From Phaeobacter sp. HF9A (GTDB lineage: Bacteria; Pseudomonadota; Alphaproteobacteria; Rhodobacterales; Rhodobacteraceae), in the NCBI RefSeq assembly GCF_011806385.1, contig NZ_JAATOX010000005.1, positions 1-64,000 on the forward strand: DNA of 64,000 nucleotides, in the 5' to 3' direction. Under the pieces are notes generated by a model. The model was not told where the DNA came from, did not search any database, and worked only from the letters and a program-made list of their open reading frames with translations. Shown in pieces: positions 1 to 64,000 of this stretch (positions are counted from its first letter, which is position 1; each line of letters opens with the position of its first letter). Made by a program: the position numbers and the translations under genes.

Positions 1-87
1 CAGCATCGCCGGGATCTCGCGCTCCATCGTCAGGTTGGACGACGGAACGATCTGCCCGATCTTCAGGGTTTGATGCATGTGATCCAT
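1..87 (-). CDS. Asp/Glu racemase superfamily protein, maleate isomerase-like (5' end only)
   Basis: Only the first 29 codons lie in the window and the gene runs off the left edge. The visible N-terminus contains GQIVPSSNLTMEREIPAML, which matches the GxIVPSSNxTxExE start of the maleate cis-trans isomerase and arylmalonate decarboxylase branch of the Asp/Glu racemase superfamily. The start is ATG at 87, with an in-frame ATG at 78. It lies one base past the stop of the FAH hydrolase gene on the same strand, so it is probably the last visible gene of the gentisate operon. A maleate isomerase would turn maleate into fumarate. The catalytic cysteines are outside the window, so the reaction is uncertain. 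Confidence 0.6.
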   Translation of the reverse strand, partial: MDHMHQTLKIGQIVPSSNLTMEREIPAML

Positions 88-88
88 G

Positions 89-1006
89 TCAGTCCCCGAT
101 CTTGACGACCGGGTTGCGCAGCACGCCAATGCCATCGACCCCGCATTCGATCACGTCACCGGGCCACATCCATTCCTGCGGATCACGCCCCGCGCCAACG
201 CCTGCCGGGGTGCCGGTGGCGATGATATCGCCAGGCTCCAGCGTGATGCCAGACGAGATGTCGGCAATCAGCGTCGGGATGTCAAACAAGAGGTGTTTGG
301 TGTTGGAGCGTTGCTTTTCCTCGCCGTTCTTCTTGAGCCAAAGCACCAGATTATGCGGGTCCGCGATATCCTCGGCGGTCACAATGGCGGGACCAAAGGG
401 GCAATAGCTGTCCTGCCCTTTGGAAAAGATCCACTGCCCCGCCCGGCGGTTGTCGCGGGCCGAGACATCGTTGATCACCGAATAGCCAAAGACGTGGCTC
501 ATCGCGTCATCCTTGGAAATCCGCGTCGCGCGTTTGCCAATGATAACTGCCAGCTCCACCTCCCAATCGAGCATCTGCGTCATCGACGCGTTGTGCTGGA
601 TCGGCTCGCCGGTGGCGATCACGCTGGTCGGCGGCTTGGAGAACACCACAGGTTGCTTGGGCAGGTCCTTGGACGTGTCCAGAGACTTTGCGCTTTCGGC
701 GACATGTTCGACATAGTTCAGACCGATGCCAAAGATGTTCTTGCGCGGCCGCGGGATGGGCGCCAGCAGGCGCAGGTTTTCCTCCGGCACCGCGATCCCT
801 GCGGGGCGTGCGTCTTCGGTTTCTGACAGCGCGCGCGTAATCGCCGCAAGCGCATCGGGGCCGAGGTCGATCAGCGTCAGCATGTCCGAGGGGAGCGCCG
901 CGCCCACCGCATCGCCCAGGTATTCAACGTCAATGACAAGACCGTTCTGAACAACGCCAAGGCGGGCTTCGGCGGCAATGCCGTCGCGATAAGTAACGAG
1001 TTTCAT
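89..1006 (-). CDS. Fumarylacetoacetate hydrolase family protein (fumarylpyruvate or maleylpyruvate hydrolase)
   Basis: A 305-residue protein with an FAH domain from about residue 75 to the end. Metal ligands fit E149 and E151 (DWEVELAVIIG) and D180 (VINDVSARDN); the C-terminal GTPAGVG loop is also present. ATG 1006 is chosen because AGGA lies just upstream and MKLVTYRDG is the usual FAH start; a longer frame exists upstream. It sits 16 bp after the gentisate dioxygenase gene. In gentisate catabolism such enzymes cleave fumarylpyruvate to fumarate and pyruvate, or maleylpyruvate directly to maleate and pyruvate. No maleylpyruvate isomerase is visible and the next gene looks like a maleate isomerase, so the second option is worth considering. 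Confidence 0.85.
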   Translation of the reverse strand: MKLVTYRDGIAAEARLGVVQNGLVIDVEYLGDAVGAALPSDMLTLIDLGPDALAAITRALSETEDARPAGIAVPEENLRLLAPIPRPRKNIFGIGLNYVEHVAESAKSLDTSKDLPKQPVVFSKPPTSVIATGEPIQHNASMTQMLDWEVELAVIIGKRATRISKDDAMSHVFGYSVINDVSARDNRRAGQWIFSKGQDSYCPFGPAIVTAEDIADPHNLVLWLKKNGEEKQRSNTKHLLFDIPTLIADISSGITLEPGDIIATGTPAGVGAGRDPQEWMWPGDVIECGVDGIGVLRNPVVKIGD

Positions 1007-1022
1007 GTTGGGTATCCTGTAG

Positions 1023-2141
1023 TTATCCGGTGACGACCTGATGGCCGCCATTGTCTTTCAAAGCCTGTTCCGCATAGAAGCCGAGCTTTCGCATGGTCGG
1101 CAGGTCATGGAACGAAAAGAGGCAGGCATCCTCGCCGCTTTGAGTGTTGCAATGCTCGTGGAACATCCAAGGTGGCACGCAGAAGATGTCCTTTTCCTTC
1201 CAGTCAAAACGCTTGCCGTTGATCACGGAATAGCCTTCGCCCTTGGCCACCTGATAGATGATGTTGCCGGTGTGGCGATGCGCTTTGGTGTGCTCCGACG
1301 GGCGCAAAAGTTGCATATTCGCGCCCATGGTCAGCATCGGATCGGCGCCGGTCTTTGGGTTGATGTAGCGCATGATTACCCCGTCATAGGGCGAGCCGTC
1401 GGTGACGCGGGCGTAGTTTTGCAGCGCCTCATAGGTCTGATCCCAACGGAATTTCAGCAGCGGCGAATAGGATTGGTCCCATTTGTCCAGCTCCGGCATC
1501 AGCGCCGGGGCGCCATAGGTCGCGGGGCTGTCATCCAGTGGCAGATCGCTGGTCTGGTAATCCTCCGGATGCACTTCGTAGAAATTCGCCTCAAGCGCGT
1601 TGGTCAGCGGAATGTCCAGCCCGTCCTGCCACAGGCAGGTGCTGCCGTCTTCCTCGATCCCGTGCTCGTGCCAGGTGCCGTTTGGGGTCAGTACAAAATC
1701 CTTTGCGCCGAGGCTCATCTTGTGGCCCTCGACGATGGTATAAGCGCCGGTGCCTTCCATGATGAACCGCAGCGCCGAGGCCGCGTGCCGGTGTGCCCCG
1801 GCCCGTTCGCCCGCCTTCATGGTCTGGATGCCCGAAAACAGCCAGCCGCAGGCGGCGCTGACGTCCTGACGCCTGGGGTTGCGCAGATAGACGACACGCC
1901 GCCCCGCATCCTCGGGGCGCACCAGATCAATGGCGCGCAGAACCTGCGGGCGCAGATCTTCCCAGCGCCACAGGACCGGATCGGATGCCGGGGTCGGCTC
2001 CCAGGGTTCGATCGCATTGGCAACGGTCCAAAGCGCGCCCGTCTCCTGCTTTGCCAGATCCTTGTAATAGGCTTCCAGTTCCGGCGTATCGCGCACCCGT
2101 GCGCGACCCAGAACATCGTCTTTATTGGCGGTCTCAGTCAT
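1023..2141 (-). CDS. gtdA: Gentisate 1,2-dioxygenase
   Basis: A 372-residue bicupin protein of normal length for the family. It opens the aromatic ring of gentisate to maleylpyruvate using O2 and Fe(II). The N-terminal cupin carries the iron-binding motif GAHRHAASALRFIMEG (H117, H119), with the third histidine in NGTWHEHG (H158 or H160). The C-terminal cupin contains EHTKAHRHTGN. The start ATG 2141 follows GGAGGAAG. The nitrilase gene lies 23 bp upstream on the same strand, so nitrilase, dioxygenase, FAH hydrolase and maleate isomerase-like gene probably form one operon. The next closest family would be 1-hydroxy-2-naphthoate or salicylate dioxygenase, which share this fold. Confidence 0.9.
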   Translation of the reverse strand: MTETANKDDVLGRARVRDTPELEAYYKDLAKQETGALWTVANAIEPWEPTPASDPVLWRWEDLRPQVLRAIDLVRPEDAGRRVVYLRNPRRQDVSAACGWLFSGIQTMKAGERAGAHRHAASALRFIMEGTGAYTIVEGHKMSLGAKDFVLTPNGTWHEHGIEEDGSTCLWQDGLDIPLTNALEANFYEVHPEDYQTSDLPLDDSPATYGAPALMPELDKWDQSYSPLLKFRWDQTYEALQNYARVTDGSPYDGVIMRYINPKTGADPMLTMGANMQLLRPSEHTKAHRHTGNIIYQVAKGEGYSVINGKRFDWKEKDIFCVPPWMFHEHCNTQSGEDACLFSFHDLPTMRKLGFYAEQALKDNGGHQVVTG

Positions 2142-2164
2142 GGCTTCCTCCAGTCTCGATCAGA

Positions 2165-3196
2165 TTAGGATTGTTCGCTCTCGCCCGGCATTGGCACCGC
2201 GCTCAGATCCGCATCGGGTGCTGGTCCGCTGTTCAGGCTGACGGCGGACCGCGGCGCCTGATTGACCCTCAGATCAAAGACATCAAAGCGGTTGTAGTGG
2301 CCGGTAATGTCGTGCATCTGCTTGGGTTGAATGCATTTTCCCAGGTCGATCTCGGTGTAGACGATGCCTTCGTCGTCAATCAGACCGGGAACGACCTCGC
2401 GCCCGTCCGGCCCGATGATCCCGGAATAGGCGCTCGACTTGCGTTCCAGCAGCGCCCGCGCATCGGGGCGGAGCTTTTCCATCTCGGTGATGATTTCATC
2501 CGAAACCGTGGAGGTGGCGATGACGGTAAAGACCTTGCCCTCAAAACTATGCGACATTCCGCGCAGCTTGATCGCCTCGGCCATGTCATAGTCGGGCGGC
2601 GCCACCGGCAAGGAGATGTAGCTGGCGGCGTGAACCAGCTCTCCCTGCGCCAACAGCGTGAAGCGCGCCAGAGTGTTGGTGTTTTCGCCGCAGGCCAGCC
2701 CGCCAAGGGGGCCGATTTCGGTGTCATAGACCTTGAGACTGGAGCCATCGCCCCCTGTCCAGGTCAGCTTCTCTGCCCAGGTGGGAACCAGTTTGCGATG
2801 CTTGCCCAGGATCTCGCCATCCGGCCCGATGAACAGCAAGGTGTTATAGAGCGCACCCAGCGACACCGGGCTGCGTTCGTTCAGACCGATCACCACATAG
2901 CAGGTGTTGGCCCGGGCCGCGGCCTGGATCTTTGCGACCTCGGGCCCCTCGGCAAAGACCGACGCCCGGACCAGTTTTTCAAACCACGCGCCGCCCGTGA
3001 CCGGGTCGGTGATCCAGTTCCAATAGGGGTATCCGGGAATGAACACCTCCGGGAAAACCACCAGGCGCGCCCCGTTTGTGGCCGCCTCCGCGATCAGGCG
3101 CGCTGCCTTTTCCGCGGTTTTTACGGCGTCCAGAAAGACAGGGCTGGCCTGAACCGCCGCCGCTGTGAACTTGGGAAAGTCATTCAATGGCAACAT
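2165..3196 (-). CDS. Nitrilase (carbon-nitrogen hydrolase family)
   Basis: A 343-residue protein of the nitrilase branch. It hydrolyses a nitrile to a carboxylic acid and ammonia in the cytoplasm. The catalytic Glu-Lys-Cys triad is visible as E50 (VVFPEVFIPGYPYW), K135 (GKHRKLVPTWAEK) and C169 (GLACGENTN). The GYPYW and CGENTN signatures are those of true nitrilases rather than amidases. Start ATG 3196 follows GGAAG; an upstream extension of 46 codons has no support. It heads the gentisate operon and is divergent from iorA. Arylacetonitriles such as indole-3-acetonitrile or hydroxyphenylacetonitrile are plausible substrates given the neighbours, but the substrate cannot be read from sequence. 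Confidence 0.85.
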   Translation of the reverse strand: MLPLNDFPKFTAAAVQASPVFLDAVKTAEKAARLIAEAATNGARLVVFPEVFIPGYPYWNWITDPVTGGAWFEKLVRASVFAEGPEVAKIQAAARANTCYVVIGLNERSPVSLGALYNTLLFIGPDGEILGKHRKLVPTWAEKLTWTGGDGSSLKVYDTEIGPLGGLACGENTNTLARFTLLAQGELVHAASYISLPVAPPDYDMAEAIKLRGMSHSFEGKVFTVIATSTVSDEIITEMEKLRPDARALLERKSSAYSGIIGPDGREVVPGLIDDEGIVYTEIDLGKCIQPKQMHDITGHYNRFDVFDLRVNQAPRSAVSLNSGPAPDADLSAVPMPGESEQS

Positions 3197-3487
3197 AGTC
3201 GTCTTCCTTTTTAGAATGGGATGCTGGGATGCGAACAAACACAGCAGAGACGCTCCGGTCCTGCGCATCATTCGACCACGACCGCGCAAGAGTCGCCCTC
3301 TGCCCGAAGTCGGCCATGAAAGAGCCCCGTCCAACCCGCCGAGGTCACGTCGGGGCGACCGAGACTAGCAGATTGTTATTTAACCGAATTTGACCTTTCG
3401 TCGGATTAATTCGCATCTTGGATGAATCTGGTCGTTGACTTATTTTACATATAAACTTATTCATTACCATACTTTTTTTGGGAGACG
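3197..3487. other. Divergent intergenic region, nitrilase/iorA
   Basis: This 291 bp region holds the promoters of the leftward nitrilase-gentisate operon and the rightward iorAB operon. The part from about 3370 to 3480 is strongly AT-rich compared with the surroundings. A TTGACT at 3435-3440 followed by TATTCA at 3458-3463 (17 bp spacing) is a possible weak sigma-70 promoter for iorA. TTTTACAT at 3443-3450 has its reverse complement at 7722-7729 just ahead of the MarR gene, which could be a shared half-site. No gene is visible here. Confidence 0.4.
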
Positions 3488-5656
3488 ATGATGGCCGAAC
3501 GATCCTTTGCGAAAGAAGTTCAGGACCTGAAGCTGGGAGAGGGCGACCTGTTCCGGGGCGAGGGCATCCTGGCAATCACCAAGGCCCTGCTGCAATCTGG
3601 CGTATCCTATGTCGGCGGCTATCAGGGATCGCCGATTTCGCATCTGATGGATGTGCTGGCGGATGCCAACGATATCCTGGACGATCTCGGCGTGGTCTTT
3701 CAAAGCTCGGCCAGCGAAGCGACAGCGGGCGCGATGCTCTCGGCCTCTGTCATGTATCCCCTGCGCGGCGCGGTGGCCTGGAAATCGACGGTGGGCACCA
3801 ATGTGGCCTCGGACGCGCTGTCCAACCTCGCATCGGGCGGCGTCACCGGCGGCGCGATGGTGATCGTGGGCGAAGACTACGGCGAAGGCTCCTCGATCAT
3901 GCAGGAGCGCACCCATGCCTTTGCGATGAAATCACAAATGTGGCTGCTGGACCCGCGCCCCGATCAGGCCTGCATGGTCAACCTGATCGAAAAGGGGTTT
4001 GAGCTGTCGGAGGCCTCCAACACGCCGGTCATGCTGCAAGTGCGGGTCCGCTCCTGTCACATGACGGGCGAATTTGCCTGCAAGGACAATAAGCGCCCCG
4101 ATTTTTCGCTCACCGATGCCATGAACAATCCCGAACGGGATCTGGGCCGCATCGTTCTACCGCCTGCCGCCTATGAGCACGAGGTCGAGAAGATCAAGCT
4201 GCGCATGCCCGCGGCGATCGACTTTATCCGCGAACAGAAGCTCAACGAAGTCTTTGGCCCCACCGGCGCAGAAAAGACCGGGAAAACCGGGCTGATCGTT
4301 TTGGGTGGCATGTATAACAGCACCATTCGCGCGCTTCAGTTCCTCGGGCTTTGCGATGCTTATGGCAATTCCCGCGTGCCCATCTACGTGATGAATGTCG
4401 CCTATCCGACCATCAAGTCCGAGGTCGATGAATTCTGCGAGGGCCTCGATGCGGTATTGATGATCGAAGAAGGCCAGCCGGAATATATCGAGCAATCCAT
4501 CTCCACCGTTCTCGCCCGCTCCAAGAGCCCAACCGCGGTGCACGGCAAGGATTACCTGCCGATGGGGGGCGACTATACTGCGGCGGTGCTGACCGAAGGG
4601 ATCGGCCGCTTCCTGGAGGACTTTGAGCCCGCACAGCTCGGCAACCGTGCGCCCGTGCCCGATCCGGTTCCGATCCTGACCAACCCGGCGATCAAACGGC
4701 TGGCCGAGGTCGTACCGGCGCGCCCGCCAGGTCTGTGCACCGGTTGCCCGGAACGGCCGATCTTTGCCGCGATGAAAATGGTGTTCGAGGAAACCGGCAG
4801 CCACCATGTCTCCGCTGATATTGGCTGCCACCTGTTTTCGATCCTGCCGCCGTTCAACCTCGGCGCTACCACGATGGGCTTTGGCCTTGGCCCCGCCTCG
4901 GCGGCGGCCTTCAACGTCAAGGGCGCGAAACGCGCGATCTCGATCATGGGCGACGGCGGGTTCTGGCACAACGGGCTGACCAGCGGCGTCGGCAATGCGG
5001 TGTTCAACAAACATGACGGTGTCATTGTCATCGTCGACAATTTCTATTCCTCCGCCACCGGCGGTCAGGACATCCTGTCCTCCCGCGCCCATAACAAGCG
5101 GCGCAACACCAACAATTCCATCGTCGATGCGGTCAAGGGGATCGGCGCCAAATGGGTCCGCCAGGTCGACCACACCTATGATGTGACCAAGATGCGCGAT
5201 GTGCTGAACGAGGCGCTGACCACCGACGCCGAAGGTCCCAAGATCATCGTCGCCTCTTCCGAGTGCATGCTGAACAAGCAGCGCCGCGTGAAACCGCAGC
5301 TGGCCAAGGCGATCAAGGGCGGCCAGCGGGTGGTGAAGGAGAAATTCGGCGTCGATGAGGATGTCTGCACCGGCGATCACGCCTGCATGCGGCTGTCTGG
5401 CTGCCCGTCGCTGTCGGTCAAGGAGCTGGACGACCCGCTGCGCGACGATCCCGTCGCCTCGATCGACAGCACCTGCGTGGCCTGCGGCAACTGCGGCGAG
5501 GTTGCGGATGCTGCCGTGCTCTGCCCTTCCTTTTTCCGCGCCGAGGTCACCCATAACCCGACAGGGTGGGACAGGATCCGGGCCAAGCTCTCCGGCTCCA
5601 TCATCCGCTCCCTGCAAACCCGCCGCGAAAAGCGCGCCGTGAGCTTTGAGGCATAG
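3488..5656 (+). CDS. iorA: Indolepyruvate ferredoxin oxidoreductase, alpha subunit
   Basis: A 722-residue thiamine-diphosphate enzyme that, with IorB, oxidatively decarboxylates aryl pyruvates (indolepyruvate, phenylpyruvate) to arylacetyl-CoA, passing electrons to ferredoxin. The pyrimidine-binding domain spans about 25-210. The ThDP-binding domain spans about 400-600, with GDGGFWHNGL and the following VDN. A C-terminal ferredoxin-like part has CTGDHACMRLSGCP and CVACGNCGEV. This is the long proteobacterial form. Two adjacent ATGs exist at 3488 and 3491; GGGAG at 3480-3484 gives better spacing to 3491. iorB starts 4 bp after the stop. Regulation by the MarR proteins at the operon's end is likely. 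Confidence 0.92.
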   Translation: MMAERSFAKEVQDLKLGEGDLFRGEGILAITKALLQSGVSYVGGYQGSPISHLMDVLADANDILDDLGVVFQSSASEATAGAMLSASVMYPLRGAVAWKSTVGTNVASDALSNLASGGVTGGAMVIVGEDYGEGSSIMQERTHAFAMKSQMWLLDPRPDQACMVNLIEKGFELSEASNTPVMLQVRVRSCHMTGEFACKDNKRPDFSLTDAMNNPERDLGRIVLPPAAYEHEVEKIKLRMPAAIDFIREQKLNEVFGPTGAEKTGKTGLIVLGGMYNSTIRALQFLGLCDAYGNSRVPIYVMNVAYPTIKSEVDEFCEGLDAVLMIEEGQPEYIEQSISTVLARSKSPTAVHGKDYLPMGGDYTAAVLTEGIGRFLEDFEPAQLGNRAPVPDPVPILTNPAIKRLAEVVPARPPGLCTGCPERPIFAAMKMVFEETGSHHVSADIGCHLFSILPPFNLGATTMGFGLGPASAAAFNVKGAKRAISIMGDGGFWHNGLTSGVGNAVFNKHDGVIVIVDNFYSSATGGQDILSSRAHNKRRNTNNSIVDAVKGIGAKWVRQVDHTYDVTKMRDVLNEALTTDAEGPKIIVASSECMLNKQRRVKPQLAKAIKGGQRVVKEKFGVDEDVCTGDHACMRLSGCPSLSVKELDDPLRDDPVASIDSTCVACGNCGEVADAAVLCPSFFRAEVTHNPTGWDRIRAKLSGSIIRSLQTRREKRAVSFEA

Positions 5657-5660
5657 GAAT

Positions 5661-7241
5661 ATGAAAGACGACACAGTCAAACTGAGCCTGAAACCCGCCG
5701 GCCCCGCGACAGAGCGGCCGATTTCTATCGCCATTGTCGCCATGGGCGGTCAGGGTGGCGGTGTCCTGACCGGCTGGATCGTGGATCTTGCGGAAACGCA
5801 GGGCTGGGTGGCGCAATCGACCTCCGTTCCCGGCGTGGCCCAGCGAACCGGGGCCACCATTTATTACGTCGAGATGATGCGCCCTGGCGAAAGCGGGCAA
5901 AAACCCGTGCTGGCGCAGATGCCGACGCCCGGCGATGTCGATGTGGTGATCGCGTCGGAATTCATGGAGGCGGGCCGGTCGATCCTGCGCGGGATCGTGA
6001 CGCCTGACCGCACCACCCTCATTGCCTCCTGCCACCGGTCGCTTGCGGTCAGTGAGAAAATGGCCCCCGGCGACAGCATCGCCGACAGCAGCGCGGTGAT
6101 CGACGCGATCGGCGTCGTCGCCAAGCAGGAGATCGTCTTTGACATGGACGCGCTGGCGGTCCGCAATGGCTCCGTCATCTCTTCCGCCATGTTTGGCAGC
6201 CTCGCGGCCTCCGGCACCCTGCCTTTTGAGCGCGCGGCCTATCACGCGGTGATCCGGAAGGGCAGCAAGGGCGTCGAGGCCAGTATCCGCGCCTTTGATG
6301 CCGCCTATGAGCGGACCACAAACGGACCGGAGCAACCGCAAGCCAATCCGCCCGAGGCCGCTGAACCCCTTGCCCCCGCCCTGCCCGCCGCGCTGCGCGA
6401 CACGCGGGCCAACGCGCTTTTGATGCGCCTGCGCGCCGAGTTGCCTGAGCAGGCACAGCCGATGGCCTATCTGGGGGTGCAGAAGGTGGTCGAGTTTCAG
6501 GATACAGCCTACGGCAACGAATACCTCGATCTCCTGCGCGACCTCAGCCAGCGCGACCGCGCGGCACATGGCGAGGCGCATGGCTTTGCCTTCACCACCA
6601 CAGCCGCCAAATACCTTGCCAATGCCATGGCTTATGACGATGTGATCCGCGTCGCGCGTATCAAAACGCAAAGCGCGCGCCGTCAAAGGGTGGCGCAGGA
6701 GGTGGACCTGAAAGAGGGCCAGCTCCTCTACACCACCGAATTCATGCATCCCCGCATGGAAGAAGCCGCATCTGTCCTGCCGGTCGGGCTGGCGACCTGG
6801 CTGAAATCCCGCAAATCGCTCTATGCTTGGCTTGACAGCCGCATCAACAAGGGCCGCCGCGTTCAGACCTATCGGCTGGGCGGATTTCTGATGCTTCACC
6901 TTGTGGGCGCCCTCAAGGGGATGCGCCGCAGGTCCCTGCGCCACAAGATGGAGGTCGCCCACCGCGACGCATGGCTGGCAGACGCCGCGCAGGCGCTGGA
7001 AAGCAACTATGCCCTGGGGGTTGCGATGCTCAGCTTCCGCCGGCTGATCAAGGGCTATTCCGACACCCACGTCCGGGGACATTCGAAATTCGAAAAGGTC
7101 ATGCGGACCACAAAGTCGATCGCTGATCGTGATGACGCAGCGGAATGGGCGCAACGGCTGCTCACATCTGCAATCAAGGATGCCTCCAGCAAGGATCTGG
7201 ACGGCACGATCCTGACCATCGAAAGTTTTGCAAGCCCATGA
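5661..7241 (+). CDS. iorB: Indolepyruvate ferredoxin oxidoreductase, beta subunit
   Basis: A 526-residue partner of IorA. The N-terminal 200 residues are the 2-oxoacid:ferredoxin oxidoreductase gamma domain, with MGGQGGGVLTGWIV at the nucleotide-binding loop and the QRTGAT motif after it. The remaining 330 residues are the extra helical domain found in the large proteobacterial IorB; archaeal IorB lacks it and is about 200 residues. ATG 5661 is preferred; an in-frame TTG at 5646 would add five residues and overlap iorA. The stop overlaps the start of the thioesterase gene in an ATGA, showing tight coupling. Confidence 0.9.
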   Translation: MKDDTVKLSLKPAGPATERPISIAIVAMGGQGGGVLTGWIVDLAETQGWVAQSTSVPGVAQRTGATIYYVEMMRPGESGQKPVLAQMPTPGDVDVVIASEFMEAGRSILRGIVTPDRTTLIASCHRSLAVSEKMAPGDSIADSSAVIDAIGVVAKQEIVFDMDALAVRNGSVISSAMFGSLAASGTLPFERAAYHAVIRKGSKGVEASIRAFDAAYERTTNGPEQPQANPPEAAEPLAPALPAALRDTRANALLMRLRAELPEQAQPMAYLGVQKVVEFQDTAYGNEYLDLLRDLSQRDRAAHGEAHGFAFTTTAAKYLANAMAYDDVIRVARIKTQSARRQRVAQEVDLKEGQLLYTTEFMHPRMEEAASVLPVGLATWLKSRKSLYAWLDSRINKGRRVQTYRLGGFLMLHLVGALKGMRRRSLRHKMEVAHRDAWLADAAQALESNYALGVAMLSFRRLIKGYSDTHVRGHSKFEKVMRTTKSIADRDDAAEWAQRLLTSAIKDASSKDLDGTILTIESFASP

Positions 7242-7720
7242 CCCAAACCAGCACAGCAGCGGCGTTTCCACAGCCTATTCAGCGGCGGGAAATCCCCTTC
7301 CCGGATTGGAGCTACGCACATGTTTTCCGGCATGGAGAGTGTGATCCGGCTGGCATCGTTTACACGCCCGCCTTTTTCAATGTGTTCAACCGCGCGATCG
7401 AAGCATGGTTTTGCGAGTGTCTGGGTCTGTCATACTATGACTTCCTCGGCCCCCGCCGCATCGGGCTAGGCTATGTCAACGCGCATGCGGAGTTCTTTTC
7501 GCCGGTCAAAATGGGCCAGAAGGTCGATTATTTCATCCGGGTCACCCGGATTGGCGGCAAATCATATGCGCTGGAGCTGAATGCCATGCTTGGCGACACC
7601 GAAGCCCTGCGCGGCCTTTTTACCACCGTGACCACAGATCTTGACACGCATTCGTCAATCAATATTCCAACCGATCTGCGAGATGCGTTGAACAGATACG
7701 TGTTCTCGGATAATGCCTGA
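7238..7720 (+). CDS. Acyl-CoA thioesterase, 4-hydroxybenzoyl-CoA thioesterase (hotdog) family
   Basis: A 160-residue single hotdog domain. The active-site segment HGECDPAGIVYTPAFFNVF matches the 4-HBT family pattern D-x-x-G-I-V-Y, with the aspartate as the likely catalytic residue, and it heads the long central helix. It starts with an ATGA overlap with iorB, so translation is coupled. In this place it most likely hydrolyses the arylacetyl-CoA made by IorAB to the free arylacetate (for example indole-3-acetate) and CoA. That substrate is inferred from context. The frame extends upstream inside iorB but without a credible start. Confidence 0.8.
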   Translation: MTQTSTAAAFPQPIQRREIPFPDWSYAHVFRHGECDPAGIVYTPAFFNVFNRAIEAWFCECLGLSYYDFLGPRRIGLGYVNAHAEFFSPVKMGQKVDYFIRVTRIGGKSYALELNAMLGDTEALRGLFTTVTTDLDTHSSINIPTDLRDALNRYVFSDNA

Positions 7721-7751
7721 CATGTAAAATTGTGTGGTTGCAGATAGATTG

Positions 7752-8249
7752 ATGATGGCCCGTGATCCGTCTTCGGATACTTCAGATTATCGCAAGGACG
7801 AAACACGGCTCTGGCTCAGTGTGCTGGATGTCCATAATCTCGTCTATCCCGAACTGAATCGGCAGCTCAAGGAGCGGGCCGGTATCAGCATTTCGAAATT
7901 CGATGTGCTTGCCCAGTTGGAACGCTACCCCGAGGGGCTGAGCATGGGGGAACTCTCGGCCCGGCTCAAGGTCAGCAACGGCAATGTCTCCGGTCTGGTC
8001 CAAAGGCTGCGCAAGGACAAGCTGGTCGATAAATCAATGTCCGCCGGTGATAGACGGTCGTTTGTTGCGGTGTTGACACCCGAAGGCCAGCAGCGGTTTC
8101 AGGAGGCCGCGGCGGTTCACGCAGAGGTGCTGGCAGATTGCTTTTCGCATCTGAACGCCGACCGGCTCACGCAGACCATCGCGATGCTGAAATCCATCAT
8201 CAAGAAACCAAGCGGCAAGGCACCCACTGATCATGCCCAAGAAACCTGA
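7752..8249 (+). CDS. MarR family transcriptional regulator
   Basis: About 165 residues with a winged helix-turn-helix at residues 45-115. MSMGELSARLKVSNGNVSG is the recognition part and KDKLVDKSMSAGDRR the wing, ending in RSFVAVLTPEG. MarR dimers usually repress degradative operons and release DNA on binding an aromatic ligand. Two adjacent ATGs lie at 7752 and 7755 and a GTG at 7734 would add six residues; no clear ribosome site decides between them. It lies 31 bp after the thioesterase gene and overlaps the next MarR gene by 17 bp. It probably regulates iorAB and perhaps the divergent nitrilase operon. Confidence 0.82.
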   Translation: MMARDPSSDTSDYRKDETRLWLSVLDVHNLVYPELNRQLKERAGISISKFDVLAQLERYPEGLSMGELSARLKVSNGNVSGLVQRLRKDKLVDKSMSAGDRRSFVAVLTPEGQQRFQEAAAVHAEVLADCFSHLNADRLTQTIAMLKSIIKKPSGKAPTDHAQET

Positions 8250-8709
8250 CGACGTCGGCTTTCCGTTCAAGACGCCGGAACAGCTGTCGCAATACCTGCC
8301 CTATCTCATGACGCGGCTGACCAACCGTTGGCAGGTCAAGCAGGATGCCGACCTCAGAACCATCGGCATACAAGGCGCAACCATGCGGATCATGGCCTGC
8401 CTTGCCGCCTATAAGCAACTGACGGTAAACGAGGTCTCCGTGCTCTCGGTGACCGAACAATCCACCGTCAGCAGGCTGGTGGAACAGCTTGTCACCGCCG
8501 GCCTGGCACAGCGCGAAATCGACGAAGCCGATCAGCGGGTGCGGCGCGTGTCCCTGACCGCAAAGGGGCGCAAGAAGCTCCGCGAAACCGCGCCGGTGAT
8601 CAATGCGAATTATCATCATATGACCGAAGACATCGACCCGGAGAAATTGGCCGTCTGTGTTGAAGTCTTGCAGACGATGCTCAAGAAAATACGTGTTCAC
8701 GACCTTTGA
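8233..8709 (+). CDS. MarR family transcriptional regulator (second, overlapping)
   Basis: A 158-residue protein with a winged helix-turn-helix. LTVNEVSVLSVTEQSTVSRL is the recognition region, DEADQRVRRVSLTAKG the wing. It differs clearly from the upstream MarR protein, so it is not a recent duplicate. Its ATG 8233 lies inside the 3' end of the preceding gene (17 bp overlap), which suggests coupled production of two regulators. Ligand and target are unknown; the place at the end of the iorAB operon suggests local control. Two stacked MarR genes in one operon could form heterodimers or sense two pathway compounds. Confidence 0.8.
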   Translation: MPKKPDDVGFPFKTPEQLSQYLPYLMTRLTNRWQVKQDADLRTIGIQGATMRIMACLAAYKQLTVNEVSVLSVTEQSTVSRLVEQLVTAGLAQREIDEADQRVRRVSLTAKGRKKLRETAPVINANYHHMTEDIDPEKLAVCVEVLQTMLKKIRVHDL

Positions 8710-8746
8710 GGGCTGGATAGTCAAGGGCCTTTGCTGAGCCATGCGC

Positions 8747-8774
8747 GCGTTGGCGACCGCAGCGCCGCCAACGC
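8747..8774. terminator. Inverted repeat between convergent genes
   Basis: GCGTTGGCG at 8747-8755 and CGCCAACGC at 8766-8774 form a 9 bp perfect stem with a 10-base loop, followed by ATCTTTGG. It lies between the converging MarR and dctM genes. There is no long T run, so it is a modest candidate for a bidirectional terminator. Confidence 0.45.
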
Positions 8775-8782
8775 ATCTTTGG

Positions 8783-10075
8783 CTAGAAACCGAACTCTGG
8801 GATCGCCAGCGCCAGCCAGGGCACCGCGATGAGCAATCCCAGCAGCAGCAAATTTGCGACCACATAGGGCGCGACCCCGCGAAAGAGCGTCCAGATCGAA
8901 ACCCCTGGCGTATGTCGTTGCACGATAAAGACGTTCATGCCCATCGGCGGGGTAATCAGCCCCAGTTCGACGGCGACAACCACAAGAATGCCGAACCAGA
9001 TCGGATCATAGCCAAGCGAGGCCACAAGCGGCGTCAGAACCGGCACGGTCAGGATCATCGCGGCCAGGCTGTCAAAGACCGCGCCAAGAACGATGTAGAT
9101 GACACAGATCGTGAGAATGACCATGATCGGAATCGCCGCATAGCTTTGCACCCAGTCGATCAGCTGCCCCGTCAGGCCCGTGATGGTCAGAAAGTTGTTG
9201 AACACCAGCGATGCGCTCATGGTGACAAGGATCGCCGTGGTGGTCAGGACCGCATCCGACAGCGCATCAACGATGGTTCTGAAATCCGCCTTGCCGCGCA
9301 TCGCCATAAGCGCAAACGCCCCCGCCGCGCCCACCGCGCCGGCTTCGGTCGGGGTGAAAAATCCCCAGTAGATGCCGCCGAGAACAAGCAGGAACAGACC
9401 GCCAATGGGCATGGTCTTGCGAAAGGCGCCGAGCCGTTCAATCCAGGGCAGGCGCTCGGCGCGCTTGCCCAACCCGGGGCGCAGGAAGACCATCAGCCAG
9501 GCCGTCGCCATGTAGAACAGCGCCAGCAGAATCCCCGGCAGGATGCCGGCCATGAACAGCGCCGCGATATCGGTCTCGGTCAAGATGCCAAAGATGACCA
9601 GGGGCACGCTGGGCGGGATCAATATCCCGAGCGTGCCTCCGGCCGCCACCGTGCCGCCCGCGAAGCCGACCTGATAGTGGTAGCGCTTGAGCTGCGGAAT
9701 CGCGACGCGTGACATGGTGGCGGCGGCCGCGACAGAACTTCCGCAGACCGCAGCAAAGGCGCCCGATGCGCCGATCGTGGCATGCGCAATGCCGCCCCTG
9801 AGATGCCCGAGACAGGCCCGCGCAAGCGCAAACAGATCATCGGCCAGCCCGCCCCGCTGAATGAAGGCCCCCATCAGCACAAAAAGCGGAATCACCGAGA
9901 AGCCGTAGCTCGACATCGCGTCAAAGAACTGCTGGCCGACAACGGCTTCTGCCGCCCCGATCCCGCGATAGGCGGCAAATCCACCAAATCCGACCGCCAG
10001 GAGGGCCGCAACAAGGGGTACGCCAAAAAACGTAAGCGCAAAAAGCACGCCAAATCCAATCAGGGCCCCCGTCAT
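8783..10075 (-). CDS. TRAP transporter large permease (DctM family)
   Basis: A 430-residue membrane protein of the usual DctM length with about 12 hydrophobic segments. It is the ion-coupled channel of a tripartite periplasmic transporter. Family motifs include GAFAAVCGSSVAAAATMSRV, the GGTLGILIPPSVPLVIFG loop and the GLITPPMGMNVFI segment near the end. ATG 10075 overlaps the dctQ stop in an ATGA; a longer upstream frame is a shadow of dctQ. Together with the small permease and binding protein it forms a complete system. The sulfatase and LysR genes upstream on the same strand suggest uptake of an anionic organic acid or an ester-derived product. Confidence 0.9.
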   Translation of the reverse strand: MTGALIGFGVLFALTFFGVPLVAALLAVGFGGFAAYRGIGAAEAVVGQQFFDAMSSYGFSVIPLFVLMGAFIQRGGLADDLFALARACLGHLRGGIAHATIGASGAFAAVCGSSVAAAATMSRVAIPQLKRYHYQVGFAGGTVAAGGTLGILIPPSVPLVIFGILTETDIAALFMAGILPGILLALFYMATAWLMVFLRPGLGKRAERLPWIERLGAFRKTMPIGGLFLLVLGGIYWGFFTPTEAGAVGAAGAFALMAMRGKADFRTIVDALSDAVLTTTAILVTMSASLVFNNFLTITGLTGQLIDWVQSYAAIPIMVILTICVIYIVLGAVFDSLAAMILTVPVLTPLVASLGYDPIWFGILVVVAVELGLITPPMGMNVFIVQRHTPGVSIWTLFRGVAPYVVANLLLLGLLIAVPWLALAIPEFGF

Positions 10076-10593
10076 GGCCTGTCCTCGCCCTCGGGAAGTG
10101 GCCCCCCGAACACGCGCCGGACCCCGAGGGCCTGAAGCGCGAAGATCGCCGCCGACAGGAAAAGCGAAATCGAGATGACCAGCGCAAGCGGCGCAACGGG
10201 GATCTGAAAATACCCCATCACGTCCTGATAATACCAGGCATCCGCCGCGTATCGCAGCAGGCTCCAACCTGCGATGCCGACAACCACGGCGGCGATCACC
10301 GCCACCATGCGCCGCCGCAGCCGGCCCCAAACGCCGGACGGATCGGGGTTGAACAGCTCCAGCACGAAATGGCTTTCACGCCAGGTGATCACCGGCAGGG
10401 ACAGCGTAAGGGTCAGCAAGAACCCGACGCTGACCAAATCTATCGCTCCGGGAATGGAGCGCCCGATCAGTTTCCGCGCGACGACATCCCCAACGGTCAC
10501 GACCATCATGGCAAAGAGAAACAGCCCCGCCGGGAGGATCAGCCGATTCAGCCTTCGTTCGAGCGCGAAGGAAACGGATCGTGCCTGCCTCAT
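10072..10593 (-). CDS. TRAP transporter small permease (DctQ family)
   Basis: A 173-residue protein with four predicted membrane helices (about 18-40, 52-72, 95-115 and 135-157). The typical DctQ feature is the first-loop segment GDVVARKLIGRSIPGAIDLV. It pairs with the large permease in the inner membrane. Its gene overlaps dctM by 4 bp and the dctP stop by 4 bp, so the three are translationally coupled. The C-terminus is charged and cytoplasmic. DctQ sequences are weakly conserved, so the call rests on size, topology and position. Confidence 0.85.
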   Translation of the reverse strand: MRQARSVSFALERRLNRLILPAGLFLFAMMVVTVGDVVARKLIGRSIPGAIDLVSVGFLLTLTLSLPVITWRESHFVLELFNPDPSGVWGRLRRRMVAVIAAVVVGIAGWSLLRYAADAWYYQDVMGYFQIPVAPLALVISISLFLSAAIFALQALGVRRVFGGPLPEGEDRP

Positions 10594-11624
10594 TTTGCGG
10601 CGCCACTCAGGTCGGCTTCAAGGGCATGGAAACGCTCCAGCACCGCAGCGCCGTCGATATCCATCTCGGACACGGAGGCGATCCAGGCTTCTTCGATGAA
10701 ACCCATTTTCTCTTTCAGCTGGGCCTGTAGTTCGGGCGAGAATTCGCTGAGCGACATCCCCTGCGCTTCGAACCGCGCCAGTGTTTCGGCGACCTTTTCA
10801 TCCAGAACCCTGGTGCGGCGGGCAAAGGCCTCGCCTGATACGTTCTCGATTGCCGCGCGCTGGTCCTCCGTCAGGCTGCGCCACTTCCGGTCGCTGATGA
10901 TCAGAATGAAAGTGCCCGTGGTGGCAATGTCGCCCAGGTCGATGCCGCTCTTGGTGTAGGTCTCAAGGTTGAAGCCTGGCACATCGATCGGCGTAATCGT
11001 CGTGTAGGCGTCCACGATGCCCTTGGAAACGATTTCGAAATAGCGAAACGCCGGTCCAGCCACGACGCCATCGCTCACCGCACCCCAGGCGGTCGCGGCA
11101 TTGCCGGTGACCGTTGCAAGGCGCGCGCCCTTGAAGTCTTCCAGCGTTTCAAACGTCTTGTCGTTGATGGTCCAGAACCACGTCTTGGGAAAGCTGAATG
11201 TGGACAGCACCTTGGCGCGTCTCAGATCCATCTTGTCGCGCAGCATCTCGTCATAGACATGCCAGATCGCGACGGACGTGACTTCGGTAGAATAGTTCGG
11301 GCCGGGGAATTCGGTGAAGGTCAGGCCCGTCAGGCGATTGGGCAGCAGGCCGGTGTATTGGATCGCGATATCGGCAATGCCGTTTTCCACCATGCTCAAC
11401 TGCTCCGGCGGCGGCGCGAGGCTCGACGGAGCAAATTCGATCTCGACGCTGCCACCGCTTTCCTCTTTCACCGCGTCGGCCCATGGCACCAGAACGTCAG
11501 CATAAAGCGTGTGCGAGGGCGGGAAAAGCGTGCTGAACAGCAGCTTGGTCTCGGCCTGCGCGCTGCCAGCGAGCCCAACCACCAATGCAAGGCCGGATAA
11601 AAAAGCGGAATGTCTCATTTTCAT
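10590..11624 (-). CDS. TRAP transporter substrate-binding protein (DctP family)
   Basis: A 344-residue periplasmic binding protein. The N-terminus MKMRHSAFLSGLALVVGLAG is a Sec signal peptide with cleavage near SAQA-ETK. The mature part has the DctP fold: an N-terminal domain with VENGIADIA, and the long linker region GKGIVDAYTTI. ATG 11624 follows GGGAG at nine bases; an in-frame ATG at 11618 is possible. It overlaps dctQ by 4 bp. The sulfatase gene lies 72 bp upstream on the same strand. The ligand is not evident; no strongly diagnostic carboxylate arginine could be assigned by eye. Confidence 0.88.
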   Translation of the reverse strand: MKMRHSAFLSGLALVVGLAGSAQAETKLLFSTLFPPSHTLYADVLVPWADAVKEESGGSVEIEFAPSSLAPPPEQLSMVENGIADIAIQYTGLLPNRLTGLTFTEFPGPNYSTEVTSVAIWHVYDEMLRDKMDLRRAKVLSTFSFPKTWFWTINDKTFETLEDFKGARLATVTGNAATAWGAVSDGVVAGPAFRYFEIVSKGIVDAYTTITPIDVPGFNLETYTKSGIDLGDIATTGTFILIISDRKWRSLTEDQRAAIENVSGEAFARRTRVLDEKVAETLARFEAQGMSLSEFSPELQAQLKEKMGFIEEAWIASVSEMDIDGAAVLERFHALEADLSGAAK

Positions 11625-11696
11625 GTCTTGGATCTCCCGGGAGTATGTATTGAGTGTTGTTGCCTCGGCGTCACGTTTGGCGGACACCGATGGATT

Positions 11697-13358
11697 TTAT
11701 TTTCCTGGGCCTGGGTGCTCGGGAACCTTGCGAAGATAGTAGTCGCGATTGATATCCGGCACGTCGCCCTCGTCGAACACCCCGACCAGGATGCCGTTTG
11801 GCAAGGGGCCGTCGCCGGAGCGGCGTTCGACCTCTTCGTCGGACATGGTCAGCCGTTGCGCATCCCTGCGCGCCCAGACCGCCAGTTTCTGATAGAGCGT
11901 GTCGATGATCTCCGCATACTCCGGCCGATCTCCCACATCTTCCAGCTCCTGCGGATCTTTCCTAAGATCGAAGAGCATGGGGCGGAAGCCGCCTTCAACG
12001 TGAATCATCTTGAAATCATGACTTGCGATCATACACATCCGCGCATCGCGCTGACTTAGGCCAAGTGCCTTGCGCATAGGCAGTTGGGCAAAGGAATATT
12101 CGCTGATCACATAGTCGCGCCAGTCTTCCGGCGGTGTCCCATGCAGCAAGGGCAACAGCGACTTGCCCTCCACGATGTGGCCCGGCACCGTGCCCCCCGC
12201 GATGTCGATGAATGTCGGCGTCAGGTCGATCGCCTCGACCAGCGCATCACAGACCGTCCCGCGTGTCGTATCGGCCTCCGGCGAGGGATCGTAGATGATC
12301 ATCGGCACCCGGACAGAAACATCGTGGAACATGTCCTTTTCGCCCAGCCAATGATCGCCCAGATAGTCGCCGTGGTCGGAGGTCACCACGATCAGCGTGT
12401 TCTCGGCCTGCCCGGTCTTGTCCAGATGATCGAGGATGCGGCCCAGTTCGGTATCGCATTGGCTGATCAGACCCATATAGGCGGGCACAACTTTTTCCCG
12501 TACCTCATCGCGCGAGAATGTCTCTGCGATGCCGCTTTCCATAAAAGCGGCATAGAGCGGGTGCGGGTCTTTGCGCTCGTCTTCGCTGCGCAGGACCGGA
12601 ATGACGTCCTCGGCACCGTACATATCGTGGTAGGGCGCGGGCACGATGTAGGGCCAATGCGGTTTGATATAGCTAACATGCGCGCACCAGGGGCCTTGCG
12701 CATTGTCCAGAAACCCGATGGCCTGCTGTGTCAACCAGGGCGTTTCGCTGTCCTCTTCGGCAATATTGGCCGGTTTGTCGGCATGGCGCATAAACCAGCC
12801 GCTGGCCGTCATGCCGTCTTCTTCGCCGGCATTCGCGAAATCCGCCCAGGGGTTTTCGCCGCCATAGCCCCTTGAGCGCAGATATTCGTTATAGGGCTGC
12901 TGGTCGCTGTAAAAACCGTCTGGCCCCTGGCCGACCAGGCCGTCTTCGCGCACGATCACGTCAAAGCCGCATTCAGCCTGGCGCGCGCCGATTTCGCTGT
13001 CCGGGGCGAGACCCAGCCGCGCCATGCCTTCTGCATCGACGCGCATATGGGTCTTGCCCACCAGGTAACACCCCATCCCGGCCTTGCGCAGATGGTCCCC
13101 CATCGTCCATTCGCCCACGCGCAGGGGAAAATCGTTCCAGGCCGCCCCATGGCTGCCGACGTAGCGCCCAGTATAGAAGGACATCCGCGAGGCACCGCAA
13201 ATGGTCGATTGCGCATAGGCATGGGTGAACCGCACGCCTTTTTTCGCCAGCCGGTCGATATTGGGTGTCTTGATGGAGGGATGACCGTAGCAGCCAAGGT
13301 AATCGAACCGCAGCTGATCGAACATGACGAAGAGTATGTTTTGCGTATTGGTCTTCAT
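11697..13358 (-). CDS. Sulfatase / phosphonate monoester hydrolase family
   Basis: A 553-residue alkaline-phosphatase-superfamily hydrolase without a signal peptide, so cytoplasmic. The nucleophile motif is CGASR at C54 within STICGASRMSFYTGR; it fits C-x-A/P-x-R, whose cysteine is normally converted to formylglycine. Metal ligands are suggested by D14-Q15 near the N-terminus (FVMFDQLR) and by SDHGDYLGDH in the C-terminal half. The length and the YLGDHWLGEKDMF segment resemble phosphonate monoester hydrolases and related arylsulfatases. It lies between the TRAP genes and the LysR gene on the same strand. The ester class (sulfate or phosphonate) cannot be decided from sequence. Confidence 0.85.
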   Translation of the reverse strand: MKTNTQNILFVMFDQLRFDYLGCYGHPSIKTPNIDRLAKKGVRFTHAYAQSTICGASRMSFYTGRYVGSHGAAWNDFPLRVGEWTMGDHLRKAGMGCYLVGKTHMRVDAEGMARLGLAPDSEIGARQAECGFDVIVREDGLVGQGPDGFYSDQQPYNEYLRSRGYGGENPWADFANAGEEDGMTASGWFMRHADKPANIAEEDSETPWLTQQAIGFLDNAQGPWCAHVSYIKPHWPYIVPAPYHDMYGAEDVIPVLRSEDERKDPHPLYAAFMESGIAETFSRDEVREKVVPAYMGLISQCDTELGRILDHLDKTGQAENTLIVVTSDHGDYLGDHWLGEKDMFHDVSVRVPMIIYDPSPEADTTRGTVCDALVEAIDLTPTFIDIAGGTVPGHIVEGKSLLPLLHGTPPEDWRDYVISEYSFAQLPMRKALGLSQRDARMCMIASHDFKMIHVEGGFRPMLFDLRKDPQELEDVGDRPEYAEIIDTLYQKLAVWARRDAQRLTMSDEEVERRSGDGPLPNGILVGVFDEGDVPDINRDYYLRKVPEHPGPGK

Positions 13359-13507
13359 AAACCCTTGCTCTCGATGATAAGCCCTTGCGGAGGTGCCGCA
13401 AGGATTGATGGATCAAAGCTGAGCGAAGGATCCGCTTGTGTAAAATACCAGTCTCATGATGATCATATCATTCTGGATATGGCGCTGGGGCGCCTTGCAC
13501 GGTGAAA

Positions 13508-14404
13508 TCACTCAAGCCCCTGCGCGCGGACTTCATCCTCAAAGCAGGCCATCATCGCCCGTGCGAGGGTCGGCAGACGCGCCGTGCCGCCGATCGTTGC
13601 GATGCCGATCGACCCCATCATCGCCATGCCCTCGATATCGACGGCGACAAGGTCCCCGCGCCCCAGTTCCGCGCGCACGACCCCCTCGGGGCAAAATGCG
13701 ACCATATCCGACGTGGCCAGCATGGCGCGAATGAAATCAAACGACATGGTCTCCACCGTGTTGGGAAACTGCCGCGCGCCATTCGCCATGATGAAATGAT
13801 CAAGCTCATCCCGGATCACCACGCCCGGGTTCGGGATCATCACCGTGAAGTCGCACAGCGCATCAAGCCCATGGGTGCCCTCGGCTAGTTGGTGGTCCTT
13901 GCGAACCACAAAAAGCAGCGGCTCATTGTATAGGTGGTGAAAACTGACGCCATAGGTGTCTTTCGGATTGTCCTGTCGCCCGACCAGCAGGTCCACATCA
14001 CCGTTTCGCAGGCTTTCCGTCATATCCCCCGCGGCGGTGGCCATCACCCGCGGCGTCACATGCGGAAACATCTTCTTGAACCGCTGGGTGACACCCGGAA
14101 GAATGGACCGGCTGATGCTGGGCGCGACCATTACGGCCAGCGTGCGCTTGGTGGCTGTTCCGTCGAACAGGTTGAACGCCTGTTCGATCTGAGCAATACC
14201 CGAGCGGACATATGTATAAAGCGCCTGCCCGGCGGGGGTCAGGCTCACACCCTCGTTGCTGCGCTCAAAAAGCCGGTTGCCGACCAGGTGCTCCAGCTCG
14301 CGGATGGTCCGCGACACATTCGGTTGCGCCGTGTGCAGGGCCTGGGCGGCCTTTGTCACCGACTTACAATTGGCGACCTCCAGGAAAAATTCCAGTTGGC
14401 GCAT
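13508..14404 (-). CDS. LysR family transcriptional regulator
   Basis: About 298 residues. The N-terminal helix-turn-helix covers residues 5-60 (KSVTKAAQALHTAQPNVSRT), and the effector-binding domain runs from about 85 to the end. I chose ATG 14404 (MRQLEFFLEVA), but GTG 14425 and TTG 14437 are in frame and upstream; no start has a convincing ribosome site. It lies 149 bp upstream of the sulfatase gene on the same strand and is the likely activator of the sulfatase-TRAP operon. The effector domain (MIPNPGVVIRDELDHF) resembles the PcaQ/GbpR branch, which senses aromatic or sugar acids. Confidence 0.85.
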   Translation of the reverse strand: MRQLEFFLEVANCKSVTKAAQALHTAQPNVSRTIRELEHLVGNRLFERSNEGVSLTPAGQALYTYVRSGIAQIEQAFNLFDGTATKRTLAVMVAPSISRSILPGVTQRFKKMFPHVTPRVMATAAGDMTESLRNGDVDLLVGRQDNPKDTYGVSFHHLYNEPLLFVVRKDHQLAEGTHGLDALCDFTVMIPNPGVVIRDELDHFIMANGARQFPNTVETMSFDFIRAMLATSDMVAFCPEGVVRAELGRGDLVAVDIEGMAMMGSIGIATIGGTARLPTLARAMMACFEDEVRAQGLE

Positions 14405-14996
14405 GGTGAAAGGCTGACGGCTCACGGCGTTGCCCAAAAAGTGGCGGAATGGTCCTCGATCTTCATCTCAAAGCGCACCCTCGTTTGCTGCTGGAACCAA
14501 AGCCTGCCCCCCTATCAGGCCCGCTTCTTTCGGCCCTGGCAAGCCCAAGACCGGCAGTATGACCAAAAGGCGGGAAATGGCGCACGGATGTCTCAAATCG
14601 CGACCATCCTGCCGGTCATTTGCGCAACCCGCGCATGGACCGCCGCCTCCGGCCCAATTGCGGCGAAAGGTTTGAAAATCAGCAAAGATCCGCCCCCCGG
14701 AACGGGCAACCTTTGCTTGACTGAATTTTATTTCATACATAAAACTATGTATAAGCATAGAGTAAGATCAGCGCGCAAGAGCGCCATAAGAATCGGCCGG
14801 ATCGCGCAGATCCCGTCCGACACGACGATCATCAGGGCGCAAGAGCGCGCCGGGCCTGATCCGCTTTGTGACAGCCAGCGCCGCAGGCGCGAAATCGGCC
14901 AAAATGACATCATCAAAGAAATCCCGGAGCACCGGACTGTCATCCCAACCAAAACAGAAAAGGCGGCACACACCGCCATCAACAACGGAGAGAGAA
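14405..14996. other. Divergent intergenic region
   Basis: About 590 bp separate the LysR gene from the rightward racemase-family gene. The only structured signal seen is the inverted repeat at 14735-14752 in an AT-rich stretch. Short frames here have no family resemblance or ribosome site and I call no gene. Confidence 0.5.
14735..14752. promoter_or_regulatory. Perfect inverted repeat, candidate operator
   Basis: ATACATA (14735-14741) and TATGTAT (14746-14752) are separated by AAAC. The 7-4-7 symmetry in an AT-rich segment 245 bp ahead of the racemase-family gene looks like a dimeric regulator site, in size like those of GntR or MarR proteins. The regulator is unknown. Confidence 0.4.
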
Positions 14997-15770
14997 ATGA
15001 AAATTTGGTACCAGAGCTACGTTGATCTGGAAAATGGTGCGACCTACTGGGAACATCTGCGCAAGAACCTGAATGCGGCGATGTCTCCGGGAACAACCGT
15101 GGATATTCACGGCATCACGCCCTATGACAGCTATGCCCACCCGCTGGTCGAATTCCGCTGCGCCCGCGAGATGATCGCCAATGTCGTCAAGGCAGAGCGC
15201 GAAGGCTACGATGCCGTCGTGGTCGGGCATTTCCAGGATGCGGGCCTTTATGAAGCGCGCAGCGTTGTCGATATCCCGGTGATCGGCCTCGGCGAGGCGA
15301 CGATGCTCTGGTGCTGCCAGCTGGGCCAGCGCCTTGGCATCGTGACAATCAACCCCAGGTTCATCCCGTGGTTCCATCAGCAGATCGGCAAATACGGCCT
15401 GCGCGACCGGGTCACCGGCGTTCATTCGCTGAGCTTTGAGCCGGGCCAGATCCTCGGGGCCTATGGCGACGAGGAGAAGGCGATCGAGGTCAAGGGTCTG
15501 TTCGATAAACAGGCGGAACCTCTGGTGGAGCAGGGTATCGACGTGGTGATCCCGGGCGGCGGCATTCCGATGGTGCTTTTCTCGCAGTTCCAGAACCACA
15601 ATGTCGGCGGCGCGCCGGTGATCAACGGCATCCCGATTGCGCTCAAAATGGCCGAAATGGCGGTCAGCCTGAAGCAGTTGACCGGCCAATCCGTCAGCCG
15701 CACAGGCGATTACGTCAAAGCCCCGCCAGAGGTGATCGAAGAATTCCTGACCCATCCGAAGGGGCTCTGA
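14997..15770 (+). CDS. Asp/Glu racemase superfamily protein lacking both catalytic cysteines
   Basis: A 257-residue protein most like hydantoin racemases in layout (VEFRCAREMIA, VPVIGLGEA-type segment, C-terminal GGAPVING region). In active racemases a cysteine stands in the motif C-F-x-D-x-G-L; here it reads GHFQDAGL, with H78 in the cysteine place. The second cysteine, normally in LGCAGM, is replaced by glycine in IPGGGIPM (G188). An active two-base racemase is therefore unlikely. It may be an isomerase, a decarboxylase-like enzyme or a binding protein. ATG 14997 follows GGAGAGA. It stands alone between two terminators with a possible operator upstream. Confidence 0.75.
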   Translation: MKIWYQSYVDLENGATYWEHLRKNLNAAMSPGTTVDIHGITPYDSYAHPLVEFRCAREMIANVVKAEREGYDAVVVGHFQDAGLYEARSVVDIPVIGLGEATMLWCCQLGQRLGIVTINPRFIPWFHQQIGKYGLRDRVTGVHSLSFEPGQILGAYGDEEKAIEVKGLFDKQAEPLVEQGIDVVIPGGGIPMVLFSQFQNHNVGGAPVINGIPIALKMAEMAVSLKQLTGQSVSRTGDYVKAPPEVIEEFLTHPKGL

Positions 15771-15800
15771 CCCTCCGCATTTAACGCCGCCGCCGCATCT

Positions 15801-15842
15801 CGCCGCCATCCAGCAAGGGCCCTGCGCCTGTGGATGGCGGCG
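15801..15842 (+). terminator. Intrinsic terminator-like hairpin
   Basis: CGCCGCCATCCA (15801-15812) pairs perfectly with TGGATGGCGGCG (15831-15842). It lies 30 bp after the racemase-family stop and is followed by TTCCTTTC at 15851-15858. It should end that transcript before ohr. Confidence 0.65.
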
Positions 15843-15876
15843 CGGCGGCCTTCCTTTCAAGCTATCTGGAAATACA

Positions 15877-16299
15877 ATGACTGACAAACTCGTCTATACC
15901 GCCACAGTGACCGCCCAAGGTGGTCGCGATGGCCGCGTCACCAGCGACGACGGCAACCTCGACGTCGCCCTGGTTGTGCCCAAGGCATTCGGCGGCCCCG
16001 GCGGCGCGGGCACGAACCCCGAACAGCTTTTCGCCGCCGGCTATTCGGCCTGTTTTCTCAGCGCGCTGAAGCTGACCGCCCGGTTGGAGAAAGTGACACT
16101 GGAGCATGAGCCCGGTATCGAAGCTCAGGTCGGCGTTCTGTCAACCGAAGACGGCTACAAACTTGCGGCGACGCTGAAGGTGTCCATGCCCGGCCTCGAC
16201 AAAGATATGGCGGAAAAACTTGTCGCCGGGGCGCATGAGCGCTGCCCCTATTCCCGCGCGACGCGGGGCAATATCGACGTCACGCTAGAGGTCGTCTGA
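15877..16299 (+). CDS. ohr: Organic hydroperoxide resistance protein, OsmC/Ohr family
   Basis: A 140-residue protein, the typical Ohr length. It reduces organic hydroperoxides using two cysteines: the peroxidatic one in GYSACFLSALK and the resolving one in HERCPYSRATRGNI. The GGPGGAGTNPEQLFAAGY segment carrying the conserved arginine-stabilising glutamate is also typical of Ohr rather than OsmC. No OhrR-type MarR gene is adjacent; the nearest MarR genes are at 7.7-8.7 kb. A strong terminator follows directly, so it is probably monocistronic. Confidence 0.92.
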   Translation: MTDKLVYTATVTAQGGRDGRVTSDDGNLDVALVVPKAFGGPGGAGTNPEQLFAAGYSACFLSALKLTARLEKVTLEHEPGIEAQVGVLSTEDGYKLAATLKVSMPGLDKDMAEKLVAGAHERCPYSRATRGNIDVTLEVV

Positions 16300-16318
16300 G
16301 CCGGTCTTGCCGCAAGCA

Positions 16319-16349
16319 AAGGCCCGCCGAATGAGATCCGGCGGGCCTT
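16319..16349. terminator. Strong intrinsic terminator
   Basis: GGCCCGCCG (16321-16329) pairs with CGGCGGGCC (16339-16347), extended by two A-T pairs, and is followed by TTCTTTCT. It terminates ohr and, with AA on its left side, may also serve the convergent aldehyde dehydrogenase operon. Confidence 0.85.
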
Positions 16350-16366
16350 CTTTCTCTCTGCCGGGT

Positions 16367-17782
16367 TCAGGACACCACAGCCTGAATATCGGTGTAGGAT
16401 GCAAGGCCCTCTTCGCCGAACTCCACACCCAGCCCGGACTTTTTGCGACCGCCGAAGGGAACATCGGGCCGCAGCATGCCATGTTGATTGACCCAGCCCG
16501 TGCCGGTCTCCAGTCGCAGCGCCAATTGACGCGCTTTTTCCACGTCAGAGGACCAGATCGAGCCGCCAAGCCCGTTTTCATTCCGGTTCGCCATCTCGAT
16601 CGCCGCGTCGATATCGCTGTATTTGATGATGGGCAGCACCGGGCCGAACTGCTCGGATTGCACAAGGGGATTGTCGTCGTTCAGGTCGGCGATCAGGGTC
16701 ACAGGGTAGAACAACCCCTCGCCCGGGGCCCCACCGGTGAGCACGCGCCCCTCCTTTGCGCCCTCTTCAACCAAACGCGAAACGATATCGAATTGCATCT
16801 GGTTGGCCAGCGGACCAAGGATGGAATCCTCGTCAGTGCCCGGTCCCGTCTTGATATTGCCAGCAAACTCCGCCAGCGCATCGCAGACCTCATCATAGAC
16901 ATCCTCGTGGACATAGAGCCGCTTGATCGCGGCGCAGGCCTGGCCGTTATTGAAGAACGCCCCAAAGAACAGACCCTCAGCGATCGCCTTGGCATCCACG
17001 TCGGGCAGGACGATCGCCGCATCATTGCCGCCCAGCTCCAGCGTCAGCCGTTTCATCGTGTCAGCCGCGCTGGACATCACCTTTGCCCCCGTCCGGTTCG
17101 ACCCGGTCAGGATGATCTTGCGAATGCCCCTATGCACGGACATCTCCGCCCCAAGGTTCGAGCTTTTGTCATCGCAGGTCACACAGTTGATCACCCCCGC
17201 CGGCAGAACCTCGTTCATCAATTCGACCATGCGCAGCGTTGCCAGCGGTGTATGGGGCGATGGTTTGAGGACAACGGTATTGCCGGTGCGGATCGCGGGC
17301 AGCACGTGCCAGATCGCGATCGCCAGGGGAAAGTTCCACGGTGTAATCGACCCGATCACCCCCAGCGGTTTGCGGTGCAGCTCAACCTTGCCGGTCTCGT
17401 CATCCTGAATGACCTTGACCGGCAGTTTGGTGCTGGCGGTATGCTCCGCCCAGTCCTTCAGCAAGCCAACCTCAAAACGCGAGCCAATCCCGTTCAGGGG
17501 CTTGCCCTGCTCTGCTGTCATGAGCTGCGCCAGTTCCTCGGCATGCTCCTCCAGCTTGGCAGAGACCGCGCGAATGGCAGCGCATCGCGCCTCGTCTGTG
17601 ATCAAGGACCAGGTCTTGAAGGCTCGTGCAGCGCTGTCGACGGCGGCATCCAGATCTTTGCTCTGACCATTGGGCGCATATCCGATCACGGCCCCCGTCG
17701 CGGGGTTGGTGACCTCAAAACCAGTGGGTGCCGACAGTTTCTTGCCGTCGATGATCATGTGATATGTGGGCTCTGACGTCAT
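16367..17782 (-). CDS. Aldehyde dehydrogenase family protein
   Basis: A 471-residue NAD(P)-dependent aldehyde dehydrogenase. Catalytic C283 lies in FNNGQACAAIKR and the general-base E249 in TLELGGND; ITPWNFPLAI and the cofactor lysine in VLKPSP are intact. It converts an aldehyde to an acid. The start ATG 17782 follows GGAGAGG. It is the last gene of the operon OCD-like, Rid, FAD oxidase, ALDH, so it most likely oxidises the aldehyde released from an amine by the oxidase next to it. The arrangement suggests a primary amine such as tyramine or a similar arylalkylamine, but the substrate is inferred. Confidence 0.88.
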   Translation of the reverse strand: MTSEPTYHMIIDGKKLSAPTGFEVTNPATGAVIGYAPNGQSKDLDAAVDSAARAFKTWSLITDEARCAAIRAVSAKLEEHAEELAQLMTAEQGKPLNGIGSRFEVGLLKDWAEHTASTKLPVKVIQDDETGKVELHRKPLGVIGSITPWNFPLAIAIWHVLPAIRTGNTVVLKPSPHTPLATLRMVELMNEVLPAGVINCVTCDDKSSNLGAEMSVHRGIRKIILTGSNRTGAKVMSSAADTMKRLTLELGGNDAAIVLPDVDAKAIAEGLFFGAFFNNGQACAAIKRLYVHEDVYDEVCDALAEFAGNIKTGPGTDEDSILGPLANQMQFDIVSRLVEEGAKEGRVLTGGAPGEGLFYPVTLIADLNDDNPLVQSEQFGPVLPIIKYSDIDAAIEMANRNENGLGGSIWSSDVEKARQLALRLETGTGWVNQHGMLRPDVPFGGRKKSGLGVEFGEEGLASYTDIQAVVS

Positions 17783-17842
17783 TTTACCTCTCCGATGTGA
17801 TCTTGATCTGGTCCGCGGGCGTCCTGCAAAGCAGCGCCGTGC

Positions 17843-19138
17843 CTAGCCGAAGCGGCGAATGTCATAGGGCGCGGGATCGACCAACGGGACGGCCCCCGTC
17901 GCAAGATCCGCCGCCAGCTGCCCCGCCGCAGGGCCAGTTCCAAACCCATGACCCGAATAGCCGGTTGCCAGCGTGAGCCCTTCCCAGTTCGGGACAGATC
18001 CCATGACCGGCAGGGAATCCGGCGTGACGTCGATGGCGCCGCCCCAGGTCTCTGCGATCTCGGCGGTCTTGAAGGCGGGCCAGGCCGCGATCAGATTGTC
18101 CATCGCTTCCTGGATCAGGGCCGGATTGGCCATTGGATCCATCGTGCGGGTGCGTTCGAACGGGGAAATCCTGCCGTCCTTCCATTTGCGCGTCAGCGCA
18201 TAGTCACTGAAAAAGTCCCGCCCAAGCGACGGCCGCAGGTTGCGCCAGTTGGCCCGCAGGGTCGGCACATATTTCAGCCCGATCCGCGCGTGATCCGGCA
18301 TCAATGGCGCGCTCATCGCCGCGCGCTGGGTTATCGTATAGCCGCCGTCCTTGCGTTTTCTGAACGAGAAATCCGGCCCGGCCACCGCGATATCGGTCGG
18401 CCCCTCCATCGGAGCCGTCCGCAGAACGGAGCCGATGATGGGCAGGCTCGGCAGGGATATGTTCAGATTCCCAAGGAACTTGCGCGACCACAAACCACCC
18501 GCGAGGATCACATGCTCGCAGGCGATTTCCCCGCGTTCTGTGACAACGCCGCTGACCTTGCCACCGGATGTCGCCAGGGTCCGAACCGCGCAATTCTCAA
18601 CGACGATTGCCCCTTTCTCGATCGCCGCACGGGCAATCGCGCTCGCCGCGAGGGTCGGTTCGGCATAGCCATCGGACGCGGTGTATAGCCCGCCCTGCCA
18701 GCTGCGGCTGCTGCCCGGCACCAGACGCGCCACTTCGTCCGAGCTCAAAAGTCGCGAGTCAATGTTCAGATCCTTGACCGCCTCCAGCCATTTCCGGTTC
18801 GCGGCCACCAGCTCTTCGGTGTCGGCCAGGAACAGGATGCCGTTCTGCTGATAGCCGACATTCGACCCGGTGCGCTGTGCCATCTCGGCCCATAGCTTGT
18901 CAGCTTCAATGGCCAGCGGCGCATCCTGCGGCGAGCGGTTGGTTTTCCTGATCCAACCCAGGTTGCGCGAAGACTGTTCCGCAACAACGCGGCCCTTTTC
19001 GAACACGACGACGGGGACACCCCGCTCCGCGAGCGTCAGGGCGGCAGACAGCCCGACAATGCCGCCGCCGATAATGGCAACCGTCGTCTTTTGCGGGACA
19101 TCGGCATGTGTCTGAACGGGTGTAACGATGGGGGCCAT
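17843..19138 (-). CDS. FAD-dependent amine/D-amino acid oxidase (DAO family)
   Basis: A 431-residue flavoprotein. The N-terminal dinucleotide fold shows AIIGGGIVGLSAALTLAERG at residues 21-40 followed by an acidic VVFEKG end. The C-terminal FAD part has ATGYSGHGFGTGPAAGQLAA, typical of the DadA/glycine oxidase group. It oxidises an amine or amino acid to an imine, passing electrons to O2 or the respiratory chain. Start ATG 19138 has AGGA upstream. The Rid and ornithine-cyclodeaminase-like genes upstream would handle imine intermediates, and the downstream ALDH the aldehyde. No lipoprotein or export signal is visible. Confidence 0.85.
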   Translation of the reverse strand: MAPIVTPVQTHADVPQKTTVAIIGGGIVGLSAALTLAERGVPVVVFEKGRVVAEQSSRNLGWIRKTNRSPQDAPLAIEADKLWAEMAQRTGSNVGYQQNGILFLADTEELVAANRKWLEAVKDLNIDSRLLSSDEVARLVPGSSRSWQGGLYTASDGYAEPTLAASAIARAAIEKGAIVVENCAVRTLATSGGKVSGVVTERGEIACEHVILAGGLWSRKFLGNLNISLPSLPIIGSVLRTAPMEGPTDIAVAGPDFSFRKRKDGGYTITQRAAMSAPLMPDHARIGLKYVPTLRANWRNLRPSLGRDFFSDYALTRKWKDGRISPFERTRTMDPMANPALIQEAMDNLIAAWPAFKTAEIAETWGGAIDVTPDSLPVMGSVPNWEGLTLATGYSGHGFGTGPAAGQLAADLATGAVPLVDPAPYDIRRFG

Positions 19139-19200
19139 GAAGGATCCTAGTCATCTGACGGCGCCGGGCCTGCCCTCTTGGGCCAACCCGGGTCTTGAGG

Positions 19201-19617
19201 TTAAAGGGTGATATATGTGGCTTCGGCCTTGGAGGCCCCGCGAATGGCGGTCACCTCGATCTCCATCTTGTAGATGGTGGAGCCCAAGGGCGGGCAGGTC
19301 AGGGTCGAGGCCGGATCTATCCCGCGGAATTTGTCGCCCAGTACCTGGCCCACCGCATCCGCATCCGCAGGGTTCGGCACAAACACCCGGATGGCAACCA
19401 CGTCCTCCAGGCAGGAGTCGACCGCCTTGAGCGCCCGTTCGACATTGGAGATCGCCATGTAGGATTGCTCTGTCACGCCTTCGGGCATTTCTTTTGTCTC
19501 CGGGTCGCGACCTGCGGTATTGGAGACAAAGATCTGGTCGCCGACGCAGACCAGCCGGGAATAGCTGGCGATCTCTTCGTATTTGGTTCCGGTTTTCACA
19601 CGGATGACTTTGGTCAT
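19201..19617 (-). CDS. Rid (YjgF/YER057c/UK114) family protein
   Basis: A 138-residue trimer-forming Rid protein. True RidA enzymes hydrolyse reactive imines with an arginine in the PARTxV stretch; here the matching stretch reads PASTLTCPPLG, so the arginine is replaced by serine. That places it with the Rid4-7 type proteins that lack deaminase activity in known cases. It lies between the FAD oxidase and the OCD-like gene (48-62 bp gaps), so a role with imine products is suggested by place only. Start ATG 19617. It might also have a different hydrolytic or structural function. Confidence 0.82.
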   Translation of the reverse strand: MTKVIRVKTGTKYEEIASYSRLVCVGDQIFVSNTAGRDPETKEMPEGVTEQSYMAISNVERALKAVDSCLEDVVAIRVFVPNPADADAVGQVLGDKFRGIDPASTLTCPPLGSTIYKMEIEVTAIRGASKAEATYITL

Positions 19618-19665
19618 AAGACTGCTTTCTGCTGAAACAATAGTAGATTCTGAGGCGGCTGCGCC

Positions 19666-20805
19666 TTAGCGCAGGACGGGCTCGTCCCAGAGATTGAGCT
19701 TGACGCCGAGGCCGTTCTTCAGGGCGTTCCGGTAAACGACAGTGCCCCAGGCGACGTCTTCGACCGGCATCCCCCCAACCGAGAGCATGATGATCTCGTC
19801 GTCGTTCTGACGCCCCGGCGTCGTGCCCGCGACGATGGCACTCAGGTCTTCCAGCGCGTCGCGTTTCAATTCGCCATCCGTCACCATGTCCATGAACTTC
19901 ATGCCGACAAGCGGGATATGATCATGGGTCGGGTGCGGCACCTCGGATACCCAGGCGTCATAAAGCCCGGTATAGTCCAGCACCTTGCGCACGTCTGGCC
20001 CGGCAACCCCGGCGTCAAAATTGCCAAGCGCCGGCATCGCGAGGAAGGTGCCCGGGCTGATCCAGTCCCGCTCGACGATGGGATATTGCGACGGATCGCC
20101 CGTGGCGCCCGAGCTGCAATAGGCCACCACATCCGACCCCCGCACCAGCTCCTCGGCGGTCTCGACCGCATAGACAGTGGTGATTTGCGGATAGGTCTCC
20201 TTTACCCAGTCGATGAAGAGATCCAGGTTCTTCTGACCCCGTCCCTTGACTTTGACCGTGTCAATATCCGGGCAGGCCGCGATAAAGGCGCTGAGGCTGG
20301 TCTTGCCCATCACGCCCGGCCCGAGAATCCCGGCCACGCGAGAGTCCCTGCGGGCCAGATGACGCGCGCCAACCCCGGGGATGGCGCCGGTGCGATAGGC
20401 CGACAGCAGGTTCGCGGACATCAAGGCCAGCGGCGCGCTGGTTTCGGTGTCGGTGAGGATAAACATCAGGATCGAACGCGGCAGGCCCCGCTCCCGGTTC
20501 GCGATATTCGAGCCGTACCATTTCACACCAGAGGTGCCAAAGCTGCCACCCAGGTAGGCGGGCATCGCCATCAGGCGGCGGTCCGGTGTGTTTTTCGGCA
20601 TTGTCTCATGCGGGGACTCCTCCGGAAACAGGATCAGGGAGCCATGGGAATTGTTGTTCTCTCCAGCCATCCGGTAGTCGCCCACATGCAGCAGCGCGAG
20701 CATCTCTTCCATCGTGTCAACGCAAGCGGGCATATCGGTCACCCCCGCTTTGACCATGTCGGGCTCGGACAGATAGAGAAAGTCGATCTTGGTGTCTTTT
20801 GTCAT
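19666..20805 (-). CDS. Ornithine cyclodeaminase/mu-crystallin family, tyramine oxidase subunit B-like
   Basis: A 379-residue protein with the OCD/mu-crystallin fold: a substrate domain and a Rossmann domain with AGILGPGVMGKTSL around residues 180-193. The N-terminal KIDFLYLSEPDMVKAGV and the PDRRLMAMPAYLGGSF segment recall, from memory, proteins annotated as tyramine oxidase subunit B, a branch longer than classic ornithine cyclodeaminase. It may act with the FAD oxidase two genes downstream or reduce the imine. ATG 20805 follows GAGAG; 38 codons upstream are open but unsupported. It is the first gene of the amine operon and is divergent from an AraC gene. Confidence 0.75.
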   Translation of the reverse strand: MTKDTKIDFLYLSEPDMVKAGVTDMPACVDTMEEMLALLHVGDYRMAGENNNSHGSLILFPEESPHETMPKNTPDRRLMAMPAYLGGSFGTSGVKWYGSNIANRERGLPRSILMFILTDTETSAPLALMSANLLSAYRTGAIPGVGARHLARRDSRVAGILGPGVMGKTSLSAFIAACPDIDTVKVKGRGQKNLDLFIDWVKETYPQITTVYAVETAEELVRGSDVVAYCSSGATGDPSQYPIVERDWISPGTFLAMPALGNFDAGVAGPDVRKVLDYTGLYDAWVSEVPHPTHDHIPLVGMKFMDMVTDGELKRDALEDLSAIVAGTTPGRQNDDEIIMLSVGGMPVEDVAWGTVVYRNALKNGLGVKLNLWDEPVLR

Positions 20806-20945
20806 TGGGCTCTCGTCAGAAAGTTGGGCAAAACATGGACGATCGACATCAGGATGCCTCTCGGTCTCGGTGAATTTTTCGGGATCTGTTGGTGTGTTCA
20901 GGGCCAACCCGTTGTCCAAAACTACGGGTCACAGCTGGATAAAAA

Positions 20946-20955
20946 AATTGCAATT
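20946..20955. promoter_or_regulatory. Palindrome in the divergent OCD/AraC promoter region
   Basis: AATTGCAATT is a perfect 10 bp palindrome in the 177 bp between the amine operon and the AraC-type gene, 28 bp before the regulator start. It is a candidate regulator site or part of a promoter. AraC sites are more often direct repeats, so this is weak. Confidence 0.3.
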
Positions 20956-20982
20956 TCGGCCAATTTTCATACTGTTCCTGTC

Positions 20983-22062
20983 ATGGAACCAAACACCGCA
21001 GCCGCGCTCTCCTCACGCCTGAACGCATCCAGAATAAGGGCGCTTTTTCTGGATATGTTCGTGAAGGCCGCGCGCAAACACGGCTGCAATACAACGCAGC
21101 TTCTGCGCGACGTCGGGCTGAGCGGCGACATCCTCGACTCGCCCTATGCCTGGGTCAAATTCTCGCAATATGTCGCCTTCACCGAACGGGTCGCCGAACA
21201 GACCGGCAATCCGCTGATCGGTCTGGAGTTGGGCACCGGCTTCAGCCCCGCCGAACTTGGCCCCTTTCATGTGCTGACCATGACCCTGAGCGCGCCACGC
21301 GACGTTCTGCACGCTTTCATCAAGTTCCAGAACCACTGGCAAACGCATTCCAGCCTCGAGGTCCACGAGGTCGATGAAGAGCGCACCGAGCTGCGCTATG
21401 TTGCGGGAAACGATGATATCTGGCCACGCAGACAGGACACGGAATTCTCGATCGCCTCCATTGCAACCTGTCTGCGCCACGCCCTGGCCGGACAGTGGCG
21501 GCCCATAGAGGTGCGGTTTCAGCACGATATCTCGGCCTATCGCGATGTCCTGAAAGCGAATTTCAACTGCCCGGTGCGTGGCGACGCCCCCCATACGGGA
21601 ATCGTCATCCCCTCGCGCCTGTTGAGAATGTCAGAGCCTCCTGCCGCCCGGTCACGGCTCGACCATTTGAATCCGGTGCTCGAAGCGCATCTGATGGATC
21701 TGATGCGCGTTGAGCAGGATCAGGACGACGACATCATCGAACAGGTCAGATTGTCCATTTCAAAACGTCTCGCGGGTACGAGCGTCACGTTTTTCGCGGT
21801 GGCGACAGACCTTGGCATTCCAGAGCGCAGCCTGCGCCGCTATCTCGCCCAGAACAACGTGAGTTTTCGCGAATTGCTGCAACAGCAACGGATGCGGCGC
21901 GCCTGCCAACTGCTGGAGAGCAGCGCCCAGATTCCGCTCGAAATGATCGCCGAGCAACTTGGCTACGCTGATGCCGCTTCGTTCGGTCGCGCCTTCAAGG
22001 ACTGGAAAGGCGTCTCGCCCCGTCGCTTTTCCCGGAGCGCAACCCAGCGCAAGACCTCTTGA
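20983..22062 (+). CDS. AraC family transcriptional regulator
   Basis: A 359-residue regulator. Residues 35-215 form the AraC arabinose-binding-like N-terminal domain (PF12625 type; DVGLSGDILDSPYAWV, QYVAFTERVAEQTG). Residues 255-350 carry the two helix-turn-helix motifs (LGIPERSLRRYLAQNNVSF and MIAEQLGYADAASFGRAF). The divergent position makes it the likely activator of the amine-oxidation operon. The reading frame is open for another 1 kb upstream, antisense to the OCD gene, but the protein family begins at ATG 20983 (MEPNTAAALSSRL). It belongs to the same regulator type as the gene at 54996-56090. Confidence 0.88.
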   Translation: MEPNTAAALSSRLNASRIRALFLDMFVKAARKHGCNTTQLLRDVGLSGDILDSPYAWVKFSQYVAFTERVAEQTGNPLIGLELGTGFSPAELGPFHVLTMTLSAPRDVLHAFIKFQNHWQTHSSLEVHEVDEERTELRYVAGNDDIWPRRQDTEFSIASIATCLRHALAGQWRPIEVRFQHDISAYRDVLKANFNCPVRGDAPHTGIVIPSRLLRMSEPPAARSRLDHLNPVLEAHLMDLMRVEQDQDDDIIEQVRLSISKRLAGTSVTFFAVATDLGIPERSLRRYLAQNNVSFRELLQQQRMRRACQLLESSAQIPLEMIAEQLGYADAASFGRAFKDWKGVSPRRFSRSATQRKTS

Positions 22063-22064
22063 AC

Positions 22065-22096
22065 AAAAAACCGGCGCTGCACGGGGCAACGCCGGT
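22065..22096 (-). terminator. Intrinsic terminator of the ABC importer operon
   Basis: On the minus strand ACCGGCG and CGCCGGT form a 7 bp stem directly followed by TTTTTTG. It lies 29 bp past the stop of the ABC permease gene and just beyond the end of the convergent AraC gene. Confidence 0.75.
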
Positions 22097-22124
22097 CGCA
22101 TGGTTTGGCACTCCGCCGGAGCTG

Positions 22125-23132
22125 CTATTCCAGCTGCGTCTGTTTCTGGGCCCGCAGAACACCACGAATACCGCCCAGCCACACCGACAGGATCAGGATC
22201 GAGCCGCTCAGGGCGCCTTGCCAGAAGGACGAAACGCCAGAAAGCGTCAGCCCGTTTTGAACCACACCGAGAAACAGCATGCCGATCAACGTCCCGAGCA
22301 CGCCGCCCTCGCCGCCGGTCATCGCGGTGCCGCCGATCAGCACCGCCGCGAGCACGGTCAGCAGCAGATTCATGTCAACATTGGGAGAAGCAACGGTCAG
22401 ACGGCCGACCTGGACAACGCTTGCAAGCCCGGCGGTCAGGCCGGAGATGATAAAGACCAGCAAAAGCACGCGTTTGACATTGATCCCGTTCAGGCGCGCG
22501 GCCTCGATATTGGAGCCGATCGCATAGAGTGACCGCCCAAAGGCGGTAAAGCGCAGCACGCCGCCCGCGATCAGGAACAGCACGATGTTAAACACCAAGA
22601 GCACCGGAAGCGGCCCGATATTGCCATTCACGAACTGGTTCAGCGCCGAAAACCCCGGCACCGAAAACACCGAAACGCTGGTGCCGCTGTTGACCACCAG
22701 GGCCATGCTTTGGAACACCGACAAGGTGCCGAGCGTCACGACGAAGAAGGAAATCTTCGCGTAGGCGACAAGGAACCCGTTGATGAACCCCAATAGCAGC
22801 CCTGCAACAATCGCCCCCAGTATCGCCAGCGTCAGCGGTGTTCCCGCCACCAGCAGCAGGCCAAAGGCCATGGCGGAGGCCGTCGTGGCCGAGCCAAAAG
22901 ACAGATCGACAGTGCCGGAAATAACGACATAGGTCGCCCCAAGCGCGAGGATGAAACCGACGCTGTTGGATTTGACGATATTCATCATGTTCGGCCAGGT
23001 CAGAAAGACCGGCTGGTAGATGCTCAAGAAGACCGACACCAGCACAAGACTGATCAAGGCACCGGCATAGCGGCTTTGAAAGATGCGGCGGACAAGTGCA
23101 GCAAAGCCACCTGATTTGGGTTTTGTGGACAT
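22125..23132 (-). CDS. ABC transporter permease, ribose/sugar type (RbsC family)
   Basis: A 335-residue inner-membrane protein with about 8-10 hydrophobic helices. RbsC-family signatures are GTVDLSFGS in the first third, FGRSLYAIGSNIEAARLNGI in the cytoplasmic loop, and GGTAMTGGEGGVLGTLIGML near the C-terminus. It forms the channel of a CUT2-type ABC importer. It lies 4 bp after the ATPase gene and is last in the operon. CUT2 importers carry pentoses, hexoses, autoinducer-2 and some purine-like or sugar acid compounds; the ligand here is unknown. Confidence 0.9.
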   Translation of the reverse strand: MSTKPKSGGFAALVRRIFQSRYAGALISLVLVSVFLSIYQPVFLTWPNMMNIVKSNSVGFILALGATYVVISGTVDLSFGSATTASAMAFGLLLVAGTPLTLAILGAIVAGLLLGFINGFLVAYAKISFFVVTLGTLSVFQSMALVVNSGTSVSVFSVPGFSALNQFVNGNIGPLPVLLVFNIVLFLIAGGVLRFTAFGRSLYAIGSNIEAARLNGINVKRVLLLVFIISGLTAGLASVVQVGRLTVASPNVDMNLLLTVLAAVLIGGTAMTGGEGGVLGTLIGMLFLGVVQNGLTLSGVSSFWQGALSGSILILSVWLGGIRGVLRAQKQTQLE

Positions 23133-23136
23133 GTTG

Positions 23137-24690
23137 TTAAACCTCGGTCTCTTTTGTCACGGTCGGCTGTGGGTGTCGCTTGACCCCGGCAACAGCCGCA
23201 TGGGCAATGGCTTCTTCATCTGCGGTGGGCCCGTCGAATTCCGCGACGATCCGGCCTTCGAAGAACACCGCGATCCGGTCGGAAATCCCCAGGATTTCAG
23301 GCAGTTCGGACGATATGACGATGATGCCCGCCCCCTCTTTGGCGGCGCGTTGCAGCATCTTGTAGATCTCGGTCTTCGCACCCACGTCGACGCCGCGCGT
23401 GGGTTCGTTCAAAACCAGGATATCGGGCTGGCGGCGAACAATGCGGCCCAGCACGATCTTTTGCTGGTTGCCGCCTGACAGGGTCGAGATCAACGTATCG
23501 GCCGAGGCCGTCACGACGCCGTAGTCCTGAATGGCACTGGCCACCTCGCTTTTCTGGCGGCGCAGCGAGATCAACCCGTTGCGGGTCAGCCGATCCATCC
23601 AGGCCATTGCGAAGTTCTCAGCGATATTGCGCACCGGCAGAATAGCGCATCCCTTCCGGTCATCGGGCACATAGCCGACACCTGCCCGAATGGTGGCCCT
23701 GGGATCGCCCAGAGCCATCGGCTTGCCAGCGACCTGAACCTGCCCGCGCGCGGTGATCGCACCGCCAAGTGCTTGTGCAAATTCGGATTTTCCCGATCCG
23801 GCCAGACCCGCAAGGCCCAGGATCTCCCCCCGGCGCAGGACCAGATCCGTCGGCGCGAAGGTTCCGTTCTCCGCCGCCAGTGCTTTGACATCCAGAACCA
23901 ACTCGCCCGGCGCGATATCCTGTTTGCTGTAATAATCGCCAAGCTCGCGCCCCACCATAAGCCGGACCAGCTCCTCTTCGCTGGTTTGCGGGATGGGCAC
24001 GGTTGAAATCAGGCAGCCGTCGCGCAGCACCGTGGCGACGCTTGAAACAGCGTAGATTTCCGGCATGCGATGGGTGATCATCAACACCGCCATGCCCTTG
24101 TCGCGCTCCTGAACGACAAGTTCGAGCAACCGTTTGGTGGCCGCCTCGGAGAGCGAGCTTGTCGCCTCATCCAGGATCAGCAACCGGGCATCGGTCGACA
24201 ACGCCCGGGCGATTTCGATTTCCTGTTGCAGCTCGATGCTGAGATCGGACACCAGCGCATTCGGGTCAACGTGAACGCCGAGACGGTCGAGCACCTGAAC
24301 CGCATCCGCCCGCAGCCTGGACCAGTCGATCTTGCCCCAGCTGGATTTCGGCAATCGGCCCATAAAAATGTTCTCGGCCACGGTCAGCGTCGGCGCGAGG
24401 GTCAGTTCCTGCGAAATCATCACGATCCCGCGTGCAATGGCGTCGGCAGGGGTTTCCAGCTCGCAGATCTCGCCATCAATGCGGATCGTGCCTTCGTCGG
24501 GCCGGTGCATTCCGGCGATGACCTTGGAAAGCGTAGATTTCCCGGATCCGTTCTCGCCCGTCAGGGCATGCACCTCGCCAGCGCGGATGGTCAGATCCAC
24601 ACCCGACAGCGCCTTTACGCCCGGAAAACCCTTGGAGATCCCTTTGACCTCCACCAGCACCGCAGCGGTTTCTTTGGGTATTTGCTTCAT
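23137..24690 (-). CDS. Sugar ABC transporter ATP-binding protein (RbsA family)
   Basis: A 517-residue tandem ATPase. Domain 1 has Walker A GENGSGKST and Walker B LLILDEATS, but a poor signature (LSIELQQEIEIARAL). Domain 2 has Walker A GLAGSGKSE, a full signature LSGGNQQKIVLGR and a Walker B ending LVLNEPT, in which the usual aspartate is asparagine. Such asymmetry is normal for this family, in which one site is often weak. ATG 24690 follows GGGAA; the 49 codons upstream lack support. It couples ATP hydrolysis to the permease and binding protein encoded next to it. Confidence 0.9.
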   Translation of the reverse strand: MKQIPKETAAVLVEVKGISKGFPGVKALSGVDLTIRAGEVHALTGENGSGKSTLSKVIAGMHRPDEGTIRIDGEICELETPADAIARGIVMISQELTLAPTLTVAENIFMGRLPKSSWGKIDWSRLRADAVQVLDRLGVHVDPNALVSDLSIELQQEIEIARALSTDARLLILDEATSSLSEAATKRLLELVVQERDKGMAVLMITHRMPEIYAVSSVATVLRDGCLISTVPIPQTSEEELVRLMVGRELGDYYSKQDIAPGELVLDVKALAAENGTFAPTDLVLRRGEILGLAGLAGSGKSEFAQALGGAITARGQVQVAGKPMALGDPRATIRAGVGYVPDDRKGCAILPVRNIAENFAMAWMDRLTRNGLISLRRQKSEVASAIQDYGVVTASADTLISTLSGGNQQKIVLGRIVRRQPDILVLNEPTRGVDVGAKTEIYKMLQRAAKEGAGIIVISSELPEILGISDRIAVFFEGRIVAEFDGPTADEEAIAHAAVAGVKRHPQPTVTKETEV

Positions 24691-24952
24691 GCTGCTTTCC
24701 CGCAAATGAACTGCGCGTTGTGCCCGCGCAGGTATTGAAGTCCGTTGATGGGTGACGCGCCGCCAAACATCTTTCCACTTGGCCAGACCATCACGCGGCC
24801 AGCCGCCTCGCCCCAACCACACGCCAGCCGGCCTCACTCCAGTCGCTGGGCGATGTCATGCGGGGCTTCGATGAAGCGGAAAAACGAGGGGATGGCGCGC
24901 CCATCCGTCCGGCGCGCCATATGGTCAGTCCAAGCTATCGCTGCTCAGCGGT
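24691..24952. other. Spacer between binding-protein and ATPase genes with strong hairpin
   Basis: This 262 bp gap inside an ABC importer operon is longer than the others. It contains the hairpin listed at 24892-24920. No gene is visible. Confidence 0.5.
24892..24920 (-). terminator. Perfect hairpin after the binding-protein gene (attenuator or mRNA stabiliser)
   Basis: ATGGCGCGCC (24892-24901) and GGCGCGCCAT (24911-24920) form a perfect 10 bp stem with a 9-base loop. On the minus strand it is followed by CCCCTCGTTTTT. Such hairpins after the first gene usually let the binding protein be made in excess over the membrane parts. Confidence 0.6.
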
Positions 24953-25945
24953 TCAATTCACCAGCGGGAGCGTATCCAGCGTGTACTGCCGCTCTTCGTT
25001 CACGACATAGTCGCCAACCGTTTCCGCAGTGACCAACATGGATTTCACCACCAGATCCTCCGGCGTTTGATCCGGCTGTTCGAGAAGGTGCTTGGCCATC
25101 AGCACGATCGCGCCGCCAAAGGCAATGTAGTTGGGATCCCACGTTCCTGTCAGACGCCCGGCTCGCACCGCATCAATCGCGATCTCGTCGCCGTTGGTGC
25201 CGAACACCATGACGCCTCCCTCTTCGCCAGCCTTCCAGATGCTCTTGCCCGAGGCATAGGCCGACGCGGAAAACCCAAGCGCGGTGTTGTCGTTATAGGC
25301 CCAGACTGCATCCACATCCGGGTGGCGCAGCAGCAGATCCGCCGACATTGCCGCCGCATTTGCGGTGCTGTCCTGCGTGTTGTCCGGCGTTGCAATGACC
25401 TCAAGACCGACCGCCTTGGCCGCCTCGATGAAACAGGCTTTGTTGTCCTGGATCGACGGCACCGGCGGGCCACCAAAAACAATCACCTTGGCGCCGGGTT
25501 TGCGTTCGGCGATCCAGTTTGCGTTATACTCGTAAACGCCGCCCGGAACGCAGAGCTGCGTATCCCAGTAAACGGAGGCATCGACGCCCTGACCTTTGGA
25601 ATTCACGCCGATAATCTTGACGCCTTGTTCCTGCGCGCGGGTGTAGGCTGCGGCCACCGCATTCGGGTCCAGCGACCAGGACGCAATGATATCGGCGCCA
25701 AGCGTGACAAAGGTATCAACGTGGCTCACCTGACGGTCGGGCGACAGGTTGGCGTCCAGCATGCGGTAGTCCCAGCCCTCTTCCGCCGCGAAGGCGGCAA
25801 TCGCCTCGGCCAGAATGGCCATGCTCGGCTGAGCGGCCACCGGCGCAATGTTACCAATCAGCACATCCTCGGCCATGGCGGTCGCCGGCAGCAGGCCAGC
25901 GACACCCAGGCAGATGGTGCTTGCCATCCTCTTCAATTTCGACAT
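24953..25945 (-). CDS. Sugar ABC transporter substrate-binding protein (RbsB/periplasmic type 1)
   Basis: A 330-residue periplasmic binding protein. The signal peptide is MSKLKRMASTICLGVAGLL with cleavage near AMA-EDV. The mature part has the two-lobed sugar-binding fold, with VDTFVTLGADIIASWSLDPN, VDAVWAYNDNTALGF and TNGDEIAIDAVRAGRLTGTW in order. ATG 25945 follows GAGGAAA; 24 codons upstream are open but unsupported. It is first in the importer operon and divergent from an AraC regulator. The ligand cannot be named; ribose-like sugars, polyols or AI-2 are family options. Confidence 0.88.
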   Translation of the reverse strand: MSKLKRMASTICLGVAGLLPATAMAEDVLIGNIAPVAAQPSMAILAEAIAAFAAEEGWDYRMLDANLSPDRQVSHVDTFVTLGADIIASWSLDPNAVAAAYTRAQEQGVKIIGVNSKGQGVDASVYWDTQLCVPGGVYEYNANWIAERKPGAKVIVFGGPPVPSIQDNKACFIEAAKAVGLEVIATPDNTQDSTANAAAMSADLLLRHPDVDAVWAYNDNTALGFSASAYASGKSIWKAGEEGGVMVFGTNGDEIAIDAVRAGRLTGTWDPNYIAFGGAIVLMAKHLLEQPDQTPEDLVVKSMLVTAETVGDYVVNEERQYTLDTLPLVN

Positions 25946-26254
25946 TCGACGTTTCCTCGACTCTGCTGGGGTTGAACATTCAGTGTTCGATGTTGACGCG
26001 ATCGACCCGGCAAGCATCTTGATCGGACACTCTTTGGCGCGCGCAGGACCTCCTCTTCCGGGATGTTTGCCTTGCGCAACTTAGATCACGTTGCTTTCAC
26101 GCTAGGGGGCCAGAAACGCAGTCACTACCCACCGAGCGCAGCGCGTAAATTTTCTGCGTCAAGCGCCGCCATTCGATCGGAAAATGTCATAAAAACTTGA
26201 CGTGTGAAGGAACGGCACACATGCTGAGCGCCAATACTAACCAGGATCTTGGCT
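25946..26254. other. Divergent promoter region, ABC importer/AraC
   Basis: This 309 bp region must carry promoters for the importer operon and the AraC gene. A TTGCGCAA palindrome at 26072-26079 is the only symmetric site noticed. No gene is visible. Confidence 0.4.
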
Positions 26255-27286
26255 ATGAACGCGCTCTTGTCGAACAGAAATGGATCCCCCTCGGATCTAT
26301 GCCTTGAGCTGCGAAAAGGCGCGACGTCCATTCAGGCCGAGCCCGCCATCAAGGGCTATGTCGATGACGCCGTGATGCCGCATGAGCTGGCCTTCACCGG
26401 CCAGCGCTCAAGAAAAATGGACTTCTGGCACAAGTCGGTCGAGATTGACGGGCTGTCCCTACACTACTTTGATTACCAGTCCGACGCCGAGACGATCACC
26501 GTCAACCTCGATGATCCGGGCTCCAACCTCATCCTCAAGCTGCCGCTGAATGGAAGCACCCGATTGACCACCGGCGGCAGAGAATGGATGATAAGCCCAA
26601 GGGAATTCTGCGTGCTTCAGCCCGGCGTCCCGTTCCAGGTGGACATGGAGGGGAGCAGCCGGCATTTGACACTGGTCCTGGAGGCCGATTGGGTCAGCAA
26701 TTATCTGCTCTCGCACTCCTGCCATCTGCGGCCGGAGGATCTCAGTTTCGGGTCGCAAATCTTCAACCTCCAAACCAATGGTTTGCTCTTGTCCAGCGTC
26801 GTGAGCGGATTGAGCAACTGCCTGATCCATTCAGACCGCGCGCTCGACAACAAATCCGTGGTGACTCATCTCAAGCAGCTGATCACCTCCGCCGTGCTCG
26901 ACCTGTCGCCGGAGTTCCACAAGGCCAATGCGCATAGCACGCTGGGGCAGAACCTGCCCGACCACATTCGCCGGGCCCGGCAGTTCATCGAGGACCACCT
27001 GACCGACGACATCAAGCTGCACGACATCGTCAACGCGAGCGGCATGACCAAGCGCACGGTGCAGGCGGGGTTTCGCATGCACCTCGGCACCACGCCGCTG
27101 TCGTATCTGAAACTCATGCGCCTGAAGGCGACGCATGACCGGTTGCAAGCCGCCCGGCCCCATGATTGCACGGTCACGCAGGTTGCGATGGAATACGGTT
27201 TTTTCCATCTCAGCAACTTCAGCCAGGATTTTCGCAAGACCTTCGGCGCCAGCCCATCCGACATTCTGAACCGCACAGAGGTCTGA
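26255..27286 (+). CDS. AraC family transcriptional regulator (AraC_binding_2 type)
   Basis: A 343-residue regulator. Residues 30-215 form a cupin-like sensor domain of the AraC_binding_2 type (LNGSTRLTTGGREWMISPRE, CVLQPGVPFQVDM). The DNA-binding domain lies at about 245-340, with two helix-turn-helix units (LHDIVNASGMTKRTVQAGFR and VAMEYGFFHLSNFSQDFRK). ATG 26255 is chosen because AGGA lies eight bases upstream; an in-frame TTG at 26249 is less likely. It is divergent from the ABC importer and is its likely regulator. It is convergent with the M20 amidohydrolase gene. Confidence 0.87.
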   Translation: MNALLSNRNGSPSDLCLELRKGATSIQAEPAIKGYVDDAVMPHELAFTGQRSRKMDFWHKSVEIDGLSLHYFDYQSDAETITVNLDDPGSNLILKLPLNGSTRLTTGGREWMISPREFCVLQPGVPFQVDMEGSSRHLTLVLEADWVSNYLLSHSCHLRPEDLSFGSQIFNLQTNGLLLSSVVSGLSNCLIHSDRALDNKSVVTHLKQLITSAVLDLSPEFHKANAHSTLGQNLPDHIRRARQFIEDHLTDDIKLHDIVNASGMTKRTVQAGFRMHLGTTPLSYLKLMRLKATHDRLQAARPHDCTVTQVAMEYGFFHLSNFSQDFRKTFGASPSDILNRTEV

Positions 27287-27310
27287 AATCACGACCTTGG
27301 CAACCTTTGC

Positions 27311-27346
27311 GGCGCGCCAGCCTGACCTGTTCCGGGCTGGCACGCC
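27311..27346. terminator. Long hairpin between convergent genes
   Basis: GGCGCGCCAGCCTG (27311-27324) pairs with CGGGCTGGCACGCC (27333-27346) with two mismatches. It lies between the converging AraC and M20 genes. It lacks a T run, so termination may be partial. Confidence 0.5.
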
Positions 27347-27355
27347 GCCGCGCAT

Positions 27356-28546
27356 TCAGCTGCCCGCTTCGGTCTGCTCCAATAGCTCCAGCGCGGCATT
27401 CACGAACAGGCGCGTCCCCATCGCCAGAGAGTCTTCGTCGATGTCGAATTTCGGGTCATGGTGGGGCGCGGTGATGCCCTTTTCCTTGTTGCCCGCGCCA
27501 AGCAGCACGAAACAGGACGGCTTTTGCTGGGCAAAGAACGCGAAATCCTCGCCCGGCATGATCGGGGGCAGATCCTTGACATTCTCGCGCCCAAACAGTT
27601 TCGCGGCAACGCCATCCACGATCGCAGCCGTATCAGGGTCGTTCACCACCGTGTCGTAGACGCGGGTATATTCATATTCGCACTGCGCGCCATGGGTTGC
27701 GCAGATCCCATGCGCGATTTCCCCGATGCGCTTTTCCAGCAGGTTGCGCACGTCAGGATCAAACACATTGGTCCCGCCGGTCAGCACCGCACTGGGAGGA
27801 ATGACCGCAATGGCAACGCCCGCGTTGAAGTTGGTCACGCCGACGATCGCCGAATGGATCGGGTCCACGTTTCGGGCCACGATGTGCTGAAGGTTGTCAA
27901 CGATCTGCGCGCCGATGGCGATGGTATCGATCGAGGTATGCGGATCGCCGATATGGCCCCCGTTGCCCTTGATTTCGATCCGAAACACATCGCAGGCCGC
28001 CATCACATAGGTCGGATTGATCTGCACGGTTCCGATCTCGATCGGCGACCAGAGATGCAGGCCGATGATCCGGTCGACCCCGTCCAGCGCGCCGCCCTCG
28101 ATCATGCCACGCGCGCCGCCCGGAGGGGCTTCCTCGCCGTGTTGGAACAAGAAACGGATCTCTCCGGCCAGGTCGTCCTTCATCGCCGCCAGCACTTTCG
28201 CTGTGCCCAGCAGGATAGAGGTATGCCCGTCATGCCCGCAGGCGTGCATCTTGTTGTCGGTCTTGGACGCGAAGGGAAGACCTGTATCCTCCTGGATTGG
28301 CAGCGCGTCAAAATCCGCCCTGATCGCGATCACCGGACCGGGCTTGCCGCCGATCAGCCGCCCGACAACGCTTGTGCCCGAAGGATGGCTGATCTCGATC
28401 CCGCCGATCTCTTTCAGCGACTGGGTGATGAACTTGCTGGTCTCGTATTCCTCGAAGGAAAGTTCAGGATGAGCGTGCAGGTGGCGTCGCCACGCGATGA
28501 CTTGCTCACTCACACCGTCGATCAGCGTATCAATATTATGCGTCAT
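27356..28546 (-). CDS. M20 family amidohydrolase (hippurate hydrolase / IAA-amino acid hydrolase type)
   Basis: A 396-residue metal-dependent amidohydrolase of the M20D group, which splits N-acyl amino acids such as hippurate or indole-3-acetyl amino acids. The first metal motif is HACGHDGHTSILLG, the catalytic glutamates are in FQHGEEAPPGGARGMI, and HLWSP and the C-terminal MPGEDFAFFAQQKP complete the family pattern. The lid domain (about 185-300) is present. No signal peptide. The aldehyde dehydrogenase gene lies 54 bp upstream on the same strand, probably as one operon. The acyl group it prefers is not evident from sequence. Confidence 0.9.
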   Translation of the reverse strand: MTHNIDTLIDGVSEQVIAWRRHLHAHPELSFEEYETSKFITQSLKEIGGIEISHPSGTSVVGRLIGGKPGPVIAIRADFDALPIQEDTGLPFASKTDNKMHACGHDGHTSILLGTAKVLAAMKDDLAGEIRFLFQHGEEAPPGGARGMIEGGALDGVDRIIGLHLWSPIEIGTVQINPTYVMAACDVFRIEIKGNGGHIGDPHTSIDTIAIGAQIVDNLQHIVARNVDPIHSAIVGVTNFNAGVAIAVIPPSAVLTGGTNVFDPDVRNLLEKRIGEIAHGICATHGAQCEYEYTRVYDTVVNDPDTAAIVDGVAAKLFGRENVKDLPPIMPGEDFAFFAQQKPSCFVLLGAGNKEKGITAPHHDPKFDIDEDSLAMGTRLFVNAALELLEQTEAGS

Positions 28547-28600
28547 GGTCTGTGTCTTTCGCTTTTGTGAACGGTTGTCGGCCTGTCTGGGCCGCGCGTG

Positions 28601-30103
28601 TCAGATCTTGGAGGGATCGAGCCGCATGCACACCGCCTTGGCCTCGGTAAAGGCATGGATCGCTTCCGACCCGAACTCGCGCCCCAGGCCCGACATCTTC
28701 ATGCCGCCAAATGGCATCGCCGTATCAAGAACGTTATGGGTGTTGATCCACACCGTGCCCGCGTCGATCTGATCCGCCAGCAAATGCGCCTTGTTGATGT
28801 CGCTGGTCCAGATGCTGGCTCCGAGCCCGTATTCGGTATCATTCGCGGCGGCCTTCAGCTGGTTCAGGCCCGTGAGCTTGCTGGCAATCACCACAGGCCC
28901 GAAGATCTCTTCCCGGTTCAGCTGCGCATCGGTGTCGACATTGGCAACCACGGTGGGCTGGTAGAAATAGCCGGAACCGGCTGCGCGCCCGCCACCACAG
29001 AGCACCTGCGCGCCGGCCTCGACCCCTGCGCTCACCATGCCCGACACCTTGTCCAGCTGGCGTTGCGAGATCAGCGGGCCAAGCATCACATCGGGGGTGA
29101 ACGCATGTCCGATCGGCAGGCTCTTGGCAAACTCCGCCACGCCTTTTGTGACCTCGTCATAAACCGCATCTTCCACGATCAGCCGCGACCCCGCCGTGCA
29201 GAGCTGGCCGGAATTCGCAAAGATCGCCATGGCGGCCCCGGGGATCGCCTGATCCATATCCGCATCGGCCAGAACGATGGTCGGGGATTTCCCGCCCAGC
29301 TCCAGCGTCACCCGCTTCATCTGGCTCGATGCCCCCGCGAGGATGCGCTGACCCGTCGCCGTGGACCCGGTGAAAGAGATCTTGCGCACCAGCGGGTGAT
29401 CTACCAGCGAGGTTCCAACCGGATCGCCATAGCCCGTCACGATGTTCACGGCGCCGTCCGGGAAACCCGCTTCGCAGATCAACTCCCCCAGCCGCAGCGC
29501 GGTCATGGAGGTTTCTTCCGAGGGCTTCAGCACGATGGTACAGCCAAAGGCGATCGCCGGCGCGATCTTCTGCACCGCCTGACCCAACGGGAAGTTCCAG
29601 GGCGTGATGCCAGCAACCACGCCAACGGGGCGACGCTCGGTATAGGCGCGGTAGATGCCGCCGTCGTTTGCAAAGGGCGACAGGGCGATATATTCCCCGG
29701 CGGCCTTGGAGGCCCATCCGGCGTAATAGCGCAGCGCATCCATCGTGAACTGCACATCAATATGACGTGCAACCGGAAAGGGCTTGCCGTTATCCCAGCC
29801 CTCAAGGGTGGCCAGCTCATCCGCGTTTTCTTCCACCAAAAGCGCCAGCCGCTCCAGCAGACGCCCGCGGTCAAGCGGCCGCATCCCCTGCCAGGCCTTG
29901 CTTTCAAAACAGCCTTGGGCCGCCCGCACCGCCCGATCCACATCCCGCGCCGAGCCGGCCGCGATCTGTGTGTAGACCTGCTCGGTTGCCGGGTTCACCA
30001 CGTCAATGGTCTGACCGTCCTCGGCATCCAGCCAAGCGCCCCCAATCAGAAGTTTTCCGGCAGGAAGCGTCGGTATCGGAAAGTCATGTTTTGATTGGGT
30101 CAT
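28601..30103 (-). CDS. Aldehyde dehydrogenase, phenylacetaldehyde/betaine aldehyde dehydrogenase type
   Basis: A 500-residue NAD-dependent aldehyde dehydrogenase. Catalytic C302 is in NSGQLCTAGSR and E268 in TLELGGKSP; GITPWNFPL, FTGSTATGQ and the C-terminal MPFGGMKMSGLGREFG are intact. The class resembles phenylacetaldehyde and indole-3-acetaldehyde dehydrogenases, though betaine aldehyde enzymes look alike. ATG 30103 is taken; an in-frame ATG at 30118 is possible, and neither has a clear ribosome site. Paired with the M20 amidohydrolase, it suggests arylacetate production from an aldehyde and from amino-acid conjugates, which is inference. Confidence 0.87.
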   Translation of the reverse strand: MTQSKHDFPIPTLPAGKLLIGGAWLDAEDGQTIDVVNPATEQVYTQIAAGSARDVDRAVRAAQGCFESKAWQGMRPLDRGRLLERLALLVEENADELATLEGWDNGKPFPVARHIDVQFTMDALRYYAGWASKAAGEYIALSPFANDGGIYRAYTERRPVGVVAGITPWNFPLGQAVQKIAPAIAFGCTIVLKPSEETSMTALRLGELICEAGFPDGAVNIVTGYGDPVGTSLVDHPLVRKISFTGSTATGQRILAGASSQMKRVTLELGGKSPTIVLADADMDQAIPGAAMAIFANSGQLCTAGSRLIVEDAVYDEVTKGVAEFAKSLPIGHAFTPDVMLGPLISQRQLDKVSGMVSAGVEAGAQVLCGGGRAAGSGYFYQPTVVANVDTDAQLNREEIFGPVVIASKLTGLNQLKAAANDTEYGLGASIWTSDINKAHLLADQIDAGTVWINTHNVLDTAMPFGGMKMSGLGREFGSEAIHAFTEAKAVCMRLDPSKI

Positions 30104-30515
30104 ATCAGGGTCTTTCATTCTGGCCGGTGGGAAAATCGACAAGGCCGCGAAGGCCCGTCCGCTTGAGGTCGCCGAGACATGCAAAAAGTCTAGGCGGTCC
30201 AGAACGCGTCAACTATCCAAAGAGCGCGAACCGCGCGCAATTGACCGACGGGGAATCCCGCACCGCAGTTTCGTCCCACAGGCTGAACGCATCTGCCCTT
30301 GAATGAAGATAGGAGTTGGCGGTGAGGCGATAGGCCCGACCCGCAAAAGTGGCGGCCTCACGCGGGAAACGGAGGCCCCTCAGGCGCGGCATGGACTAAG
30401 GGCGCTGCCTAAAAGGCCTCTCCCCAACACGAGCGGCGCAAACACCTTGCCAACGCCCCTTCGTCCATGCCGCAAAGTTGTGCCGTTGGCACGGTCGTTG
30501 CAAAAATGATTCTGA
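30104..30515. other. Intergenic region with long inverted repeat
   Basis: About 410 bp between the aldehyde dehydrogenase start and the phyR stop. It carries the inverted repeat at 30386-30473. A short GTGCC-GTT-GGCAC hairpin just before 30516 may be a weak phyR terminator. I see no gene. Confidence 0.5.
30386..30473. repeat. Long inverted repeat (possible structured RNA or element remnant)
   Basis: GCGGCATGGAC (30386-30396) and GTCCATGCCGC (30463-30473) are perfect 11 bp complements. After one mismatch, AAGGG pairs with CCCTT, giving a stem of about 16-18 bp around a 50-base loop that itself holds GCCT-AAA-AGGC. It stands between phyR and the ALDH gene. It could be a small structured RNA, a large terminator or a decayed mobile element end. 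Confidence 0.5.
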
Positions 30516-31331
30516 TCACGCCTTCAGCGTCTCGGTCGAGGCAAAGAACATCGCCTGACTGACCGCCGAATGGACCTGATCTTCGGAGTAGGGTTTCGAG
30601 ATCAGGAAAGCCGGTTCAGGACCGCTGCCGGTCAACAATCTCTCGGGGAAGGCGGTGATGAAGATGACCGGCCGATCCCCCAATTCGCGCAGAATCTCGT
30701 TGACGGCATCGATGCCGCTGGAGTTGTCAGCCAACTGGATATCCGACAGGATCAAATCGGGCGTCTCCTGGGCCGCCAGGTCAAGGGCACCTTTCTTGGT
30801 ACGCGCAACACCTGTGATCTTGTGCCCCATATCTGCGACAATGTTTTCCAGATCCATGGCGATCACCGCTTCGTCCTCGATGATCATCACCTTGCCCGAA
30901 ACGGCGGCATTCATTTCTGCAAGCGCGGTTTGTACCAGCTCTCGCGCCTCGTTTGGCTCGGCCTGCATCACCTGGGCGACTTCCTCGATCGAAAACCCCT
31001 CGATCGTACTGAGGAGCAATGCTTCGCGCGTGTTCTCTGTCAACCGCGACAAGTGCGCCTGCGCGCGCGCGGCAAGGCCGGTTTCACCCGAGCTATCGAC
31101 AGGAATACCGGTGGTGCTCCAGATCGCGTGAAAGGCACGGAACAGCGCGACCTTCGGGGAGCCATGCTCTGACGAGAACACTGCCGGATCACTGATGATC
31201 GCTTCGAGCGTGGCCGCGGCATAACGGTCTCCGGAGTCCTGATGGCCGGTAAGCGCGCGCGCATATCTACGCAGATAGGGCAGATTTGCCTCGATCAGCG
31301 TGCTGACATCTGCTGCAGTTGAGTTGCTCAT
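30516..31331 (-). CDS. phyR: General stress response regulator PhyR
   Basis: A 271-residue anti-sigma-factor antagonist specific to alphaproteobacteria. Residues 1-140 are a sigma-factor-like domain (TLIEANLPYLRRYARALTG, then GFSIEEVAQVMQ in the region-4-like part). Residues 147-265 are a receiver domain with phosphoacceptor D197 (LILSDIQLADNSSG), acidic IEDE and the KPYSED switch. Phosphorylated PhyR binds NepR and frees EcfG. It is divergent from nepR-ecfG and preceded by its own EcfG-type promoter. The 3' side shows no strong terminator. Confidence 0.95.
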   Translation of the reverse strand: MSNSTAADVSTLIEANLPYLRRYARALTGHQDSGDRYAAATLEAIISDPAVFSSEHGSPKVALFRAFHAIWSTTGIPVDSSGETGLAARAQAHLSRLTENTREALLLSTIEGFSIEEVAQVMQAEPNEARELVQTALAEMNAAVSGKVMIIEDEAVIAMDLENIVADMGHKITGVARTKKGALDLAAQETPDLILSDIQLADNSSGIDAVNEILRELGDRPVIFITAFPERLLTGSGPEPAFLISKPYSEDQVHSAVSQAMFFASTETLKA

Positions 31332-31364
31332 TCACGAAACTCCGATTTTTTTTTGAGTATTTCA

Positions 31365-31389
31365 GGAACCAAACGCAGCGTGGCGCGTT
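31365..31389 (+). promoter_or_regulatory. EcfG-type promoter for nepR-ecfG
   Basis: GGAAC at 31365-31369, 16 bp spacer, CGTT at 31386-31389. This is an exact match to the EcfG consensus. Transcription would start near 31396, about 30 bp before the nepR ATG. It overlaps the oppositely oriented phyR promoter over its whole length. Confidence 0.88.
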
Positions 31390-31397
31390 ATGGTTCC
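31372..31397 (-). promoter_or_regulatory. EcfG-type promoter for phyR
   Basis: Read on the minus strand, GGAAC (31397-31393), 17 bp spacer, CGTT (31375-31372). It drives phyR leftward with a leader of about 35 bases. It shares a palindrome with the nepR promoter. Confidence 0.83.
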
Positions 31398-31424
31398 GAG
31401 AATAATTGAGCATAGAGGCAAAAA

Positions 31425-31601
31425 ATGTCGGATTCCAAGCGCACATCACCGGCGCCTCACGTCGTGGAGGAGATTGACCGCAATCTGCGAAAAGCATTCG
31501 GTCAACTTGCCGAAGAGCCACTTCCTGATCGGTTCACCGATCTGCTCGCCCAGCTTCGTGCTGTTGACAGCAAGAAAGAGGGTGACGTCAATGACCGCTG
31601 A
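31425..31601 (+). CDS. nepR: Anti-sigma factor NepR
   Basis: A 58-residue protein. The core VVEEIDRNLRKAFGQL followed by EEPLPDRFTDLLAQL matches the two-helix NepR family, which binds EcfG in unstressed cells and phosphorylated PhyR in stress. ATG 31425 is in an A-rich context without a strong ribosome site (AGAGGCAAAAA upstream). The gene overlaps ecfG by 11 bp, so anti-sigma and sigma factor are translationally coupled. It lies in the standard place between phyR and ecfG. Confidence 0.92.
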   Translation: MSDSKRTSPAPHVVEEIDRNLRKAFGQLAEEPLPDRFTDLLAQLRAVDSKKEGDVNDR

Positions 31602-32139
31602 CCCCAGAGACGAAATGATCGAGCATCTGGGCGCGCTGCGGGCCTTTGCCATGAGCTTGACCAGGAATGCCGCGACCGCCGATGACTTGGTGCAGGACAC
31701 GTTGATCAAGGCCTGGACCAATATTGACTCGTTTCAACGGGGCTCGAACATGCGCGCCTGGCTGTTCACCATCCTGCGCAACACCTTTTATTCGCTGCGT
31801 CGCAAGCGTCAGCGCGAAGTGGAAGACGTGGATGGCTCTCTGTCTCTGGCGCTGGCGTCCAAGCCAGACCACGATGGCCGCCTCAATCTGCGTGACTTCA
31901 TCCATGTTTTTGAAAAATTGCCCGATACACAACGCGAAGCCTTGGTGTTGGTCGGGGTCGAGGGCTTTTCATATGAGGAAGCGGCCGAAACCTGTGCGGT
32001 TGCGGTTGGCACCATCAAGAGCCGTGTCGGACGGGCCAGGGCGACGCTCGCTGAGTTGCTGCATCTGGACGAGGACGAAGCGCTGGAGCTGACCGACAGC
32101 GTGACGGCAGGGATCGTCGGAAGACAGCCGGCAGCCTGA
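31591..32139 (+). CDS. ecfG: General stress sigma factor EcfG (ECF15 group)
   Basis: A 182-residue ECF sigma factor. Region 2 spans about 12-75 (RNAATADDLVQDTLIKAW, then SNMRAWLFTILRNTFYS) and region 4 about 108-160 (LPDTQREALVLVGVEGFSYE and VGTIKSRVGRARATL). It directs RNA polymerase to GGAAC-N16/17-CGTT promoters, including one in front of its own operon. The start ATG 31591 lies within nepR and has GAGGGTGACG upstream; the frame is open further upstream through nepR, but those residues are not part of the family. A strong terminator follows. Confidence 0.93.
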   Translation: MTADPRDEMIEHLGALRAFAMSLTRNAATADDLVQDTLIKAWTNIDSFQRGSNMRAWLFTILRNTFYSLRRKRQREVEDVDGSLSLALASKPDHDGRLNLRDFIHVFEKLPDTQREALVLVGVEGFSYEEAAETCAVAVGTIKSRVGRARATLAELLHLDEDEALELTDSVTAGIVGRQPAA

Positions 32140-32164
32140 GCTCTCTTATTGATCACAATCAGAC

Positions 32165-32195
32165 GCCGTCCCGCGAATGGGGCGGCTTTTTTATT
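32165..32195 (+). terminator. Intrinsic terminator of nepR-ecfG
   Basis: GCCGTCCC and GGGGCGGC (with one G-T pair) form an 8 bp stem with loop GCGAAT, followed by TTTTTTATTTT. Confidence 0.9.
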
Positions 32196-32234
32196 TTAAA
32201 TCAGAAGGTTGTGAAATTTTTCTTGCGCAGCTTG

Positions 32235-32259
32235 GGAACCAAAACGGTCTTGGGTTGTT
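32235..32259 (+). promoter_or_regulatory. EcfG-type promoter for the PRC-barrel gene
   Basis: GGAAC at 32235-32239, 16 bp spacer, TGTT at 32256-32259. One base differs from the consensus -10. It lies 37 bp before the PRC-barrel gene. Confidence 0.75.
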
Positions 32260-32295
32260 GATAAGATACAATCACTCAACAGCAAGAGGTAGATC

Positions 32296-32814
32296 ATGAA
32301 GTTCCTTACCACCACCGCCGCAATTGCCGTTCTGACCGCCACCAGCGCCTATGCGAGCAGCGAAAACACAATGACCACCGAAGGCTCAGCGCAGATCGAA
32401 AGCGGCACCAACGGCACAGCAGGCATGAATATCGCGGCCCAGGCCGACACCTCGACCACGATGGGCGCGAATGACGGCCTGATCCGCACCCGCGATATCA
32501 CCGGTGGCGCGATCTATAGCATGAAAGACGCCGATGACGAAAGCTGGGCGATGGCCTGGGGCTATGACGACATGAGCGACAAGCTGCGAGAGATCGGTGA
32601 AATCGAAGACATCGTTCTGAGCAAGAATGGCGAATTCAAGGGCATCATCGCCGAAATCGGCGGCTTTCTCGATATCGGAGACAAGCATGTCATGATCCCG
32701 GTGAGCGACGTCAAGCTGGTGGCCGTTGATGACAAATCTTATGCCTATGTCACCCGCATGAGCGAAGACCAGCTCGAGCATTTGGAAAACGTCGATGAAG
32801 GTTTCTGGAACTGA
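32296..32814 (+). CDS. Exported PRC-barrel domain protein
   Basis: A 172-residue protein with a Sec signal peptide (MKFLTTTAAIAVLTATSAYA, cleavage before SSEN). A Ser/Thr/Gly-rich linker follows to about residue 62. The PRC-barrel domain at about 65-165 includes GEIEDIVLSKNGEFKGIIAE and GDKHVMIPVSDVKLV. Such periplasmic PRC proteins are common in alphaproteobacterial stress regulons; the biochemical role is unknown. The start follows AAGAGGTAGATC. An EcfG-type promoter and a terminator frame it as a single-gene unit. Confidence 0.82.
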   Translation: MKFLTTTAAIAVLTATSAYASSENTMTTEGSAQIESGTNGTAGMNIAAQADTSTTMGANDGLIRTRDITGGAIYSMKDADDESWAMAWGYDDMSDKLREIGEIEDIVLSKNGEFKGIIAEIGGFLDIGDKHVMIPVSDVKLVAVDDKSYAYVTRMSEDQLEHLENVDEGFWN

Positions 32815-32835
32815 TCGTCTATTTCCCGTTTTTTC

Positions 32836-32866
32836 GGGGTCGCGCTCTCGCGCGGCCCCCTTTCTA
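32836..32866 (+). terminator. Intrinsic terminator
   Basis: GGGGTCGCGC and GCGCGGCCCC (one G-T pair) form a 10 bp stem with loop TCTC, followed by CTTTCT. It ends the PRC-barrel transcript. Confidence 0.85.
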
Positions 32867-32949
32867 CGTTTCAGGAATGCCCCGAAACGCAAGTCACGGT
32901 ACGACCCATCGCCACCCGTTGGGTTGGTGCGGTCGATAGGGAGATCCGA

Positions 32950-33675
32950 ATGACAATCAAATGTGAAAAATGCCCGCTGCGCGGTCTGCCGCTGTTCTTG
33001 GAATTTGGTCGAGAAGAGCTCGACTTTATGCAAAAATTCAAAACCGGCGAAATGCAGGCAGAGCCAGGCACACATTTGTTGTCGCAAGGTGAGAAATCTC
33101 CCCAGCTGTTCACGGTTCTGTCGGGGATGGGCCTGAAATACAAGATGCTGAGAAACGGCAGCCGGCAGGTTGTCGGGTTCGTCATGCCCGGCGACTTTCT
33201 GGGGTTGCAGGCCGGTGTCATGGGCGAAATGGGGCATTCGGTCGAGGCGGTCACCGAGATGACGCTCTGCGTTTTTAACCGGACCGCCATATGGGAACTG
33301 TTCAGCGCACATCCTGAACGTTCGTTTGCAATCGCACATCTCGCGGCAGTCGAAGAGCATTTTTTGGGCGATGCATTGGCGACGGTAGGTCAGCGTCCCG
33401 CCTATGAAAAGATCGCCTGGGCGATGGCCCGCTTCTTTAACCGCGCCAAGGCGACGGGCCAGGCGGTCAAGAACACCGCCCGCCTGCCCTTCAGGCAGCA
33501 AGATTTGGCCGATGGGCTCGGCCTTTCGCTGGTGCATACGAACAAGCAACTGGCGGCCCTGCGGCGGGACGGGGTTTTGAGCTGGCAAAACGGAACCCTT
33601 ACGGTGCACGATTCAAAGGCGCTTGGACAGATAGCAGGGGAAGAGAGCGAGGTGCATCGTCGCCCGCTGATCTGA
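32950..33675 (+). CDS. Crp/Fnr family transcriptional regulator
   Basis: A 241-residue regulator. The cNMP-binding-like domain spans about 25-145 and the winged helix-turn-helix about 155-225 (FRQQDLADGLGLSLVHTNKQ). The N-terminus has KCEKCPLRGLPLF with two cysteines (C5, C8), but the further cysteines of a classic Fnr iron-sulfur site are not evident. No complete cAMP pocket (the RxSE element) is visible, so the signal is unknown. No EcfG-type promoter was found directly upstream, unlike the neighbours. Confidence 0.87.
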   Translation: MTIKCEKCPLRGLPLFLEFGREELDFMQKFKTGEMQAEPGTHLLSQGEKSPQLFTVLSGMGLKYKMLRNGSRQVVGFVMPGDFLGLQAGVMGEMGHSVEAVTEMTLCVFNRTAIWELFSAHPERSFAIAHLAAVEEHFLGDALATVGQRPAYEKIAWAMARFFNRAKATGQAVKNTARLPFRQQDLADGLGLSLVHTNKQLAALRRDGVLSWQNGTLTVHDSKALGQIAGEESEVHRRPLI

Positions 33676-33844
33676 CACGCCAGATCGCCACAGTATTCGC
33701 CGGATATCCAGCGCAAGTACTATCAGAAAAATAAACCCTGAGGCTCGCTTTGGCCATTTTTTGCGAGTGCCATCACGTGCATTTCACAAAAAAGATACCC
33801 AAGTCGCTTTCTTACTTTTTCGCCTCGAATTTCAAACCTGACAG

Positions 33845-33869
33845 GGAACCAATTCACGGGTCAGGAGTT
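33845..33869 (+). promoter_or_regulatory. EcfG-type promoter (weaker -10)
   Basis: GGAAC at 33845-33849 within GGGAACC, 16 bp spacer, AGTT at 33866-33869. It precedes the UPF0391 gene by 48 bp. Confidence 0.65.
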
Positions 33870-33917
33870 GTTCATTCAGACCGTGCCAATCGCGGCGCGT
33901 CAATGATGGAGAAGAGA

Positions 33918-34079
33918 ATGCTAAGTTGGGCACTTACGTTTCTAGTCGTCGCGCTGATCGCGGCATTGCTTGGGTTTGGCGGCATCGCTGGCGCGTCCGC
34001 CGGGATCGCACAAATCCTGTTTGTGATTTTCCTGGTGCTGTTTGTGATCTCGCTCGTGGTTCGCATGCTCAGAGGCTGA
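33918..34079 (+). CDS. UPF0391 (DUF1328) small membrane protein
   Basis: A 53-residue protein starting [20 protein letters not shown] with two hydrophobic helices and a [10 protein letters not shown] turn, the standard form of UPF0391. ATG 33918 is chosen over ATGs at 33903 and 33906 because GGAGAAGAG lies directly upstream and the family starts at this residue. Function is unknown, though these proteins often occur in stress regulons. It is the first gene after an EcfG-type promoter, with a DUF883-like gene 47 bp downstream. Confidence 0.85.
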
Positions 34080-34126
34080 GCCACAGACGCCAAGAGACAA
34101 GTCACTGAAATAATTGGAGTTTGAAA

Positions 34127-34408
34127 ATGACCACTGCAAAAAAAGCCGAAAAACTCGCCAATGGCAAGACCTCGATGCTTGAGGGCGCCAGCCCCGAAGA
34201 GCTCGCAGAGCACATCAAGGCGACGGCAGCACAATCCTTCCAGCAGCTCAATGAACAGCTGGACGCGAGTCTGAAATACGGTTCGGAGCAGGTTCAGCGC
34301 ATTTCCAAGGACGGGCAGGCTTTTGTCTCGAAAAATCCCGCGTTGACGGTCGCGGGTGCGGCCGGCGTCGGTTTTCTTCTGGGCCTCGCATTGCGCAAGC
34401 GCTCTTAA
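34127..34408 (+). CDS. DUF883 (ElaB/YqjD-like) membrane-anchored protein
   Basis: A 93-residue protein with a long amphipathic helix (residues 20-65) and a C-terminal glycine-rich membrane segment (PALTVAGAAGVGFLLGLALR). This is the layout of YqjD/ElaB proteins, which in E. coli sit in the inner membrane and bind ribosomes in stationary phase. ATG 34127 follows GGAG at eight bases; a TTG at 34121 is not needed. It follows the UPF0391 gene in the same EcfG-type unit. Confidence 0.75.
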   Translation: MTTAKKAEKLANGKTSMLEGASPEELAEHIKATAAQSFQQLNEQLDASLKYGSEQVQRISKDGQAFVSKNPALTVAGAAGVGFLLGLALRKRS

Positions 34409-34506
34409 CCAACGCCTGTACACAGGAAAAACGGAGCCGCGCCAATGGTGCGGCTCATCGTTTTGCAAGCACACCTATATTTTTTCAGGGATGGCTTTCA
34501 TTTTCG

Positions 34507-34531
34507 GGAACCAAATTCAATCAGCGGCGTT
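34507..34531 (+). promoter_or_regulatory. EcfG-type promoter
   Basis: GGAAC at 34507-34511, 16 bp spacer, CGTT at 34528-34531. An exact consensus match 35 bp before the small PLDc_N gene. It may drive the chain of genes up to the AI-2E permease. Confidence 0.87.
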
Positions 34532-34565
34532 GTCATAGCAAGGGTTATTAAAATCGGAGAATGAA

Positions 34566-34751
34566 ATGGAATATGGCATCATCGGCCTTCTGGTCCTCGC
34601 TGCAGACATTTATGCAATCATCCAGGTCTTGGGATCCGGCGCTTCGACCGCAGGTAAAACGGCCTGGGTTCTAGCTATTGTGATCTTGCCCGTTCTTGGC
34701 TTTCTCGCGTGGTTGGTGGCCGGGCCGCGGTCGTCAGGCGTGCGTGTGTAA
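34566..34751 (+). CDS. Small membrane protein, phospholipase D N-terminal (PLDc_N)-like
   Basis: A 61-residue protein with two transmembrane helices (about 4-22 and 31-51) and the WVLAIVILPVLGFLAWLVAG pattern of PLDc_N/YxlE-like domains. The start ATG 34566 follows CGGAGA. No catalytic domain is attached. The role is unknown; position behind an EcfG-type promoter suggests envelope stress. Confidence 0.75.
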   Translation: MEYGIIGLLVLAADIYAIIQVLGSGASTAGKTAWVLAIVILPVLGFLAWLVAGPRSSGVRV

Positions 34752-34875
34752 CCGGATTTCCCAGAATGCAGATCATGTCCCGGATTTTCCGGGCCATGGT
34801 CTTTTGTCGTTTGGAGGCAAGCCGGCACCCTGCGCGTATTGAGGACAGGAGCCAGATAGCAGAAAGGCAGTCGAA

Positions 34876-35220
34876 ATGACCCAAGATACCGATCTGGAAA
34901 CACAGGCGCGCGCGAACGCAGCATATAGCGCCGCCGGGCAATTTTCCCCCGACTGCATCCAAGCGCAAGCCGCCCAGCTGGTGGCGGGTCGTTTGGAAGA
35001 CATCGCTGAAACTGTGCGGCATCTGGATGTTCAGGAGACGATCAACGAGGTGAGCAGCTTCGCCCGCAGAAACCCGGTGGCGTTCCTGGGCGCCACTGCG
35101 CTTGCCGGTTTCGCGGCGACGCGTTTTCTCAAGACGACCACTCCGCAGACGACCTCGGACGACGCCGATGGCGACGTTCTGACCCAGACGAGATCGGAGG
35201 CGCGTTATGCTGCATCGTGA
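34876..35220 (+). CDS. Hypothetical stress-associated membrane protein
   Basis: A 114-residue protein that I do not recognise as a named family. Residues 30-75 look amphipathic (LVAGRLEDIAETVRHLDVQE), followed by one hydrophobic segment RNPVAFLGATALAGFAATRF with the RNP-x-x-F/G pattern also seen in the DUF883-like and DUF3618-like neighbours. It overlaps the next gene by 14 bp, so the two are coupled. It may tether to the membrane surface. Start ATG 34876 follows AGAAAGGCAGTCGAA. Confidence 0.65.
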   Translation: MTQDTDLETQARANAAYSAAGQFSPDCIQAQAAQLVAGRLEDIAETVRHLDVQETINEVSSFARRNPVAFLGATALAGFAATRFLKTTTPQTTSDDADGDVLTQTRSEARYAAS

Positions 35221-35608
35221 CTTGCGCCAGGTTGCCGCTCTCTTCGCCGAAACGCTCCAGAATTTCGGCACGCTGTTTCGTGGCGAAATCGCGCTGGTGA
35301 AGGCAGAATTGAAAGAGAATGCCAGTCGCGCGGGCGTCGGGCTGATCATGCTTGCGGTGGCGGCGATATTAGCGCTCACGGCAACCCAAATTCTGGCGAC
35401 GGCTCTTGTGGCGTGGATCGCGGCATCTGGTCTCTCGGCTGGTCTGGCCGCGCTGATTGTTGGTGTGGCTCTGTTCTTGGGTGCTGCCGGTCTGCTGGCA
35501 GCGGGAAAAGCGCGTTTGACCAGCAAGGCGCTCTTTCCAACCCGCTCGATTCGCAACCTCAAACGTGATGTCGAAAGTATGAAGGAGGCAACCAATGTCC
35601 GCTCCTGA
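35207..35608 (+). CDS. YqjE-like / phage holin superfamily 6-type protein (DUF1469)
   Basis: A 133-residue protein with an N-terminal amphipathic stretch (FAETLQNFGTLFRGEIALVKAEL) and two transmembrane helices (about 42-67 and 75-98), typical of YqjE/holin_6-like proteins. In E. coli yqjE lies between yqjD and yqjK, a similar small-gene cassette. GGAGG precedes ATG 35207. It overlaps both neighbours by 14 bp, so three genes are translated together. Confidence 0.75.
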   Translation: MLHRDLRQVAALFAETLQNFGTLFRGEIALVKAELKENASRAGVGLIMLAVAAILALTATQILATALVAWIAASGLSAGLAALIVGVALFLGAAGLLAAGKARLTSKALFPTRSIRNLKRDVESMKEATNVRS

Positions 35609-36173
35609 TCGGATCGAGGACCAACTGAACGTCGACCGACGCCGTTTTGCAGACTCGCTTTTGCGCCTGTCGAATAGCCTGGCCCCAGATGCTGTATCGG
35701 ATAACCTGACGGCCGCAGCTCATGGCCACGGGGACGGGATGACCCGGCAGGCGTTGCGATTTGCAGGCCGCAATCCGGCGGGCATGGTCTTGACCGGGTT
35801 GGGCGTGGCAATGATGGTTTCCGGGCTTGGCGCGCGACGGAAAACTGCGGAAGCGTCACCTGCCCGCAGCGCGACCTCTGCGGAAGCGACCTCTGTCGGC
35901 ATTGAGGCTCGCGTCGCTGCGGCGGATGCGGCCATCAAGCCGGAAAAAATCGAAGTCCATGCCACTGAGGCCACTGAGGCGGCTGGCCGCTCGCGCGGTT
36001 TCTATGCCCAAAATCCGCTCGCGGTCGGCGCGATCACGCTGGGGCTGGGGGCATTGATCGGCACAATGTTGCCTGCGACACGGCGCAAGGAGATGGAGAA
36101 CGCAAGCCCCCAGGCTGATAAGACACAGAGAGATGTCGGCGCAGACACCGCGTCTGCCTCAGGGCACAGCTGA
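35595..36173 (+). CDS. DUF3618-like membrane protein
   Basis: A 192-residue protein. The N-terminus (RIEDQLNVDRRRFADSLLRL) resembles DUF3618. Two hydrophobic segments follow RNP-type motifs: GRNPAGMVLTGLGVAMMVSG at about 57-76 and AQNPLAVGAITLGLGALIG near 140-160. An Ala/Glu-rich linker lies between. The C-terminus is polar. GGAGG precedes ATG 35595. The pattern of amphipathic helix plus glycine-rich anchor is shared with the two genes upstream, suggesting one membrane-associated assembly. Confidence 0.65.
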   Translation: MSAPDRIEDQLNVDRRRFADSLLRLSNSLAPDAVSDNLTAAAHGHGDGMTRQALRFAGRNPAGMVLTGLGVAMMVSGLGARRKTAEASPARSATSAEATSVGIEARVAAADAAIKPEKIEVHATEATEAAGRSRGFYAQNPLAVGAITLGLGALIGTMLPATRRKEMENASPQADKTQRDVGADTASASGHS

Positions 36174-36178
36174 CTGAG

Positions 36179-37207
36179 ATGAGCGGTTTTCTAGATACAA
36201 CCCTGAGCGGGCGTGGCGTCAGGGTTATGCTGTTGATCTTGACGATCATCAGCATAACCGTGTCCCTGCATCTGGCGCAGCACATCCTGGCCCCCATGAG
36301 CTTTGCCCTCGTCCTTGGCGTTGTTGTGTCGCCATTGGCTGATCGGCTGGCCCGCCATCATGTGCCCCATGTGGTGATCGCCCTGGGGCTGTTGCTGCTA
36401 TCGACTGTCTTCGTCGCAACCGTAATGTTGTTGATCGAACCGATCGTGAATGTGCTGATCCGAGAGCTGCCGCGGATCAAATTCGTCGCAATGGGATTGA
36501 TAGATCAGGCGTCACAGCTGCTGCGCGGTATCGAAACGATCAGTCAGGAAATAGAGCAGAGCGTCGGCGCAGAAGCGGTCAAGCCGCAGACCGCGATTCC
36601 GTCGGTCCGAGACGCTCTGTGGCTGGCACCCAGCTTTGTGTCGCAGGTGTTCATCTTTGTCGGCACGCTGTTCTTCTTCACTCTGGCGCGCAACGATCTC
36701 TATCGTCAAATGGGATCGGCGGAAAACCGGCTGAGAAGAGCAGACAAGATCGTGTCCAGCTATTTCGCGGCAATCACCTTCGTGAACACAGGGCTGGGTA
36801 TCGTCACTGCCATTGTGATGATGGCGCTTGGTGTCGAATACGCGGTGCTTTGGGGCCTGGCCGCCGGTTTGCTCAACTTCGTGCTGTATCTGGGGCCTTT
36901 GCTCATCATGATAGGTCTCGCCATTGCCGGCATGATCCAGTTCCACGGCGCCTACGCGTTCCTGCCGCCGCTTTTGTTTTTCGCGATCAACCTTGCCGAA
37001 GCCAATTTTGCCACGCCTCTTGTTGTTGGACAGCGCATGGCGGTAAACCCGCTGGTCGTCTTTCTGGCGATCGTGTTCGGTCTTTGGCTCTGGGGTCCAA
37101 TAGGCGCCTTTGTCGCTCTGCCACTGCTGCTCTGGCTCGGGGTGCTGTTGCAGCCCGCGGCGGCACCTGGCGCACATTCGGGGGGGCGCTTGCATAGCCT
37201 GAGTTAG
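36179..37207 (+). CDS. AI-2E family transporter (PerM/TqsA-like permease)
   Basis: A 342-residue membrane protein with about eight transmembrane helices, the usual PerM family length. Typical parts are the N-terminal helical pair, a soluble segment (about 85-140) and the C-terminal GPIGAFVALPLLLWLGVLL. Family members export AI-2 or act as ion antiporters; the name does not prove a signalling role. It follows the DUF3618-like gene by 5 bp and probably ends the envelope-stress operon started at 34507. Confidence 0.85.
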   Translation: MSGFLDTTLSGRGVRVMLLILTIISITVSLHLAQHILAPMSFALVLGVVVSPLADRLARHHVPHVVIALGLLLLSTVFVATVMLLIEPIVNVLIRELPRIKFVAMGLIDQASQLLRGIETISQEIEQSVGAEAVKPQTAIPSVRDALWLAPSFVSQVFIFVGTLFFFTLARNDLYRQMGSAENRLRRADKIVSSYFAAITFVNTGLGIVTAIVMMALGVEYAVLWGLAAGLLNFVLYLGPLLIMIGLAIAGMIQFHGAYAFLPPLLFFAINLAEANFATPLVVGQRMAVNPLVVFLAIVFGLWLWGPIGAFVALPLLLWLGVLLQPAAAPGAHSGGRLHSLS

Positions 37208-37372
37208 ACTGCTGACCATACCACTTGCCCGCCGATAGGTTTCGGCGTTTGGAACTGGGTCGCCCGCGATGGCGCCCGGCAGAGGCAATTTCTGTGTTTT
37301 GGTATGTCATAGATTAATGCGTTTCACGTGATTGCGGTGCACCACCTGCCTCTCAAACCACGAGGAAACCTG

Positions 37373-37759
37373 ATGAGCACCACAGCCGAACGGGCCGCCC
37401 AACCCATTCTGATCTTGACACCGCATGCCATGGAAGCTGCCGATATCAGCGATTACTTGATTAGACGGGGCTATCCGATTGTCATCTCGGAACTCCAGCT
37501 GAATGGGATCATGTCGCCAATGGAGGACACGACAATGCCGCCGCCGGTGGTGTTCTTTGGCTTTCAGGTCAACCAAACGGCAGCACGCCAGTGGCTCGAC
37601 GCAGCCCTGGCGCGGGATTGGCCAGTCGTTCTTGTAAACGGTGATACAACGGAGGCGGAATACCAGGGACTGCTGATGTTGAGCCGCCCGTTTGACACCG
37701 CCCACCTGGACGCCATCATGGACAGGCTCGAACAGTCGCCCGTCTTCGCGCCCGGATAA
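37373..37759 (+). CDS. Receiver-like protein without phosphoacceptor (pseudo-receiver)
   Basis: A 128-residue protein whose size and alternating strand-helix pattern fit a CheY-like fold (AQPILILTP, PPPVVFFGF, DWPVVLVNG, LLMLSRPFDTAHLDAIMDRL). Where a receiver has an aspartate after strand 3 the sequence reads VVFFGFQVN, and the KP switch lysine is replaced in SRPF. It should not take part in normal phosphotransfer. GAGGAAA precedes ATG 37373. It sits directly before a degenerate sensor kinase in the stress island. The receiver call is moderate; no close family is recognised. Confidence 0.6.
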   Translation: MSTTAERAAQPILILTPHAMEAADISDYLIRRGYPIVISELQLNGIMSPMEDTTMPPPVVFFGFQVNQTAARQWLDAALARDWPVVLVNGDTTEAEYQGLLMLSRPFDTAHLDAIMDRLEQSPVFAPG

Positions 37760-37813
37760 CTGTCTCTCGCCCGTCTCAATCGAGCAAAATGGGCCTGTAT
37801 CTACTTTTTTACT

Positions 37814-37838
37814 GGAACCCGAGCCGCTGCCGTGCGTT
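37814..37838 (+). promoter_or_regulatory. EcfG-type promoter for the sensor kinase gene
   Basis: GGAAC at 37814-37818, 16 bp spacer, CGTT at 37835-37838. An exact consensus match, about 110 bp before the kinase gene. Confidence 0.85.
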
Positions 37839-37950
37839 TCATTCAGGCGGCTGCGAACCGAAAACCTAACGCCGTAATCTTTGCGGCGCTCCTTCGATTT
37901 CGCTAGCTCCAGCGGATATGACGTGTACAGGAACGACGAAACACAAACTT

Positions 37951-39624
37951 ATGATAACCAAACGTTTCTTCAAGACGATCTTCGCGAGAATTGCGGCGTT
38001 GATGACCCTGGCGATGTTGCCGCTGGGCCTGATAGCTGTGTATCAGACCCGTGTTGTCGTCGAAGATGCACGGACCCTTTCCTCCTCGGCGTTGATGGCG
38101 CGGACGGTGGCCGCTGCATCCGAGGAACGCGAGCTCATCAAGACGGCCCTTGGCGCTGCCGAGGGCGTGGCTGCGGTGATGGCAGAGATCGACCCATCGC
38201 GCTGTACCGCCGCACTGGACGCTTTGGTCGCTGGCCACTCGCTTGTAAGTGCCGCCGTGCTCAAGGACCCCGATGGCAATGCACGATGCCGGTCCACCTT
38301 CGAGGCAGTGTATTTTTCCAAAGGCGCAAGATTCTATGAATTGCTGGAAAGACGCGAACCTTTTGTCAGCTTATTGCCGGCCAAGGATTTGCCGGGGCGC
38401 TACGTTGTCGTCGTGTCGCAACCAATCTTTGAGGATGGTCAGCTCGATTCCGTTCTGTTGCTGTCTATCCCCTCTGACAGGACGAGTTCCGCCATGCGGA
38501 GCCCCGAAAGCGAGGTGGGGTTGACGCTTGCGTCTATCAACCTCGAAGGGGAGCTCGTGTCGGCCAATACCGAACTGGCCGAGGCTGTTCGATATCTTCC
38601 AGACGATATTCCGCTGACATATCTTCCCGACCGCATGAACCAGACATTCGTTGCATCGAGCTGGAATGGCGAGGATCGGTTTTACGCCATCGTTCCGATG
38701 ATTGATAATGCGCTCTTTCTGGTGGGAAGTTGGCCGGTGTCAGTCCTGCCGACAGCCAAATCGCGGCTTCAAGATACAATGGCGGTCTTGTTTCCCTTGC
38801 TGATGTGGGCGGCAGGGCTGGGTGTTGCGCTGTTCGGGATGCGCTGGGTGGTTACCAACCATGTGGCTGAACTGCGATCGGCAATGCGCCGCTATGCTCT
38901 GGGCGAACGGGACAGCACGCCTCTTGCCACCAAAAACCCGCCGATCGAGATGGAAGAAGCCCAAAGGGCCTTTAACCGAATGGCAATGCTGTTGTCCGAG
39001 GCGGAGCAGCGTCGCGAACAGGATCTGAAAGACAAGGAAGTCCTGCTGCGGGAAGTGCATCACAGGGTGAAAAACAACCTTCAGCATATCGCGTCGCTGG
39101 TGAACATGCAGTTGCGCAAGACGACATCGACCGAAGTTCGTCGTATCCTGAGCGGGTTGAACAAGCGTGTACGCGGGCTGGCTGTTCTGCACCGCTCGCT
39201 GTTCAATACGCCAAGCACCGCAACGGTCGATGCCGCGGAACTGGTCAAGGCCGTGATCGTGGATTTGCAAAGCAGTTACGATCAAAATTCGACCCCCGCC
39301 ATCTCGACAGAGCTGGCTTCGGTTGATCTGTTACCTGATCAGGCGATCCCTCTTTCATTGCTGGTCGCCGAGATGCTGACCGAAGTTATGGGGGACAATG
39401 GCGATGCGACGCTCCAGATCAAGGTGGAGCTGCATCGGCTGGATCAGGACCGGGTTCGCCTTATCGTTCAATCCGACTCTGTGCCGTCCGGCGAGGGAGA
39501 CGGGGTTGGCAAGATGCTGATCGCTGCCTTCATTCGCCAATTGGGCGGCGAGGGCGAAACCGGGACCGAAGATGCGCGCTATGTTGCCAGGGTGGATTTT
39601 CTGCGCAACGAAGTCGCCGGTTAG
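37951..39624 (+). CDS. HisKA_2-type sensor histidine kinase with degenerate ATPase domain
   Basis: A 557-residue membrane sensor. TM1 is near residues 13-31, an extracytoplasmic sensor domain spans about 35-275, TM2 about 277-297, then HAMP-like linker. The phosphoacceptor motif VHHRVKNNLQHIASLVNMQL places the histidine near residue 371 and matches the HisKA_2 kinases that feed PhyR. The ATPase part is poorly kept: the N-box ELxxNA reads EMLTEV, and the DxGxG loop reads SDSVPSGEG. It may therefore be a pseudokinase or phosphatase. ATG 37951 is taken; an in-frame ATG at 37918 is possible. An EcfG-type promoter precedes it. Confidence 0.82.
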   Translation: MITKRFFKTIFARIAALMTLAMLPLGLIAVYQTRVVVEDARTLSSSALMARTVAAASEERELIKTALGAAEGVAAVMAEIDPSRCTAALDALVAGHSLVSAAVLKDPDGNARCRSTFEAVYFSKGARFYELLERREPFVSLLPAKDLPGRYVVVVSQPIFEDGQLDSVLLLSIPSDRTSSAMRSPESEVGLTLASINLEGELVSANTELAEAVRYLPDDIPLTYLPDRMNQTFVASSWNGEDRFYAIVPMIDNALFLVGSWPVSVLPTAKSRLQDTMAVLFPLLMWAAGLGVALFGMRWVVTNHVAELRSAMRRYALGERDSTPLATKNPPIEMEEAQRAFNRMAMLLSEAEQRREQDLKDKEVLLREVHHRVKNNLQHIASLVNMQLRKTTSTEVRRILSGLNKRVRGLAVLHRSLFNTPSTATVDAAELVKAVIVDLQSSYDQNSTPAISTELASVDLLPDQAIPLSLLVAEMLTEVMGDNGDATLQIKVELHRLDQDRVRLIVQSDSVPSGEGDGVGKMLIAAFIRQLGGEGETGTEDARYVARVDFLRNEVAG

Positions 39625-39632
39625 GAGCTGCA

Positions 39633-41078
39633 ATGCCATCCGACTTTACCGTTTTGGTAACAGCTGAAGAAGCCTTTCCCGCCTTTGAACGGGCGGTGCT
39701 TGCGGCGCGCTCGCATCTGACCGCCGGATTTCGCATTTTCGACATGGACACCCGACTGCGCAGTCAAGAGGCGCAGGAAATTGGGGAGACATGGTTCGAT
39801 CTACTTGCGCATCTGATTACCAAGGGTATTCGCATTGACCTGACGGTCAGTGATTTTGACCCGGATATGGCGGCAGATCTGCATGCGATGTCCAAAAAGA
39901 CCGTTGAACAGGGCGCGGCACTGGCGCGGGCCACCGGCGCGGATGCGTCCCAATTGCGAGTGCGGATGCATCTGCATCCGGCGCAGGCAGGGCTATTGCC
40001 CCGTATACTGCTCGCACCGGCGGTGTTTCACCGACGTCGGAACGACCCCGCTCTCAAGGATCGCCCCTCATTCTCCCTGCCGCCCCTGCATCCCGCCTCT
40101 CACCACCAGAAAGTCGCCGTGGTGGACGATGAAACACTCTATATCGGTGGCCTGGACCTGAATGATCGCCGATATGACACCTGCGATCATACGCTGCCAG
40201 CGCATATGTCCTGGTCAGATGTACAGGTGTTGCTGCGTGGGCCAGCCGCCCGCGAGGCCCGAGAACATCTGGAAAGCCTCGATGAGGTCACCGCTGGCCG
40301 GCAAGCCCCCTCGCGGGCGCCGCATCTGTTGCGCACGCTCTCCGCGCCGCGCCGCCTGCAACTTCCGTTCCTGTCGCCGCGCATCCTGCTGAGCGAAATC
40401 GAACAGGCGCATCTGACGGCCTTTCGCCAGGCACGACACATGATTCATATCGAAACGCAATTCCTCCGCTCCAGCCGGATTGCGGAGGGCTTGGCCGAGG
40501 CGGCAACCCGCAATGCCGATCTGCGCGCGGTGATTGTCCTGCCGGGGACGCCGCAGGAACTGGCCTATGAGGAACACAAGGGCCTGGATGTACGCTTTGG
40601 GATCGCGCGCGCCCGGTCGGCATTGAAAACCGTTCGCCACGGATTCGGTGCGCGCCTGCTGGTCGCGGCGCCTGTTCGCCCGGTAATGGCTGCGCGCGAA
40701 ACACGTGCGACCCTCGCCGGATCGCCTCTTATTCATGTCCATAACAAGGTTCTGTTGGTCGATGACAGCTATGTGCTGATCGGCTCCGCCAACCTCAATG
40801 GGCGATCTATGCGCTGGGATACGGAACTGGCCGTCGAGTCCAGGGATCCGGTCACCCTTGCCGCCGCACGCCGAAAGCTGCTTCAGCATTGGTGGTTCGA
40901 TCCGCTCCCATCCGAAGCGATGGATTGCCAACAGTCCTTTGACTGGTGGAAACGGGAGATCAGCCTAAATGGGTCCCGCTTGCCGAAGAACCGAACCGGA
41001 TATCTGGTTCCCTTTGCCGTGGACCGGAACACGGATGTGGAACAAGATCTACCCGGGGTGACCGAAAATATCGTCTAG
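39633..41078 (+). CDS. Phospholipase D family protein
   Basis: A 481-residue protein with two HKD motifs: H158-x-K160-x4-D165 in HHQKVAVVDDETLYIGGLDL, and H370-x-K372-x4-D377 in HVHNKVLLVDDSYVLIGSANLN. The spacing and length fit bacterial phospholipase D / cardiolipin-synthase-like enzymes that act on phospholipid head groups. No signal peptide or membrane helix is seen, so it is cytoplasmic or membrane-associated. It starts 8 bp after the kinase stop (GGAGCTGCA upstream), so it is cotranscribed from the EcfG-type promoter. Confidence 0.88.
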   Translation: MPSDFTVLVTAEEAFPAFERAVLAARSHLTAGFRIFDMDTRLRSQEAQEIGETWFDLLAHLITKGIRIDLTVSDFDPDMAADLHAMSKKTVEQGAALARATGADASQLRVRMHLHPAQAGLLPRILLAPAVFHRRRNDPALKDRPSFSLPPLHPASHHQKVAVVDDETLYIGGLDLNDRRYDTCDHTLPAHMSWSDVQVLLRGPAAREAREHLESLDEVTAGRQAPSRAPHLLRTLSAPRRLQLPFLSPRILLSEIEQAHLTAFRQARHMIHIETQFLRSSRIAEGLAEAATRNADLRAVIVLPGTPQELAYEEHKGLDVRFGIARARSALKTVRHGFGARLLVAAPVRPVMAARETRATLAGSPLIHVHNKVLLVDDSYVLIGSANLNGRSMRWDTELAVESRDPVTLAAARRKLLQHWWFDPLPSEAMDCQQSFDWWKREISLNGSRLPKNRTGYLVPFAVDRNTDVEQDLPGVTENIV

Positions 41079-41180
41079 CTCCTGCGCCGCGCCTCCGGTG
41101 CGCCATGGGCCGCACAGCGGCCCCCGGGCCTTGTGCTGATGGCAGTTCTCGCTGCGTGAAAGAAAACAACGCCTGATCAT

Positions 41181-41205
41181 GGAACCCTACACCGTTTGCC
41201 GCGTT
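41181..41205 (+). promoter_or_regulatory. EcfG-type promoter for csbD-like gene
   Basis: GGAAC at 41181-41185, 16 bp spacer, CGTT at 41202-41205. An exact consensus match, 53 bp before the CsbD-family gene. Confidence 0.87.
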
Positions 41206-41258
41206 GACTCCATGACGCCGCACCGCGGCGCGCACCTTAGCTCTGAAGGAGAAAAGAC

Positions 41259-41456
41259 ATGGACGAAGATCGCTTCACCGGAAAATGGACTGAGTTGAAA
41301 GGTCGTCTGCGAGAGACATATGGCGACCTGACCGATGATGAGCTGGAACAGGCCAAAGGTGAGCGCGAACAGCTCGAAGGGTTGTTGCAGCAGCGTCTGG
41401 GCAAGACCAAGGACGAGGTGCGCAGCACCGTTGACCGCATGCTCGAAAGCATCTGA
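41259..41456 (+). CDS. CsbD family stress protein
   Basis: A 65-residue highly charged protein. WTELKGRLRETYGDLTDDEL is the CsbD family signature (KGKVKExxGxLTDDxL type). CsbD-like proteins are among the most strongly induced in general stress regulons but have no known activity. AAGGAGAAAAGAC precedes ATG 41259. It is first in a two-gene unit with a pyridoxamine-oxidase-like gene, behind a perfect EcfG-type promoter. Confidence 0.9.
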   Translation: MDEDRFTGKWTELKGRLRETYGDLTDDELEQAKGEREQLEGLLQQRLGKTKDEVRSTVDRMLESI

Positions 41457-41457
41457 G

Positions 41458-41973
41458 ATGGCGCATCGACCAGACACAGATCAGGAAGCGGCCGAGCAAC
41501 TCTGGCGCCGTCTTGAAGACACCCGCGCGGGAATGTTGTTCGTTGATGACAGCGCTCAGCATCCGCAGCCGATGACCCATTTTGCCGACCCCGAAAGCGG
41601 AGCGATCTGGTTCATCACCTCTGCGGATACGGATCTGGTTGCCGCCGTTGGCTTGGGGGCAGAGGCGACCTTTGTCTACCAATCCCAGAAAGGCGATTAT
41701 CATGCCTCGATCAAGGGGCCGTTGGTTGTCTCTGAGAGTGCCGAAAAACTCGACAGCCTGTGGAGCGCTCCGGTTGCTGAGTGGTTCGAGAAGGGCCGCG
41801 AAGACCCAAAGGTCACGCTATTGCAACTGACCCCGCGCGAAGCGGGGGTCTGGGCGTCGGAGTCCAACTCGATCCTGGTGGGGCTAAAGCTGCTCACCGC
41901 CGCGATGAGCGAAGATGGGACCGCACCCGATGTCGGTGTTCATCGCGTGATCAACTTTCGTGATGTCGCCTGA
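41458..41973 (+). CDS. Pyridoxamine 5'-phosphate oxidase-like, general stress protein 26 family
   Basis: A 171-residue split-barrel flavin-binding-like protein. AGMLFVDDSAQHPQPMTHFA and IWFITSADTDLVAAV match the general stress protein 26 branch, and WFEKGREDPKVTLLQLTPRE the later strands. Members bind FMN or F420-like cofactors; the substrate is unknown. It starts 2 bp after the CsbD stop, so the two are cotranscribed. A strong terminator follows. Confidence 0.87.
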   Translation: MAHRPDTDQEAAEQLWRRLEDTRAGMLFVDDSAQHPQPMTHFADPESGAIWFITSADTDLVAAVGLGAEATFVYQSQKGDYHASIKGPLVVSESAEKLDSLWSAPVAEWFEKGREDPKVTLLQLTPREAGVWASESNSILVGLKLLTAAMSEDGTAPDVGVHRVINFRDVA

Positions 41974-41995
41974 TTGACAATCGCCACATGCGCAA

Positions 41996-42025
41996 ATGGC
42001 CCGCCGGACCAACCCGGCGGGCCAT
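41996..42025. terminator. Strong bidirectional terminator
   Basis: ATGGCCCGCCGG (41996-42007) pairs perfectly with CCGGCGGGCCAT (42014-42025) around ACCAAC. It lies between the converging stress gene and the phytochrome gene. Confidence 0.8.
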
Positions 42026-42068
42026 CTATAATTGCCCAAGCTCCATGATCATCAACGCGCGCCCTGCC

Positions 42069-44648
42069 CTAGTCTTTGGTCCCAGCGGGCAAAACTGCGG
42101 CCAGCGCATTGCTCAATTGTTCGATCGTGTAGGGTTTCTTTAGCACAACAATGTCGGGGAAGCGTTCGGTCAGGTTGCCGGCCTCGTCATATCCGGTCGC
42201 CAGAATGACAGGTATTCCCAGCTTTTGACAGTCTTCGACCAGGGGCAACGACATCTCGCTCCCCAGGTTCAGATCGGCAAGAACAAACGTGATGTTACCC
42301 TGCTTCAGGATCTCTGATGCCTCAGCAACACGGCTGGCGGTCGCAACCGTGTCCGCCCCAAGATGGGACAGCATATCAACGGCATCCATGGCAATAATCA
42401 TGTTGTCTTCGACGACCAGCGCAGCGCCTGACAGCCGCTGTGAGGACATCTCGGCCCGTTGAACGGGTTGGCGCGTGGTCGGATGCACTGCCTGCGACTC
42501 CCGGATGTAGCGGGCGGGAAACAGGAAATCTACTTCGAGTCCGGTCACGCGATAGCGCATTTCGGTCCGTCCGTTCAGTTCAAATGGCACGGATTTCTCG
42601 ATGATAGTGGTTCCAAACCCCTTGCGTGTCGGCGCCTGCACGGCAGGCCCGTTGCGCTCGCGCCAATGTAGCGCGGCATTGCCGTCATCTTGCAGCTCTG
42701 TCTCGATCTCAACACGGCCCGAGGAATCGCTGAGGGCGCCATACTTTACCGAGTTGGTAACCAGCTCATGGATCACCAGCGCGACGCAGGTGAAGGCTTC
42801 TGGCGACAGGTCCAGCGTGTCACCGGAAAGCACGACCCGGCTGGCCTTTCCTGCCAGAAAGGCTTCCGTCTCCGTTTCGATCAACAGGTTGAGCGGGCTC
42901 CAGTCCCACTCCGCCCCGGTCAGCTGATCATGCGCACGCGCGAGGGCGTGAATACGGGCGTCGAGAACCTCTCCAAGGGCCTCGACCGATTTCTCCCGTT
43001 CCTTGCCCTGGGACACCAGGCCACGGATCAGGTTGAGGATATTGCGCACCCTGTGGTTCAGCTCGGCGATCAGTAGCTCCTGCTGATCCTGGGCGCGTTT
43101 GCGGGCGGCGTTGTTTTCATCGGCGAGCTTCAGAACCACTTCGATCAAAGTGGTGCGTAGCGCCTCGGCGGTGCGCTTCTCACGAAGCCGCCAGGGCTGG
43201 CAGTGCCCCCGTGCGACTTCTTGCCAAGCTTCGAAGCTTTTCCTGGGGGTCAGCCGCAGCCCGTTCGGACCAACGGAAACAGGCTTTTCAGGATTGCCGG
43301 CCCAGGTCACGGATTTTACGATCTCGCGGCGGAAGAGAACGAAGTAGTCCCGCGGGCTGCGCGATACCGGAATCACCAGCAACCCGGCAACCCTGTCAGC
43401 GAATCCCTCGGCGGCCGGATAGCGCCCGATCAGATTGTCGGTCGCATAGATCTGGCCCGGAGGCGTCGTGTTGAGAAAGCGCACCAGGCCCTTGAACTCT
43501 TCTTCCAAGGGGGCGGCGCCTTGGGCCTTGTAGTCGCCATCGGTGTAAATCGCCGCGCCGTCGAATGGGATGACCTCGTTGATCCCTTGGCACAGATCGT
43601 CAAATGCCTCGAACAGACTGCGACCGCTGGAGAGCTGAGGCATAAGGTTGTCATGCAGCGCACGAGAGCGGTCGACATCGCCCAGTTCCTCGGACATTTC
43701 CAACTGCGCAAGCTCATAGTTGAAAAGCTGCGCGAACAGCTCGACCGATGTACGCTTTTCATAGTCGATGTATCGCGGTGTGTTGTGATGGCAGGAAAAC
43801 AGTCCCCACAGCTTGCCGTTGCGCAGGATCGACACCGACATGGAGGCCGCAACCCCCATGTTCTCAAGATATTCCAGGTGGATCATCGACACCGCCCGGG
43901 TCACCGCCAAGGACAGGTCCAGCGGCGCGCCATTGGGGTCGCTTGCTGGCAGGATCGGATAGACAGGCGCCTTTACGTCCGGGATGATCCGCAGAAGGCT
44001 GCGCATGTAGAGCGCACGCGCCTGTTTCGGAATATCGCTGGCCGGATAGCGCAGACCCAGCAATGGCTCCATTCCGGCCTCGCGCGCCTCGGCGATGACG
44101 GTTCCGCTGTCATCCTCCTCGAAGCGATAGACCATGACCCGATCAAAGCCGCTGAGAGCCTTCAGGCCGCGGGCGGCTTCTTGCGCCATATTGTCGATAT
44201 CACCATGGCGCTGGACCCTGGCGATCAGCGCCTGGACCAAAACTGCGTCATGAAGCTTGTCCTGGTCCTTGCGACATGGCTCGAACTCCAGAACGAACAG
44301 CCGATTGGATTTATGCGCCGATATGTCAAAGAGCTGGCCGTCGCCTTTCAGATCGTAGCCAAACACCCGAACCGCAGTTTCCTGTAGGGGCAGCATCTGC
44401 ATGCGCGTGCGCAAGTCATGCAGGGCGCTTTCACTGAAAAGAGTCGCAATCGGTTGTCCGGGCAGATCCTCGGCACGAAACCCCAATACCGTATCGCAAT
44501 TGGCCGAGGCATGGGCGATGATCCAATCGGCGGACACCGCGAGAAGGCAGCCAAAGGACTGAACCTGGCCAAGAATGTGAATGGGTTCCTGGTCACAGCT
44601 TGTCAGATCTACAGCGGGTTCGAGATTGTCCAGATTGATGTCAGGCAT
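42069..44648 (-). CDS. bphP: Bacteriophytochrome HWE histidine kinase with C-terminal receiver
   Basis: An 859-residue red/far-red light sensor. PAS about 18-120 with biliverdin-binding C18 (DLTSCDQEPIHILG); GAF about 140-300 with SDIPKQARALY; PHY about 320-500. The HWE kinase part starts near 520 (LIAELNHRVRNILNLIRGL) and has an intact N-box HELVTNSVKYGAL. The C-terminal receiver (about 735-850) has the acceptor aspartate in FVLADLNLGSE and the KKPYTIEQ switch. HWE kinases commonly phosphorylate PhyR-type regulators, so it may feed light input into the stress response encoded next door. It overlaps bphO by 8 bp. No EcfG-type promoter was found. Confidence 0.92.
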   Translation of the reverse strand: MPDINLDNLEPAVDLTSCDQEPIHILGQVQSFGCLLAVSADWIIAHASANCDTVLGFRAEDLPGQPIATLFSESALHDLRTRMQMLPLQETAVRVFGYDLKGDGQLFDISAHKSNRLFVLEFEPCRKDQDKLHDAVLVQALIARVQRHGDIDNMAQEAARGLKALSGFDRVMVYRFEEDDSGTVIAEAREAGMEPLLGLRYPASDIPKQARALYMRSLLRIIPDVKAPVYPILPASDPNGAPLDLSLAVTRAVSMIHLEYLENMGVAASMSVSILRNGKLWGLFSCHHNTPRYIDYEKRTSVELFAQLFNYELAQLEMSEELGDVDRSRALHDNLMPQLSSGRSLFEAFDDLCQGINEVIPFDGAAIYTDGDYKAQGAAPLEEEFKGLVRFLNTTPPGQIYATDNLIGRYPAAEGFADRVAGLLVIPVSRSPRDYFVLFRREIVKSVTWAGNPEKPVSVGPNGLRLTPRKSFEAWQEVARGHCQPWRLREKRTAEALRTTLIEVVLKLADENNAARKRAQDQQELLIAELNHRVRNILNLIRGLVSQGKEREKSVEALGEVLDARIHALARAHDQLTGAEWDWSPLNLLIETETEAFLAGKASRVVLSGDTLDLSPEAFTCVALVIHELVTNSVKYGALSDSSGRVEIETELQDDGNAALHWRERNGPAVQAPTRKGFGTTIIEKSVPFELNGRTEMRYRVTGLEVDFLFPARYIRESQAVHPTTRQPVQRAEMSSQRLSGAALVVEDNMIIAMDAVDMLSHLGADTVATASRVAEASEILKQGNITFVLADLNLGSEMSLPLVEDCQKLGIPVILATGYDEAGNLTERFPDIVVLKKPYTIEQLSNALAAVLPAGTKD

Positions 44649-45210
44649 GGAGCACCCTTTCCCGGGCAGGTTGGGTCAGCGCATAGTCTAAGCAAAACTT
44701 AAAAAGGGTGATACAATCTATGACAATCGTGTCGGCTTCTTTTCCTTGCGCGGGCAAGGCCGTGGAGCGGGCAAGGAATTCACGCCAGTAGGAGGTGTGG
44801 GCTGGCGCCGAAAGATAAGCACAAACCCGATCGACCTCGGTCAAGCCGCTGTCAAACCAATGTTTTTTCAACACTTGCGCCCCAAGCCGGGAGCCACTCA
44901 CCACATAATCCACCGCCAATGGATGAGGGCGAAAGCCCAGGTCGAGGGAGGCCGGCAAAGGCTGTTCATCGAGCGTGACCAGATCCTGGTGCACGCGCTG
45001 CTGCAATTCACGAACAAGAGGCGTGCACAGCGATTCGACGCCGTAACGACTCAACGCGGTAAAGAGCCGCCATTGCAGGAGAAGGAACCGCCGATAGTTC
45101 TCTGGATCAGAATTCAATAGACGCGAAACCCGTTCATCCAGTGCTTGATGGCACTGTCGTGTTTCACTGCGTAGCCTGTCACGCAAGCTAGAGCTACGAT
45201 TGCATGACAA
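44641..45210 (-). CDS. bphO: Heme oxygenase BphO
   Basis: A 189-residue heme oxygenase that makes biliverdin, the chromophore of the phytochrome encoded 8 bp into its 3' end. The proximal histidine lies in RQCHQALDERVS and the distal glycine helix in SGSRLGAQVLKKHW. The start is TTG 45210: GGAG lies seven bases upstream and no in-frame ATG exists near the N-terminus (the nearby ATG at 45205 is out of frame). A weak start may hold chromophore supply low. The pair with bphP is the usual arrangement. Confidence 0.88.
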   Translation of the reverse strand: MSCNRSSSLRDRLRSETRQCHQALDERVSRLLNSDPENYRRFLLLQWRLFTALSRYGVESLCTPLVRELQQRVHQDLVTLDEQPLPASLDLGFRPHPLAVDYVVSGSRLGAQVLKKHWFDSGLTEVDRVCAYLSAPAHTSYWREFLARSTALPAQGKEADTIVIDCITLFKFCLDYALTQPARERVLHA

Positions 45211-45290
45211 CTCGGGACTCCAATCCGGGGGGTTTAGGGTAACTATATCCAGCAGATTGTTCGATGCAAGCGAGTAATGCGGCGGTGAAT

Positions 45291-45305
45291 ATGAATAAAA
45301 TTCAT
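45291..45305. promoter_or_regulatory. Inverted repeat upstream of bphO
   Basis: ATGAAT-AAA-ATTCAT, a perfect 6-3-6 inverted repeat in an AT-rich patch 80 bp before the bphO start. Candidate operator for the phytochrome operon. Regulator unknown. Confidence 0.35.
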
Positions 45306-45461
45306 TTTTGTCAGATACTTATGACTTCGCGTGTTTGGCGCCTACATCAGGTGAGTTGAGGTTGGCACAGATCACCCGACCGACTTCACCGATCCGCTAT
45401 GACAGGGGAGTGGGGGCAAGACACCGCCCCAGCGCAGAGAGGTTTGGTTGGTTGGCACGGG

Positions 45462-45499
45462 CCAAGAAGGCCCCGCAAACGCCTGCGGGGCCTCCTTGG
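45462..45499 (-). terminator. Intrinsic terminator of the entericidin gene
   Basis: A 10 bp perfect stem (AGGCCCCGCA / TGCGGGGCCT) with an outer CCAAG/CTTGG extension. On the minus strand the inner stem is followed by TCTT. It lies 19 bp past the entericidin stop. Confidence 0.75.
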
Positions 45500-45517
45500 T
45501 CGGTCCGAAGCTGCCTG

Positions 45518-45643
45518 TTATTGCGCTTCTTGTGCCTCCTGCGTGATTTCGTTCCCGGCCTTCGACACGTCGCGGCCGACACCTTCCATGGTTTCGCAGG
45601 CGCCAAGCGCCGTGAGGACAATCAGAGTCATAAAAATACGCAT
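45518..45643 (-). CDS. Entericidin family small lipoprotein
   Basis: A 41-residue lipoprotein. The N-terminus MRIFMTLIVLTALGAC is a lipoprotein signal with the lipobox LGAC (C16). The mature part ETMEGVGRDVSKAGNEI is the entericidin A/B signature. Entericidins are cell-envelope lipoproteins, described as a toxin-antidote pair in enterobacteria and as stress-induced elsewhere. AAGGAGA precedes ATG 45643. It lies 10 bp after the hypothetical exported protein gene and probably shares its EcfG-type promoter. It is easily missed because of its size. Confidence 0.85.
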   Translation of the reverse strand: MRIFMTLIVLTALGACETMEGVGRDVSKAGNEITQEAQEAQ

Positions 45644-45653
45644 GGGGATCTCC

Positions 45654-46139
45654 TTATTTCAGTTTGGATGCGACATTGTTCGCAAAGGCAGCAACCATGG
45701 CGTGGTAAAAGAACTCGTTGTCAGGGGTCACCTTTGCGGGGTCCACGCCTTCGGGGTAGTAAATGTCGGTCTGGTCGCTCGTGACCGTCAGAGTGTAGTG
45801 CTGCGCCTTGCTGGGGTCGGGCGTGTTGATGTCCACGTCACCGGACAGGGCCCATTCCCCGATGCCCAAATCGGTCTCGAAATTGTTCGCGAGAGCGATC
45901 TCGTCGATATCAATCTTGACCTCTGCGCCGTCTTCGCCCTCGGGTGCGATATCGGACACCAGCAATTTGGCAATTTCGGTTTCGAGATCGGTATCCAACC
46001 CGGCCCAGACCTTGGCAGCCTCATAAGTTTCGACGGCGGAAAGGTCAGCCTCGACCTCGACGCTGGCAACTTTTGGCGCCGCCAATGCGGCGGTTGCCAT
46101 CGCAGAAATCAGGGCTGTCGTGCGAACCAGATGATACAT
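45654..46139 (-). CDS. Hypothetical exported protein
   Basis: A 161-residue protein with a signal peptide (MYHLVRTTALISAMATAALA, cleavage before APKVAS). The mature part is acidic and lacks cysteine. I recognise no family; a DUF of Rhodobacteraceae is likely. Start ATG 46139 is chosen because AGGAG lies seven bases upstream; ATGs at 46145 and 46157 are in frame but have the site too close or inside. An EcfG-type promoter lies 44 bp upstream and an entericidin gene follows, so it belongs to the stress regulon. Confidence 0.75.
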   Translation of the reverse strand: MYHLVRTTALISAMATAALAAPKVASVEVEADLSAVETYEAAKVWAGLDTDLETEIAKLLVSDIAPEGEDGAEVKIDIDEIALANNFETDLGIGEWALSGDVDINTPDPSKAQHYTLTVTSDQTDIYYPEGVDPAKVTPDNEFFYHAMVAAFANNVASKLK

Positions 46140-46182
46140 TGTCATACTCCTGTTCATTGTTCAGATCCTCTTGTCCAAGGTG

Positions 46183-46207
46183 AACACGCAAGAACGACAA
46201 TGGTTCC
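46183..46207 (-). promoter_or_regulatory. EcfG-type promoter for the exported protein and entericidin
   Basis: On the minus strand GGAAC (46207-46203), 16 bp spacer, TGTT (46186-46183). One base off the consensus -10. Confidence 0.75.
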
Positions 46208-46246
46208 CAACAAATTGGTTTTATTGATTGATCATGGCGTCTGGCG

Positions 46247-46287
46247 AAAAAAAGACCAGGCCAGACCCTGACACGGGTCTGGCCTGG
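46247..46287 (-). terminator. Very strong intrinsic terminator
   Basis: CCAGGCCAGACCC (46256-46268) and GGGTCTGGCCTGG (46275-46287) form a perfect 13 bp stem with loop TGACAC. On the minus strand it is followed by a T-rich run TCTTTTTTTTC. The nearest leftward gene, the amidase, ends 300 bp away, so it either ends a long 3' UTR or a small RNA. Confidence 0.88.
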
Positions 46288-46587
46288 AACCGTCACGGCA
46301 CCGTGTCGGTGGCTAGGCTTGGCACGAGGCAAGTTCCCAAGATTTGCAACGTTCAGCGTCGCCGTGATGCTACTCGCTAATCAGACTGGAAACGGGGGCG
46401 AGATTTGACGCCCGCTCCCGAAACTCGTGAAACACACGGATGAAAGTGCTGTCGCAGCAAAAAGGTTCCCGAAAAAATTGAATTCTGTCGGTTTGTCCAT
46501 GCGGGCCCGATCATCACAGGCGCGCAATCGACGCCAATGGCGACACGCACGACATGCTGGTTCAAACGCTCGCAGTTGCGCCTTGCC
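46288..46587. other. Gene-free 300 bp between terminator and amidase gene
   Basis: No convincing reading frame. A GGAAC on the minus strand at 46469-46465 followed after 16 bp by CACT is a poor EcfG match. The stretch could be the 3' UTR of the amidase operon or hold a leftward small RNA ending at the terminator at 46247-46287. Confidence 0.4.
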
Positions 46588-48033
46588 TCAGCCGTGGGTC
46601 ACATTGGGGTCGAAAACGGGCATGGGGCCACCAAAGACCTGTTCGACACAGCGTGCGGCGGCCAGCAGGTCCGCCTCGCCGCGCGGTTTGCCGATCAGTT
46701 GCAACCCAACCGGCAGCCCCTGCGCGTTCAATCCAACCGGTACCGACATCGCGGGCAAGCCGACCGCCGTCGCGAGAAAGCCGCAATCAAGCCAGTCCAT
46801 GTAAAAGCTCAGATCCTTACCTCCGACCCGGCGCACCCATTCCTCTTCGACCGGATGGGGCATGCAGCCAACGACCGGGGCCGCGAGCACATCAACCTGC
46901 GCAAAAACCGCCTGGGTTTCGTCATAGAGACGCGAACGGACAAGCTGGGACTCGATGATATCGTTCATCTCCAGGCTCAGGCCAAATTGCAAATTGTCTT
47001 CCAGCGTCTGCTTGAACCCGTTGCGGATCGCCGGGTCGATGTCGCGCATCAGGCTGGCCCAGAGCAGGCCCCGCTGAACATAATAGGCCCGCCGCATGCC
47101 TGACAGATCCGGCGCGACCTCCTCGACCCACGCGCCCGCCCGCGCCATGCTCTGCATCGCTGCGTCGATATGCGCGCGCATGTCGGCATCGACCGCGCTT
47201 TCACCCGACAGGTCCGGCAGATACCCGATGCGCAATTCCGTGACCTCGGCCCGGTCGACCGCCGCGAGATAAGGCGTGGCCTCGCGGGGATAGGACAGCG
47301 GGTAGCGCGGATCGAACCCGGTCATGGTGTCGAGGAAGAGCGCGCAATCAGCAACAGAACGGGCCATCGGCCCCTGCACGCCCTCGGTGATATAGCCCGC
47401 TTGCGCCGGTCCGCCCGCAACAAGCCCCGGACTGGGCCGCAATCCCACCACACCGCAATAGGCCGCGGGGGTTCGCAGGCTGCCGCCGTGGTCCGAGCCA
47501 TGACTGAGCCAGGCCTGCCCGACAGCAAGCTGTGCCGCCGCGCCACCAGAGGACCCGGCGGGATTCAGGCGAGTATCCCAGGGATTGCGCGTCGCGCCAA
47601 AAATGGCGTTGAACGTATTGGCACCCGCCCCGAACTCCGGCGTATTCGTCTTGCCCAGCACCACGCCGCCCCGGGCCTCGATCAGGTCAACCAGCGGATC
47701 GGAGGCCTCCGGCACATAATCGGCCAGACCCGGGGTGCCGAAAGTGGTCCGCACCCCGGCCACTGCGGTCAAATCCTTGATGCCAACAGGCAGGCCATGC
47801 AGCGCGCCGCGCTCTTCCTCAGGGCGTTTCAGCCCCTGCGCCGCCGCCCTTGCCCGGTCGAAACAGGGCGTCGGCATGGCATTGATCGCCGGATCCGTCT
47901 GCGCATGCCGCAGCTGCGCCGCCTCGATCAGCTCAAGCGTCGATACCTCGCCGCGGCGCAAAAGGCTGACCGCGTCAACCGCGCTGAGCGCGCAGAGCTC
48001 GGGACCGGAATAGCTGGGGGTTTCTCGGGTCAT
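46588..48033 (-). CDS. Amidase (amidase signature family)
   Basis: A 481-residue amidase with the Ser-cisSer-Lys triad: K86 (LPVGIKDLTA), S161/S162 (NPAGSSGGAAA) and S185 (GSDHGGSLRTPA). The family ranges from indoleacetamide hydrolase to aryl-acyl amidase and GatA-like proteins. It lies behind the TRAP binding-protein gene, from which a strong hairpin with T run separates it, so it may be partly uncoupled from the GntR-GGT-TRAP operon. No export signal. The substrate is unknown; an amide delivered by the TRAP system or a gamma-glutamyl-type product is possible. Confidence 0.87.
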   Translation of the reverse strand: MTRETPSYSGPELCALSAVDAVSLLRRGEVSTLELIEAAQLRHAQTDPAINAMPTPCFDRARAAAQGLKRPEEERGALHGLPVGIKDLTAVAGVRTTFGTPGLADYVPEASDPLVDLIEARGGVVLGKTNTPEFGAGANTFNAIFGATRNPWDTRLNPAGSSGGAAAQLAVGQAWLSHGSDHGGSLRTPAAYCGVVGLRPSPGLVAGGPAQAGYITEGVQGPMARSVADCALFLDTMTGFDPRYPLSYPREATPYLAAVDRAEVTELRIGYLPDLSGESAVDADMRAHIDAAMQSMARAGAWVEEVAPDLSGMRRAYYVQRGLLWASLMRDIDPAIRNGFKQTLEDNLQFGLSLEMNDIIESQLVRSRLYDETQAVFAQVDVLAAPVVGCMPHPVEEEWVRRVGGKDLSFYMDWLDCGFLATAVGLPAMSVPVGLNAQGLPVGLQLIGKPRGEADLLAAARCVEQVFGGPMPVFDPNVTHG

Positions 48034-48101
48034 CTCATATCTCTTCTTAGCGGTTCAGGTCGTATCGGTTCAGGAGGGGCGCCATTGGGTCAACAAGATC
48101 A

Positions 48102-48155
48102 GAAAAACCCGCCGCCGATCTCCATGAGCCCCGAAAGGCACTGATCGGCGGCGGG
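48102..48155 (-). terminator. Intrinsic terminator after the TRAP binding-protein gene
   Basis: CCCGCCGCCGATC (48108-48120) pairs perfectly with GATCGGCGGCGGG (48143-48155). On the minus strand it is followed by TTTTTCTG. It lies 17 bp past the dctP stop. Confidence 0.85.
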
Positions 48156-48171
48156 CAGATCACGTGGCGCC

Positions 48172-49251
48172 TCAGAGAATAAACTTCTCCCGTGCCTGCA
48201 AGAAACCAGTGTCATAGAAGCGTTTGTACTTCGTCGCCTGGCCGACATAGGCGTAATAGGCATCGACGAAACGACGGTGGAAATCGCTCGTTTCCTTCAC
48301 CTCTTCGATCACCTCGCGGGACGCGTTCTGGATCGCGGCCCAGACGTCATCGGGGAAGGTGTCGATGGTCAGATCCGGCATGGCGCTCAACTTCTCATAG
48401 GCTTGCATATGCGCATGCAGCGTGTCGGCGGAGGAGCGGTTGGCCTCGGCCTCGGTCACAGCTTCGACCATGACCCGCTGGCCGTCGGTCAGTGCATTCC
48501 AGGCGTCCATGCCGATGCCAAATTCGATGCCGCCGTAAATTTCGACCGGCGACGGCGCATACATATATTTTGCAACGTTATGCAGACCGAAGGCCAGATC
48601 GTTCGACGGCCCCACCCATTCGGCCCCGTCCAGCGCGCCGGATTGCAGCGCGGCAAAGATATCACCCGGCGGAATCGAGGTCGGGTTGACGCCAAGCTTG
48701 CGCAACACTTCGCCATAAAGACCTGCGGCACGGAAGTTCAGCCCCTTCAGATCATCGAGCGACTGGATCGGTTTCTTGAACCAGCCAGCGGTCTGCAAGC
48801 CGGAGCCGCCACCGATGAACACTTTCAGGTTCCGGGGATTGGTGAACTCGTCCAGCAGCTCCTGGCCGCCACCGTAATACATCCAGGCGTGCATTTCGTC
48901 GAAGGTCAGCCCGTAGGGCGCCGCCGTGAAAAAAGCATGTGCAATGTCCCGACCGGAAAACCAGGTGCCGGAGCCGTGGTAGACCTCGGCGGTGCCGCTT
49001 TCGACGGCTTCCTGTGTGGCGAAAGGGGCCACCAGCTCACCGGCGCCGAACACCTGCACATTGATCGCGCCCTCCGTGATCGCGGTGACGCGCTCGGCCC
49101 AGCGAAGGGCGGAGACACCCAGCCCGGGCAGGCCGCGCGGCACCGAGGTGACGAGTTTCCAGTTGTGCTGCGCCTTCGCGCTGGCGATCCGCGGGGCTGC
49201 CAGGCTCGCCGAGGCGACGGAAGCGGCGGTGATGAAGGCTCTTCTTTTCAT
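48172..49251 (-). CDS. TRAP transporter substrate-binding protein, Tat-type signal
   Basis: A 359-residue periplasmic protein. The N-terminus MKRRAFITAASVASASLAA carries a twin-arginine-like motif (KRRAFI), and cleavage is likely after ASAKA. The mature part is a DctP-family binding protein of the oxoacid/TakP-like branch (WAERVTAITEGAINVQVFGA, FRAAGLYGEVLRKLGVNP, GALDGAEWVGPSND). The last of these contains the usual ligand-contact segment. ATG 49251 is the family start; the frame runs upstream into the antisense of the permease gene and is not used. It follows dctM by 29 bp. Confidence 0.85.
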   Translation of the reverse strand: MKRRAFITAASVASASLAAPRIASAKAQHNWKLVTSVPRGLPGLGVSALRWAERVTAITEGAINVQVFGAGELVAPFATQEAVESGTAEVYHGSGTWFSGRDIAHAFFTAAPYGLTFDEMHAWMYYGGGQELLDEFTNPRNLKVFIGGGSGLQTAGWFKKPIQSLDDLKGLNFRAAGLYGEVLRKLGVNPTSIPPGDIFAALQSGALDGAEWVGPSNDLAFGLHNVAKYMYAPSPVEIYGGIEFGIGMDAWNALTDGQRVMVEAVTEAEANRSSADTLHAHMQAYEKLSAMPDLTIDTFPDDVWAAIQNASREVIEEVKETSDFHRRFVDAYYAYVGQATKYKRFYDTGFLQAREKFIL

Positions 49252-49280
49252 TTCATTATCATCCCTGTTGGTTGGACCGC

Positions 49281-50837
49281 TCATTTGTAGATCGCGTCGG
49301 GGAGCCACGTCGCCAGGTCGGGAACCAGGAAGACGATGGCCAGTGCGACGATCTGCAAGAGGATGAACGGCAAGATCCCCTTGTAGATGTCCATGGTCCT
49401 CACGCTCTCGGGAGCGACGCGGCGGAAGTAGAACAGCGCATAGCCAAAGGGGGGCGTAAGGAAGCTGATTTGCAGGTTCATGCTGATCAGGATCGCGAAC
49501 CAGACGGGATCGACCCCCGCCGCCATCAGCGGCGGACCGGCAATCGGCACCACAATAAAGATGATCTCGACATATTCGATGATGAAGCCGAGCACGAAGA
49601 TGATCGCCATCACCACCAGCACCGCCGTCAGCTCTCCGCCCGGCAGACCGTGCAGGAAGCTCTCGACCATTTCCTCGCCGTGCAGGCCTCGGAACACCAG
49701 CGACAGTATCGTCGCCCCCAGCACGATCAGTGTCAGCATGGCGACCATGCTGGCGGTGTCGACCGCAACGCCCCACACGCCACCGCGGCGCAGTTCTTGC
49801 AGCAGCGCGCAAAGGGTGCCGAGGCACAACACGACAAGCGCCACAATGCCGACGCCCCCCGCCAACGGCGAGGCCTGTGCGCCGCCGGAGAGCTTGACCG
49901 CAACCAGCACAAGGGCGGCGGGCAGAACGGCCATCAGCAAGGACTTGCGCCAGACCGGCAGCCCCTCGCGGTTCAACGCGGTCATCACCAGCGCCCCCAC
50001 CGCGCCAAGCGCCGCGCTCTCCGTCGCCGTGGCCACGCCGCCGAGGATCGAGCCAAGCACGATCACAATCAGTAGCAGCGGCATGAGCAGGGAATAAGAA
50101 ATCTCGCGCAGGTCGGGCCGGGTCCGGTTGCCTGTGGCATCCCGCGTCACGACAGGCGGGCAGCTCGCCGGGGTGCGAAGCGCGGTGAACAGGATATAGA
50201 GAATATAGAGCGTCACCAAGAGCAGGCCCGGAATGAAGGCCCCGGCAAAGAGATCCCCAACAGAGACAGGCTCGACCGCCCATTCGCCGGCTGCCCGCCG
50301 ACCCGCCTGATAGGCCGCCGAGATCTGGTCTGTCAGCAGGATCAGCAGGATGGAAGGCGGAATGATCTGGCCCAGAGACCCCGCCGCGCAGATAACGCCC
50401 GACGCCATGGATTTCGAATATCCCGCCTCCAGCATCGCCGGCATCGCGATCATGCCCAGCATGAAGATCGTCGCCCCGATCACGCCGGTGGAGGCCGCCA
50501 GAAGCGCCCCGACAATCACCACCGCATAGGCCATGCCACCTTCACGGTCACCAAACAGCGCGCCCGCCGTCAGCATCATTCGCTTGGCGATATTCGACTG
50601 CTCCAGAAGCCCCCCCATCAGCACGAAGAGCGGCACCGACAAAAACACATCGTTGGTCAGGATGCCAAAGGCCCGCGACGGGAAGGCGGCGAGAAAGCCC
50701 AGATCGAACACGCCAAGCATCGAGCCGAGGAAGGCGACCATCGTGGGCACCCCGATCAGCACAAAGGCAACCGGCGCGCCGGAGAGGATACCGACCAGAA
50801 GCGCCGCGCCAAGAAGAACCAGAAGCGCGCCGCTCAT
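49281..50837 (-). CDS. TRAP transporter large permease, long form (DctM family)
   Basis: A 518-residue membrane protein, about 90 residues longer than typical DctM. Family motifs IIPPSILLILLTDQ and FLTPPFGYALFYFRRVAP are present. The extra length lies in the middle, around residues 205-345, with a cytoplasmic loop (TPASCPPVVTRDATGNRTRP) and extra hydrophobic segments. Long DctM forms occur with the TakP-like binding proteins. It overlaps dctQ by 4 bp. It is the ion-driven channel for the Tat-exported binding protein. Confidence 0.88.
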   Translation of the reverse strand: MSGALLVLLGAALLVGILSGAPVAFVLIGVPTMVAFLGSMLGVFDLGFLAAFPSRAFGILTNDVFLSVPLFVLMGGLLEQSNIAKRMMLTAGALFGDREGGMAYAVVIVGALLAASTGVIGATIFMLGMIAMPAMLEAGYSKSMASGVICAAGSLGQIIPPSILLILLTDQISAAYQAGRRAAGEWAVEPVSVGDLFAGAFIPGLLLVTLYILYILFTALRTPASCPPVVTRDATGNRTRPDLREISYSLLMPLLLIVIVLGSILGGVATATESAALGAVGALVMTALNREGLPVWRKSLLMAVLPAALVLVAVKLSGGAQASPLAGGVGIVALVVLCLGTLCALLQELRRGGVWGVAVDTASMVAMLTLIVLGATILSLVFRGLHGEEMVESFLHGLPGGELTAVLVVMAIIFVLGFIIEYVEIIFIVVPIAGPPLMAAGVDPVWFAILISMNLQISFLTPPFGYALFYFRRVAPESVRTMDIYKGILPFILLQIVALAIVFLVPDLATWLPDAIYK

Positions 50838-51370
50838 GTCACATCGCTTTCGTCAGTCTGATGGTTTCGGTAGAGTCCGGGCCGGAGCCCCAGGATCAGC
50901 GCGACGATGGCAAGCGTGGCAAAAAGCAGCGCCGTGATCGTCTTGAGGATGAAGAACCCCGGCAGGCCACCCAGAGTCGGAGAGCTTTCCAGAACCCGCC
51001 AGGAGGTCTGCACCATCGGCACAGATTTCCACGCCGCCCAGGCCATTGCCGGAAACAAAAGGCCCAGAAGAGCGATGCGGTCTATCCACCGGCGCAGGAC
51101 GGGCGGGAACCGCTGACTCATCACATCGACGCGCACGCTTTCATTGCGCAGCATCACACCGGTCAGCGGCAAGGAAACGATGAAAAAGAAAAGATAGGTC
51201 AGCAGGTCGGTGGCCCATGGCGCGCCGATCGAAAAGACATAGCGCAGGGCGACGACAATGATCTGCGCCATCAGCAGCGATATCACCGCGACCGCCGCCA
51301 GTCCGCGCAGCGTGCCCGCAAAACTGAATCGCGGGCGGGTCCGGGATTGGTGAGACAGGGAGTCGGTCAT
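50834..51370 (-). CDS. TRAP transporter small permease (DctQ family)
   Basis: A 178-residue protein with four predicted membrane helices, between about residues 20 and 165. The loop segment FSIGAPWATDLLTYLFFFIV and the following VMLRNESVRVDVM are DctQ-like. The stop overlaps the dctM start by 4 bp and its start lies 1 bp after the GGT stop, so the whole GntR-GGT-TRAP operon is tightly packed. Confidence 0.83.
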   Translation of the reverse strand: MTDSLSHQSRTRPRFSFAGTLRGLAAVAVISLLMAQIIVVALRYVFSIGAPWATDLLTYLFFFIVSLPLTGVMLRNESVRVDVMSQRFPPVLRRWIDRIALLGLLFPAMAWAAWKSVPMVQTSWRVLESSPTLGGLPGFFILKTITALLFATLAIVALILGLRPGLYRNHQTDESDVT

Positions 51371-51371
51371 C

Positions 51372-52964
51372 CTACACCCCCAGGGCCAGGCCGTCTTTGC
51401 GCGGATCGCTGCCTCCGGTCAAAAGGCCGGTGGCCACATCGCGGCGGATCGCCTGCGCCCCGCCCATACCGACCGGCGGGCGTTGCACCTTGTGTCCCAT
51501 CTCTTCAAGCTTGGCCGCGACACTGTCGTCAAAGCCCAGTTCCAGATCAAGCACACCCGTGGTGATGTCGAGGAAACTGCGCGGCGCGTCGATGGCAGCC
51601 TGGATGTCCATGCCGTAATCGACAAGGTTAGAGACCAAATGACCGTGGCCCGTCGCCTGGTAAGCCCCGCCCATCACGCCAAAGGGCATCGCATAAACGC
51701 CGGGCTGTTCCAGCAGGCCGGGAATAAGCGTATGCAGCGGGCGCTTGCCGCCTTGCAGCTCGTTCACATGGCTCTCTTCCAGCGTAAAACCGGCGCCGCG
51801 GTTCTGAAGCCCGATCCCGAACCGTTCCGACGCAAAGCCGGAGCCAAAGGGCCAGAAGATCGAATAGATCAGCGACACGCATAGCCCGTCGCTATCCACC
51901 ACGGTGATATAGACCGTATCCTTGTGCAAAGCCTCTGTTCGGGGTTGGATCAGGCTGCCGGCCCGTTTCGGGTCGATTTCCGCCGCCAGCGCATCAATCG
52001 CCGCCTCGGACAGCATCCCGTCAAGGGAAAGCCCCTCGCTCCCCGGATCGCCAACAAAGAGATTGCGCGCACCATAGGCCAGGCGCGTGGCCTCGGCCTC
52101 CAGATGGACCCGCTCTGCCCCGTTGGGGTCCAGCGCTCCGATGTCGAACTTTTCCAGCAGCGCGGCGATCAGAAGGGCGGTCGCCCCCTGCCCGTTCGGT
52201 GGCAATTCGACCAGATCATGCCCGCGATAAGTGCGGCGGATCGGTGTCACCGCGTCGGCGCGGGTCTTGGCAAAATCGTCGGCCGTGTGCAGGCCACCGG
52301 CGGCCCGCAGGCTCGACAGAATGTCCTCCATGATCGGGCCCTCGTAGAAGGCGGCGACACCATCCTTGGCAATCAGCCGGAGCGCCTCGGCCTGGCCGGG
52401 TGCAACAAAGATGTCGCCCTCGCGGTAGGGCTTACCGTCCTTCAGGAAATGCTCTCGCCCCGCGCCCTGAAGCCGGTGGCTGAAATGATCCGCGTCGATG
52501 GCGGTCCGGCGGTGCACCGGCACGCCGGTTTCGGCATAGTGGATCGCCGGGGCCAGCACCGTTGCCAAATCCAGCTTGCCCTGTTCCGCGATCAACCGCC
52601 CGAAGGCATCGACGGCTCCGGGAACGGTGACGGAATGCACCGACCCAAGATCAATGGACTGCATCCCCTGCGCACGCAAGTCGGCCGCGTTCAGCGCCGC
52701 CGGCGCACGGCCCGATCCGTTCAGACCACGGCTTTCGCCGGTCTTGGCGTCATGGATCAACGCAAACACATCACCGCCCAGCCCGGTCATCGCAGGCTCG
52801 CAAAAGCCGAGCACGACCGCCCCGGCAACCGCCGCATCGACAGCATTGCCCCCCTGCGCCAGAATGTCGATCGCCGCACGGGCGCCAAAGGGATGCGACG
52901 TGGCGCACATCGCGCCGGTGGCAAACATCTGTGCGCGGCCGGGGCCGAGATATGCATGGCTCAT
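51372..52964 (-). CDS. ggt: Gamma-glutamyltransferase family protein
   Basis: A 530-residue N-terminal nucleophile hydrolase. The autocleavage threonine is likely T350 in LHKDTVYITVVDSDG, dividing large and small subunits; GNAVDAAVA and the GLGGDVF loop are typical of the family. There is no signal peptide, unlike the periplasmic E. coli enzyme, so it acts in the cytoplasm and may serve a catabolic role on gamma-glutamyl compounds or cyclic amides. The DTVYITVVD motif differs from the common TTH-x-SVVD motif. It overlaps the GntR stop by one base and is first structural gene of a TRAP operon. Confidence 0.88.
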   Translation of the reverse strand: MSHAYLGPGRAQMFATGAMCATSHPFGARAAIDILAQGGNAVDAAVAGAVVLGFCEPAMTGLGGDVFALIHDAKTGESRGLNGSGRAPAALNAADLRAQGMQSIDLGSVHSVTVPGAVDAFGRLIAEQGKLDLATVLAPAIHYAETGVPVHRRTAIDADHFSHRLQGAGREHFLKDGKPYREGDIFVAPGQAEALRLIAKDGVAAFYEGPIMEDILSSLRAAGGLHTADDFAKTRADAVTPIRRTYRGHDLVELPPNGQGATALLIAALLEKFDIGALDPNGAERVHLEAEATRLAYGARNLFVGDPGSEGLSLDGMLSEAAIDALAAEIDPKRAGSLIQPRTEALHKDTVYITVVDSDGLCVSLIYSIFWPFGSGFASERFGIGLQNRGAGFTLEESHVNELQGGKRPLHTLIPGLLEQPGVYAMPFGVMGGAYQATGHGHLVSNLVDYGMDIQAAIDAPRSFLDITTGVLDLELGFDDSVAAKLEEMGHKVQRPPVGMGGAQAIRRDVATGLLTGGSDPRKDGLALGV

Positions 52965-53641
52965 CAGGTTCTGCCTTTTTCCTTGGGCGCATCCGGGCGC
53001 GCCGCCGTTTCATCAAAGAATTTCTGGAGCGAGATCAGCGCCTGGGCGATATGTTCGCGCATCAAAGCCGCGGCGCGGTCGCTATCGCCCGCCAGCACGG
53101 CCTCGGCGATGTCGGCGTGCTGACAATGCGGACGCCCCAGATCGGCGTCGTAGCTTTCCATGGTGAACAACGCAGCGCTGTAGGGGGTGATCTTCAACCG
53201 GGTCTCTTCGGCGACGGTCTTGAGCATCCAGTTGCGCGCGCCGTCATGCAGCAAGCCGTGAAACTCGAAATCCATCTCCAGCGCAGCCGCGCGATCCTTG
53301 CGCGCGGTGATGTCCTCGGACGCGGCGATCAGGGCACGCAGGCGCAGACGTTCGGCTTCGTTGAAGCGGACGGCGGCACGGGCAGCACAGAGCGCCTCGA
53401 TCTCTCCCATGGCCTCAAACGCCTCGCTCAACTCGGTGCGGTCAAAGCTGCGCACAACCGCGGACCGCCGAGGCCGGATTTCGACCAGGCCAGAGGCACC
53501 AAGCTGTCGGATCGCCTCGCGGATCGGCGTGCGTGACACGCCAAACCGTTCCGCGAGCGAATGTTCATCAAGGCGATCTCCGGGTTTCAATGTCCCGAGA
53601 AGAACGAGGTCGGCGAGTTTTTGTCGAAGCGTATGCGGCAT
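52964..53641 (-). CDS. GntR family transcriptional regulator (FadR/FCD subfamily)
   Basis: A 225-residue regulator. The winged helix-turn-helix is at residues 8-70 (LDEHSLAERFGVSRTPIREA), and the all-helical FCD domain spans about 80-210 with metal-binding-type residues (EMDFEFHGLLH, HADIAEAVLAGD). FCD members usually repress an operon for a carboxylic acid and release DNA on binding it. It is first in the GGT-TRAP operon and so probably autoregulated through the repeat at 53694-53709. Confidence 0.87.
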   Translation of the reverse strand: MPHTLRQKLADLVLLGTLKPGDRLDEHSLAERFGVSRTPIREAIRQLGASGLVEIRPRRSAVVRSFDRTELSEAFEAMGEIEALCAARAAVRFNEAERLRLRALIAASEDITARKDRAAALEMDFEFHGLLHDGARNWMLKTVAEETRLKITPYSAALFTMESYDADLGRPHCQHADIAEAVLAGDSDRAAALMREHIAQALISLQKFFDETAARPDAPKEKGRT

Positions 53642-53944
53642 GGGGTCTCCTGTTCCCGCTACGCTAGCTTTCGATTCTGCATTCTGTAAAGCAAAATTGC
53701 ATACAATTTCGATTTACGGCATACTAATACTGATATCCGATTGATTTTATGTGTTTATTTATACCGCTGAGGACGAGGCATCTTGACGATGGTAGCGAGG
53801 AGATCCAAGACTGAGCCCCCCCCGCGACATTCAAAGACTGGCAAAAACAGCGCTTCGCCGTTTGCCGCCTTGTCGCGGCACGAGGTCAGTTCCACAAATG
53901 CGCTGGCTGCGAAGTGAGCACCAGATGTGCTTGTCTGGCCTGCG
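53642..53944. other. Promoter region of the GntR operon and spacer to TetR
   Basis: 303 bp between the GntR start and the TetR stop. It contains the operator-like repeat at 53694-53709 in an AT-rich segment (53680-53760). The remaining part shows no gene. Confidence 0.5.
53694..53709. promoter_or_regulatory. Candidate GntR (FCD) operator
   Basis: AAATTG-CATA-CAATTT, a perfect 6-4-6 inverted repeat, 53 bp upstream of the GntR gene. On the minus strand the core reads TTGTATGCAA, close to sites bound by FCD-type GntR proteins. Confidence 0.55.
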
Positions 53945-54538
53945 TCAGGGCTGGCGCGCGGCGGCGCACAGATAGCTTTCGATCGCCAGACTGACCCGCT
54001 CAGCCAGCCCTTGCCGGGGCAGCAGGCCCTCGCCGGCGGCGTTCACCAATCCGCGCCCGATCAGCACCGCGGTGAGAAGGTCGTCCTGCGCCAAGGCTCC
54101 GAAACGCTGCGCCAGCAGGCCCGAGGAGATCGTCGCGATCTCTTCTGCCATCGCTGCCGCTTCGGGGCCAAGCGGAAAGCTGCGTTCGACAAGTTCCAAT
54201 GCCGCCGCCAGCTTTGGCCGTGCAAATTGATGGCGTATGGAGGCGGCAATCATCGCCTGCAAGGCCGCCTCGCCATGCGCCTGAATGGCCCGCAACTCGG
54301 CCAATAGGGCCTCGCGTTCGCGCCGGATGAGACTGACGAGGATGGCATGTTTGTCGGGGAAATACTGATACAGCGTTCCGATGCTGACCCCGGCGCGCTC
54401 GGCGATCCGATTGGTGTTGAGCGCCTCCCTGCCCTGCTCCTCCAGAATACGAGCTGCGGCCTCGACAATGGCCGCGCAGGTCTCGATCGCGCGGCGCTGG
54501 GTCGGTGTTTTTCTGGGCGTCGGCAGCGCGGATGTCAT
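53945..54538 (-). CDS. TetR family transcriptional regulator
   Basis: A 197-residue regulator. The helix-turn-helix lies at about residues 18-65 (NTNRIAERAGVSIGTLYQYF followed by PDKHAIL), and the C-terminal ligand/dimer domain has low similarity to any named group. ATG 54538 (MTSALPTPRKTPTQRR) is preferred over an upstream frame of 33 codons that would run into the divergent gene's promoter. It is divergent from the darcynin-like gene and probably represses it through the palindrome between them. Confidence 0.87.
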   Translation of the reverse strand: MTSALPTPRKTPTQRRAIETCAAIVEAAARILEEQGREALNTNRIAERAGVSIGTLYQYFPDKHAILVSLIRREREALLAELRAIQAHGEAALQAMIAASIRHQFARPKLAAALELVERSFPLGPEAAAMAEEIATISSGLLAQRFGALAQDDLLTAVLIGRGLVNAAGEGLLPRQGLAERVSLAIESYLCAAARQP

Positions 54539-54565
54539 CGGATCAGGATGCGAGTTGAGAAACTG

Positions 54566-54575
54566 AGCAATTGCT
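54566..54575. promoter_or_regulatory. Palindrome between TetR and darcynin-like genes
   Basis: AGCAATTGCT is a perfect 10 bp palindrome in the 85 bp divergent gap. GTCA-CC-TGAC at 54587-54596 is a second small symmetric site. Either could be the TetR operator. Confidence 0.35.
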
Positions 54576-54623
54576 TGAAAATTAGTGTCACCTGACCTCA
54601 TTGCAAGCCGAAAGCCTGATCCC

Positions 54624-54968
54624 ATGACCCAAACCACGGTTTATTCCCACCCGCTCACCCTTTTTATTCTGGTTCGGGCGCTGCCCGCCTGGCTGGCGTT
54701 GTCGCGCGCCGAACGCCAGGACATCGCGGCCAGCGCCTTGCCGCGCGACGACACGCAGGTTCGTCTCTTCGACTGCGAAGCCTTCTCGGCCATGTGCTCG
54801 GATATCTGGATGTTGTCGGCACCCGGCGTCGGGGCGCTGAATACGGCGATGGAGCGTCTGCGCGACACGCCGCTCTTTGCGCAGCCCTATTTCGACTTTG
54901 TTGCGATCCTGCCGGTGATCGAAAATGGCTGGAGAGATTTCGAAGCCGCAGAGGCAGGGCAGGCCTGA
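54624..54968 (+). CDS. Darcynin-like small protein
   Basis: A 114-residue protein resembling the darcynin family (FILVRALPAWLALSRAERQD, then LRDTPLFAQPYFDFVAIL), a ferredoxin-like alpha/beta fold of unknown function. It starts with ATG 54624; the frame is open 13 codons further. Small proteins of this kind occur in aromatic catabolic clusters, and the iac-like operon lies 6 kb away, so it could be a pathway component comparable to the small IacB protein; I could not verify that. Its divergent partner is a TetR regulator. Confidence 0.65.
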   Translation: MTQTTVYSHPLTLFILVRALPAWLALSRAERQDIAASALPRDDTQVRLFDCEAFSAMCSDIWMLSAPGVGALNTAMERLRDTPLFAQPYFDFVAILPVIENGWRDFEAAEAGQA

Positions 54969-54995
54969 CATCGCCAAAGCCCGGCATGCGCCGCC

Positions 54996-56090
54996 TCAGG
55001 ACAGCTTACCAAGCCTCGCGTCCAGGAGGCGTGCCCGATAGGCCCGTGGCGTTTCTCCGGTGACGGATCGAAACGCGCGGGTAAAGCTCGCGGTTTCGCC
55101 ATAGCCGCTGCGCTCTGCGATCTCCAGCACGCTGAGCTTGGTTTCCAGCAAAAGCCGCGTCGCCCGGTCGATGCGGTTGCGCCGGACCAGATCGCGAAAG
55201 GAGCTGCCCTCGGCGCGCAGACGCCGCCCGAGGGTGGACGCGCCAACCCCCAGTTGAGCCGCAACACGCACCAAACTGGGCTCCTGCCCGTCTGCAAGCC
55301 CCGCAAGGGTCTGACGGACCTCCTCGGTAAAGGTCTGGATCGTGTGGTCAGGCCGGTCCAGAAGCTGGATGTAATGCTGCATCAAGGCAACCAGATTGGG
55401 ATCTGCCCCCGGCGCACGGCGATGCACATCCTCGGGGCGGAACCAAATCGCGTTGCGATCCTGATCAAAGAACACCGGGCAGCCCAGCAAGGCCTCTTGC
55501 CGCTCCGGCCGCGCAGGTCCGGGATGTTCGAACCAGACTTCCGCCGGGGCGTAGCCGGGGCCAAGCAGCAGCCGGATCAGGTGATTGACATAGCCGAGCG
55601 AAAACTCGACGTCGTGGCGGCGGGGTGACATATCGTCGTCGGTGATCCTGTAGCGCACATGGGGCGCGGGATCGCTGCGGACCTCAAAGAGGGTTGCGTC
55701 CTGAATTGTGAAGACACTTGACGCCAACGCGCGTACCGCCTGGATCAGATCCGGCGAGGCGACAAAGATATACCCCGCCGGCCCAACCAGTTCCGGGCCC
55801 ATGCCCGAGGACAGCTCCAGGCCAAAACAGTCCCGTCCCAGCCTTTCCGCCACCCGATCAAACAGCCGCAAATAGGCCGCAAAGGGCAAGGTTCCATGAG
55901 GATCGCGCACATCGGCCCGCCGCAGGTTTTCGCTGGCCAGAAGGCTGTGAACTTCCGGGTCCGGCAGCTGCGCAGAGTTCAGGATCGCATTCAGGATCTT
56001 TGCCTGGATGCGCGGAATTCTCTGCCGCTCGGTTGTTTCGGTCCGCATGTGCTCAAAACTATCAATTTTTTGACGAAACAGATCAAGCAT
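54996..56090 (-). CDS. AraC family transcriptional regulator
   Basis: A 364-residue regulator of the same type as the one at 20983-22062. The N-terminal arabinose-binding-like domain spans about 45-235 (LPFAAYLRLFDRVAERLG, then RHDVEFSLGYVNHLIRLLLG). The DNA-binding part lies at about 265-355 (LGVGASTLGRRLRAEGSSFR and IAERSGYGETASFTRAF). ATG 56090; an in-frame ATG at 56048 is possible. It is divergent by 77 bp from the GS-like gene and likely activates the GS-GATase-P450 operon. Confidence 0.87.
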   Translation of the reverse strand: MLDLFRQKIDSFEHMRTETTERQRIPRIQAKILNAILNSAQLPDPEVHSLLASENLRRADVRDPHGTLPFAAYLRLFDRVAERLGRDCFGLELSSGMGPELVGPAGYIFVASPDLIQAVRALASSVFTIQDATLFEVRSDPAPHVRYRITDDDMSPRRHDVEFSLGYVNHLIRLLLGPGYAPAEVWFEHPGPARPERQEALLGCPVFFDQDRNAIWFRPEDVHRRAPGADPNLVALMQHYIQLLDRPDHTIQTFTEEVRQTLAGLADGQEPSLVRVAAQLGVGASTLGRRLRAEGSSFRDLVRRNRIDRATRLLLETKLSVLEIAERSGYGETASFTRAFRSVTGETPRAYRARLLDARLGKLS

Positions 56091-56167
56091 GGCGCAACCT
56101 ATTCCCTACCGTCAAGGGTACGCAACGAGCCCGGACAACCGGGCCGGACACAACAGGGAACTAAATT

Positions 56168-57496
56168 ATGAGTGAAACGCACAGCCGTTTCGCGACCGTC
56201 GCCATTGTTGACACGAACGGATTGCTTCGGGGTCAAAAGGTGCGGGGCGCGGATATACCGGGACTTCTGGAGCACGGACCGGGCATGTCGCCCGTGCAGC
56301 TGGCCCTGGATCCCACCGACGAAATCCTGGACATGCCGGGCATCACCGACGACAGCGCCGATTTCCATGACACCGATCTGGCCGTCGATCCCTCCAGCCT
56401 GCGGCATATCCCGTTCGAGCGCGACGAGGACAATCCGCTCTACCTCGCAGAGTTCACCGGTGCGGCGGCGGAGTTCTGTCCCCGCTCCCTGCTGCGCCGG
56501 GTGCTGGCGCGGGCCCGGGACATGGGGCTGACGCCCAAAGTGGGCATCGAGCTGGAGTTCACCCTGTTTGACGAAACCGCGCGCTCGCTCGCGGCCAAGG
56601 GCTATGACGGGCTTGATACGGCCACCGCGCACCCCAGCCATGACCTGATTATCTATCAGGCCGCACAGGCGGATCTCTATGCCGAGGTTGCCGACATGTG
56701 CGGCCCGCTCGGCATCGGGCTGGGCAAGATGCACGAAGAAATCGGCGGCGGTTTCATGGAGGCCTGCATTGCCGCCACCTCGGCGCTGGAAGCGGCAGAT
56801 CAGGCGGCGCTGTTCAAGAACTTCATCCGGGTGCTGGCGATGCAGCGCGATCAAACCGTCTGTTTCATGCCGCGCTGGAGCGAAACTGCCGACAGCCAGT
56901 CCTCGCATATCCACCTGTCGCTGAGCGGCGCCGATGAAACGCCGCTGTTCTGGGATGCCCGCGCCCCGGCCCGGATGAGCGAGAGCTTTGGTCATTTCAT
57001 CGGCGGGATGCAGCACTATCTGCCGGCGATGATGCTGATTTTCGCCCCCACGGTGAACAGCTGGCGTCGCTTCGCCGAGGGGACATTTGCACCGCCGGCA
57101 TTTTCGTGGGGGGTCGAAAACCGCACCACCGCGTTTCGCGTTGTCGGCCACGGGCCACGGTCGATGCGGGTTGAAAACCGCCTGCCGTGTTCGGATGCGA
57201 ACCCCTATCTGGCGCTGGCGGCGACGCTGGCGGCCGGGTTGGCCGGGATCACCGAACAGATCGCGCCTTCTGATCCGACCAGGGGCAATGGCTACGTCCC
57301 CGGCTCCGCCATCGGCCCCGCGCTGCCCGCCAGCATGGAGGAGGCGATCGCGGCCTTGCGCGGCTCGGGTTTTGCCGCAGAATGGCTTTCGCCCCGTTTT
57401 GTCGAGACTTTCACCGCCACCCGTGACCACCAGCTTCGGCAGTTCGACGGCAAGACGCTGATCGACGAACGCCGTCGCTTCTTTGAACTGGGGTGA
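56168..57496 (+). CDS. Glutamine synthetase family gamma-glutamyl-amine ligase
   Basis: A 442-residue GS-like ligase. The metal-binding E128 and E130 (KVGIELEFTLFD), SSHIHLSLSG and NRLPCSDANPYLALAATLAA are intact. It joins glutamate to an amine using ATP, as in gamma-glutamylanilide synthase (TdnQ/AtdA1) or isopropylamide synthase (IpuC), rather than making glutamine. The class I amidotransferase gene 2 bp downstream and the ring-hydroxylating dioxygenase operon nearby repeat the layout of aniline clusters. AGGGAA precedes ATG 56168. The amine substrate is unknown. Confidence 0.85.
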   Translation: MSETHSRFATVAIVDTNGLLRGQKVRGADIPGLLEHGPGMSPVQLALDPTDEILDMPGITDDSADFHDTDLAVDPSSLRHIPFERDEDNPLYLAEFTGAAAEFCPRSLLRRVLARARDMGLTPKVGIELEFTLFDETARSLAAKGYDGLDTATAHPSHDLIIYQAAQADLYAEVADMCGPLGIGLGKMHEEIGGGFMEACIAATSALEAADQAALFKNFIRVLAMQRDQTVCFMPRWSETADSQSSHIHLSLSGADETPLFWDARAPARMSESFGHFIGGMQHYLPAMMLIFAPTVNSWRRFAEGTFAPPAFSWGVENRTTAFRVVGHGPRSMRVENRLPCSDANPYLALAATLAAGLAGITEQIAPSDPTRGNGYVPGSAIGPALPASMEEAIAALRGSGFAAEWLSPRFVETFTATRDHQLRQFDGKTLIDERRRFFELG

Positions 57497-57498
57497 GC

Positions 57499-58215
57499 AT
57501 GAAAATCGGTATTCTTGAATGCGGCAGCAACCGTCCCGAATGGGCGCAATACGGCCGCTTTGCGGATTGGTTCCCGCCGCTTCTGTCGCAGGCTGGCCTG
57601 GATTTCGAAACCCAGGCCTGGAACGTATCGGAAGGCGAATTCCCCTCCGGCCCGGAGCTCTGCGACGCCTGGCTGCTGACCGGTAGCCCCGCCAGCGCGG
57701 TGGACGATGCGCCCTGGCAACTGGCGCTGAGCGAGTTCCTGCGCCCGGTGATCGGCCAAACGCCGGTGATCGGCATTTGCTATGGTCACCAGCACCTGCA
57801 CCGGATGCTGGGCGGCACCGTCGAGGAATGCCCCGATTGGGGCGTCGGCGTGCAGCACTATGCGCTGAAAGACGCGCCGGACTGGCTGGAGGATCAAGCC
57901 GACGCGGCGGGCTTTGACCTGGTGGCGCTGCATCACGATCAGGTCACACGCCCGGCGCCGGATACACGCGTCTTCGCCGGATCGGCGTTTTGCCCCTATG
58001 GCGTGACCCAAATCGGCCCCTGCACGCTGACCTTTCAACCGCATCCCGAAATGGACCCGGCCTTTGCCGCCGAGGTCTATGATTTTGAACGCCACCGCAT
58101 TGGCGAGTCCGAAACCGACGCGGCCTTGCGGACATTGGACCACCCCCGCGACACCAGCCGCGCCGCGCGCTGGATCATGGGCTTCCTTGCGCATCAATTG
58201 GAGGACAGGACATGA
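57499..58215 (+). CDS. Class I glutamine amidotransferase-like hydrolase
   Basis: A 238-residue GATase domain with the full triad: C94 in GICYGHQHLHRMLGG, H182 and E184 in TFQPHPEM. In aniline clusters the same type (TdnT/AtdA2) hydrolyses the gamma-glutamyl amide, controlling the toxic intermediate. ATG 57499 (MKIGILECGSN) follows GGGGTGAGC; a GTG two codons earlier is possible. It lies 2 bp after the GS-like gene and overlaps the P450 gene by 4 bp, so the three are one unit. Confidence 0.85.
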   Translation: MKIGILECGSNRPEWAQYGRFADWFPPLLSQAGLDFETQAWNVSEGEFPSGPELCDAWLLTGSPASAVDDAPWQLALSEFLRPVIGQTPVIGICYGHQHLHRMLGGTVEECPDWGVGVQHYALKDAPDWLEDQADAAGFDLVALHHDQVTRPAPDTRVFAGSAFCPYGVTQIGPCTLTFQPHPEMDPAFAAEVYDFERHRIGESETDAALRTLDHPRDTSRAARWIMGFLAHQLEDRT

Positions 58216-59474
58216 CCACAACCTTGAATGCCCCCGAAACACGGATCGACCTGTCCGACGCCGGTCTCTGGCAGGACGGCCCGCCGCGCGCCGAATTTGC
58301 CCGCCTCCGGGCCGAGACGCCGGTGGCCTGGAACCCCCGCCACGACGGTCATCGCGGGTTCTGGGCGGTGACGCGCTATGACGACATCGTAGAAGTCTCC
58401 AAGGACACCGAGACGTTTTCCTCCCGCAACGGAGTGATTTCGCTGGACGATTTTGACGACGCACAGAACGACAAACGCCGCACCCTCCTGGAAATGGACC
58501 CGCCGCAACATGGCAAGATGCGGATGCTGACACTGCCCGGGTTTACCCGGCGCGGCGTCGGCGGCCTGGAGGAAGATGTGCGCAGCCGTGTGGCCGCGCT
58601 CCTTGACCAGATCACCGATGCCGGCAGCTTCGAGGCGGTGGAGACGCTGACCAAACAGGTGCCGATCATCACGCTCTGTTCCCTGCTCGGCATCCCGACC
58701 GAGCGCACGGCGGATCTGATCCGTTGGTCGGATATGCTGATCGGCTCGGATGACCCGGATTTCGTCGATCCGATCGTCGAGCAATACTCCGAGCAAGAGC
58801 GCCGCATGATGCCCTTTGGCCACCCCGCCGCGCTTCAGGCCTTTGAGATGGGTCGCGCGCTGGCGGCCGACCGGCGTGCCAATCCGCGCAGCGATGTGAT
58901 CACCATGCTGGTTCAGGCCCAGGTTGATGGCCGCCCGCTGACCGAGGATGAATTTCTCAATTATTTCCTCATGCTGGTCGTTGCAGGCAATGAAACCACG
59001 CGCCACACCATGAGCCACGGGCTGCGCGCGCTGGCGGATCATCCTGCCGAATGGGATCGTTTCCGGGCGGGCGGCATCAAGAGCCAGACCGCCACGGATG
59101 AGATCCTCCGCTGGGCCAGCCCGGTGCATTTCGTGCGTCGCATCGCCACCCGAGAGACCCGGCTGGGCGAGGTCACCATTGCCAAGGGCGACAAGGTGGC
59201 GATGTATTTCACCTCCGGCAACCGGGACGAGGCATATTTCGAGGCGCCGGACCGCTTTGACATCGGACGCGAAAAGAACCCGCATATGGCCTTTGGCAAG
59301 GGGGGGCCGCATTTCTGCCTTGGCAATTATGTCGCCCAGCTTCAGGTGCGGGTGTTGATCGAGGAACTGGCCAAGCGCGTCGCCCGGATCGAAACGACAG
59401 GCCGGGTCGACCTGCTGCGCTCAAACCACATCCACGGCGTCAAAGCGCTCGATCTGGCGTTCCACTCCGCATGA
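58212..59474 (+). CDS. Cytochrome P450
   Basis: A 420-residue soluble bacterial P450. The heme-ligand cysteine is C369 in FGKGGPHFCLGNYV, the I-helix oxygen motif is VAGNETTRH (about 257-265), and the ExxR motif is EILR at 297-300. It hydroxylates or dealkylates an organic substrate with electrons from a ferredoxin. The class resembles CYP107/CYP116-like terpene or aromatic hydroxylases; the subfamily cannot be fixed by eye. No ferredoxin gene is next to it, though the IacF-like reductase nearby has a ferredoxin domain. ATG 58212 overlaps the GATase stop by 4 bp. Confidence 0.9.
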   Translation: MTTTLNAPETRIDLSDAGLWQDGPPRAEFARLRAETPVAWNPRHDGHRGFWAVTRYDDIVEVSKDTETFSSRNGVISLDDFDDAQNDKRRTLLEMDPPQHGKMRMLTLPGFTRRGVGGLEEDVRSRVAALLDQITDAGSFEAVETLTKQVPIITLCSLLGIPTERTADLIRWSDMLIGSDDPDFVDPIVEQYSEQERRMMPFGHPAALQAFEMGRALAADRRANPRSDVITMLVQAQVDGRPLTEDEFLNYFLMLVVAGNETTRHTMSHGLRALADHPAEWDRFRAGGIKSQTATDEILRWASPVHFVRRIATRETRLGEVTIAKGDKVAMYFTSGNRDEAYFEAPDRFDIGREKNPHMAFGKGGPHFCLGNYVAQLQVRVLIEELAKRVARIETTGRVDLLRSNHIHGVKALDLAFHSA

Positions 59475-59483
59475 ATTGCTTGC

Positions 59484-59518
59484 CGGGAGGCTGGCCAGCC
59501 CTCTGCGCTGGCCTCCCG
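59484..59518 (+). terminator. Imperfect hairpin after the P450 gene
   Basis: CGGGAGG (59484-59490) and CCTCCCG (59512-59518) enclose a second stem CCAGC/GCTGG. No T run. It may weaken readthrough into the MFS gene. Confidence 0.4.
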
Positions 59519-59600
59519 CACAGCGCGTGACCAAGCGGGGGCTGATCGGGTCATGCCACTTGGGATTGTATGCGCTGGCGGCAGGGGGGATAGTGGCCGT

Positions 59601-60893
59601 ATGACCGCTGAAACAGAGTTCTCCTTCGCTGCGCTTTCCGATTCGGCGCGACGGCATATCCGGGTGTTTCAGGCCCATCAGTTTCTTGATCGCTTTGCGA
59701 TGGGATTGACGGTGTCTGTTGTGGCCCTGGCATTGAGCGATCGAGGCATGGATCTCTTTCAAATCTCGCTGCTCTTTGGGGTCTACTCGCTCACCACCAT
59801 GGTGATGGAGCTGCCGTTTGGCGGTCTGGCAGACAGTATCGGGCGCAAGCCTGTCTTTCTGACCGCGGTCATCGCCAGTTTGGTGTCGCTTTCGATTTTT
59901 CTCTCGACCCGCGATTTTTATGTGCTGGCGCTGTCCTTTGCATGTATCGGTTTTGGCCGTGCGCTTCGGTCGGGCACGCTTGATGCGTGGTTTGTCGAAA
60001 CATTCAGGGCCAGCGCGCCAAATGTGGATGTCCAGCCCGCGCTGGCAAAAGCGCAATGGGCCAATGCTGTCGGCTTGGCCCTCGGGGCCGTCCTCGGCGG
60101 ACTTCTACCCGATATGCTGGGCCAGGTCGCAACACAGCTGGGTTTCAGCATCTATGACGTCTCCTACGCGGCGAGCTTTGCCGTAATGTTAGTCGTTTTT
60201 GCCTTCACCACATTCGCCATTGTCGAGCAGCCGCGCCCCATGAACCTGGCCGCGCTCAAGCTAGGCTTTGTGATCGTGCCGACGGTAATAAAGGATGCAG
60301 GTCTTCTGGCCCTCAAACATCCCGCATTGTCGATGCTTCTGGCTGCGCTGGCCTTCTTCTTGATGGCGAGCAACCCGGTCGAGGTGATCTGGCCGACATA
60401 TGCAAAACCGATGTTGGATGAAGGCTATGCCAATACCGTAATCGGTGTTGTCACTGCGTCGTATTTCTTTGCGATCGCGCTTGGCGCCTCTGTGTCATCG
60501 CACATCAGCCGGTTCTTCAAGCGGCGACACGCGCGGACGCTGGCGGCGAGCTATGCGGGCTTGGCCGGCGTTCAGATCGCATTGGCTTTGCAAGGCAATA
60601 TCATCGGCTTTTTGGCGGTTTTCATCCTGTATTCCGTGATCCTCGGCGTCAGCGAAACACCGGCGAGCAGCATTCTGCATCGCTGCGTCGAAGACCGTCA
60701 GCGGTCGACCATGCTATCGCTCAGATCGCTGATACAACAATTGGGGGCCGCATTTGGTCTGACTTTGGCCGGCGCGATCGCCGATCTCTATTCCACGGCT
60801 GTCGCATGGATCCTGGGAGCAGGGTTTCTTGTCATCGCCGCGATCCTGGCCTTGATGCTGGCCAAACGACTGAACACAGAACCGGATCGCTGA
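59601..60893 (+). CDS. MFS transporter
   Basis: A 430-residue protein with 12 predicted membrane helices and the loop-2/3 motif GGLADSIGRKPVFLTA typical of the major facilitator superfamily. The general layout suits a drug/solute exporter or an importer of a small organic compound. ATG 59601 is chosen (MTAETEFSF); an upstream extension of 16 codons is unlikely. It lies 126 bp after the P450 gene on the same strand and converges with the dioxygenase operon, so it could move the pathway substrate or a toxic intermediate. Confidence 0.87.
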   Translation: MTAETEFSFAALSDSARRHIRVFQAHQFLDRFAMGLTVSVVALALSDRGMDLFQISLLFGVYSLTTMVMELPFGGLADSIGRKPVFLTAVIASLVSLSIFLSTRDFYVLALSFACIGFGRALRSGTLDAWFVETFRASAPNVDVQPALAKAQWANAVGLALGAVLGGLLPDMLGQVATQLGFSIYDVSYAASFAVMLVVFAFTTFAIVEQPRPMNLAALKLGFVIVPTVIKDAGLLALKHPALSMLLAALAFFLMASNPVEVIWPTYAKPMLDEGYANTVIGVVTASYFFAIALGASVSSHISRFFKRRHARTLAASYAGLAGVQIALALQGNIIGFLAVFILYSVILGVSETPASSILHRCVEDRQRSTMLSLRSLIQQLGAAFGLTLAGAIADLYSTAVAWILGAGFLVIAAILALMLAKRLNTEPDR

Positions 60894-60953
60894 GAGTTCC
60901 ACGGCGCAGCCTCGCCGCGCGACCGGATGCAAAGCGGTCGCTGCGGGCTTGGG

Positions 60954-61454
60954 CTATGAAGCGGAGCTGTGCAGGTGATGAAAATCGCGGCTGAAATAAA
61001 CAAGCCCCGCCCCCGGGCGCGCTGACAGATGCACGCCCTGCACTTCGCAGAACATGACGGAATGGGTGCCCTGCTCCAGCACGCTGCCGATCCGGCAATC
61101 CAGCGCGACATTACTGTCGGTCAGCACCGGCGACCCGGTGGCCAGCGTGGTCCATGTACCCTGGGCAAAGCGGTCCACGCCTTCGACATAGCGCGCAAAG
61201 GTGTTGCAAAGATCCTGATGCTGGCTGGCCAATACATTCACGCAAAGCGCCCCATTGCGCAGGAACTTGTCGTGCACAAAGCTGCCCCGGTTGATGCAGA
61301 CCAGGACCGTGGGCGGGCTGTCGGTCACCGAACAGACCGCCGAGGCAACCAGCCCGTGCTTGCCCGCTGGCCCGTCGGTGGTCAGCAGGTTCACCGCCGC
61401 GCCCATGCGGCTCATGCCTTCGCGAAAGGCGATCTGGTTCTCGGTCAGCTCCAT
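60954..61454 (-). CDS. iacG: Flavin reductase, IacG-like
   Basis: A 166-residue flavin reductase-like FMN-binding protein (FREGMSRMGAAVNLLTTDG, then GLVASAVCSVTDSPPTVLVC). It reduces flavin with NAD(P)H. The length and domain match IacG and small components of two-component monooxygenases such as HpaC. GAGGGGAC precedes ATG 61454. It is the last gene of an operon ordered dioxygenase alpha, beta, SDR, reductase, flavin reductase, matching iacCDEFG; the symbol rests on that order and on the family. The reductase gene lies 11 bp upstream. Confidence 0.72.
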   Translation of the reverse strand: MELTENQIAFREGMSRMGAAVNLLTTDGPAGKHGLVASAVCSVTDSPPTVLVCINRGSFVHDKFLRNGALCVNVLASQHQDLCNTFARYVEGVDRFAQGTWTTLATGSPVLTDSNVALDCRIGSVLEQGTHSVMFCEVQGVHLSARPGAGLVYFSRDFHHLHSSAS

Positions 61455-61465
61455 GTCGTCCCCTC

Positions 61466-62431
61466 TCATATATCGAGCACAAGCGTGCCGCGCCCGCGCG
61501 AACAGCAGACGCACATCTGGTCACCATCCTCGCGTTCCTCATCCGTCAGGAACTGGTCGCGGTGGTCGATATCGCCGCTGATAACATCGGTGACGCAGGT
61601 GCCGCAAACACCCTCTTCGCATTTGACCTCGACCTTGATGCCATGCTCGGCGAGCTTCTTGGCTATGGTGTCATCCGGGCCGATGGTCAGCGTCACGCCG
61701 GAAGCGCGCGCCTCGACCTCGAAACTGTCGCCGCTCAGCTCCACATCCGCCGAAAAATACTCGCGGTGAACATTCGCCGTGGCGTGCCCTGCCGCTTCGG
61801 CGGTGTTGATCACCCAATCCATGAAACCTTGCGGGCCGCAGACATACAGGTGGGTATCCGGCGACGGCGCGGGCAGGTCACGCGCCAGGTCGAGCTTTTG
61901 CGCCGCGTCTTCGTCGTCGTGGTGAAACACCACCCGGTCGGCAAAGGGCGCGGCCTTGAGCTCCTCGTAGAATGCTGTCACGTCGCGGGAGCGCGTGCAA
62001 AAATGCAACGTGAAATCCTTGCCGATCGCATGCAGCCGTCGCGCCATGGCGATCATCGGCGTGACGCCAATGCCACCGCCGAGCAGCACGGTCTTGGTCG
62101 CGCTTTCCTCCAGCGGGAAGTGATTGCGTGGCCCTTCGACCTTGAGCGCCGCACCCGGTTGCGCCACCCGATGCACCTCCAGAGACCCCCCGCGCGAGGC
62201 GGGATCCTTCAGCACGCCGATCTCGTAATAGCCGGTCTCGGCAGGGTCGGAACACAGCGAATACTGCCGCCAGAGATCGACCTCCGGCAGGTAGAGATCA
62301 AGATGCGCCCCGGCGGTGACCGGCGGCAGATTGTCGCCCACCAGCCGGATGCGCGCGATATCGCCCCTGTCGTCGATCCGTTCGGAAACGGTGAGGGTCA
62401 AGGTCTGATTGTCTGTCATATCAAGGCTCAT
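61466..62431 (-). CDS. iacF: Ferredoxin-NADH reductase of the PDR/VanB type, IacF-like
   Basis: A 321-residue iron-sulfur flavoprotein. The FMN/FAD-binding barrel spans about 10-110 (RQYSLCSDPAE), and the NADH domain about 115-225 (LLGGGIGVTPMIAMA, LYVCGPQGFMDWV). The C-terminal 2Fe-2S plant-type ferredoxin has C-x4-C-x2-C in KCEEGVCGTC, with the fourth ligand in CVCCSRGRG. It passes NADH electrons to the Rieske dioxygenase encoded upstream in the same operon. ATGA overlap with the SDR gene. In gene order it corresponds to IacF. Confidence 0.8.
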   Translation of the reverse strand: MSLDMTDNQTLTLTVSERIDDRGDIARIRLVGDNLPPVTAGAHLDLYLPEVDLWRQYSLCSDPAETGYYEIGVLKDPASRGGSLEVHRVAQPGAALKVEGPRNHFPLEESATKTVLLGGGIGVTPMIAMARRLHAIGKDFTLHFCTRSRDVTAFYEELKAAPFADRVVFHHDDEDAAQKLDLARDLPAPSPDTHLYVCGPQGFMDWVINTAEAAGHATANVHREYFSADVELSGDSFEVEARASGVTLTIGPDDTIAKKLAEHGIKVEVKCEEGVCGTCVTDVISGDIDHRDQFLTDEEREDGDQMCVCCSRGRGTLVLDI

Positions 62432-63186
62432 CTCATGTATATCCCGCCGTTCACGTCCCAGCAGGCACCGTTGACGAAGGCCGCGCGCGGCGCCGCGAGC
62501 ATCGCGACAAGTTCGGCAACGAACTTCGGATCGCCCAAATCGCCCACGGGGATGTTTTTCTTGGCGGCGTCGATATTGTCACCCAGCACCTCGCGCACCA
62601 TGGGCGTATCCATCGGGCCCGGCGCGATCGCGTTGCAGGTCACGCCAAAGGGCGCAAGGTCACGGGCAAAGATCTTGGTCAATGTCAGGATCGCGCCCTT
62701 TGAAGCCGCGTAATGCGCCCCCGTGGCAGTGCCCCCATTCTGCCCCGCCAGCGAGGCCATGTTGACGATCCGCCCATAGCCGCGATCCTTCATGTGGCGG
62801 CCAAAGATCTGGCAACCGGCAAAGGTGCCGCCCGCGTTGGTGGCCATCACCTCGTTGAAAAAGGCGGGGTCGATCTCCAGCACCGGCTGCACGGCGGTGC
62901 GGGCGGCATTGTTCACCAGCACCTCAACCGAGCCATAGAAGGTGATGCACTGGTCCAGCACGGTCTGAAAGTCCTCCGGCTTGGTCACGTCCAGCGTCGC
63001 GGTGGTGGCGGTTTCGCCGGAAAGATCCAGCTCTGACGCCAGCGCCTTGGCCGGTTCCGGGTCCATATCGGTGATGACGACGCGGAACCCTTCGCGGTGC
63101 AGGGCGCGGGCGACCTCGGCCCCGAAGCCGCGCGCACCGCCGGTGATGACGGCGGTCTGGATCTGATCAGGCAAGGGGGCCACCAT
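62428..63186 (-). CDS. iacE: Short-chain dehydrogenase/reductase, IacE-like
   Basis: A 252-residue SDR. The cofactor motif is TGGARGFGAE (residues 15-24), with NNAA in the middle and the catalytic YxxxK in HYAASKGA, and a serine in MASLAGQ before it. Asp-40 in VVITDMDP suggests NAD(H). It overlaps both neighbours by 1-4 bp. In the iac cluster the SDR IacE acts on oxindole-type intermediates; here the assignment rests on gene order. Classic fatty-acid or sugar SDRs are the alternative. Confidence 0.75.
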   Translation of the reverse strand: MVAPLPDQIQTAVITGGARGFGAEVARALHREGFRVVITDMDPEPAKALASELDLSGETATTATLDVTKPEDFQTVLDQCITFYGSVEVLVNNAARTAVQPVLEIDPAFFNEVMATNAGGTFAGCQIFGRHMKDRGYGRIVNMASLAGQNGGTATGAHYAASKGAILTLTKIFARDLAPFGVTCNAIAPGPMDTPMVREVLGDNIDAAKKNIPVGDLGDPKFVAELVAMLAAPRAAFVNGACWDVNGGIYMR

Positions 63187-63680
63187 CAGAACAGATAGCT
63201 GAACGAATTCAGCATCCCGTCGGAGTTCAGCAGGCGGATCACCTTCTGATGCAGTTTGAAGCCCTCGTCCGTGGCCTTGAGCACATAGCGGACATTCCCG
63301 GCCCAGCTGCGCTGGCGGCCGAACTTGTCCTCGATCAGGTGTTCGGCGGCGCGGACGGTGATCAGATCGCCCTCGGCTTTGTCGATCACGATCCGGCTGA
63401 CGGTGCGCACGGTCACCGCCGGCGGCGCCGAGGAAATAGAGAACCCCGCCTGAAACCGCCCGATCCGGTCGCGGCGCATCTTGGCATTGTCATAGCAGAG
63501 GTTCAGTTGATTGGCGTAATCCTCGCCCTCGCCGATCGGCATGATGTACATGCCATCCTCGGTCCAGAGGTCCAGCCAGTCGTCATAGGCGCAGGCGTCG
63601 AGCAGGTCGGCCTCCTGCCACAGGAACCGGGTCACATCGGCGAGCAAGGCGCCAGCGTCGATCTTGGACATCTCGGTCAT
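63186..63680 (-). CDS. iacD: Ring-hydroxylating dioxygenase, beta (small) subunit, IacD-like
   Basis: A 164-residue protein of the SnoaL/NTF2-like fold used by aromatic-ring dioxygenase small subunits (EADLLDACAYDDWLDLW, TEDGMYIMPIGEGEDYANQ, then RQRSWAGNVRYVL). It shapes the hexamer and has no cofactor. ATG 63680 (MTEMSKIDAG) overlaps the alpha-subunit stop in an ATGA; an upstream start at 63698 is possible. The beta subunits of benzoate, biphenyl and aniline dioxygenases are distant relatives, so the specific substrate rests on context. Confidence 0.78.
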   Translation of the reverse strand: MTEMSKIDAGALLADVTRFLWQEADLLDACAYDDWLDLWTEDGMYIMPIGEGEDYANQLNLCYDNAKMRRDRIGRFQAGFSISSAPPAVTVRTVSRIVIDKAEGDLITVRAAEHLIEDKFGRQRSWAGNVRYVLKATDEGFKLHQKVIRLLNSDGMLNSFSYLF

Positions 63681-64000
63681 GCCATCATCCTCTTCCACAT
63701 CTTGTAGGCAGCGCGCATGCCCGTCTCGGCGCTGATATGGCCGCGCGGACCAGCGGTGCCGGGTTCCTCATCGACCAAGCCACGGTTCACCAGGATCGGC
63801 AGTTGCTCGCCGCCCTTGGTGCCGCGCTGCACGCGCTCCCAGACCTCGGCGTCATCGGGGCTGCCAAAGCCCATCGGCCCCTGGAAATGCTCATGCAGAC
63901 GCATCCGCATCTGGTTCGCCGCCTGCGGGCCGCCCTCCATACCAAGCGCCATATGGCGAATGTCGGTCTGCTCCACGCTGACAGGGGTCAGCACGCGGAA
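63677..64000 (-). CDS. iacC: Ring-hydroxylating dioxygenase, alpha (large) subunit, C-terminal part
   Basis: The last 107 codons of a Rieske dioxygenase large subunit; the gene continues past the right edge. The visible part resembles the C-terminal catalytic-domain end (HFQGPMGFGSPDDAEVWERV, then AETGMRAAYKMWKRMM). The Rieske center and the Fe(II) ligands are outside the window. Family and position follow from the beta subunit starting within its stop codon. In iac clusters this is IacC, which oxygenates the indole-acetate derivative; an aniline or benzoate-type dioxygenase remains possible. Confidence 0.72.
   Translation of the reverse strand, partial: FRVLTPVSVEQTDIRHMALGMEGGPQAANQMRMRLHEHFQGPMGFGSPDDAEVWERVQRGTKGGEQLPILVNRGLVDEEPGTAGPRGHISAETGMRAAYKMWKRMMA

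Follow-up and report, generated by a model that had tools for sequence, protein, structure and literature searches.

Two convergent groups of genes meet near the right-hand end of a 64,000-nucleotide stretch of Phaeobacter sp. HF9A DNA (contig NZ_JAATOX010000005.1, positions 1 to 64,000, hereafter the window): a rightward group encoding a GS-like ligase, a GATase-fold hydrolase, a cytochrome P450 and a transporter, and a leftward group encoding a dioxygenase of the iac type, known from indole-3-acetate (IAA) breakdown. The window edge at 64,000 cuts the gene for the dioxygenase alpha subunit, and the contig was read on to its end at 79,564, where a nitrilase gene lies. Here we demonstrate the gene content, gene order and protein families of this locus, its key residues, and the recurrence and linkage of its parts in other genomes. 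The features are as follows.

54996-56090, minus strand: AraC/QhpR-like regulator, divergent from the ligase operon (PF12625 and HTH_18)
56168-57496, plus strand: GS-like ligase, predicted gamma-glutamyl-amine synthetase (PF00120 catalytic domain, 281 bits)
57493-58215, plus strand: class-I GATase-fold hydrolase, predicted gamma-glutamyl-amide hydrolase (PF00117, 27.5 bits; cut-off 22.8)
58212-59474, plus strand: cytochrome P450 (PF00067; closest solved relatives CYP125-type)
59553-60893, plus strand: MFS transporter, 78 bp past the P450 gene (PF07690, 108.6 bits)
60954-61514, minus strand: iacG, flavin reductase (PF01613; 85% to Sagittula, 48% to Klebsiella plasmid iac)
61466-62431, minus strand: iacF, ferredoxin-type (2Fe-2S/NAD) reductase (PF00111 and PF00175; 88% to Sagittula, 44-47% to A. 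baumannii/Klebsiella plasmids)
62428-63186, minus strand: iacE, SDR (PF13561; 97% to Sagittula, 47-50% to A. baumannii/Klebsiella plasmids)
63186-63698, minus strand: iacD, dioxygenase beta subunit (PF00866, 76.5 bits; 88% to Sagittula)
63677-64951, minus strand: iacC, dioxygenase alpha subunit (3' part, 63677-64000, inside the window)
Beyond the window, in contig coordinates:
64955-65314, minus strand: iacB (IacB-like)
65337-66476, minus strand: iacA, monooxygenase (IacA-like)
66473-67675, minus strand: iacH, amidase
67725-68360, plus strand: iacI-like gene
68431-69960, minus strand: aldehyde dehydrogenase (ALDH)
69968-73135, minus strand: TctA/B/C
73146-73994, minus strand: hydroxyquinol dioxygenase
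73991-75097, minus strand: maleylacetate reductase
75081-76448, minus strand: class III aminotransferase
76590-77630, plus strand: AraC regulator
77691-78161, plus strand: MarR/IacR regulator

The genes named in the initial annotation are all open, adjacent and matched by Pfam profiles of the expected families. Neighboring genes are tightly packed, with 4-bp overlaps between the GS and GATase and the GATase and P450 genes, and intergenic gaps of -49 to +22 bp from iacH to iacG with the chosen starts. The two operons run towards each other, their ends 60 bp apart, and are therefore not co-transcribed as one unit, which rules out a single operon for both; co-induction of the two could occur. A promoter scan returned 1 site against 2.3 expected by chance, and 11 terminator-like sites were found against 7.5 expected; neither count is informative. 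Since both units occupy the same relative placement in Sagittula stellata E-37, the arrangement is not due to chance. On balance, we lean towards a view of the locus as two catabolic units lying side by side, an iac variant and a ligase-GATase-P450 trio.

The leftward operon contains the full iac set in the order H-A-B-C-D-E-F-G, accompanied by an iacI-like gene and a MarR regulator of the IacR type, and its identity as an iac cluster is close to certain. The initial annotation had recognized the order of iacCDEFG inside the window, a reading borne out by per-gene identity and order relative to the iac plasmids of A. baumannii and Klebsiella; the rightward extension that it proposed brought to light iacB, iacA, the amidase gene iacH and the iacI-like gene beyond the alpha subunit. 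Rieske and mononuclear-iron motifs were found by motif scan. The alpha subunit shares 62-65% identity with IacC of the Acinetobacter and Klebsiella iac plasmids, as opposed to 35% with the aniline-type alpha subunit of pTB30, and is thus IacC-like; its assignment to the dioxygenases for anthranilate, benzoate or phenylpropionate was ruled out, with the matching equivalog models far under their cut-offs. The MarR regulator has 7kua, 7l19 and 7l1i as its top PDB matches, and is considered IacR-type because the first of these, 7kua, is P. putida IacR according to an excerpt of PMC9613470. The cluster resembles those of Pseudomonas putida 1290, Acinetobacter baumannii and Caballeronia glathei in its IacC-type alpha subunit and IacR-type MarR, and those on A. 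baumannii and Klebsiella plasmids in gene set and order, but its iacI-like gene is divergent and it is tied to a hydroxyquinol dioxygenase and a maleylacetate reductase. Described iac clusters have catABC nearby (PMC7225977, in excerpt), as does Novosphingobium EMRT-2, and a catechol 1,2-dioxygenase near iac, as in the studied strains, is hardly essential to membership of the iac group.

Comparison was extended to 22 iac loci, comprising our own, 10 from genomes of the family (all other matches) and 11 plasmid loci picked from the matches, which do not constitute a random sample. The alpha-subunit tree consists of the 22 iac alphas alone, with no outside families in it; Thioclava ‘Guangxiensis’ (L099), being like L098, was left out of the iac trees, and one locus (L089) is cut near iacA, so that it covers 31% of the columns in the IacA alignment. 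Across 385 genomes of the class, IacC was found in two, too sparse for a linkage count, and the hydroxyquinol-type dioxygenase in six (E<=1e-105). The dioxygenase on our contig is nearer to enzymes that cleave hydroxyquinol than to those that cleave catechol, both in sequence matches (3e-132 and 4e-81 to hydroxyquinol-type enzymes versus 3e-39 or weaker to catechol 1,2-dioxygenases) and in the tree. Such a dioxygenase is linked to iac in seven of the 22 loci, all within one 12-member IacC clade, and these seven also have an ALDH in every case and a maleylacetate reductase in six, the exception being Martelella, where the latter is absent from the stretch read. In the dioxygenase tree, the iac-linked rows require 2 changes against 6.2 in shuffles (0/500 as low), and a tree test (p-AU 0.44) does not establish a single origin of the iac-linked enzymes.

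In other bacteria, IacA (with IacG) and IacE convert the indole ring to dioxindole-acetate, and IacC, IacD and IacF with other Iac proteins carry this on to a vicinal diol ring. Were the present cluster an ordinary iac system, taking IAA to catechol, the hydroxyquinol and maleylacetate genes would serve some other aromatic compound and merely share the island, an account to which we give a substantial, if less than even, chance. Catechol is the Iac product elsewhere, as stated in excerpts of PMC9613470 and PMC7225977; five of the 12 IacC-clade members have no such dioxygenase (at least 60% identity) genome-wide; and a second intradiol dioxygenase lies ~13-53 kb from iac in Sagittula, Shinella and Azospirillum 4B, that of Sagittula adjoining a muconate cycloisomerase, which suggests that catechol may also be made. 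Mere sharing of an island sits less well with the recurrence of the dioxygenase linkage in seven loci from several genera, each with an ALDH, and with the dioxygenase tree, where nine non-iac enzymes group in a 99/98 clade apart from the iac-linked ones. In four of the five non-iac dioxygenase loci read, the annotation places a flavin-type monooxygenase or oxidoreductase within ~4 kb of the dioxygenase; the three annotated iac-linked loci show no such gene in the interval from dioxygenase to iac. Nor was a catechol 1,2-dioxygenase (catA-like) match found in the Phaeobacter draft genome, an absence that is not firm given its 262 contigs and 94.8% completeness; the contig carries the hydroxyquinol type only, and the only other PF00775 matches in the genome are two neighboring genes, interpreted as protocatechuate dioxygenase.

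The tie between iac, the hydroxyquinol dioxygenase, the maleylacetate reductase and the side-chain genes leads us to suggest, tentatively, that the iac cluster may well act on an indole-acetate hydroxylated on the ring. The simplest candidate is 5-hydroxyindole-3-acetate, arising from serotonin-type compounds, and IAA may be used in addition. In Phaeobacter sp. HF9A, for which we infer every substrate and reaction, Iac would generate hydroxyquinol, to be converted by the dioxygenase and the reductase through maleylacetate to 3-oxoadipate, while the class III aminotransferase and aldehyde dehydrogenase would process the side chain and TctABC would provide uptake. The proposal of a serotonin-type substrate draws on the expectation that Iac acting on 5-hydroxyindole-3-acetate would give exactly hydroxyquinol; the same triol would be expected from 6-hydroxyindole-acetate.

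The rightward operon is likely regulated by the divergent AraC/QhpR-like gene, whose same-place counterparts are 68% identical in Sagittula and 46-47% identical in two Novosphingobium loci. In the ligase, both ammonia-site residues are replaced (D50->S, E327->F) and the metal, ATP and glutamate residues are retained; this pattern of loss and retention indicates that the enzyme probably glutamylates an amine. The hydrolase has a nucleophile motif (GICYGHQ) and an HxE motif (HPE). In the P450, whose PDB matches are led by CYP125 entries, the I-helix motif was found; the haem-Cys pattern had no match, but the translation does contain a GKGGPHFCLG stretch. This P450 is 90% identical to the Sagittula copy and 61-65% to those of Vibrio and Novosphingobium, and the ligase clades with other P450-linked ligases (support 98/95; L011, with a partial ligase, was left out of this comparison). 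No ferredoxin or ferredoxin reductase gene is present in the Phaeobacter P450 operon, in Vibrio, genes for a ferredoxin reductase and a small ferredoxin-like protein come after the trio, and Sagittula lacks the MFS gene at the equivalent place. The M29-annotated protein of monooxygenase-linked ligase operons (relative in L007) matched no Pfam profile at 1e-5 and no NCBIfam model at 1e-30.

In aniline and chloroaniline clusters (pTB30, pLME1; gene names tdn, atd and dca), too, a gene for a GS-like ligase precedes a GATase-fold gene and an oxygenase. The oxygenase of the same operon is, however, a Rieske dioxygenase there and a P450 here, the alpha subunit nearby is IacC-type, and the identities to the pTB30 proteins (27% for the ligase, 31% over 146 aa for the GATase) rule out membership of the aniline families, so that the ‘aniline-type’ label originally given to ligase and hydrolase holds as a functional analogy and not as a family assignment. 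Gamma-glutamyl capping logic is also shared with the Puu pathway of E. coli (PuuA, PuuD), and both ammonia-site residues are replaced in PuuA and the pTB30 ligase as in ours; the ligase is nevertheless 27% identical to PuuA, the Puu pathway has no P450, and the GATase gave no BLAST match to PuuD at 1e-3. Capping followed by oxidation and uncapping is also the logic of isopropylamine degradation. An excerpt of PMC11335346 names this pathway as one that runs through gamma-glutamyl intermediates. Ruegeria sp. TM1040 has adjacent GATase, P450 and GS genes with a class III aminotransferase, TctABC and ALDH nearby, but identities are low (ligase 26%, GATase 27%, P450 40%), order and orientation differ, and that locus has no iac match. 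No ligase-P450 amine system was found in the literature among the matches listed.

The trio is found apart from iac in Vibrio and Novosphingobium; our locus and that of Sagittula stellata, two of the 22 iac loci read, are the only ones that have it next to iac. A GS match is absent from the other 20, and Iac thus works elsewhere without such a ligase. It is quite probable, in our estimation, that the trio is a separate amine-capping module. The initial annotation had envisaged a joint route, in which the ligase masks an aniline-like intermediate and the Iac dioxygenase then cleaves the ring. Amine capping as a general idea is made plausible by the key residues. The coupling to iac is very improbable, even with the two units adjacent in two organisms and with the Iac steps from dioxindole-acetate to catechol described as still unresolved (PMC7225977, in excerpt), which leaves room for an aniline-like intermediate: the operons converge, most iac loci lack the trio, the trio is also found away from iac, and ligase, GATase and alpha subunit all fall outside the aniline families.

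That the module acts on tryptamine, serotonin or another arylethylamine, and so feeds or competes with the iac route, seems unlikely but deserves more weight. The Vibrio trio comes after a set of ‘tyramine oxidase subunit B’, RidA and FAD oxidoreductase genes, which is also found at 17849-20808 of the window and adjoins iac in Gemmobacter, Shinella and Azospirillum B510. Yet this set lies near other clusters too (Aminobacter), and the deamination and aldehyde oxidation genes by iac make capping unnecessary. Under the separate-module reading, the ligase would instead form the gamma-glutamyl amide of a different amine from the iac substrate, the P450 would hydroxylate the capped molecule, and the hydrolase would then remove the glutamate.

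More tentatively still, the alphaproteobacterial iac clade may encode a full serotonin-type 5-hydroxyindole route (amine or alcohol to aldehyde, 5-hydroxyindole-3-acetate and, through Iac, hydroxyquinol, maleylacetate and 3-oxoadipate), which P450-based gamma-glutamyl amine activation would adjoin in two organisms. No description of such a route was found among the matches listed from the open-licence literature, several searches of which brought up mainly clinical or natural-product work; ‘hydroxyquinol’ in one indole paper denotes 2-hydroxyquinoline and is not this route. Breakdown of IAA by iac-type systems is held to end in catechol in an excerpt of PMC7225977, and the hydroxyquinol-linked iac clade allows both the input indole-acetate and the output triol to be tested directly. 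If 5-hydroxyindole-acetate is the substrate, the clade would offer a way to mineralize both serotonin and its chief waste product. With the ligase-GATase-P450 module, the oxygenases that act on gamma-glutamyl-capped amines would come to include a P450.

The window takes up bases 1-64,000 of a contig 79,564 bases long, part of a draft genome of 4.27 Mb (262 contigs, 94.8% complete). All genes named in the initial annotation were found, each matching its expected family, and extension past the right edge, as it had advised, showed that the leftward operon goes on with iacC, then genes similar to iacB and to the monooxygenase gene iacA, and an amidase gene, at intergenic gaps of −49 to +22 bp throughout the operon. 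The proposed likeness to iac, the gene set for indole-3-acetate (IAA) breakdown, was borne out by the gene order H-A-B-C-D-E-F-G, equal to that of the iac clusters on an A. baumannii plasmid and a Klebsiella plasmid (in the latter the small gene bears an IacB annotation), and by the dioxygenase alpha subunit, IacC, which is 62% and 65% identical to these plasmid proteins versus 35% to the aniline-type alpha subunit of plasmid pTB30. By tblastn the correspondence is gene by gene and includes an NTF2/SnoaL-like gene (33-36%), which is divergent in the Phaeobacter locus but an additional gene ahead of iacC in both plasmids. A MarR gene (77691-78161) has 7kua, 7l19 and 7l1i as its top structure matches. 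According to the accessible text of PMC9613470, 7KUA is P. putida IacR, and the regulator structures from A. baumannii and E. soli were solved with it as search model; we infer these two to be 7l19 and 7l1i.

Beyond the window the contig carries a further compact gene set, with gaps of −17 to +54 bp:

68431-76448, minus strand: aminotransferase, maleylacetate reductase, dioxygenase, TctC, TctB, TctA and aldehyde dehydrogenase (ALDH)

By similarity the dioxygenase is of the hydroxyquinol type: E is 3e-132 against 6-chlorohydroxyquinol dioxygenase and 4e-81 against hydroxyquinol dioxygenase, and no catechol dioxygenase matched better than 3e-39. The maleylacetate reductase takes its name from genes so annotated in Sagittula (86% over 297 aa) and in Gemmobacter (59%); in NCBIfam it matches iron-ADH models only, far under cut-off. 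A dioxygenase of this type (68-86%) lies 5-13 kb from iacC in 7 of the 22 iac loci read (Phaeobacter, Sagittula, Martelella, Gemmobacter, Shinella and two Azospirillum), accompanied by the same kind of ALDH in all seven and by maleylacetate reductase in six. As a base rate, 6 of the 385 class genomes searched contain such a dioxygenase (E<=1e-105). In the IacC tree all seven fall within one clade of 12 (93/89), for which chance is 0.005 under independent loci, a figure that overstates the linkage because the loci are related. None of the ten iac loci outside the clade has a nearby hydroxyquinol-type dioxygenase, as judged by whole-genome search for five (two of these genomes have one elsewhere) and within about 10-16 kb per side for Thioclava, R. 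rhizoryzae, Novosphingobium EMRT-2, Klebsiella and A. baumannii. In the dioxygenase tree, iac-linked rows require 2 changes versus 6.2 in shuffles (0/500 as low), and nine non-iac rows group together (99/98); the tree neither requires nor contradicts a single clade of iac-linked dioxygenases (p-AU 0.44). The combination of iac and a hydroxyquinol branch has no description in the literature searched, which included the accessible text of PMC11335346, PMC9613470, PMC11630574, PMC7225977, PMC11373566 and PMC11434297, with subscription journals outside its scope.

Iac loci lacking the branch were seen to adjoin ketopantoate-reductase-like and class II aldolase-like genes, from annotation or our own sequence reading, an arrangement also reported next to iac in Marinomonas in the accessible part of PMC11373566:

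L082, 17163-18961
L085, 17225-19030
L098, 22921-24703

In four of the five non-iac loci read (the exception being Aureimonas), a gene annotated as a flavin-type monooxygenase or oxidoreductase is no more than about 4 kb away from the dioxygenase, and none is annotated from dioxygenase to iac in the three annotated iac-linked loci, the Shinella and Azospirillum records carrying no annotation; the third hydroxyl therefore most simply comes in with the substrate. Iac converts IAA to catechol, whose hydroxyls occupy the former indole C3a and C7a. If indole C5, the position para to C7a, bore a hydroxyl, these reactions would end in 1,2,4-trihydroxybenzene (hydroxyquinol), and likewise with a hydroxyl at C6. 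Prior deamination by the aminotransferase and ALDH of the locus fits, since tryptamine is not among the many 3-substituted indoles that IacA of C. glathei oxidises (PMC7225977, whose main text, where accessible, lacks the term '5-hydroxy'). Bacterial serotonin catabolism may be described in the subscription literature. A further gene set occurs in the window and adjoins iac in Gemmobacter, Shinella and Azospirillum B510:

17849-20808, minus strand: 'tyramine oxidase subunit B', RidA and FAD oxidoreductase, 60-71% identical to Vibrio locus L008

In Vibrio this set precedes the ligase, GATase and P450 genes.

Against the hydroxyquinol reading, the branch is missing from the other five members of the IacC clade, family genomes with no dioxygenase of at least 60% identity anywhere, and an additional intradiol dioxygenase lies in the region in Sagittula, Shinella and Azospirillum 4B; thus the route from IAA to catechol may also run there. 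In the dioxygenase tree the extra Azospirillum enzyme groups with Novosphingobium EMRT-2 CatA, and those of Sagittula and Shinella with a third group. PF00775 in the Phaeobacter draft comprises the hydroxyquinol-type dioxygenase and one adjacent pair on another contig (C244), read as protocatechuate dioxygenase; a catechol-2,3-dioxygenase-like gene scores 206 versus a cut-off of 320, and its adjoining ALDH is read as HpaE-like.

The rightward operon converges on iac, its MFS gene and iacG ending 60 bp apart, and has 4-bp overlaps at GS/GATase and GATase/P450. Its supposed kinship with the aniline family did not hold up, with the ligase 27% identical to that of pTB30 and the GATase 31% over 146 residues. 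At the positions of E. coli GS D50 and E327 the ligase has S and F, compared with P and Y in E. coli PuuA and T and L in the pTB30 ligase, and all checked metal, ATP and glutamate residues are conserved; the predicted reaction is most likely that of glutamate with an amine, not ammonia. When 33 GS proteins were placed in one tree, which carries a long-branch warning for outgroup rows, the five P450-linked ligases of this type (Phaeobacter, Sagittula, Vibrio and two Novosphingobium) formed one clade (98/95) nested in a group of 19. In 13 of these 19 the locus also has a monooxygenase of the acyl-CoA-dehydrogenase type and an alpha/beta hydrolase. The module is likewise undescribed in the literature searched, as far as accessible and with subscription journals outside its scope.

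Eleven compared loci (L072-L079, L043, L069 and L070), with ligase identities of 55-58%, share a conserved operon of M29-annotated protein, acyl-CoA-dehydrogenase-type monooxygenase, alpha/beta hydrolase with SRPBCC part, TetR and GS-like ligase, plus flavin reductase in 10 of 11, apparently an undescribed amine or aromatic pathway. Ruegeria sp. TM1040 (L080, 9154-12680) has a second, diverged GATase-P450-GS set (27%, 40% and 26%, respectively), near a class III aminotransferase, TctABC and ALDH.

Searches of 295 family genomes found the ligase (E<=1e-100) in 11 and IacC (E<=1e-140) also in 11, with Phaeobacter sp. HF9A as the only one to have both; a scan of genome contigs gave 33 loci, five with at least 63% identity. 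Vibrio sp. MEBiC08052, Novosphingobium SG707 and Novosphingobium humi have the three genes but no iac in the flanks read (8-10 kb on either side for the first two, about 10-12 kb for the third), and in two further Novosphingobium plasmid records the three lie together by their coordinates. A GS match was present in 2 of the 22 iac loci, Phaeobacter and Sagittula stellata E-37, the latter with the order AraC, GS, GATase, P450, TRAP genes, iac, SnoaL-like gene, ALDH, TctABC, dioxygenase, maleylacetate reductase, aminotransferase, AraC and MarR. The left flanks differ: in Sagittula the annotations there point to the breakdown of tryptophan and kynurenine and to CoA-linked breakdown of aromatics, whereas Phaeobacter has a darcynin-like gene, two regulators and a gamma-glutamyltranspeptidase. 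Two of these are listed here together with one more set of the window:

54585-54968, plus strand: darcynin-family small protein (PF17074, a family without assigned function), adjoining the AraC gene
49281-53641, minus strand: gamma-glutamyltranspeptidase region (PF01019), between TRAP-like transporter genes and a GntR-like regulator
89-7241: FAA hydrolase, gentisate/5-aminosalicylate dioxygenase-like cupin, carbon-nitrogen hydrolase and indolepyruvate oxidoreductase-like pair

The transpeptidase is another gamma-glutamyl enzyme, 3 kb from the ligase operon. In Aminobacter a cupin, an FAA hydrolase and a carbon-nitrogen hydrolase are likewise grouped, by annotation, near a related ligase. Our verdict is that the locus has a true iac cluster at its core, unusual in what lies beside it, a P450-type amine-capping module, and in how it ends, with the hydroxyquinol branch.
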